From NCBI GenBank assembly GCA_002448395.1, contig DJXS01000029.1, positions 3,292 to 28,662 on the forward strand: DNA of 25,371 nucleotides, written 5' to 3'. The notes under the pieces were generated by a model, which was not told where the DNA came from, made no database searches, and worked only from the letters and a program-made list of their open reading frames with translations. Positions 1-25,371 of this stretch are shown here, piece after piece (position 1 is the first letter of the stretch; each line of letters opens with the position of its first letter). The position numbers and the translations under genes are program-made. This DNA comes from Lachnospiraceae bacterium UBA6998 (lineage in GTDB: Bacteria > Bacillota > Clostridia > Lachnospirales > Lachnospiraceae).

Positions 1-568
1 TGCGGGATACGGGCTGGATGAACTCAGGGTGTGTGTTGATGTGCTCGATCAGGCGGTCGGCATACTTCTTCATCTTGAAGAAATACGCGTCTTCCTTGGC
101 CTGGTGCACTTCGCCGCCGCAGACCGGGCAGTACTTCTCATCCACTACCTGAGAAGCAGTGTAGAACGCCTCGCACTCTCTGCAGTACATTCCCTCGTAA
201 TAACCAAGATAAATGTCGCCCTGATCGTACAGTTTCTTGAAGATCTTCTGTACCTGGCGCTCGTGATCTTCATCCGTCGTGCGGATAAAGCGATCATAGG
301 AAGTGTTGACGAGGTCCCAGAGTCTCTTGATCTCTCCTGCCACTTCGTCTACGAATTCCTTGGGAGTCTTGCCGGCTGCTGCCGCTCTGGACTCGATCTT
401 CTGGCCGTGCTCGTCGCTGCCGGTCTGGAAATGCACGTCATAGCCGTCCGCTTTCTTGTATCTCGCGATACAGTCAGCAAGGATGATCTCATACGTATTT
501 CCGATATGCGGCTTGCCGGATGTGTATGCGATCGCTGTTGTAATGTAATATTTCCCTTTATTCTGCAT
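1..568 (-). CDS. metG: methionyl-tRNA synthetase, N-terminal part (runs off the left edge)
   Basis: Class I aminoacyl-tRNA synthetase that charges tRNA-Met with methionine in the cytoplasm. 189 residues are visible; the 3' end lies beyond position 1. The class I signature appears as KPHIGN (residues 19-24), the usual HIGH-type motif of MetRS, and QTGSDEHGQK (48-57) is the typical MetRS segment. A zinc-knuckle insertion follows with Cys129, Cys132, Cys147 and Cys150 (CREC ... CPVC), the four-Cys form. The start is ATG 568, with GAGGGG at 578-583 as ribosome site. An ATG five bases upstream runs straight into a stop and cannot be used. The KMSKS loop and anticodon-binding domain are outside the window. 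Family assignment is secure. Confidence 0.95.
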   Translation of the reverse strand, partial: MQNKGKYYITTAIAYTSGKPHIGNTYEIILADCIARYKKADGYDVHFQTGSDEHGQKIESRAAAAGKTPKEFVDEVAGEIKRLWDLVNTSYDRFIRTTDEDHERQVQKIFKKLYDQGDIYLGYYEGMYCRECEAFYTASQVVDEKYCPVCGGEVHQAKEDAYFFKMKKYADRLIEHINTHPEFIQPVSR

Positions 569-607
569 AGGTCATTTCCCCTCTTGTTAATATTTCCAAT
601 AAAGCCT

Positions 608-632
608 GAAGCCGTGCCGAAGGCACTGCTTC
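608..632 (-). other. small hairpin in the metG leader
   Basis: Inverted repeat just upstream of metG: GAAGC and GTGCC arms pair with GGCAC and GCTTC around a three-base loop, with one A/G mismatch. It directly follows the map terminator in the direction of transcription. The U-tract is poor, so it is not a convincing second terminator. It could be a leader structure, but the roughly 65-base leader is too short for a T-box and no function is claimed. Confidence 0.4.
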
Positions 633-633
633 C

Positions 634-667
634 AAAAATGCGCTCCTCGTATTGAGCGCATTTTTTT
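634..667 (-). terminator. intrinsic terminator after map
   Basis: A-rich flank, stem GCGCTC/GAGCGC extended by A/T pairs, eight-base loop, then a run of T residues. It begins immediately after the map stop codon at 669. The A- and T-tracts on both sides make it look functional in either orientation, but only minus-strand genes are present here. Confidence 0.75.
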
Positions 668-668
668 A

Positions 669-1553
669 TTACCAGCAAAGGACCTCGTGTCCTGTCTCCG
701 TGACCAGCACCTGGATCTCCCACTGCGCGGAAGGCTTCCCGTCGGCGGTGTAGATCGTCCAGCCGTTCTTGTCGTCCTGATAGATCTCATCCGTTCCCAT
801 ATTGACCATGGGCTCGATGGTAAATACCATGCCGGGGACCATCAGCATCTCCTCGCCGGGCTTAGAGACATAACTTACGAAAGGATCTTCGTGGAACTCA
901 AGGCCGATGCCGTGTCCGCCGATCTCCTTAACTACTGTATAGCCGTTCTTCACGGCGTGCTCGTGGACCTTGCTGCCCATATCTCCGAGTGTCGTCCACG
1001 GAATGACGTTTTGGAGGCCGATCTCCACGCACTCCTTCGTGACCTGCACCAGTCTCTTCTTCTCCTCAGACACCTCTCCGATGCAGTACATTCGCGAGGA
1101 GTCCGAGAAATATCCCCTGTAGATCGTGGAGCAGTCCACGTTGATGATGTCGCCCTCTTTGAGGATGTGGACTTCATCCGGGATCCCGTGGCAGACTTCC
1201 TCATTAATAGAGGTGCATACGCTCTTGGGGAATCCCTCGTAGTGAAGCGGAGCCGGGATCGCGTTCATGGAGACTGTGGTCTCATAGACGATCTTATCGA
1301 TCTCCTCAGTGCTCATGCCCGGATGAATGGCCGCCGCGACGGCGTCCAGACACGCCATATTGACTTTGGCGCTCTCTTTGATGCCCTGAATCTGTTCCGG
1401 CGTCTTGATGATGCTCCGGTCGGGCACGATATGACCGCTGAGCTGATAACTTCTGATCTTCTCGTCAAAACGCATGTGGCAGCTCTTGTATTTCTTGCCG
1501 CTGCCGCACCAGCACGGGTCGTTTCTCTCTATTTTTGCTGCAAAATGGATCAT
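669..1553 (-). CDS. map: type I methionine aminopeptidase with N-terminal SEC-C zinc knuckle
   Basis: Removes the initiator methionine from nascent proteins; a dinuclear-metal hydrolase acting at the ribosome. 294 residues. The N-terminus holds the SEC-C motif CWCGSGKKYKSCH (14-26), a zinc knuckle common in clostridial MetAPs. The pita-bread fold follows with metal ligands Asp140, Asp151, His214 (GGHGIG), Glu247 (FTIEP) and Glu279, plus the catalytic-type His122 in VCHGIPD. I place the start at ATG 1553, with GGAAGGAAA at 1566-1574. A longer frame could begin at TTG 1631, but that TTG is the first half of the -35 hexamer of the gene's own promoter, so it cannot be the start. Monocistronic, between its own promoter and the terminator at 634-667. 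Confidence 0.95.
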   Translation of the reverse strand: MIHFAAKIERNDPCWCGSGKKYKSCHMRFDEKIRSYQLSGHIVPDRSIIKTPEQIQGIKESAKVNMACLDAVAAAIHPGMSTEEIDKIVYETTVSMNAIPAPLHYEGFPKSVCTSINEEVCHGIPDEVHILKEGDIINVDCSTIYRGYFSDSSRMYCIGEVSEEKKRLVQVTKECVEIGLQNVIPWTTLGDMGSKVHEHAVKNGYTVVKEIGGHGIGLEFHEDPFVSYVSKPGEEMLMVPGMVFTIEPMVNMGTDEIYQDDKNGWTIYTADGKPSAQWEIQVLVTETGHEVLCW

Positions 1554-1602
1554 ATCTTTGTTGAATTTCCTTCCATTTAATACTTTTACACACTTAAACA
1601 CA

Positions 1603-1631
1603 AGTATGGAATCTTTTGCGGTAAATGTCAA
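1603..1631 (-). promoter_or_regulatory. sigma-A-type promoter of map
   Basis: Minus-strand TTGACA (1626-1631), a 17-base spacer, then CATACT (1603-1608). The -35 is a perfect consensus and the -10 matches 4 of 6. It lies between the terminator at 1655-1693 and the map start at 1553, which gives a leader of about 45 bases. Confidence 0.8.
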
Positions 1632-1654
1632 GCAAGCCCCCCGGCTCCCGGGTC

Positions 1655-1693
1655 AAAAAAGAGACTGCGGGAAGTCACTCCTCCGCAGTCTCT
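1655..1693 (-). terminator. intrinsic terminator ending the glycopolymer operon
   Basis: A perfect 11-bp stem (AGAGACTGCGG pairing with CCGCAGTCTCT, 1660-1670 and 1683-1693) with a 12-base loop, followed on the minus strand by TTTTTT. It sits five bases past the phosphatase stop codon at 1698. This is the first good terminator found downstream of the promoter at 9934-9962. Confidence 0.88.
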
Positions 1694-1697
1694 GCCG

Positions 1698-2510
1698 TCA
1701 TCTCACATAGAATTCTTCCGCGTCCTCAAGCCTCAGACACGCCAGTTGGGCGCGCTCCGCCGCTTTGCGGATCGCAGGGCTCTCATCCTCCCCGCAGGAC
1801 AAAAGCTTGGCGCCGCAGTCCAGATCCACAAATTTCTCCCCGTAGAAGATCCTGTTGCGCCTGGTCGCCCTTGGCTTTCTGAAGGGCCAGTTCTTCTCCT
1901 CCTTCATCCGGGTAAAATAGTAGTCCGTGATCGTATGGCCGCAGATCAGGCAGTGATACTTGTTATCTCCCGTATATCCGGCAAAGGGATCTTCCCTCAG
2001 AAGCAGCCTTCTCCACACAGCGTCGCTCCGGCGATAGCGCTCGAGCGTCGGGCTTGGCACCGCGTCGTAGTAATAGGGATAGGCGTGGGCCAGCATATAG
2101 TGCTTCTCTTTGTCCATGACGTCGAAACTGTAGGGAAGACCGCTGATCCAGCGTCGGATCTCCCACTGCTTCACTCTGTCCAGCCGGCTGAACTCCGCCC
2201 AGGTCCCGGCTCCCCTGTTGTTCACCAGCCAGTTCTGCGCGATGAGATTGTCCGTACCGGCTCTGTATCCCGTTTCCATCATGGCAAGGAACATCTCCTC
2301 GTGATTGCCCCTCAGGCAGTGCACGCGGTCGCTGGAGCGGTCCAGATGCATCACGAACAGAAGCGTCTCCAGAGGATAAGCTCCCCAATCTATGTAGTCC
2401 CCCAGCAGATAGAGCTCGTCTCCTTTTTCAGGGGCAAACTTTATCTTTTTCAGGAGCTTCTGAAACTGCGGCAGTGCGCCGTGTATATCGCTGATCACAT
2501 AGGTTGACAA
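1698..2510 (-). CDS. calcineurin-like (PPP-family) metallophosphatase
   Basis: Predicted dinuclear-metal phosphoesterase of the PPP/ApaH/PrpE type, 270 residues. Visible motifs are DIHG (8-11), GDYIDWG (37-43), GNHE (68-71), then AHAYP and ICGHT histidines further on. In canonical PPP phosphatases the second motif is GDxVDRG and its Arg contacts the substrate phosphate; here that position is Trp42, so the substrate may differ from phosphoprotein or Ap4A. The start is TTG 2510, preceded by GGAGAA eight bases upstream; no in-frame ATG lies nearby. The gene starts 31 bases after the FrhB-type gene and precedes the terminator at 1655-1693, so it is probably the last gene of the glycopolymer operon. 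A link to polysaccharide synthesis is inference from position only. Confidence 0.8.
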   Translation of the reverse strand: MSTYVISDIHGALPQFQKLLKKIKFAPEKGDELYLLGDYIDWGAYPLETLLFVMHLDRSSDRVHCLRGNHEEMFLAMMETGYRAGTDNLIAQNWLVNNRGAGTWAEFSRLDRVKQWEIRRWISGLPYSFDVMDKEKHYMLAHAYPYYYDAVPSPTLERYRRSDAVWRRLLLREDPFAGYTGDNKYHCLICGHTITDYYFTRMKEEKNWPFRKPRATRRNRIFYGEKFVDLDCGAKLLSCGEDESPAIRKAAERAQLACLRLEDAEEFYVR

Positions 2511-2541
2511 TGTGTCTGTTCTCCGTTTCTTTCATATGCGG

Positions 2542-3480
2542 TCAGGGAAGGATCTTCTGAATCTTCCTCCGGGCCCTGTGCAAAAAAGTGACCGATCCGT
2601 AGTGTTCCATAACATAATCGATCCCGTGTTTTTTGTAGTCTCTCCAGAACTTGTGCCTGATCACGGAAGGCTTTGTGGGCTCCTGCAGGTTCAGCTGCCA
2701 GCAGTCCGTCGTATTGCTCTCCCGATAGTCCATGTTCTCCTTGATCTCATCAAAGAGCTCTTTCCCCCGCTCCGTGTGGATCAGGACAAGGCTCGTTCCC
2801 ATCTCATCCACGAAATCCGGCATGCTCTCCTCCATGTGCCAGAAATCGCCGATCGTGATGTCTGTGTCCCTATCCATCCTGGTGTATGGACAGGAGTGGC
2901 AGGAAGGGCGGATCGTATAGCGGTCAGTATAGATCCTCCTGTATTGGCTGATCGAGATCTCCTCTCCGCCGCGGCAGACCGTTCCCACCGACTTGCTCCA
3001 GCCGGTCTTCTTGTTGCGGAAGTTCAGTTTGCTGAGCTTCCCTCCCTTCTCCAGGGAGCGTGCGTACTCCGCCCAAATCTCAGGGCTGGGAGCCCCGTGG
3101 CAGATTATATCGACCGTAAAGATCCGCTCACTCATCCCGTTCATCTTCATGAACTGCATAAAGCCTGCGGCCTGACATCCCAATCCCGCGAACATAAGCT
3201 TCCGGTCAGGGTTTTCTTTCAGCCAGGACAGTGCTTCTTTCCATGAATCCAGCGCGTAACTCTGCATATACATGGAGCCCGAAGACGCGTCCCTCTCTTC
3301 CTTTGTAAGGGCGAGCTTTACTTCCGTCCGGTGCTCTTCGTAGTTGTAACGCGCGCACAGAACGGCGCAGCCTTTCTCCAAAAAAGCGTCTGAGATCGCG
3401 GTAAATGCGCCGCCGGAAGAACTGCGCCGCAGTACTTCTCTATCTTGGACCCTGCAGGCATAAACCAGTGTATTCTCCAT
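2542..3480 (-). CDS. FrhB/FdhB-type protein (coenzyme F420 hydrogenase beta-subunit family) lacking its N-terminal ferredoxin domain
   Basis: Protein of 312 residues resembling the FrhB/FdhB N and C domains (flavin and Fe-S oxidoreductase family). Recognisable segments are RRSSSGGAF near residue 20, VDIICHGAPSP mid-protein, the cysteine cluster in IRPSCHSCPYTRMDRDTDITIGDFW, and a basic C-terminus. Family members in polysaccharide loci normally begin with a 2x[4Fe-4S] ferredoxin module directly before the SSSGG segment. Here the protein starts at MENTLVYACRV, immediately before SSSGG, and the ferredoxin module is found at the end of the preceding gene. The gene starts nine bases after that gene's stop, with GAGG as ribosome site. 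Its biochemical role in polysaccharide loci is not established; a redox modification of the glycan or lipid carrier is a guess. Confidence 0.85.
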   Translation of the reverse strand: MENTLVYACRVQDREVLRRSSSGGAFTAISDAFLEKGCAVLCARYNYEEHRTEVKLALTKEERDASSGSMYMQSYALDSWKEALSWLKENPDRKLMFAGLGCQAAGFMQFMKMNGMSERIFTVDIICHGAPSPEIWAEYARSLEKGGKLSKLNFRNKKTGWSKSVGTVCRGGEEISISQYRRIYTDRYTIRPSCHSCPYTRMDRDTDITIGDFWHMEESMPDFVDEMGTSLVLIHTERGKELFDEIKENMDYRESNTTDCWQLNLQEPTKPSVIRHKFWRDYKKHGIDYVMEHYGSVTFLHRARRKIQKILP

Positions 3481-3489
3481 ATTTTGACC

Positions 3490-5142
3490 TCATTCCCCCT
3501 GATCCCGCTTGAAAGCGCAGGCCTGCAGACATTTATGGCAGCGCACGCATTTGTCGGCATCGATCACAGGATACAAAAAGCCCTCTTCATCCGCTTTCAT
3601 TTCGATCGCTCCCACAGGGCAGACCGCATAGCAGGCACTGCATCCGCAGCAGCTGCTCTTCTTATCAGCGAGAGCCGGAAGGTCGGAAGCGGCCCTTTTC
3701 GCCGGAGCGCCCGCTGTCCTGCTGCCGAACCCTCTTTTTTTGTTAATATAAGCCATTCCCTTTTTCATTACAGTTCTGACGAAGCCCTTGTTGATCGCCA
3801 TAAAGACGACGCATCCCACAGCCAGGTTGATAACATTGAGAATCGGCATCTGCATAAAGCACATGACGCTCTGAGCGGCCATGATCGCGAGAATGGTCAG
3901 TATGTGGGAGACATTGTATCTGACCTTTATGATCCTCTGAACGTCGATGCTCCTGTAGATAAACAGGAACAGGTAGCTGATCAGCGTGGAGCCTGAAGCC
4001 GCGTAGAGACCGATCCAGCGGATCGTGGCAACGTCCACGATCAGGTTGATGGCTGCAGCAACGGTAGTCGTGATCCCGACACTCGCCGATTCCTTGTAAG
4101 CCACGTAGATCCCTCCCAGGAAGGTGGACATGCTGAAGAAGAACATGGCCGCAAAGAGGATCGGGATCTGGTTGTAAGCCTCCGCATAATCTCCCCGGAT
4201 CAGGAGCTTGAACAGAATCGGGGTCGCTGCGATCAGAAGGCCGAAAAAGCCGGCCATGAGGTCGAACATGACCCGGAACATAGAAGAATAGTACTCGCCG
4301 GCATCCCTGTCTTTGGACACCACCGCCGCGTTCTCCTGCCATGCCATGGTGAATGTGTTCTGCGCGATCGTCAGAAGGCCGGGGATCTTATTGGCGACCG
4401 CGTAGACCGCGTTGGCCGCTACCCCCATAAAGAATGTGACGACAAGGCGGTCCGATACCCGCATGACCCAGGCGGACATACTGTTGGGCACCATGGGCCA
4501 GGAATAACGGAGCATTTCCCCGATCTTGTCCTTGTTATAGTACCGGAAGTCGACATAGCGGAAGATCCCCGCTCTGAGGACCAGATAAGCAAAAGAAAAC
4601 ACCGCTGACATCAGAAGAGCGATCACTGTGCCCTTCAGCCCGGCTCTGAGCCAGTAAACGCAGATCACAGCAAAGATCATCTTGCCTAAAGCGGCAAGGA
4701 TCGCGCTTATCGAGTACTCCATGTTCTCGTTCAGGCCCCTGCAGATCTGTCTTGCGACATTCCCCAGAACATCAAACAGGAAATAGAGGCAGATCAGGAT
4801 CCTGATCGTGCTGTCGGTTCTTCCGAGGCAGAAAAAAAGGACGAGCAAAGAAAGCAAGGAAGTCGGAATGACGAACACAACGATGTTCGTCACGATCTCC
4901 TTCACCTTTTCCTCATCGTCTCTTACATCGATCAGAAAGCGGAACGCTGCCGCCTGGATCTGCAAAGTGACCGTGGGCAATAACAGCGATTCCAAAATCG
5001 TGATCAGGTCATAGGTTCCCATCTCCTCCTTCGTAAGACATCCGGTGAGAATGGGAAGCGTTATAAAAGAGGCCAGCCTGGGCAGAAATGTCCCGATGGA
5101 CAGTATGAGTGTATTTTTGGCCAGTTTACTCTCTCGACTCAT
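3490..5142 (-). CDS. Wzx-type polysaccharide flippase fused to a C-terminal 2x[4Fe-4S] ferredoxin domain
   Basis: 550 residues. Residues about 1-480 are a multi-pass membrane protein of the MOP/Wzx (polysaccharide biosynthesis, PST) family, with many hydrophobic segments and an N-terminus (SKLAKNTLILSIGTFLPRL) typical of lipid-linked oligosaccharide flippases. After a basic Ala/Lys-rich linker comes a bacterial-type ferredoxin: cysteines 498, 501, 504, 508 (followed by Pro) and 532, 535, 538, 542, separated by EEGFLYPVIDADKC. Such ferredoxin modules normally form the N-terminus of FrhB-type proteins, and the next gene is exactly such a protein without one. The frame is open throughout with no stop at the junction. 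The start ATG 5142 lies inside the upstream gene (17-base overlap, AAGGA ribosome site), implying translational coupling. The ferredoxin would be expected on the cytoplasmic face. Confidence 0.9.
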   Translation of the reverse strand: MSRESKLAKNTLILSIGTFLPRLASFITLPILTGCLTKEEMGTYDLITILESLLLPTVTLQIQAAAFRFLIDVRDDEEKVKEIVTNIVVFVIPTSLLSLLVLFFCLGRTDSTIRILICLYFLFDVLGNVARQICRGLNENMEYSISAILAALGKMIFAVICVYWLRAGLKGTVIALLMSAVFSFAYLVLRAGIFRYVDFRYYNKDKIGEMLRYSWPMVPNSMSAWVMRVSDRLVVTFFMGVAANAVYAVANKIPGLLTIAQNTFTMAWQENAAVVSKDRDAGEYYSSMFRVMFDLMAGFFGLLIAATPILFKLLIRGDYAEAYNQIPILFAAMFFFSMSTFLGGIYVAYKESASVGITTTVAAAINLIVDVATIRWIGLYAASGSTLISYLFLFIYRSIDVQRIIKVRYNVSHILTILAIMAAQSVMCFMQMPILNVINLAVGCVVFMAINKGFVRTVMKKGMAYINKKRGFGSRTAGAPAKRAASDLPALADKKSSCCGCSACYAVCPVGAIEMKADEEGFLYPVIDADKCVRCHKCLQACAFKRDQGE

Positions 5143-6238
5143 TAAGTACTGATTCCTTCTCCATCTGATCCGCCCTCTCGGCGATCAGTTTTATATAATC
5201 CCCGGATCTTCGGCGAAGGAGGCCGAGCCGCCTCTGCGCCTCATTCCAGTCCGGGTTAAAACTGTAATCCTCTTCACTGTTTTTGAGGATGCAGTCCTGT
5301 AATCTGCAGCTGTTAAGAAGGTCTCTGCTCCTGACATTGAACTTCTTGACGGTCTCCAGCTCTACTTTGAATTTTTTGCCGAAGATTATGGAAAAAGCGG
5401 TCCCGTGGAAGGAATTGGTAAGAACGTATTCCGCGCCCGCGAACAGACCCACGAACTCCTCCGGAGTGCTGTAGCGGACCCTCGGGATATCCCTGTTTTT
5501 CCTGTATTCATTATTCAGATACAATATTTTGACACCGGTCCGCCTGGACAGCTCTCTCGCCGCGTTCAGCAGGTTGATGTCTCCATCCACCGTGTAGACG
5601 AAGATGTAGGGCTCCGGGCGGTTTGCGGGCGTCATGAAGCGCTCCCATTTCTCCCTGCCAAGAAGGAGCGTGGGATCGAGATCCGCCCTCGCCTCATAGC
5701 CGATCGTCTCCATAAGGTCAACCGACCTGGTCTCACGCAGAGAGATGCACTGCATTCCGGAGAGCCACTCCCTGTACAGTTCCTTCGTTCCCTCGGGAAA
5801 CGCGTCAAAACCCAGACTGCAGGCGTAGGAATAGCGCTGCTGCTCCCTCGCGAACACGAGCATATAGGCGGGATCCATACCGGAAAGCTTATTGTTCCAG
5901 ACCTGGTCCGAACCCGCGACAAACAGGGCATAGTCGTCCTGTGCCCCTCTGAGATCTTCGAACTGCATCGGCTGTGAAAGCTCCAGCTTATTCCTTCTGA
6001 AAGCGCCGAAAATGCGGTCCTTCTTCATTGCCACCAGGCACCGGAACAGCACAATGGGAAATCTGTGCCGCTTAAACAGTCCCCAGGGCCTGTGGCCTTC
6101 CTCAACAGTACGGCAGCGGTAATCCACGATGATCGCTTTTCTTCCCAGGCCGCTGATGACCTGCTGAAGCGCATATGCCTGCAGGACCGCTCCGTAATTA
6201 GATGCTCTGTGGAAGGTCAAAATACCGATTGGTTTCAT
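5126..6238 (-). CDS. polysaccharide pyruvyl transferase family protein
   Basis: 370 residues with the hallmarks of the PS_pyruv_trans family (CsaB/WcaK-like, GT-B-like fold): N-terminal GILTFHRASNYGAVLQAYAL, the FVAGSDQVWNN segment around residue 110, and the C-terminal TNSFHGTAFSIIFGK motif. Characterised members add pyruvate ketals from phosphoenolpyruvate to cell-wall or exopolysaccharide sugars, but many homologues sitting next to FrhB-type genes are unassigned. The trio pyruvyl transferase, flippase and FrhB is recurrent in Firmicute and Bacteroidetes polysaccharide loci. The 3' end overlaps the flippase start by 17 bases. The start ATG 6238 has a GAGAGAGA ribosome site. Confidence 0.9.
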   Translation of the reverse strand: MKPIGILTFHRASNYGAVLQAYALQQVISGLGRKAIIVDYRCRTVEEGHRPWGLFKRHRFPIVLFRCLVAMKKDRIFGAFRRNKLELSQPMQFEDLRGAQDDYALFVAGSDQVWNNKLSGMDPAYMLVFAREQQRYSYACSLGFDAFPEGTKELYREWLSGMQCISLRETRSVDLMETIGYEARADLDPTLLLGREKWERFMTPANRPEPYIFVYTVDGDINLLNAARELSRRTGVKILYLNNEYRKNRDIPRVRYSTPEEFVGLFAGAEYVLTNSFHGTAFSIIFGKKFKVELETVKKFNVRSRDLLNSCRLQDCILKNSEEDYSFNPDWNEAQRRLGLLRRRSGDYIKLIAERADQMEKESVLNESRE

Positions 6239-6288
6239 AAGTCTCTCTCATCTGTCATTTGCGGGCTGATCCGCGCAGGATCATCCAA

Positions 6289-7335
6289 TTATTTCTCAAA
6301 GGCTGACTTTTCCGGAAGCAGCCGGTCGAAAGCATCCAGAAGCTTCTTCTTCGCCCACTCGAAATCTTCCTCGGAGTCAATCTCATCCGCGTCGTTGAGG
6401 CACAGCATGGGATATTTGCCGCCCGTGACAAGTCCGCACAGCTTCTCCACCAGATCTCTGTCGGAACTGATCGTGTAGTGCGCCCCAAGCTTTTCCAGCC
6501 TTTCGGGCACGAAATTGCCGCTGGCCAGCTGCCAGTAGCGGAATACAAACTGGCTCACGTCCCTGACATCCCTGAAGCGGTGCCTGCAGGCGTCATCCAG
6601 TCTCTTTCCGTTGAGTTCCCATATAGTATCCATCGTGCTCTTGAGGATCGGCACCGGCAGGTGCTCGTTCCTGAATCCGGGAAACATGACGAACTTGCTG
6701 CAGTAGTAATTCTCCAAAACAGCGCTGACGCCGTTTTTCCTCACAGAAAACCACTTGTCCCGGTCCTTTCGAAGGACCTCGTGCATATCAAAGTGCTCGT
6801 TGATCACTTCCGTGCAGTTCAGATAAATGTGCGGCATGATGGACCCGATCTTTCCCGGCCTTACCGCATGGAGCCTCGCCTGGTGCACCGGTTTGCCGTC
6901 CCTGTAGAAGATCTCCTTCGGGATGCTCCTGCACAGGAAAGTGTCGTCATTGAAATATACGAAGTGCTCCGACAGCCCCCGGATCCTGTTGACATTGAGC
7001 TCGATCGGATGGGAGCTGAATGTGGGAAGGTATTCCTCGGGAATATAATCGGAGTGCTTGACATGGACCAGTTTGTCCGCGTCCAGGTTCAGCCAGGACG
7101 GCACATGGCCGCATGTCACAAAATAGATCTTGTTGACCCAGGGCGCGAATTTCTCCACGCCTCTGAACCAGTAGCGGAGCGTCTCCCAGTCCCGGTATCT
7201 CGCATCCCGGTCGTCCACCAGAAAGCGGTCCTTGGGCGCGTAACTGTTCCTGAGCGCTCTCCACTCCGGATCGCTGTCATCCACCCATAACAGTACGAAG
7301 TCAATGGGGTAATCAGATTGATTCGTTTTCGCCAT
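6289..7335 (-). CDS. Stealth-family sugar-phosphate transferase (capsule phosphotransferase)
   Basis: 348 residues. The Stealth conserved regions appear in order: CR1 as YPIDFVLLWVDDSDPEWR (residues 9-26), CR2 with RDWETLRYWFRGVEKFAPWV, IYFVTCGHVPSWL and HFVYFNDDTFL, then CR3 and CR4 toward the C-terminus. Characterised Stealth proteins transfer hexose-1-phosphate or polymerise phosphodiester-linked capsules, so this gene implies phosphodiester linkages in the product. The open frame extends upstream to 7503, but that extension overlaps the preceding gene by 140 bases, is Arg-rich and unlike the family. ATG 7335 has GGGAG upstream and puts CR1 near the N-terminus as expected. Position: 28 bases after the epimerase gene and 50 bases before the pyruvyl transferase gene. 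Confidence 0.92.
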   Translation of the reverse strand: MAKTNQSDYPIDFVLLWVDDSDPEWRALRNSYAPKDRFLVDDRDARYRDWETLRYWFRGVEKFAPWVNKIYFVTCGHVPSWLNLDADKLVHVKHSDYIPEEYLPTFSSHPIELNVNRIRGLSEHFVYFNDDTFLCRSIPKEIFYRDGKPVHQARLHAVRPGKIGSIMPHIYLNCTEVINEHFDMHEVLRKDRDKWFSVRKNGVSAVLENYYCSKFVMFPGFRNEHLPVPILKSTMDTIWELNGKRLDDACRHRFRDVRDVSQFVFRYWQLASGNFVPERLEKLGAHYTISSDRDLVEKLCGLVTGGKYPMLCLNDADEIDSEEDFEWAKKKLLDAFDRLLPEKSAFEK

Positions 7336-7363
7336 TTTAGTACATTCTCCCTGCCCGGATCCT

Positions 7364-8419
7364 TCAGATCTGTCCCAGGATCTCCATCGTTCTGCGCATA
7401 CCGCTTCTGATATCATAAACAGGCTTCCATCCCAGCTTCCTGAGCTTCGCGCCGTCGAGCCTGGCCTTGGTAGCCTTGCTGTAGCCCTGCGCCTCAACAG
7501 CATCCGGGATCTCGAAGATCACCTTGCTGCCGGCGTTTTCCGCGATCAGCGCCGCAAGGTCCCTCAGACTTATGTCCGAGGCCTCGTCCGCGATGTTGTA
7601 GGCCTCTCCGCTCTCTCCCTTGAGCAGAACGGTGATAAAGCCGCTGACTGCGTCTGCCACATATGTGTAACTGTAAAACTGGGTGCCCGCCGACTTGAGG
7701 ACGATGTCCTCGCCTGCGATCCCCTTTCTGATAAACTGGCTGATCGCCTTGGTATCCGTCATCAACATTGTCGGGCCGTAAGAGCGCGTCAGCCTCGGAA
7801 TGCAGACGTCAATTCCCTTCTGCTTCCTGTAAGCCTGGCAGAGAGCCTCTCCGCACCTCTTGCTCTCCGGATATCCGGCCCTTAGCGTATTGCAGTCGAT
7901 ATAGCCGCAGTACTTCTCGTCGAAAAGTTCGATATCTCCGCGGTTCTCGCCGTAGATCTCATTGGAGGAGGCGAAGGCAAACCGCTCCACTCCGTGGGCA
8001 CAGGCGAACTCCAGCATGTTCTGAAGGCCTATGATATTGGTCGTGATCGTTCCGATCGGGTCTGTCGCATACTGGATCGGATGTGTATTGGATGCAAGAT
8101 GGATCACGAAATCCACTTTGCCGATATCTTCCCGTACAAAAGGAAGATTGATGTCATAAGGTATGAAAGAAAACAGCGGATGGCTGCTGTACTCTCCGAA
8201 TCTGGCCCTGGCCCTCTCTTCGCTCCTTCCAAGGGCGTAGATCCTGCAGTTCATCCCTGCCAGGTTCCTCTCCATCAGAACATCGATCAGAAAGCTTCCC
8301 ACCAGACCTGTCGCGCCCGATATAAGGACTGCTTTGTCCTTCAACCGGTCCCACGGAAGATCCAGTCCGGCAGTCCTTCTGACATCCTCCATATAATATG
8401 CGTTGTCGTATAAATTCAT
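7364..8419 (-). CDS. NAD-dependent epimerase/dehydratase (extended SDR)
   Basis: 351 residues. The Rossmann nucleotide-binding motif GATGLVG is at 35-41 and the catalytic triad is visible as Ser151/152 in SSNEIYG with Tyr183-x3-Lys187 (YPESK). This is typical of sugar-nucleotide 4-epimerases and 4,6-dehydratases such as the UDP- or dTDP-glucose enzymes. Substrate cannot be told from sequence. An extra N-terminal stretch of about 30 residues precedes the Rossmann fold. It follows the cytidylyltransferase by 12 bases, suggesting it may act on the CDP- (or NDP-) activated product. A GAGG ribosome site lies nine bases from the ATG. Confidence 0.9.
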   Translation of the reverse strand: MNLYDNAYYMEDVRRTAGLDLPWDRLKDKAVLISGATGLVGSFLIDVLMERNLAGMNCRIYALGRSEERARARFGEYSSHPLFSFIPYDINLPFVREDIGKVDFVIHLASNTHPIQYATDPIGTITTNIIGLQNMLEFACAHGVERFAFASSNEIYGENRGDIELFDEKYCGYIDCNTLRAGYPESKRCGEALCQAYRKQKGIDVCIPRLTRSYGPTMLMTDTKAISQFIRKGIAGEDIVLKSAGTQFYSYTYVADAVSGFITVLLKGESGEAYNIADEASDISLRDLAALIAENAGSKVIFEIPDAVEAQGYSKATKARLDGAKLRKLGWKPVYDIRSGMRRTMEILGQI

Positions 8420-8431
8420 TCCGCTCTACCT

Positions 8432-9148
8432 CTATTTGAGCCAGTGGTCCCTGTCTGCCCTCAGATAGGCCTTGAACATCTCCAGGTCATCCTTGGTCGT
8501 AAGTTTGATGTTCTTGTCGGAACCCGCGGCAAAATAGAGCCTCTCGCCGAGTTCCACCATCATCGTATTAGTATAAGAGGAGCCGTAGATCCCGATCTTT
8601 TTCTCAAAAGCTTCGTGATAGGCCCAGTCCAGTTTGCCGAACCGGTAAGCCTGCGGCGTAGAGACCCTTCTTAAGGTCTCGCGCGGTATATACTTGACCG
8701 TGCTGATCTCGTCGTCGACCACAAAGATCTGCTCGTTGTAAGGAAGAGACGTCACAGCGTTCCCGTATTTCCTGCACTTGATAATGACGTCCGAGAGGAC
8801 TGTCGCGTCCACCAGAGGCCGGATCCCGTCATGAATGATGATGATATCGTCGTCACTGCATTTGCCTTCGAGGTTGTAGACGCCGTTGCGGATGGATTCC
8901 TGTCCCGTCTCGCCTCCCTGCACGATCCACTTGAGCTTGTCAATGCCGTACTGTTTGGCGTAGGCGCGCACGATATCATGCCATCCGTCGATACAGACTA
9001 CCTCGATAGCGTCGATCTCAGGATGCCTCTGAAAGCCCTCCAGCGTGTAGATCAGGACGGGCTTATCATATACATTTATAAACTGCTTGGGGATATCATA
9101 GCCCATTCTGTGCCCTGATCCCCCCGCGATGATGATCGCTATGTTCAT
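8432..9148 (-). CDS. IspD/TarI-like cytidylyltransferase
   Basis: 238 residues. The N-terminal nucleotide-binding loop is AGGSGHRMG with PKQF (residues 20-23), and DGIRPLVD is the second family motif. The fold is that of 2-C-methyl-D-erythritol-4-phosphate cytidylyltransferase (IspD) and of ribitol-5-phosphate or glycerol-phosphate cytidylyltransferases (TarI, Bcs1). Its place between a CDP-alcohol phosphotransferase and an epimerase inside a surface-polymer operon favours a TarI-like role, making a CDP-polyol or CDP-sugar, over isoprenoid synthesis. No TarJ-type reductase partner is next to it. The ribosome site AAAGGAGA lies within the last codons of the upstream gene, so translation is coupled. 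Confidence 0.85.
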   Translation of the reverse strand: MNIAIIIAGGSGHRMGYDIPKQFINVYDKPVLIYTLEGFQRHPEIDAIEVVCIDGWHDIVRAYAKQYGIDKLKWIVQGGETGQESIRNGVYNLEGKCSDDDIIIIHDGIRPLVDATVLSDVIIKCRKYGNAVTSLPYNEQIFVVDDEISTVKYIPRETLRRVSTPQAYRFGKLDWAYHEAFEKKIGIYGSSYTNTMMVELGERLYFAAGSDKNIKLTTKDDLEMFKAYLRADRDHWLK

Positions 9149-9150
9149 TT

Positions 9151-9885
9151 TCAGTCTTTCTCCTTTAATACGGACCGAAGTGACATCACCATTACCGCCG
9201 TGTTGAACAGCAGATAGCAGATCGTGTAAAGATCTGTGATATTAAGCAGAATTGCCGCAAGAAGCAGCACCTGCGCGCCGCCGGCGCAGGATCGCAGATT
9301 CAGCGCGATCGTCTTAACGATCCCGTAATCCGCCTTATCCATGACATCCTTCACGGCATCCTTGTCCATCGTGGTCGTGACTGCCTTGTGCATGACCAGC
9401 CTCGGGAGCAGATCCACAATCGCCGTCAGTCCGCCGCAGATCACAAGGATCTCCGCTGTGACCAGGCCTCCCCTTACAAGCGGTCCTGTGCTGTGTGCAG
9501 CCATGATGCCTGCTGCATAGAACATGAGCGCCGAGGCAATATAGCCGGCCATGGCGTCATAGACACTTCCCATCTTCGAAAACTGCTTCCTGTATCTGGC
9601 GACATTGCCGTCCACTCCATCCAGAAGATTCCACATAAAGAACAAGATCCAGCTTACGATCATGCCAGTCTTCGACCTTGCGGCGCATGCCGCAATAAAT
9701 CCGAGTACGGCCGGGACGATCGAGATCATGGAGATCGCATTCGGGGTGAGGTTTGTATACAGGAACGGGATCGTCAGCGCGTAAGAAAGCGGTCTGCCGA
9801 TATAAAAGGCAAAAATATCATTTTTTGCCATTGCCCTCTTAGCGGGCGTCATCGATTTTTCTTCAATTTCTTTGATAGTGATCAT
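9151..9885 (-). CDS. CDP-alcohol phosphatidyltransferase family membrane protein (atypical active site)
   Basis: 244 residues, several hydrophobic helices. Enzymes of this family move a phospho-alcohol from a CDP-alcohol to an acceptor hydroxyl at the membrane. The signature D-x2-D-G-x2-A-R-x8-G-x3-D-x3-D is seen as D89-G-V-D92-G-N-V-A-R97 ... G106-S-V-Y-D110-A-M-A, but the last position is Gly114 instead of Asp. That fourth Asp is described as the catalytic base in the family. The gene is first in its operon, and the cytidylyltransferase starts two bases after its stop, so the pair probably makes and uses one CDP-activated alcohol. It is unlikely to be housekeeping PgsA, given the context and altered motif. 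Confidence 0.85.
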   Translation of the reverse strand: MITIKEIEEKSMTPAKRAMAKNDIFAFYIGRPLSYALTIPFLYTNLTPNAISMISIVPAVLGFIAACAARSKTGMIVSWILFFMWNLLDGVDGNVARYRKQFSKMGSVYDAMAGYIASALMFYAAGIMAAHSTGPLVRGGLVTAEILVICGGLTAIVDLLPRLVMHKAVTTTMDKDAVKDVMDKADYGIVKTIALNLRSCAGGAQVLLLAAILLNITDLYTICYLLFNTAVMVMSLRSVLKEKD

Positions 9886-9933
9886 ATTACTCTTTCGTTA
9901 TTTTGATTTATATCTCTAGCCCATACAGAGATA

Positions 9934-9962
9934 AGTTTATAAGATTTCCGCCAAATAATCAA
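9934..9962 (-). promoter_or_regulatory. probable promoter of the eight-gene glycopolymer operon
   Basis: Minus-strand TTGATT (9957-9962), 17-base spacer, TAAACT (9934-9939), in an AT-rich stretch about 45 bases upstream of ATG 9885. It lies just downstream of the terminator at 9983-10008, so it marks the start of a new transcription unit. Confidence 0.6.
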
Positions 9963-9982
9963 TTTATTCTTGTTTACAGCAC

Positions 9983-10008
9983 AAAAAGGCGACGGAACGC
10001 CCGCCGCC
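9983..10008 (-). terminator. intrinsic terminator after the GT4 gene
   Basis: Minus-strand stem GGCGGCGG/CCGTCGCC (8 bp with one G-U pair) around a five-base loop, followed by TTTTT (9983-9987). About 80 bases of untranslated sequence separate it from the GT4 stop codon at 10091. That stretch carries no gene, only a short inverted repeat at 10013-10028. Confidence 0.8.
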
Positions 10009-10090
10009 GGGTCAGATGAGATCATCTGTCCCGATCCGTGGATGCTCCGCCGAGATCAGTTGTAAGTATTGTTGTAACAGGAAAAGGGAA

Positions 10091-11266
10091 TCAGTTCTCC
10101 TTTCCCTCTTCTCTTCCGGTCAGCTGCATGAACAGGTCTCTGTGCTCTCTTGCCGTCCTCTCCACGTTGAACCGGTCCTTAACGATCTTCACTTCATTCT
10201 CCACCAGATACTCTCTCAGTTCCGGATCATCATGAAGTCTCACCACCGCTTCCGCGGCTCCGTAATAATCCTCTCTCTCCACGAGAAGGCCGTTGACGCC
10301 GTCCTGGATGATCTCCGGGATCGCGTCGACATTTGACGCCACGATCGGCTTGCGGATCAGCATATACTCGGGAAGGACAAGTCCGAAGCCCTCCCATCTG
10401 CTCATCAGCATTGCCACATCGAAGTTGCAGATATAATTGAAGGGATCATTGACCCAGCCTGTGATCAGGAATGAATCCCTGAGGCCGTATTCCCTTACGA
10501 GCTTCTCTGTCTCTTTCCTGTTGAGACCATCGCCGACAATGACGAAGAAAGCCTCGGGGATCCGCTTCTTGATAACGGAAGCGGCCTTGACAAAGATATC
10601 AGGCGCTTTCTGTGTGGCCAGACGGCCGACAGTTCCGACGACAAAGGCGCCTTCCGGAATAACGTTCATATCCAAGGGCTTCGTATGCTCTGCGCATTCC
10701 TCGTCGAAGTCAATGCCGTTGTAGATCACATGAAGCTTGGAAGGTTCGCAAATCTCGTGAGCCAGCGCCGTATTCTTCTCGAATTCGGAAATGCAGACAA
10801 TACTGTCCGTGACAGGCGCCAGCATCTTCTCGATCATGACATAGGACCCGATCAGTTTCTTGTCGGCGCCCTTCATATTAAAGGCCCAGCCATGCGCGTT
10901 ATAGACGCTGATATTCGGCTTGCCCTCCCTGTTCTTAAGGCCAATATTCGCAAGACGTCCGATCGCTCCTGCCTTAGAACTATGGCAGTATACGATATCC
11001 GGCTTGTACTTGCTGATCAGCTTCCTGACTTCCATGATGCTGCGGAAATCCGCGCTCGCGCTGATCGGATGATGCATATCCGCGACATGTTCCACCTTGG
11101 AGACGATGTCGGTAAACTTCCCGGCGTCAATAGAATCCGAACACACGAGGATATGCTCAAGCTCGTCACTATAATTCTGTTTTAGCTTAGTCAACAGGGC
11201 GACCAAGTATCGTTCCACGCCTCCCGGCGCTTCCGCGATATGTAAAACACGTACTTTCTTCGCCAC
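10091..11266 (-). CDS. family 4 glycosyltransferase (GT-B fold)
   Basis: 391 residues. The N-terminal domain has the glycine-rich acceptor-side loop APGGVERYL (residues 13-21). The C-terminal domain has GTVGRLATQKAPD, VIVGDG and the nucleotide-sugar binding E-x7-E motif in WEGFGLVLPE. This is a retaining GT4 enzyme, cytoplasmic or membrane-associated, that adds a sugar to a lipid-linked or nascent glycan; donor and acceptor cannot be read from sequence. Start is GTG 11266 with AGGAGAGA seven bases upstream; no better ATG exists. It lies between the GT2 gene and the glycopolymer operon, with its own terminator, so it probably contributes to the same surface polysaccharide. Confidence 0.92.
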   Translation of the reverse strand: MAKKVRVLHIAEAPGGVERYLVALLTKLKQNYSDELEHILVCSDSIDAGKFTDIVSKVEHVADMHHPISASADFRSIMEVRKLISKYKPDIVYCHSSKAGAIGRLANIGLKNREGKPNISVYNAHGWAFNMKGADKKLIGSYVMIEKMLAPVTDSIVCISEFEKNTALAHEICEPSKLHVIYNGIDFDEECAEHTKPLDMNVIPEGAFVVGTVGRLATQKAPDIFVKAASVIKKRIPEAFFVIVGDGLNRKETEKLVREYGLRDSFLITGWVNDPFNYICNFDVAMLMSRWEGFGLVLPEYMLIRKPIVASNVDAIPEIIQDGVNGLLVEREDYYGAAEAVVRLHDDPELREYLVENEVKIVKDRFNVERTAREHRDLFMQLTGREEGKEN

Positions 11267-11324
11267 GCACTCTCTCCTGTGTTCCTGAAAGGATCTGGTA
11301 GTTTAATAAAAAAGCCACATCACA

Positions 11325-11392
11325 AGTATATCACAAAAATAATAATATTTCTGTAACTGCAATATTATAATACATTCACAACTCTTTTGCCA
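11325..11392 (-). promoter_or_regulatory. AT-rich region with candidate promoters for the GT4 gene
   Basis: Two minus-strand -10 candidates are visible: TATAAT (11364-11369) with a weak TGGCAA 17 bases upstream (11387-11392), and TATACT (11325-11330) with a weak CAGAAA 17 bases upstream. Three copies of TTGTGA (11320-11325, 11331-11336, 11376-11381) surround them, two exactly 11 bases apart. The interval 11267-11423 contains no gene. Confidence 0.4.
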
Positions 11393-11423
11393 TTCGTTAG
11401 TATGCACACATTAGCAAAAGATA

Positions 11424-12368
11424 TCACTGATTTTTTAGAAGATAATGATAGATATTCTCTATGACCGTAAGCCGGAATTCGAATTCCTGCCGGTCCTTCT
11501 CCGCCAGCGTAGTCAGGATCAGGCCTGTAAACAGCGACAAAACGCCGCCCAGCCCGATGAATCCCGAAACTATGAGCGTCGGGAACCTCGGCACGAGGCC
11601 TGTCTGTGTATACTCTATGAATACAGGCACGAACAGGATCACTGTCAGAGCGAACAGGATCGCGCTCAGCCAGCCGAAGAAATACATCGGCTTGTAATTC
11701 TTGTAGAGCCTGAAGATCGTCGAGAGAACCCTCATCCCGTCCGAGTAGGTATTGAGTTTGGATTCGCTTCCTTCGGGCCTGTCCCTGTACTCGATAATGA
11801 CATTCTCGATCCTCATATTCTTCTCGACGGCGTGAATACTCATCTCCGTCTCGATCTCGAATCCCTTGGAGAGGACCGGGAAGCTCTTGACGAACAGGAA
11901 ACTGAAAGCTCTGTATCCCGTCATTATGTCTCTGATATTGGTCTTGAACAGCCGATTGATGCTGCCTCTCACAAGACTGTTGCCAAAATTGTGAAAAGGC
12001 CTCTTGTTCTCTTCGAAATATGTCGAAGAGAGCCTGTCTCCGACCACCATATCCGCATTCTTCGAAAGGACCAGGTCGGCCATCTCCCTGCCGTATTCAG
12101 CCGGATAAGTGTCATCCCCGTCCACCATGATATAGCACCGGGCGTCGATCTCCCTGAACATCCTGCGGATCACGTTGCCCTTTCCCTGCTGGTACTCGTG
12201 CCTGACCACTGCTCCGCTCTCCCGGGCGATCTCTGCAGTCCTGTCGGTGGAATTGTTGTCGTAGACATAGATCACCGCTTCCGGAAGAGACCCCTTCCAG
12301 TCTGAGACCACCTTTCCGATCGTCTTCTCTTCGTTATAGCATGGTATCAGAACTGCTATCTTATCCAC
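11424..12368 (-). CDS. family 2 glycosyltransferase with C-terminal membrane anchor (DPM/GtrB-like)
   Basis: 314 residues from the chosen start. The GT-A domain shows IAVLIPCYNEEKTIG at the N-terminus, DNNSTDRT, and the metal-binding VDGDDTYP. Two hydrophobic segments (FFGWLSAILFALTVILFVPVF and LIVSGFIGLGGVLSLFTGLIL) anchor the C-terminus. The layout matches polyprenyl-phosphate hexose synthases (DPM1/GtrB-like), which load a sugar onto undecaprenyl phosphate. I choose GTG 12368 because GGAG lies six bases before it and the protein then begins directly at the GT-A strand. An in-frame ATG at 12404 has no good ribosome site and sits in the 3' arm of a leader hairpin. The gene precedes GT4 without an obvious terminator between them. 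Confidence 0.88.
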   Translation of the reverse strand: MDKIAVLIPCYNEEKTIGKVVSDWKGSLPEAVIYVYDNNSTDRTAEIARESGAVVRHEYQQGKGNVIRRMFREIDARCYIMVDGDDTYPAEYGREMADLVLSKNADMVVGDRLSSTYFEENKRPFHNFGNSLVRGSINRLFKTNIRDIMTGYRAFSFLFVKSFPVLSKGFEIETEMSIHAVEKNMRIENVIIEYRDRPEGSESKLNTYSDGMRVLSTIFRLYKNYKPMYFFGWLSAILFALTVILFVPVFIEYTQTGLVPRFPTLIVSGFIGLGGVLSLFTGLILTTLAEKDRQEFEFRLTVIENIYHYLLKNQ

Positions 12369-12397
12369 TGTTATCTCCTGTATCCCTATTGCGGCGT

Positions 12398-12432
12398 CTG
12401 ACATCCCGGGCTGTTCCCGAAAAACATGTCAG
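12398..12432 (-). promoter_or_regulatory. leader hairpin upstream of the GT2 gene
   Basis: 7-bp outer arms CTGACAT (12426-12432) and ATGTCAG (12398-12404) enclose an inner CGGG/CCCG pairing. It lies between the promoter at 12443-12471 and the GTG start at 12368, and buries the alternative ATG 12404. Function unknown; it could shape translation or bind a regulator. Confidence 0.45.
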
Positions 12433-12442
12433 TTAAGAATAT

Positions 12443-12471
12443 ATTATAAAGAATCTTAGTTCAATAGGCAA
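12443..12471 (-). promoter_or_regulatory. sigma-A-type promoter of the GT2 gene
   Basis: Minus-strand TTGCCT (12466-12471), 17-base spacer, perfect TATAAT (12443-12448). The expected start of transcription is near 12436, giving a leader of about 68 bases that contains the hairpin at 12398-12432. Confidence 0.75.
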
Positions 12472-12533
12472 GAGAGGCCTTTATCCCTATCCTTTTGTGA
12501 GCCATCTCCTGCACCCTTCTTCCCCGAATACCC

Positions 12534-12580
12534 AAAACTGCCGCTCTCAGGAATTCTGATTCCGGGGAGCGGCAGTTTTT
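12534..12580 (-). terminator. intrinsic terminator after the lactate permease gene (possibly bidirectional)
   Basis: A 13-bp perfect outer stem (AAAACTGCCGCTC with GAGCGGCAGTTTT) with an inner GGAAT/ATTCC pairing. The T-run is four bases on the minus strand and six on the plus strand. It lies about 25 bases after the permease stop at 12606, so it serves that gene. Confidence 0.8.
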
Positions 12581-12605
12581 TCAATTTTTGTGCCAATATG
12601 CTGTT

Positions 12606-14237
12606 CTATCCGAAGATCAGGTAAACAGCCAGCACCAGGATCACATACACCGCGCAAGGCAGAATATTCATGGAAATGATCTTTCCTTCATTTCCCGTCG
12701 CTTCCGTGGTGGAGGAAACCGCAACGACATTGTGGATGCAGATCATGTTGCCGATCGCGCCGCCTGCCATCTGCAGGGCGATCATGGATGCTGCGGGGAA
12801 TCCCAGGATCTGTGCGGTCTGGAATTCCAGGGGACCGAACATGACGCCGGAGACCGTGCAGGATCCGGATACGAACGCGCCGAAGACGCCCAGCGGAGGA
12901 ACGATGAAGGGGAAGGCCCTTCCGATATTCGCCACGATCGTTGTGCTGATCTGGGTGATCATGCTGTCAAGGCCGGAGTTGTTGAGGCCGGAGCCCAGCA
13001 TGATCTGCACCATTGCGATACCGCTCACGAGAGCCATGGCAATGGTCAGCACCTGTTTGCCGGTTGCGCTGAACACAAAGTTCACGTCTTCTTTGCTCAG
13101 ATTCTTGCGGTTGGCCAGCATTGTGCCGATCGCTACCAGAATGAAAGGCGTAAGGCCGGGGTTATAGATCAGCGCGAAGTCATAATTGAGTCCTTCAACA
13201 CCGAGGATATTCTCCACATGGATGGCTGCGGAGTTGAGCAGTGCGCGCAGTCCGAACTGAGGCACGCGGGTCAGCAGCAGGATGATCGCGATGATCAGGT
13301 AAGGCGTCCAGGCCTTTAGGAGCTTCCTGCGGCTCACTGTTCCGAAGATCTCCTTGGGCATGATCACTTCGTCGTGCTCGATATCGTAGAAGTACCACAC
13401 ATGCTTGGGCACGAAGACCTTTGCGCGGGCGGCAAGAACTGTCACAACCAGTCCGATGCATGCGCTGATAATGGACGCGAACTCAGGTCCAAGGTAAGTT
13501 CCCAGGAAATAATACGGAATTACAAAGGAGCAGGATGCCATCAGGCAGAAGGGGATCATCTCGACGATACTCTTCATCCGTCTGCCCGTGGAGTAGAACA
13601 TAACCAGTGTCACCACCAGCAGGATCGGTACGATGAAGCCCGCAAGTCCCAGATAGAGGACCGTCTTGTGTGTGACTGCCGCAGTGAACTCATCCAGCGG
13701 GATTCCGAGCTGCTCGGATACAGCGCTGGAAAGGTTCGTCATATTAGTCAGCATCGGTGTGCCTACTGCCGCGAAGGGAACCGGCGTGCTATTGGAGATC
13801 AGCGCGACCGAGCAGGCTGCCACGGGAGGGAATCCCAGGCCGACCAGAAGAGGCGCCGCGAGCGCTGCGGGTGTTCCGTAACCGGCCGCGCCTTCAATGA
13901 ATGCTCCGAACATGTAAGCGATGATGATCGCCTGAATGCGGGGATCCGGTGTGATCTTCTGAAATCCCTCGTTGATGACCTGCATGATGCCGGTCTGCTT
14001 GAGCGTGTTGAGCAGCAGGATCGCGCCGCTTATGATCAGCAGCAGATCCAGCGACTTGAGCGCGCCGTAGACAAAATATGCCAGGACTGTCGGCACTTCC
14101 ATCTTCCAGACCGCGACTGCCAGTACGATCGTCACGATCAGCGAGATGATCAGGGACTTGCCCGATGAGAACTTGAAGCCCACCATCAGTACGAGCGCTG
14201 TCAAAAAGGGAATTGTTGCAAGTAATGCGTATACCAT
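12606..14237 (-). CDS. lctP: L-lactate permease (LctP/LldP family)
   Basis: 543 residues, about 12 or more hydrophobic helices, the usual length for LctP/LldP lactate:proton symporters. Recognisable features are the [20 protein letters not shown] segment near residue 110, [14 protein letters not shown], and the C-terminal [18 protein letters not shown]. It moves lactate (or glycolate) across the cytoplasmic membrane. In many clostridia the gene is next to an electron-bifurcating lactate dehydrogenase with Etf subunits; here it stands alone, with its own promoter, operator-like repeat and terminator. Start ATG 14237 follows CGGAGAG by about 11 bases. Confidence 0.95.
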
Positions 14238-14258
14238 AACTCTGATACTCTCCGTTCC

Positions 14259-14276
14259 GCCGCCTTCTCCGGCGGC
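14259..14276 (-). other. GC-rich hairpin in the lctP leader
   Basis: Perfect 6-bp GCCGCC/GGCGGC stem with a six-base loop, about 22 bases before the start codon and just upstream of the CGGAGAG ribosome site. There is no U-run, so it is not a terminator. It may stabilise the mRNA or tune initiation. Confidence 0.4.
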
Positions 14277-14298
14277 AAATTCTTATTACCATTTAATG

Positions 14299-14346
14299 AT
14301 TATTCCACATATGGGGTATTATGGAACAATCTCCTTTTGAACTCAA
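14299..14346 (-). promoter_or_regulatory. lctP promoter with overlapping operator-like inverted repeat
   Basis: Minus-strand TTGAGT (14341-14346), 17-base spacer, CATAAT (14318-14323). An inverted repeat with 9-base arms (14299-14307 and 14322-14330, 8 of 9 matching, core TTCCA/TGGAA, 14-base centre) begins inside the -10 box and covers the start of transcription. That is where a repressor would block RNA polymerase. Lactate permeases are commonly controlled by GntR/FadR-type lactate regulators, but no regulator gene is adjacent, so the factor is unknown. Confidence 0.6.
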
Positions 14347-14401
14347 TTGCCAGATTTCGTGCCGTTGAGGAAAATTCCACACTTCACCGCGAAGTGGGGA
14401 G

Positions 14402-14439
14402 AAAAAAAGCCCCCCGCGCTATATTTTGCACGGGGAGCT
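14402..14439 (-). terminator. intrinsic terminator after the GH3 gene
   Basis: 12-bp GC-rich stem (AGCTCCCCGTGC with GCGCGGGGGGCT, two G-U pairs), eight-base loop, then seven T residues on the minus strand. It begins 16 bases after the GH3 stop codon at 14455. Confidence 0.88.
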
Positions 14440-14454
14440 CACTGATTTTCCGGA

Positions 14455-17379
14455 TTATTTCATTAATCCTGCTTTTCTCTTTCTGTAGTTACTGAAGAAC
14501 TTTGAGAGAAGCGCAAGGCAGAGCAATGTCACGATCGCGTCAGCCGCGTACATGATGATCTTCCACTTCGCTATGCCTGTGTTGAGGTTTGCGGGATCGT
14601 ACTGGCGGCTGTTGGCGACGACGTAGAGGATATTCTTCGCAGACTCGCGCATAGCCTGCTGTGCGCCATTGGTATCGCGGAATCTGACATCATTGGTCTC
14701 TGTAGGATAGTTGACCAGCATCAGGTCGGAACCGTTTCTGATACCCTGATCAGCGCTCATATAGCCGTATACGCCAAAATAGTCCGTCTCGACAAATCCT
14801 CTGAAGCCCCACTCGTCGCGGAGGACAGTCTTGCAGAGGGAAGAACTGCCGCCTGCCCAGCGGTTGCCGATGTAGTTAAAGGCGGACATGACTGCAAGGC
14901 AGTCGGAGTCCTTGACGCACTTCTCGAAAGGCTTCAGGTAGATCTCGCGGATCGCCTGCTCATTAGACCATGTGCAGAGCATATCGCATCTATTGCCTTC
15001 CTGGTCGTTTAACGCGAAGTGCTTCATGTAAGCGTAGACACCGTAATCCTGAGATCCTTTGACCGCGTTCGCCGCGATATGTCCGGAAAGGACGGGATCC
15101 TCGGAATAATACTCGAAGTTACGGCCTGCAAAAGCAGTTCTGTGGTTGTTCATGGCCGGTGCGTACCAGCCGGAGACATCCATTTCATTGGCCATCTTGC
15201 CGATGCTCTCGCCGAATCTGTAAGCCAGATCCTTGTTCCAGGTCGCCGCAATGGTAACTCCGACAGGGAAACCGATGGAACCGACGCCGGTGAAGTTGTT
15301 GTTGATGGAGGCAGGGCCGTCGCAGTCGTTGGTGCGGACTTTGCCGATGCTCTCGACAGAGTTGGTCTGATATCCGCCCAGGGAGATCAGGGCATTCATG
15401 TCGTCCAAAGTCATCTCATCCATCAGCTGATCCCACTTGGGGTCGTTCTTATCAAGGCCGCGCATATCTACGAGCTTAAGGCTGTTATCAGCGCCGGTCG
15501 TAACTGCTGCCGCGTTCGGATCCTCATCTGCCGCTGTCGCCTCCGCTGTCAGGTAGTTGCTGATATTGTAGAAGGCCGCCTTGGCATCCGCTGCCATTTC
15601 AAAGCTTGCGGGCGCTGCAGTAGCTGCCGCATAGTTCGCGAACTTGTCCGCGCGGGACAGATACTCGACATTTCCGGCCGCGTAATCAAACTGATTGGTA
15701 GCTGTGACCTGATCACTTGCGCGCTTATTCTCGCCGCTGTAAGTGAGGGTCTCTGCTACATTGAATACTTTGGATTCGATCTTATTGTGAGAATCCGTGT
15801 TGATAGAGATCTCATAGTCTCCCGCTTCGAGGACATAGCCCTTGGCGTTCTTATCATCGTAGGACATCAGCTCTTCCTTGCTGACTACGATGTTGACTGT
15901 CTCAGTGGCGCCGGGCTCAAGGAGACCTGTCTTCTCAAACTGGACAAGGTTTGCGCTGGCTTTCTCAATGCCGCCGTTTGTATAGGGCGGATTGGAGTAA
16001 ACTTCCACGACGTCCTTACCAGCGACAGTGCCGGTGTTAGTGACATCGACTGTAAAGGAAATAGTATCGCCGTTGTCCGTGATCTCGCTCATTTTCTGCG
16101 TGAAGGTCGTATAGGACAGTCCGTAGCCGAAGGGATACTGAACGACCTGGTCATAGTTGATAAGGCCTTCCACAGCAGCGGTCTCGTAGAAACGATAGCC
16201 TACATAGATGCCTTCCACGTAGTTTACGAAAGAAGGAATCGATGTGGACTCGGTCCCTGTGAAGCCCACGGAAGTGTACTTGAACTCATCCATGTTGGTG
16301 TAGTTGAAATCGCCGAAATTGTTCCACCAGGGTGTCGCCTTGAGGTCATAGACCAGCGTGTCGACCGTCTTGGCAGAGGGGTTGACTTTGCCGGATACGA
16401 CTTCTCCCAGAGCGGTCATGCCGATGTGTCCTCCGGGAGCTGCCCAGATGAGACCCTTGATCTGAGGGTATTCTTTGACAAAGCCGAATTCGAAAGCGTT
16501 GGAGCCGTTGTAAACTACGATGACGTTTTCAAAATTCTGACACACCAGAGCGACCATCTCCTTCTCGCGGTTGTCGAGCATCAGATAGTGATCGCCGGCG
16601 TTCCAGTCATTGCCCTCGTTGAGAGTGTCATCATAGGTCGCCGCCCTGTAGGTCGTGCCGTCCTGGTATGTTCCGTCGATGATCGCCTGAACGTCATTGG
16701 GAAGATCCGCGCCCTCTCCGCCGGGTCTTGAGATCACGATCATAGCCGTGTTAGAGAACGCCTTGGCATTCGACATCATACTGTCTGTATACTTGCTGAC
16801 GTTAGGCTCGGGCAGAGTCCAGTCCTGCGCCCACATGCCGCAGACCGGGCGGTCCGCCTTGTAAGCGGTGTAGAAATCGCTCAGTTCAGTGTTGGTCTCA
16901 ATGCCCGCGTCGTTCAGGCTCTGCAGAAGGCTTACAGACTCATAAGCCGTGTTCAGGGCGCCGGATCCGCCGCCGCCCAGCATGGGATTTGTGGAAGCCC
17001 AGCCGAATACGTTGAGCTTGGTCCCCGCAGCGAGGGGGAGAATGCCGTCGTTCTGCAGCAGCATCGTTCCCTCTTCCGCGATCTCAACTGCCAGCGCAGA
17101 AGCTTCCTTTGAGGTCTCCTCCGTGATCGTGCCGCTCCCGCTGACCAGGTCGAGCATCGTGCTCATGGGACCGATGCAGATCAGGTTCACGCAGATGCAG
17201 ATTCCTGCGACCGCCGCGATAAAAGCAGTTCCTCTGATGAGGCGCTTCCCCGGCTTGGCCATCCTGCTCACAAGAAGCTGGATCAGGATCGCGGCTGCAA
17301 TGATGATTCCTATTGCGATCAGGTAAGTCCTGATTGAATTGATGACGTTCATAACGTCACTCATGTTAATGGACAGCAT
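14455..17379 (-). CDS. membrane-anchored, domain-permuted GH3 glycoside hydrolase (beta-glucosidase type)
   Basis: 974 residues. Two hydrophobic helices lie at the N-terminus (about 18-38 and 48-70) and one at the C-terminus (about 940-962), so the enzyme body is tethered at both ends and probably outside the membrane. The GH3 C-domain comes first: EEGTMLLQNDGILPL (102-116) and SRPGGEGADLP with Glu222 as acid/base candidate. A fibronectin-III-like domain follows around 430-550, then a low-complexity Ala-rich linker. The GH3 N-type (TIM-barrel) domain is last: TNDCDGP from 683, GRNFEYYSEDP at 752-762, KHFALNDQE from 786, and GFVETDYFG with Asp866 as candidate nucleophile. This reversed order is known in Ruminococcus albus and Butyrivibrio beta-glucosidases. 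GGAGG lies five bases before ATG 17379. The gene follows the epimerase gene by 41 bases, in one operon. Confidence 0.92.
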   Translation of the reverse strand: MLSINMSDVMNVINSIRTYLIAIGIIIAAAILIQLLVSRMAKPGKRLIRGTAFIAAVAGICICVNLICIGPMSTMLDLVSGSGTITEETSKEASALAVEIAEEGTMLLQNDGILPLAAGTKLNVFGWASTNPMLGGGGSGALNTAYESVSLLQSLNDAGIETNTELSDFYTAYKADRPVCGMWAQDWTLPEPNVSKYTDSMMSNAKAFSNTAMIVISRPGGEGADLPNDVQAIIDGTYQDGTTYRAATYDDTLNEGNDWNAGDHYLMLDNREKEMVALVCQNFENVIVVYNGSNAFEFGFVKEYPQIKGLIWAAPGGHIGMTALGEVVSGKVNPSAKTVDTLVYDLKATPWWNNFGDFNYTNMDEFKYTSVGFTGTESTSIPSFVNYVEGIYVGYRFYETAAVEGLINYDQVVQYPFGYGLSYTTFTQKMSEITDNGDTISFTVDVTNTGTVAGKDVVEVYSNPPYTNGGIEKASANLVQFEKTGLLEPGATETVNIVVSKEELMSYDDKNAKGYVLEAGDYEISINTDSHNKIESKVFNVAETLTYSGENKRASDQVTATNQFDYAAGNVEYLSRADKFANYAAATAAPASFEMAADAKAAFYNISNYLTAEATAADEDPNAAAVTTGADNSLKLVDMRGLDKNDPKWDQLMDEMTLDDMNALISLGGYQTNSVESIGKVRTNDCDGPASINNNFTGVGSIGFPVGVTIAATWNKDLAYRFGESIGKMANEMDVSGWYAPAMNNHRTAFAGRNFEYYSEDPVLSGHIAANAVKGSQDYGVYAYMKHFALNDQEGNRCDMLCTWSNEQAIREIYLKPFEKCVKDSDCLAVMSAFNYIGNRWAGGSSSLCKTVLRDEWGFRGFVETDYFGVYGYMSADQGIRNGSDLMLVNYPTETNDVRFRDTNGAQQAMRESAKNILYVVANSRQYDPANLNTGIAKWKIIMYAADAIVTLLCLALLSKFFSNYRKRKAGLMK

Positions 17380-17420
17380 ATTTTCCTCCCTTGATCAAAA
17401 CATAGCTTCTATGCAGTCTC

Positions 17421-18308
17421 TTAGTCCACAGTGATCGTGTAGACCGATTCGAAACTCTCTCCGGGCTGCGCGCACTGCTCCTCAAACTTCTCGGGCAGCT
17501 CGCCGGTAAATCCCTTGTTGTCCACGCGCCCGATCCAGGGCTCGAGGCAGATATAAGGCGCGTCGGTCTTGGGCTTGGACCATACGCCCACAGACGGAAA
17601 TCCCTTGCACTCAATAGTGACATAAGGAGTCTTGTCCGGATAGCAGATCGCGACCTTTTCCACCTGGCCGTGATCGAAAATGTAAGCATCATTGTCGAAC
17701 AGATCCATGGTCACTTTCATAAATCCGCCGTCCAGCACGAGCTTGTGGGGGTTCTCGGCGTCCGCTGCTTCCGCGACGGGATCAAGGAATACATACTCCA
17801 GCTCTTCTTTTCCGTCGAAGCTGACGTAATAATCGTCCTTCTTCGTGCCCGGAAGGACCGGAACATTGAATGCGGGATGCGCGCCGATGGAGAAATACAG
17901 CGGCTCGTCCTTGGCCGGATTGGTCACCTTCCACTCCACGAAGACCTTGTTGTCCTCAATGCGGTGAGTGATCTCAAGTTCGAATTCGAAGGGATATTTT
18001 GCCAGAGTCGCCTCGTCGGAGCGCAGCACATGAGTGATGGAATTCTCTGTTTTGCCGACCAGCGTGAAGTCCATATCGCGGGCGAAACCGTGCTGTCCCA
18101 TGGGATAGCTGACTCCCTTGTAGCGGTACTGTCCGCCGCAGACCTTGCCCACAAACGGGAACAGGACGGGCGCGTGGCGGTTCCAGTACTTGGGGTCCGC
18201 CTGCCAGACCACCTCGTGGCCTCTTTTCTTGTCATAGATCCCGCAGAGCTCTGCGCCGTGATCGGCGACTGCGACTTTGATCCGGTCATTTTCTATATAA
18301 TGCATCAT
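17421..18308 (-). CDS. aldose 1-epimerase family protein (galactose mutarotase-like)
   Basis: 295 residues with the beta-sandwich mutarotase signatures: WNRHAPVLFPFVGKV, GQHGFARD (first catalytic-type His), GAHPAFNVP (second His) and CLEPWIGR (the Glu proposed as base). These enzymes interconvert alpha and beta anomers of free aldoses, or of sugar phosphates in the YeaD subgroup. Length and motifs fit the LacX-like subgroup. Sharing an operon with a GH3 enzyme makes sense, since GH3 enzymes release beta-anomers. Start at ATG 18308 (or ATG 18305) after GGGAG. Confidence 0.9.
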   Translation of the reverse strand: MMHYIENDRIKVAVADHGAELCGIYDKKRGHEVVWQADPKYWNRHAPVLFPFVGKVCGGQYRYKGVSYPMGQHGFARDMDFTLVGKTENSITHVLRSDEATLAKYPFEFELEITHRIEDNKVFVEWKVTNPAKDEPLYFSIGAHPAFNVPVLPGTKKDDYYVSFDGKEELEYVFLDPVAEAADAENPHKLVLDGGFMKVTMDLFDNDAYIFDHGQVEKVAICYPDKTPYVTIECKGFPSVGVWSKPKTDAPYICLEPWIGRVDNKGFTGELPEKFEEQCAQPGESFESVYTITVD

Positions 18309-18340
18309 AATACTCTCCCTTCAAAAAAGTGGCTTATATA

Positions 18341-18380
18341 AAAAGTACCTGTGCCGGCATCTCTAATGCCGGTCACAGGT
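18341..18380 (-). terminator. strong hairpin with U-run, probably terminator of the glycosylase unit
   Basis: Arms of 14-15 bases (ACCTGTG-A-CCGGCAT with ATGCCGG-CACAGGT, one bulged A), five-base loop, then ACTTTTTATA on the minus strand. It ends the unit carrying the DNA glycosylase. It starts only three bases past the -10 box of the next promoter, so it could also form at the very 5' end of the epimerase-GH3 mRNA. Confidence 0.65.
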
Positions 18381-18382
18381 CT

Positions 18383-18411
18383 ATTGTAGCAAATATGAAG
18401 CCGATTCGCCA
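18383..18411 (-). promoter_or_regulatory. candidate extended -10 promoter for the epimerase-GH3 operon
   Basis: Minus-strand TGCTACAAT, an extended -10 (TACAAT at 18383-18388, TG one base before), with a weak TGGCGA 17 bases upstream (18406-18411). It lies between the glycosylase stop (18425) and the hairpin at 18341-18380, so the predicted transcription start falls inside the hairpin. Confidence 0.5.
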
Positions 18412-18424
18412 TAAGAGCGGCGCC

Positions 18425-18937
18425 TTACTCCCGTACGGCTTTCCAGACTCCGACCAGCCGCTCCAGCGACCAGGCCGCGTTAGCCGGACTCGTAGACGGC
18501 AGGCACACTGCCTTTCTCCCAATCTTCGGTTCTATGTACTTCTTGTACATCTTCTCCGCGGTCTTGCCGTTCACATAGATCTGCCGGATCGGCGCGTTGT
18601 CCAGAATGACTGTCAGGTCATTGGCCACGACGTCCCTGATGCTTGCGTCCGATGATCCACGGATCGTGCAGGAATGGATCACATCCCAGGCCGCGATCCG
18701 GTGGCGGATCAGGAAACTGCGCCGCTCGGGAACATCCCCAGGCACCTCGTCCCCGAACACCTCCGCCATCACCTTCCAGAAGCGGTTCTGCGGATGCCCG
18801 TAGAAAAAGGCCGACTCTCTCGACTTCACCGACGGGAAACTTCCCAAAATCAGTATTTCCGAATCCTTCCTGTAGAGCGGGGGGATCGGATGGACGATCC
18901 TTTCCTCTTTAGCCCGCTCACTCCCCGAGCTTCTCAT
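18425..18937 (-). CDS. hypoxanthine (deoxyinosine)-DNA glycosylase, UDG superfamily
   Basis: 170 residues. It shows the motifs of the small HDG family of the uracil-DNA glycosylase superfamily: HPIPPLY near residue 16, ILGSFPSVKSRESAFFYGHPQNRFW (residues about 30-54) and the C-terminal LPSTSPANA. Predicted to remove deaminated adenine (hypoxanthine) from DNA in base-excision repair. I choose ATG 18937, which has GGAGG eight bases upstream. An in-frame GTG at 18946 sits directly against that ribosome site and is unlikely. The start overlaps the end of the lipoprotein reading frame by 20 bases, so the two are probably co-transcribed. The functional link between them is unclear. Confidence 0.9.
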   Translation of the reverse strand: MRSSGSERAKEERIVHPIPPLYRKDSEILILGSFPSVKSRESAFFYGHPQNRFWKVMAEVFGDEVPGDVPERRSFLIRHRIAAWDVIHSCTIRGSSDASIRDVVANDLTVILDNAPIRQIYVNGKTAEKMYKKYIEPKIGRKAVCLPSTSPANAAWSLERLVGVWKAVRE

Positions 18938-19917
18938 GAGCCACACCTCCCATGTAGAACAGGTCTCCCTCCGAAAAGCTCTTGTAAGCGCCCCTCAGAA
19001 GACTTTCGTCCGTCATCTTCCAAATACAGAAACGGTACCGGTCATCACCGGAATAATAGCACCACAACTGCGTGTTCTCAGGATCATCGGCCAAAACATA
19101 GAAAGAGTTGCGATAAGACCCCTTAGCGATTTCTTCCCTGAGACGGTCCGAGAACTGCACGCGCCAGATCACTGCTCCCGGATCTGTCAGTACTGCTCTT
19201 GACTCGTGCATCTGGTCCCGCACGGAATAGCCGCCTTTTTTGTTTTCCTCAGCTTCGAACGGCAGCGCGTAATAAGCCTCGTCAAGCATCTTCTGAAGAT
19301 CATCTGCCGTGCCGGCTTCTATAAAGATAATGTCCCCCGGCTCCATCTCAAAATCCCTGATCGTGCTCATCATCTTCACGCCGGGGAGCACCTCCACATA
19401 GGTATGATCGAGCCATGACAACCCATCATCAAAGTCCAGATAAGCGATCGCGCGTACCCTTACATCTCCCTCCGACCATACCTCACCGGGTACAAAGGCC
19501 GGATCATCTCCCGCCTCTTCCCGCAGGACCACAACTCTCCCGAAATCTCCCTTCAGATACTTGCCGACTGTATTATAGAAGCCTTCCACGCCCGCACGAT
19601 AAGCGGACTCGTGAACCATTACCTCGAAATCACTAAATACAATTTCTTCCTTCTCTGCGAAAGCCTCCAGATTCCCGTCGTAGTATTCCCTGAACACCGT
19701 TTCATCGAAGGAATCCATCCTCGTCCGGTTGAAGGTGTATTCGTTAACACGGCAGTCCGGATCCATGGCGGACAGGGCCGTCTCGATCACTTTGCTCTTA
19801 AGCGCAGCCGCTGAGGCAGGTCAGCATAAGTCCGACGGCCATAAGCAGCAGGGGTTTCCGGACGCCGCTCCTTCTCCCTGAATTCTTGTCAGTACGATTC
19901 CTAATTGACTTTTTCAT
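18918..19917 (-). pseudogene. putative lipoprotein of unknown function, frameshifted right after the lipobox
   Basis: ATG 19917 has a good ribosome site (GAGG, seven bases) and encodes a basic N-terminus, a hydrophobic stretch and the lipobox LSGC (Cys38), then one Ala and a TAA stop (19798-19800). The remaining frame (18918 to about 19790, 290 residues) continues in another phase with no ribosome site at its first possible start, GTG 19790. Adding one GC dinucleotide to the GCGC run after the Cys codon joins both into a 333-residue lipoprotein (CALKSKVIETALS...). So either a GC unit was lost by slippage or the assembly has an error there. The body is acidic, rich in Asp and Glu, and predicted extracytoplasmic; no family was recognised. 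The DNA glycosylase gene overlaps its end. Confidence 0.7.
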
Positions 19918-19936
19918 GGCAGCACCTCACACCAGT

Positions 19937-19966
19937 ATTATAAGCATTCTAAAAAATAAGACGCAA
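19937..19966 (-). promoter_or_regulatory. promoter of the lipoprotein-glycosylase unit
   Basis: Minus-strand TTGCGT (19961-19966), 18-base spacer, perfect TATAAT (19937-19942), about 20 bases upstream of ATG 19917. It diverges from the GntR operon promoter, whose -35 starts only five bases away. Confidence 0.6.
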
Positions 19967-19970
19967 CCTA

Positions 19971-19999
19971 TTGACAATCCGTACAATGTATATTACTGT
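19971..19999 (+). promoter_or_regulatory. promoter of the GntR-ABC operon
   Basis: Perfect TTGACA (19971-19976), 17-base spacer, weak TACTGT (19994-19999). The -10 overlaps the left arm of the operator at 19997-20032, consistent with repression. Confidence 0.55.
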
Positions 20000-20032
20000 G
20001 TTATTGTATTAATCACATAGTACAATAACACA
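19997..20032 (+). promoter_or_regulatory. operator for the YtrA-like GntR regulator
   Basis: Perfect inverted repeat with 12-bp arms, TGTGTTATTGTA (19997-20008) and TACAATAACACA (20021-20032), separated by 12 bases, ending 22 bases before the regulator's start codon. Position and symmetry fit autorepression by a dimeric YtrA-type GntR protein. A further TACAAT half-site lies upstream at 19982-19987. Confidence 0.8.
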
Positions 20033-20054
20033 AAGTCAAAATATGGAGGGAATC

Positions 20055-20435
20055 ATGGCATGGAAGTTCAATGATAACGCCCCCATCTATCTGCAGATCG
20101 TGAACACGCTGAAGAGAAATATCGCCAGCGGCGCCTATCCGCCTGGCTCTCGTCTTCCTTCCGTCCGCGATCTCGCACTGGAGGCCGGCGTCAACCCCAA
20201 CACAATGCAGAGAGCGCTTTCCGAACTGGAGCGGAGCGGGCTGGTAAACTCCCAGAGGACCGCCGGACGCTTTATTACGGAAGACGCCGATGCTCTCCTG
20301 GACCTGCGGAAATCGATGAGTGACGAGATCGTATCTGAATTCATCGCAAGACTCCGGGGTATTGGAATGAGCGACGAACAGATCCTGGAAACGGTCCGGG
20401 ACAAGATTAACAGTGAACACAAGGAGGAACCCTGA
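20055..20435 (+). CDS. GntR-family regulator, YtrA subfamily
   Basis: 126 residues. The N-terminal winged helix-turn-helix is typical of GntR proteins (PIYLQIVNTLKRNIASGAYPPG, then LPSVRDLALEAGVNPNTMQRAL and GLVNSQRTAGRFI). The short C-terminal tail of about 45 residues, with two predicted helices, is the YtrA-subfamily dimerisation region rather than a ligand-binding domain. I choose ATG 20055 because GGAGG lies five bases before it; an in-frame ATG at 20043 would place that ribosome site inside the coding region. YtrA regulators repress adjacent ABC transporter genes and often respond to cell-envelope antibiotics. It is followed by the ABC ATPase with a one-base gap. Confidence 0.93.
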   Translation: MAWKFNDNAPIYLQIVNTLKRNIASGAYPPGSRLPSVRDLALEAGVNPNTMQRALSELERSGLVNSQRTAGRFITEDADALLDLRKSMSDEIVSEFIARLRGIGMSDEQILETVRDKINSEHKEEP

Positions 20436-20436
20436 T

Positions 20437-21135
20437 ATGAGTATTCTTGAATGCAGAGGCCTGTCCAAGAACTACGGCAGCGTACAGGCTCTGAGAAATA
20501 TCGACCTGTCCCTGGAGAGCGGCAGGATCGTCGGCCTTGTCGGCCCCAACGGAAGCGGCAAGACGACTCTGATCAAGCTCGCGCAGCATCTCCTTACCCC
20601 CACTTCGGGCATGATCACCATAGACGGCATGCTTCCCGGTCCCCAGACCAAGGCGATCGTCTCCTACCTGCCGGACCGCGACTTTCTTCCCCAGTGGATG
20701 AACCTCGATCAGCTGACCGCTTTCTACCATGAATTCTTCGCGGACTTCAATCCGGCTAAATCCGCTGACATGCTCGAGTCTCTCGGCGTGACAGGAACCA
20801 TGCCCCTCGGCAAGATGTCCAAGGGCACCCGTGAGAAAGTACAGCTTATCTTCACCATGAGCCGCGAAGCCAGGGTCTACCTGCTCGACGAGCCCATTGC
20901 GGGCGTGGATCCCGCTACGAGAGACTATATACTGCGCACTATTTTGACAAACTATTCTGAGAACGCGCTGGTCCTGATCTCCACTCACCTGATCACAGAC
21001 GTGGAGCCGATCCTGGACGAAGTGGTCTTCTTACAGAATGGAACGATCGCGCTGCATGAGAACGCTGATGCGCTGCGGGAGAGAACCGGCAAGAGCATCG
21101 ACGGGTATTTCCGGGAGGTGTACAGATGCTTCTGA
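20437..21135 (+). CDS. ABC transporter ATP-binding protein (YtrB/BcrA-like)
   Basis: 232 residues. Walker A GPNGSGKT (36-43), a degenerate ABC signature LGKMSKGTREKVQL in place of LSGGQ, Walker B VYLLDEP, D-loop AGVDP, and H-loop STH. The SKG-type signature is usual for the drug-export ABC ATPases that accompany YtrA regulators. It partners the following membrane protein to drive transport across the membrane. AAGGAGG lies before ATG 20437; an in-frame GTG at 20413 is inside gntR and unlikely. The stop overlaps the permease gene by ten bases. Confidence 0.93.
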   Translation: MSILECRGLSKNYGSVQALRNIDLSLESGRIVGLVGPNGSGKTTLIKLAQHLLTPTSGMITIDGMLPGPQTKAIVSYLPDRDFLPQWMNLDQLTAFYHEFFADFNPAKSADMLESLGVTGTMPLGKMSKGTREKVQLIFTMSREARVYLLDEPIAGVDPATRDYILRTILTNYSENALVLISTHLITDVEPILDEVVFLQNGTIALHENADALRERTGKSIDGYFREVYRCF

Positions 21136-21929
21136 AATTAATCGGATATGAAATGAAAGCTTTCGGGCGGATCATGCTGCCCCTTTACGCGGCGCTGCTT
21201 GGCTTTGCGCTGCTTACCGGCCTGAGCATCCAGTTCCTGCCGCAGGACTTCCTTAGCGGGCTTCCCGGCATCCTGATCTTCATGCTCTACGGCATCCTGA
21301 TGATGTCGATCATCATCATGACCTGTGTGCTGTCCGTGACCCGCTTTTATAAGAATCTTCTGGGCCTTGAGGGCTACCTGATGTTCTCCCTGCCCACAGA
21401 TACAGCCACGCTGATCGCTTCCAAAGTTCTCAGCGTCCTGATCTGGTCCATGCTGAGCACGGTCGTCTCCTTCCTCGCGATCTTCCTCTCCGCTCTGGGC
21501 GCCGGCGGCGTCAGCATTTTCAAGGGAATTGCGGAAATCTTCTCCCACCCGGAGCTGCTTGAGCACCTGCCCAGCGCATCCGCAGCCACGATCCTCTTCA
21601 TGCTGATGATCATTCTGGGCGCTGCGGCCTCTATCGTCCGCATCTACGCGGGTATTGCCATCGGCCACCAGTTCAGCGACCACCGCATTCTGATGAGCAT
21701 CGTCGCCCTGATCGCTTTCAACATGATCGGAACGACCCTCACCACGATCTGCAGCCGCGCCGGCGTGTACTTCGGCGTCTTCGACTCCTTAGGGCAGATC
21801 TTCGAAGCCGACACAACGCAGGCTCTCTACCTCGCGCAGGGCGGCATGATCCTCTTCCTGCTGGTCCAGACCGCATTCTTCGGCGTCATCACATGGCTGC
21901 TGCTGGATAGGAAATTGAATCTCGAATGA
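21126..21929 (+). CDS. ABC-2-like membrane permease subunit
   Basis: 267 residues with about six hydrophobic helices (for example residues 18-36, 48-70, 100-122, 155-180, 192-212, 240-260). The layout matches the membrane subunits encoded next to YtrA-type ATPases. Substrate is unknown; antimicrobial peptide or lipid-II-related compounds are the usual guess for such operons. The start ATG 21126 has GGAGG seven bases upstream and overlaps the ATPase gene by ten bases, indicating coupled translation. It is the last gene before the terminator at 21938-22002. Confidence 0.88.
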   Translation: MLLKLIGYEMKAFGRIMLPLYAALLGFALLTGLSIQFLPQDFLSGLPGILIFMLYGILMMSIIIMTCVLSVTRFYKNLLGLEGYLMFSLPTDTATLIASKVLSVLIWSMLSTVVSFLAIFLSALGAGGVSIFKGIAEIFSHPELLEHLPSASAATILFMLMIILGAAASIVRIYAGIAIGHQFSDHRILMSIVALIAFNMIGTTLTTICSRAGVYFGVFDSLGQIFEADTTQALYLAQGGMILFLLVQTAFFGVITWLLLDRKLNLE

Positions 21930-21937
21930 CAAAATGA

Positions 21938-22002
21938 AAGGGACTGCCGCATTAAGCGTGAAGGTTCAAGACCTACGCTATTGCGGCACGTCCCTCTTTT
22001 TT
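21938..22002 (+). terminator. long intrinsic terminator shared by two convergent operons
   Basis: A long stem-loop: AGGGAC, TGCCGCA and AGCGT blocks pair with ACGCT, TGCGGCA and GTCCCT with small internal mismatches, followed by TTTTTT on the plus strand. It closes the GntR-ABC operon. It also lies at the stop codon (22001-22003) of the convergent minus-strand operon, where the T-run is weaker. Confidence 0.85.
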
Positions 22003-23797
22003 ACAGCCCGAATGTCAACCCGCCCACAATCTTCTTAATGATCTCAATATGCTCCGGCAGGAAATGGACCATATCAAGCTGAATAAACACAAACGCACTT
22101 ACTATCATCGAATAGATGGACAGCAGGCAGATCGCAGTGCTGAATTCACTGGCTTCCTCGCAAGGCTCCATCACTTTAACCGGTGCACCGGCTTCCTCAG
22201 AAACTTCCAGCTCCGCTGTAGCAACTTCTACTGCCCCCTCCGAGGTGCCTCCCGCGCTTCCATCTGTATACCGCATTCCCACCGCCAGGAACACAAGCAT
22301 GCCCAGCAGCCACATCATGTCTTCTCTATAGCGTGACAGCAGGTATGGTGTCCAGACGATGTCCATCATGATAATGACGCCGATCGTAAGGATACCGCCC
22401 AGGAGGAACAGGACGAATTTGTTGGCCCGGAGCGCGGAACGGGTCTTTTTGCTTGTGAGGGCAAAAAGCCCGACGCCGAATACAGGATAGGTGTAGAACA
22501 CGCCTCCCTCCACGATGTGGGGGAATTCTGCGGTCAGGTCTTCGGAGCGGGTAAGGAAGTAGGTCGCTCCGTTGAGAAGGCCCCGGGCGCTCAGTCTGGA
22601 TAACAGGCTGCCGTAGGCGGTCTGGTCTGCGACCGTCAGCTGGTAGCTCTGGCCGAATTCAAAAGGATTCTCGAACCGGGCATAGTTGTAGAGCATGAGC
22701 AGCGCGCCGATGATGATGTAGGGCGAGGCAGCTGCCACCAGTTTCAGGAACAGCTTCCCGCTGAATTTGTGCTCTCTCAGGAAAACGATCAGGCACGGGA
22801 TCACGATCAGGTTTCCGAGCGCGATGGACGGGCGGCAGCCGAATGCCAGCGCGCCGAAGAGCGCTCCCAGAAAAGCCCGGAAAATGGCCCGGTTCTCTTC
22901 CTCGATCCCGGTGGCCCACACTGCTTTGACATATAAGTAGACGCTCCAGATCTCCATGCAGAAAGCTGCCGCAAAGGCCGTCATGTACATTGCAGGCTTG
23001 GCGACGCAGTGCACCATGCTCGTGACCGATACTGCTGCGCCCAGAAACAGGTAGACCACGAAGGACAGCTTCGGGAAGAAGCGCTTCGACAGGAGCCTGA
23101 AGAACAGGAAGAGGCCGATGATCGACATGCCTACAAAGACCTGCGTCGCGTGGTAGGTCGTCAGGCTCGCCCCGGTGATCAGCTTAAACGGGATGAACAG
23201 CAGGAAGACCGGCACTACGCCAAAATACATATAGTAGCGCCCTTTATAGAAAGCATGATCCCAGTGATACCTGACTCCCAGCGCTCTTCTGGCCTGGGTG
23301 TCGTAGGGATTGGGCATCTCGAGGAGGCGGCGGTCCATATCGCCGTACTCGAGATAAATCTGCCCGTTCAAAAGAGCGTCAGCCATCAGCTCATACTGGT
23401 TTTTATTCTTGATCGCGAATCGGTCGGGATCTTGGCCTTCATCGTCCTTGCTAAGGGCCGCTGCCGCGGTTTCCATCCATTCTTCTTCGCCCGCGCTGGC
23501 AGCTGCGGCCTTGCCGTCCTGCTCTGAGGAAACAGCCGCTCCGGACGCGTTCCCCTTGGCCCGCGCCTCAGTCTCTTCCATGAGTTTCGCGGTGATCTCC
23601 CCGTTCCACATGGGGCACAGCGTCATCAGAAAGCTGCTCGATCCGATCAGCGCGGCCAGCACCAGTACTGTCGCCATAACATGCAGGACGGACCACCGTT
23701 CCATAGTGACGCGCAGGAAGCCGGATCCGGGACGGACAAGCCAGACCACCCCCAGCATGACCACCCAGAATATTATGCCACATATAATAGAATTCAT
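22001..23797 (-). CDS. multi-pass membrane protein resembling GT-C glycosyltransferases
   Basis: 598 residues with about 11-13 hydrophobic helices. The first periplasmic loop holds a motif set seen in GT-C-like proteins of unknown substrate: MADALLNGQIYLEY, NPYDTQARRALGV, YHWDHAFYKGRYYMYFG. A low-complexity insert of about 45 Ala, Glu, Lys and Ser residues (residues 80-125) comes before it, and a second acidic low-complexity loop (around 508-548) lies near the C-terminus. I can support the membrane topology and GT-C resemblance but not a substrate. It starts 15 bases after the thioredoxin reductase gene (GGAG ribosome site), so it is co-transcribed with redox genes, an unexplained pairing. 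Confidence 0.75.
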   Translation of the reverse strand: MNSIICGIIFWVVMLGVVWLVRPGSGFLRVTMERWSVLHVMATVLVLAALIGSSSFLMTLCPMWNGEITAKLMEETEARAKGNASGAAVSSEQDGKAAAASAGEEEWMETAAAALSKDDEGQDPDRFAIKNKNQYELMADALLNGQIYLEYGDMDRRLLEMPNPYDTQARRALGVRYHWDHAFYKGRYYMYFGVVPVFLLFIPFKLITGASLTTYHATQVFVGMSIIGLFLFFRLLSKRFFPKLSFVVYLFLGAAVSVTSMVHCVAKPAMYMTAFAAAFCMEIWSVYLYVKAVWATGIEEENRAIFRAFLGALFGALAFGCRPSIALGNLIVIPCLIVFLREHKFSGKLFLKLVAAASPYIIIGALLMLYNYARFENPFEFGQSYQLTVADQTAYGSLLSRLSARGLLNGATYFLTRSEDLTAEFPHIVEGGVFYTYPVFGVGLFALTSKKTRSALRANKFVLFLLGGILTIGVIIMMDIVWTPYLLSRYREDMMWLLGMLVFLAVGMRYTDGSAGGTSEGAVEVATAELEVSEEAGAPVKVMEPCEEASEFSTAICLLSIYSMIVSAFVFIQLDMVHFLPEHIEIIKKIVGGLTFGL

Positions 23798-23812
23798 ATC
23801 AACTGCTCCGTA

Positions 23813-24727
23813 TCACCTCATCTGCAGATATCTGCACGCTGCCAGCGCCGCGCTCGCGCCGTCCGCCACTGCCGTTGTCAGCTGGCGCACAGTCTTGCTG
23901 CGGCAGTCGCCCGCCACATAGATACCGGGTGTTTTGGTCTCGCAGCGCTCATCCGAGTCAAAATATCCAAACCCGTTCAGATCAGCCAATTCTTTGAAAG
24001 GCTCGTTCTCCGGGATCAGGCCGATCGCCACAAAGAGGCCGTCGCACTCCACAGTGAAAGCTTCGCCGGTCTTGGTTCTCTCGACCTCAAGGCCGCACAG
24101 CTCGCCGTCCTTCGAGAAGAAACGGTTGATCTTCACGCCCGTGAAAGCCTTTACATTGGGCTTTGCAAACAGGACTTCCTGAAGCTTCTGCTCGCCGGTG
24201 AAGAAGTCCAGATCCTGCAGCATGATGACTTCGCTGCACTTCTCTGACAGAAGGATTGCTTCCTGCAGCGCCGAATTGCCGCCTCCTGCCACGCACACTC
24301 GCCGTCCCGCGTAGAAGTCGCCGTCGCAGACCGCGCAGAAAGAGATGCCGTCTCCGACAAGTTCCTCTTCTCCCTCGATACCGAGCATGCGGTGCTTTAC
24401 GCCGGTTGCCAGGACCACTGCAGAGCCCTCATAGGCGCCGCCTTCTTCGGTCCTCACTATTTTGACATCGCCGCGGTCCTCCACAGAGATGACATTCTCA
24501 AACTCGATCTCAGCGCCCTGAGCAAGGATCTGGTCCAACATCTTCTCAGCGAACTCGTTTCCGCTCATCTGAAGCGTTCCGGGATAATTCTCAACCTTGG
24601 GGGAATGTGTGATCTGGCCCCCGAAGCCGTTTTTCTCGATTACGAGCGCGCTCTTTCCGTTGCGCTGCGCGTACAGAGCTGCGGTCATTCCCGCGGCGCC
24701 TCCGCCGACTACGATGATATCGTGCAT
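23813..24727 (-). CDS. trxB: thioredoxin reductase-like flavoprotein with altered NADPH motif
   Basis: 304 residues. FAD-binding GGGAAGMTA (8-16), ENYPG, redox-active disulfide Cys131-Ala-Val-Cys134 followed by DGDFY, second dinucleotide motif GGGNSALQEA (148-157), and C-terminal FAD motif GIYVAGDCR. Canonical NADPH-dependent TrxR carries HRRxxxRA after the second Rossmann motif; here the equivalent is VIMLQDLDFFTGEQ (from about residue 167), with no basic pair to hold the 2'-phosphate. Use of NADH, ferredoxin or another donor is therefore possible. The ribosome site GGGAGG is strong. It follows nrdD by 132 bases and probably reduces the redoxin domain fused to NrdD. Confidence 0.92.
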   Translation of the reverse strand: MHDIIVVGGGAAGMTAALYAQRNGKSALVIEKNGFGGQITHSPKVENYPGTLQMSGNEFAEKMLDQILAQGAEIEFENVISVEDRGDVKIVRTEEGGAYEGSAVVLATGVKHRMLGIEGEEELVGDGISFCAVCDGDFYAGRRVCVAGGGNSALQEAILLSEKCSEVIMLQDLDFFTGEQKLQEVLFAKPNVKAFTGVKINRFFSKDGELCGLEVERTKTGEAFTVECDGLFVAIGLIPENEPFKELADLNGFGYFDSDERCETKTPGIYVAGDCRSKTVRQLTTAVADGASAALAACRYLQMR

Positions 24728-24814
24728 TTTGCTTTCCTCCCTTGATGTATCTCTTCGCGGCCTTCATGCCGTGACTGACCCGCACCAGGTCCTTCTATGC
24801 CTTTTACAGCAAGA

Positions 24815-24844
24815 TCGCCCGACAGTGATCCCACTGCCGGGCGA
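24815..24844 (-). other. intergenic stem-loop between nrdD and trxB
   Basis: 13-bp stem (TCGCCCG-G-CAGTG pairing with CACTG-T-CGGGCGA, one G-U pair) with a four-base loop, 16 bases after the nrdD stop. On the minus strand it is followed by TCTTGCTG, too few T residues for efficient termination. It may be an attenuator or an mRNA-processing or stability element. The rest of 24728-24859 holds only the trxB ribosome site. Confidence 0.5.
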
Positions 24845-24859
24845 CTCTATTTTCTTTCA

Positions 24860-25371
24860 TTATTTGTGCATCAGCCATCCCTTGATGTCGGACACGCCGC
24901 GATACTTCTCGAAAGAATCGCCGTTGACCAGGACAAGCGTGGGAGCCTGCTTGATGCCGAACTTCTGAACCAGTTCCCTCTCCTCATTGGCGTTGAGCGG
25001 CTGATACTCCACTCCCGCCTTGTCCAGGATCGCTCCCGCTGCCTTGCAGTTCGGGCAGGAAGGGGTCTTGAACAGTAAGATCGATACGGAACTCTCGGGC
25101 TTGACAGCGATCGTTACGGACTTCTCCTCGACCGGGATCTCAGTCTTGGGAGCTTCAGCCACAGGTGCCGTGGGAGCCTCTGCAGGCGCTTCCTTCATGA
25201 TCGGCTGCACAGGATCGCAGCATGCGCGCTCGTTGATCGCCGCGTAGATCGCTTCGTCGTTGTCATTGGGAGCCGGCTTCGGTCCCTTGTGGGTCAGGTG
25301 GGAATGGCCGATGTTGTAGACCATTCTGTCCTTGTACTCCTGGGCTTTGCCGTCGTTCCAGTTCTGGACCG
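24860..25371 (-). CDS. nrdD: anaerobic ribonucleoside-triphosphate reductase, C-terminus with fused redoxin domain (runs off the right edge)
   Basis: About 169 C-terminal residues are visible. The first part (VQNWNDGKAQEYKDR ... NIGHSHLTHKG) matches, to my recognition, the tail of clostridial class III NrdD, the glycyl-radical enzyme that makes deoxynucleotides without oxygen. A Pro/Ala/Glu-rich linker of about 50 residues follows. Then comes a thioredoxin/glutaredoxin-like domain: SILLFKTPSCPNCKAAG with redox pair Cys-Pro-Asn-Cys (coded around 25046-25057) and the cis-Pro region KQAPTLVLVNG. A fused redoxin suggests that electrons reach the active site through this domain, in line with NrdD types that use a redoxin instead of formate. 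The catalytic core and glycyl-radical loop are outside the window, so the subtype is not proven. Confidence 0.82.
   Translation of the reverse strand, partial: VQNWNDGKAQEYKDRMVYNIGHSHLTHKGPKPAPNDNDEAIYAAINERACCDPVQPIMKEAPAEAPTAPVAEAPKTEIPVEEKSVTIAVKPESSVSILLFKTPSCPNCKAAGAILDKAGVEYQPLNANEERELVQKFGIKQAPTLVLVNGDSFEKYRGVSDIKGWLMHK

Follow-up and report, generated by a model that had tools for sequence, protein, structure and literature searches.

Why does the gene of a polysaccharide flippase read on into a ferredoxin, directly ahead of a reductase gene whose own ferredoxin is missing? The question is raised by a stretch of 25,371 nucleotides from Lachnospiraceae bacterium UBA6998 (contig DJXS01000029.1), which is called the window throughout. 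Judged from its sequence, the minus strand of the window is a surface-glycan cluster that includes a conserved cassette of polysaccharide pyruvyl transferase (PS_pyruv_trans), Wzx flippase, 2x[4Fe-4S] ferredoxin (Fer4) and FrhB flavoprotein. In our reading, which is probably correct, the Fer4 on the flippase tail feeds FrhB, and FrhB would reduce a lipid-linked glycan before its export.

The fusion is encoded by a single open frame of 550 aa (3490-5142, minus strand, as are all features of the cassette). Residues 1-450 (3793-5142) are the Wzx/PST flippase part with 14 hydrophobic helices, in a 14-helix MOP fold as read on a model of the homologue P0006. The frame matches PF01943 (Polysacc_synt) with 84.1 bits at a Pfam cut-off of 28.2, and the protein is thought to be a Wzx/PST exporter of lipid-linked glycan. 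A basic, positively charged C-terminal helix follows (residues 451-474; 3721-3792). It is not a membrane helix, since its best 17-residue hydropathy is -0.3 compared with 0.95-2.74 in helices 1-14, the limits of which were taken from the P0006 model. This helix is predicted from its charge to be cytoplasmic, and the basic tail behind helix 14 suggests the same membrane side for Fer4. A variable linker (residues 475-493; 3664-3720), with a dN/dS of 0.48 against the relative L032 over residues 466-493, leads to the ferredoxin module (residues 494-545; 3508-3663). The original prediction had read a complete 2x[4Fe-4S] module from eight cysteines. All eight were found in two CxxCxxCxxxC motifs (Cys 498/501/504/508 and 532/535/538/542), along with an additional Cys at residue 499, and Fer4_7 scored 37.1 bits over residues 498-544 at a cut-off of 27.

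The next gene (2542-3480, minus strand) encodes an FrhB_FdhB reductase of 312 aa (PF04432, 84.9 bits; PF04422, 35.5 bits). As had been proposed, it lacks a ferredoxin of its own and starts shortly before its SSSGG segment, with the N-terminus MENTLVYACRVQDREVLRRSSSGGAF; Pfam finds no Fer4 domain in this frame, and the usual ferredoxin comes from the flippase gene. The accompanying premise that FrhB-type proteins normally begin with a ferredoxin agrees with a count by eye of 117 Fer4-bearing proteins among the 120 homologues listed for one Bacteroides Fer4-FrhB query. Cys102, Cys127, Cys194, Cys197, Asp207 and Asp212 of FrhB are invariant in 64 of 64 unique FrhB sequences. The TGA stop of the flippase-Fer4 frame (3490-3492) is in frame with FrhB, three codons ahead of the FrhB ATG (3478-3480), and a GAGG over the stop (3488-3491) may serve as its ribosome-binding site. 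Readthrough of the UGA, which would link Fer4 to FrhB, was considered and rejected: FrhB has its own ATG, and TAA stops or different frames also occur between the two genes in relatives. An in-frame TGA is shared by the window, L032, L033 and L050; other frames are found in L034, L035, L037 (with a TAA stop) and L059.

The window genome is a MAG of 138 contigs and 73% completeness, which speaks for considering an assembly or sequencing artefact as the source of the fusion. This explanation is extremely improbable given that independent MAGs carry the same frame, that purifying selection is seen and that dozens of homologues exist. Two further MAGs, L032 (95% identity) and L033 (94%), share both the open frame and the gene split, contrary to the possibility, raised at the outset, that close relatives always encode ferredoxin and FrhB as one protein. 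Against L032, dN/dS is 0.061 for Fer4 and 0.051 for the flippase; against four more distant loci it is 0.154, 0.047, 0.129 and in one case undefined for Fer4, and 0.086-0.122 for the flippase. The fusion is thus under purifying selection. The suggested search for Wzx/PST proteins followed by 4Fe-4S clusters was productive: both cluster motifs occur in 61 of the best 120 homologues (49 of 495-800 aa and 12 flippase-Fer4-FrhB chains of 866-914 aa), one motif in a single protein, and neither in 58, 56 of which have flippase-only length. Both motifs are also present in a 67%-identical protein that is named for Hungatella and occurs on 325 contigs, so the fused form extends beyond the genus of the window. 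Similar proteins are already in databases, under generic names, and the fusion is practically certain to be real and conserved. The domain order had been called unusual. A related flippase is indeed found in only 17 of 397 genomes family-wide (E<=1e-60), but the fusion recurs on the flippase tree.

In a contig scan, both Fer4 and FrhB were encoded on the strand of the flippase, no more than 6 kb away, at 22 of 32 flippase loci. The window's arrangement, flippase-Fer4 followed by FrhB, is shared by L032-L035, L037, L050 and L059. A separate flippase precedes a Fer4-FrhB gene in L039, L041, L046 and L047, and in L045, which is cut by the contig end. All three parts are separate genes in L043, L048 and L054, as well as in L040 with about 1 kb from flippase to Fer4, and L036 joins the 12 homologues mentioned above in encoding one chain. 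The order flippase, FrhB, Fer4 is seen in L056 and on R. albus pRUMAL02; Fer4-FrhB stands ahead of the flippase, with or without a preceding PS_pyruv_trans, in L012-L014, L044 and L051. Whatever the gene boundaries, the three parts follow one another along the DNA as flippase, Fer4 and FrhB in 17 of the 22 loci that have them all; five loci differ. The ferredoxin therefore usually keeps its place on the DNA while gene boundaries shift, though not always. Of the original proposal that the ferredoxin was moved by gene fission plus fusion, the real fusion and the ferredoxin-less FrhB stand; the movement is only partly borne out, as the order is unchanged in most loci and only the boundaries differ.

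The trees show how often these boundaries have changed. On the FrhB tree (65 rows, with several long branches elsewhere), split and tri-fused forms interleave within one 17-row clade. P0005 and P0008 are tri-fusions with an FrhB of another clade, together with L010 and L065, and the P0005 flippase is 90% identical to that of the window over trimmed columns. By these sequences, a different FrhB lineage is joined to a near-identical flippase in at least one relative. The flippase tree (131 rows) cannot be explained with fewer than 19 switches from fused to solo or back, compared with no fewer than 26 in any of 100 shuffles of the labels, so that the trait is clustered yet often changing; the tree was built by a quick method with many weak branches, and its counts cannot separate gain from loss. 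It retained 131 of 173 rows after removal of those more than 93% identical with the same layout, flippases below 350 bits or shorter than about 400 residues having been excluded beforehand. The solo rows that come from the protein search cover the protein alone.

Upstream of the flippase, and overlapping its start by 17 bases with its 3' end, lies the PS_pyruv_trans gene (5126-6238; PF04230, 116.2 bits); the genes here are closely packed. Further upstream on the minus strand are genes for a Stealth-family transferase (6289-7503; PF11380, 144.6 bits), an NAD-dependent epimerase/dehydratase (7364-8419; PF01370, 149.1 bits), an IspD/TarI-like cytidylyltransferase (8432-9148; PF01128, 129.1 bits), a CDP-alcohol phosphatidyltransferase (9151-9885; PF01066, 40.2 bits), a GT4 glycosyltransferase (10091-11266; PF00534, 119.7 bits) and an AglJ-like GT2 glycosyltransferase (11424-12404; PF00535, 63.5 bits). 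The cytidylyltransferase scored 130.6 bits with the D-ribitol-5-phosphate cytidylyltransferase model NF001183, under its cut-off of 166, and the GT2 enzyme 214.2 bits with TIGR04182, under its cut-off of 325. The Stealth frame as listed overlaps the epimerase frame by 140 bases; its conserved part begins at about residue 57 (MAKTNQSDYPIDFVLLW), so the true start is probably later. An L-lactate permease gene (12606-14237; PF02652, 343 bits) adjoins the cluster on the same strand. Elsewhere in the window we noted a GH3 glycosidase with hydrophobic ends and reversed domains, the C-terminal domain (106-395) preceding the N-terminal one (704-872), at 14455-17379; an M24 peptidase of the methionine aminopeptidase type with an N-terminal SEC-C motif at 669-1631; a hydrophobic protein of 598 aa at 22001-23797, which has no Pfam match at E<=1e-4; and a pyridine nucleotide-disulphide (thioredoxin-reductase-like) gene at 23813-25324, adjoined by a glutaredoxin/thioredoxin-like protein with a long N-terminal extension.

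FrhB commonly occurs together with PS_pyruv_trans. The 62 genomes of the window's genus contain 38 PF04432 matches in 28 genomes. PF04230 lies within 5 kb of 32 of these FrhB, always on the same strand, and within 10 kb of one more; on the contigs of the other five it is absent. Every one of the 28 genomes with FrhB also has PF04230, which is found without FrhB in 22 other genomes of the genus. Ten of the 38 FrhB share one frame of 787-833 aa with PF04230, and six distinct PS_pyruv_trans-Fer4-FrhB fusion sequences were present among the fetched loci. One frame (L084, 1036-3399) is fused in the opposite order, Fer4-FrhB-PS_pyruv_trans. Another FrhB (L020, 3-1292, the same place as L103) has a C-terminal instead of an N-terminal ferredoxin. 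In a tree of 71 PF04230 domains (of 73 matches, the two weakest left out), FrhB-linked ones, including that of the window, group in a 38-row clade. There, 36 rows are linked, and the remaining two come from genomes with FrhB at a contig start; outside, 2 of 33 are linked, both at places where a clade member is present as well. The subfamily comparison set the 38 rows against 25 of the 33 others, eight being left out, and these represent a deeply different subfamily, so the clade does not isolate a chemistry. No PDB sequence matched PS_pyruv_trans at E<=10.

The pairing matters beyond the genus, as FrhB is frequent in Lachnospiraceae. Among 119 genomes of other genera (one per genus; the window genome and two PF04432 matches under cut-off excluded), FrhB occurs in 42: 31 have both families, 12 PS_pyruv_trans only, 11 FrhB only and 65 neither. 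Such a PS_pyruv_trans lies within 6 kb of 34 of 53 FrhB and is missing on the strand at that distance from 19; conversely, the 8 kb around the 62 such PS_pyruv_trans contain an FrhB in 38 cases and none in 24. The link outside the genus is strong, but neither strict nor obligate. Six plasmid records matched as well, four of which, from Bacteroidota and Bacillota, were annotated at the match and examined. In all four, PS_pyruv_trans and FrhB are adjacent or have the flippase alone between them (pRUMAL02), though in two PS_pyruv_trans is annotated as two pieces and may be broken. The 32 flippase loci, within 6 kb on the strand, contain PS_pyruv_trans, Fer4 and FrhB in 21 cases, Fer4 and FrhB only in one, PS_pyruv_trans only in three and none of these in seven; hence the flippase family also exists without FrhB, although some of the ten FrhB-less contigs are short. 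A blastn search for E. coli O-antigen/capsule loci with FrhB (20,395 records, two Bacteroides FrhB genes as queries) found no match, by a method too insensitive to exclude FrhB there.

A nitroreductase was considered as a stand-in where FrhB is missing, and rejected: among 92 ORFs scanned at 22 loci where PS_pyruv_trans has no FrhB nearby, just 2 match PF00881. One match (L202:4049-5008) directly adjoins PS_pyruv_trans and the second is presumably L193:8867-9895. Of the 24 places without a link, 23 are represented by these loci (G138:C35 was left out), and the 92 ORFs are 95 minus four long ones plus L193:8867-9895, which was added by hand after being flagged. An unexpected neighbour at the same loci (L187-L206, L225 and L226) is TPP_enzyme_N, matching 5 of the 92 ORFs.

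How might the cassette work? The ferredoxin is that of the FrhB enzyme; in the window's lineage it is encoded at the end of the flippase frame, and FrhB is a gene of its own. To judge from a model of a natural tri-fusion and the invariant FrhB cysteines, the tail Fer4 could dock onto FrhB as the two domains do in one-chain Fer4-FrhB proteins and hand electrons to the FrhB cluster and flavin. The model shows a WzxE-like flippase and a Fer4-FrhB unit whose two parts pack against each other as they do in solved enzymes, with a pTM of 0.53 at which the placement of the flippase relative to the redox unit is not resolved, and with residues 471-484 at a confidence under 50. HCAR-type FrhB members are ferredoxin-dependent reductases, and on the basis of the model and the invariant cysteines the passage of electrons from Fer4 to FrhB is likely. 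F420 is unlikely as the donor in the window's genus: CofD and CofH of F420 synthesis were each found over cut-off in 0 of 62 genomes, many being incomplete MAGs, while below-cut-off matches occur in 8 and 42 genomes, respectively, and 3 of 14 control genomes were over cut-off.

The partner family, PF04230, presumably also includes WcfO and CsaB of P. alvei, two pyruvyltransferases that have been characterised. According to the consulted part of PMC6801904, these act on undecaprenyl-linked precursors before export. Together with the presumed cytoplasmic side of Fer4, this leads to a sequence of modify, reduce and flip: FrhB would reduce the undecaprenyl-linked glycan already modified by PS_pyruv_trans, the favoured candidate for its substrate, and the same flippase would export the reduced glycan while keeping the reductase close by. 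The main effect of the fusion would be to bring reductase and exporter onto one substrate, and the several interchangeable layouts imply that tethering may help without being required.

Three other explanations compete with this order of events. FrhB might reduce another part of the glycan or the lipid carrier, PS_pyruv_trans being merely a frequent cluster member; the family-wide pairing is not obligate, and solved FrhB members serve systems as varied as HCAR (5dqr) and F420-dependent sulfite reductase (7np8). We regard this as unlikely in view of the direct fusions in both orders and the 32 of 38 adjacent pairs in the genus. Similarly improbable is a neutral drift of boundaries, by which co-translated neighbours fuse and split with little consequence and a fused ferredoxin works as if alone. 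Many layouts do coexist, interleaved on the trees, and a separate ferredoxin gene stands between flippase and FrhB in L040, L043, L048 and L054; yet on the flippase tree one and the same junction, with Fer4 attached to the C-terminus of the flippase, appears repeatedly, and the tri-fusions P0005 and P0008 carry the other FrhB lineage. Electron transfer through Fer4 could, finally, gate or power the flippase, for which the physical fusion and its recurrent layouts might speak. This is very unlikely, as the 58 motif-less proteins among the best 120 homologues are nearly all bare flippases by length, and the linker is modelled at low confidence, as if flexible. No support was found for redox energy being coupled to flipping, as in the original idea; the link with PS_pyruv_trans suggests instead that the glycan is modified.

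For the product of reduction we offer a tentative proposal. PS_pyruv_trans would add an enolpyruvyl group to the lipid-linked glycan, which ferredoxin-fed FrhB would reduce to 1-carboxyethyl. It is conceivable, though we would not expect it, that the product is such a 1-carboxyethyl (lactyl) ether; equally doubtful is the wider notion that PS_pyruv_trans and Fer4-FrhB form a lactyl-ether synthase for surface polysaccharides, docked in this genus on the flippase via its ferredoxin. The Klebsiella tables fit this proposal, in a match noticed after the fact. In the consulted part of PMC4616057, 4 of 79 types (K8, K22, K37 and K66) have a pyruvyltransferase gene and a non-pyruvylated capsule. K22, K37 and K66 are the only O-lactyl K antigens in Table 1 of PMC6856556, as read by eye; K8 is listed in that table with pyruvylated Gal, unlike in PMC4616057. 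K22 contains 4-O-[(S)-1-carboxyethyl]-GlcA according to the title of a 1988 paper in the references of PMC3857182 and PMC7246685. The consulted part of the cps survey (PMC4616057) also records two nitroreductases and a single coenzyme F420 hydrogenase without naming types, and we can only guess that these are the reductases of the lactyl types. The S. pyogenes qim system was dismissed as a parallel, having an F420-0 ligase-like gene and not FrhB in the consulted part of PMC13059722.

No report of flippase, ferredoxin and FrhB together was found in open-licence PubMed Central text, and under these names none that pairs polysaccharide pyruvyl transferase with coenzyme F420 hydrogenase. In the consulted parts of the same corpus, the sole match for 4Fe-4S, Wzx and fusion is on Leptospira genomes, and no account was found of a role of FrhB near polysaccharide pyruvyl transferase. 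The layouts described here link three gene families in one step, the substrate and product of which can be put to the test. Should the lactyl proposal be true, it would provide candidate enzymes for capsule lactyl-ether sugars and an example of a flippase-docked redox enzyme.

Compared with known systems, the cassette combines familiar parts in a different arrangement. The solved Fer4-FrhB flavoproteins 8riu_B and 8rja_E, components of F420-reducing CODH and formylmethanofuran dehydrogenase, and HCAR 5dqr have the same Fer4 and FrhB geometry as the tri-fusion model, whereas the unit of the window is split over two genes and stands in a glycan context. From WzxE-type Wzx/PST flippases (PF01943) the window protein differs by its presumably cytoplasmic 2x[4Fe-4S] tail. 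The ketal-pyruvyltransferases WcfO and CsaB share the family of the partner gene and the lipid-linked precursors, but the FrhB-linked subfamily may give a product that is then reduced. For this last step, MurB offers the precedent of flavin reduction of an enolpyruvyl product to a lactyl ether, following enolpyruvyl transfer by MurA. The latter transfer is described in the consulted part of PMC6801904. The proposed logic of the lactyl pathway is the same, enolpyruvyl transfer and then flavin reduction, but it would be carried out by unrelated folds and on a lipid-linked glycan instead of a UDP-sugar.
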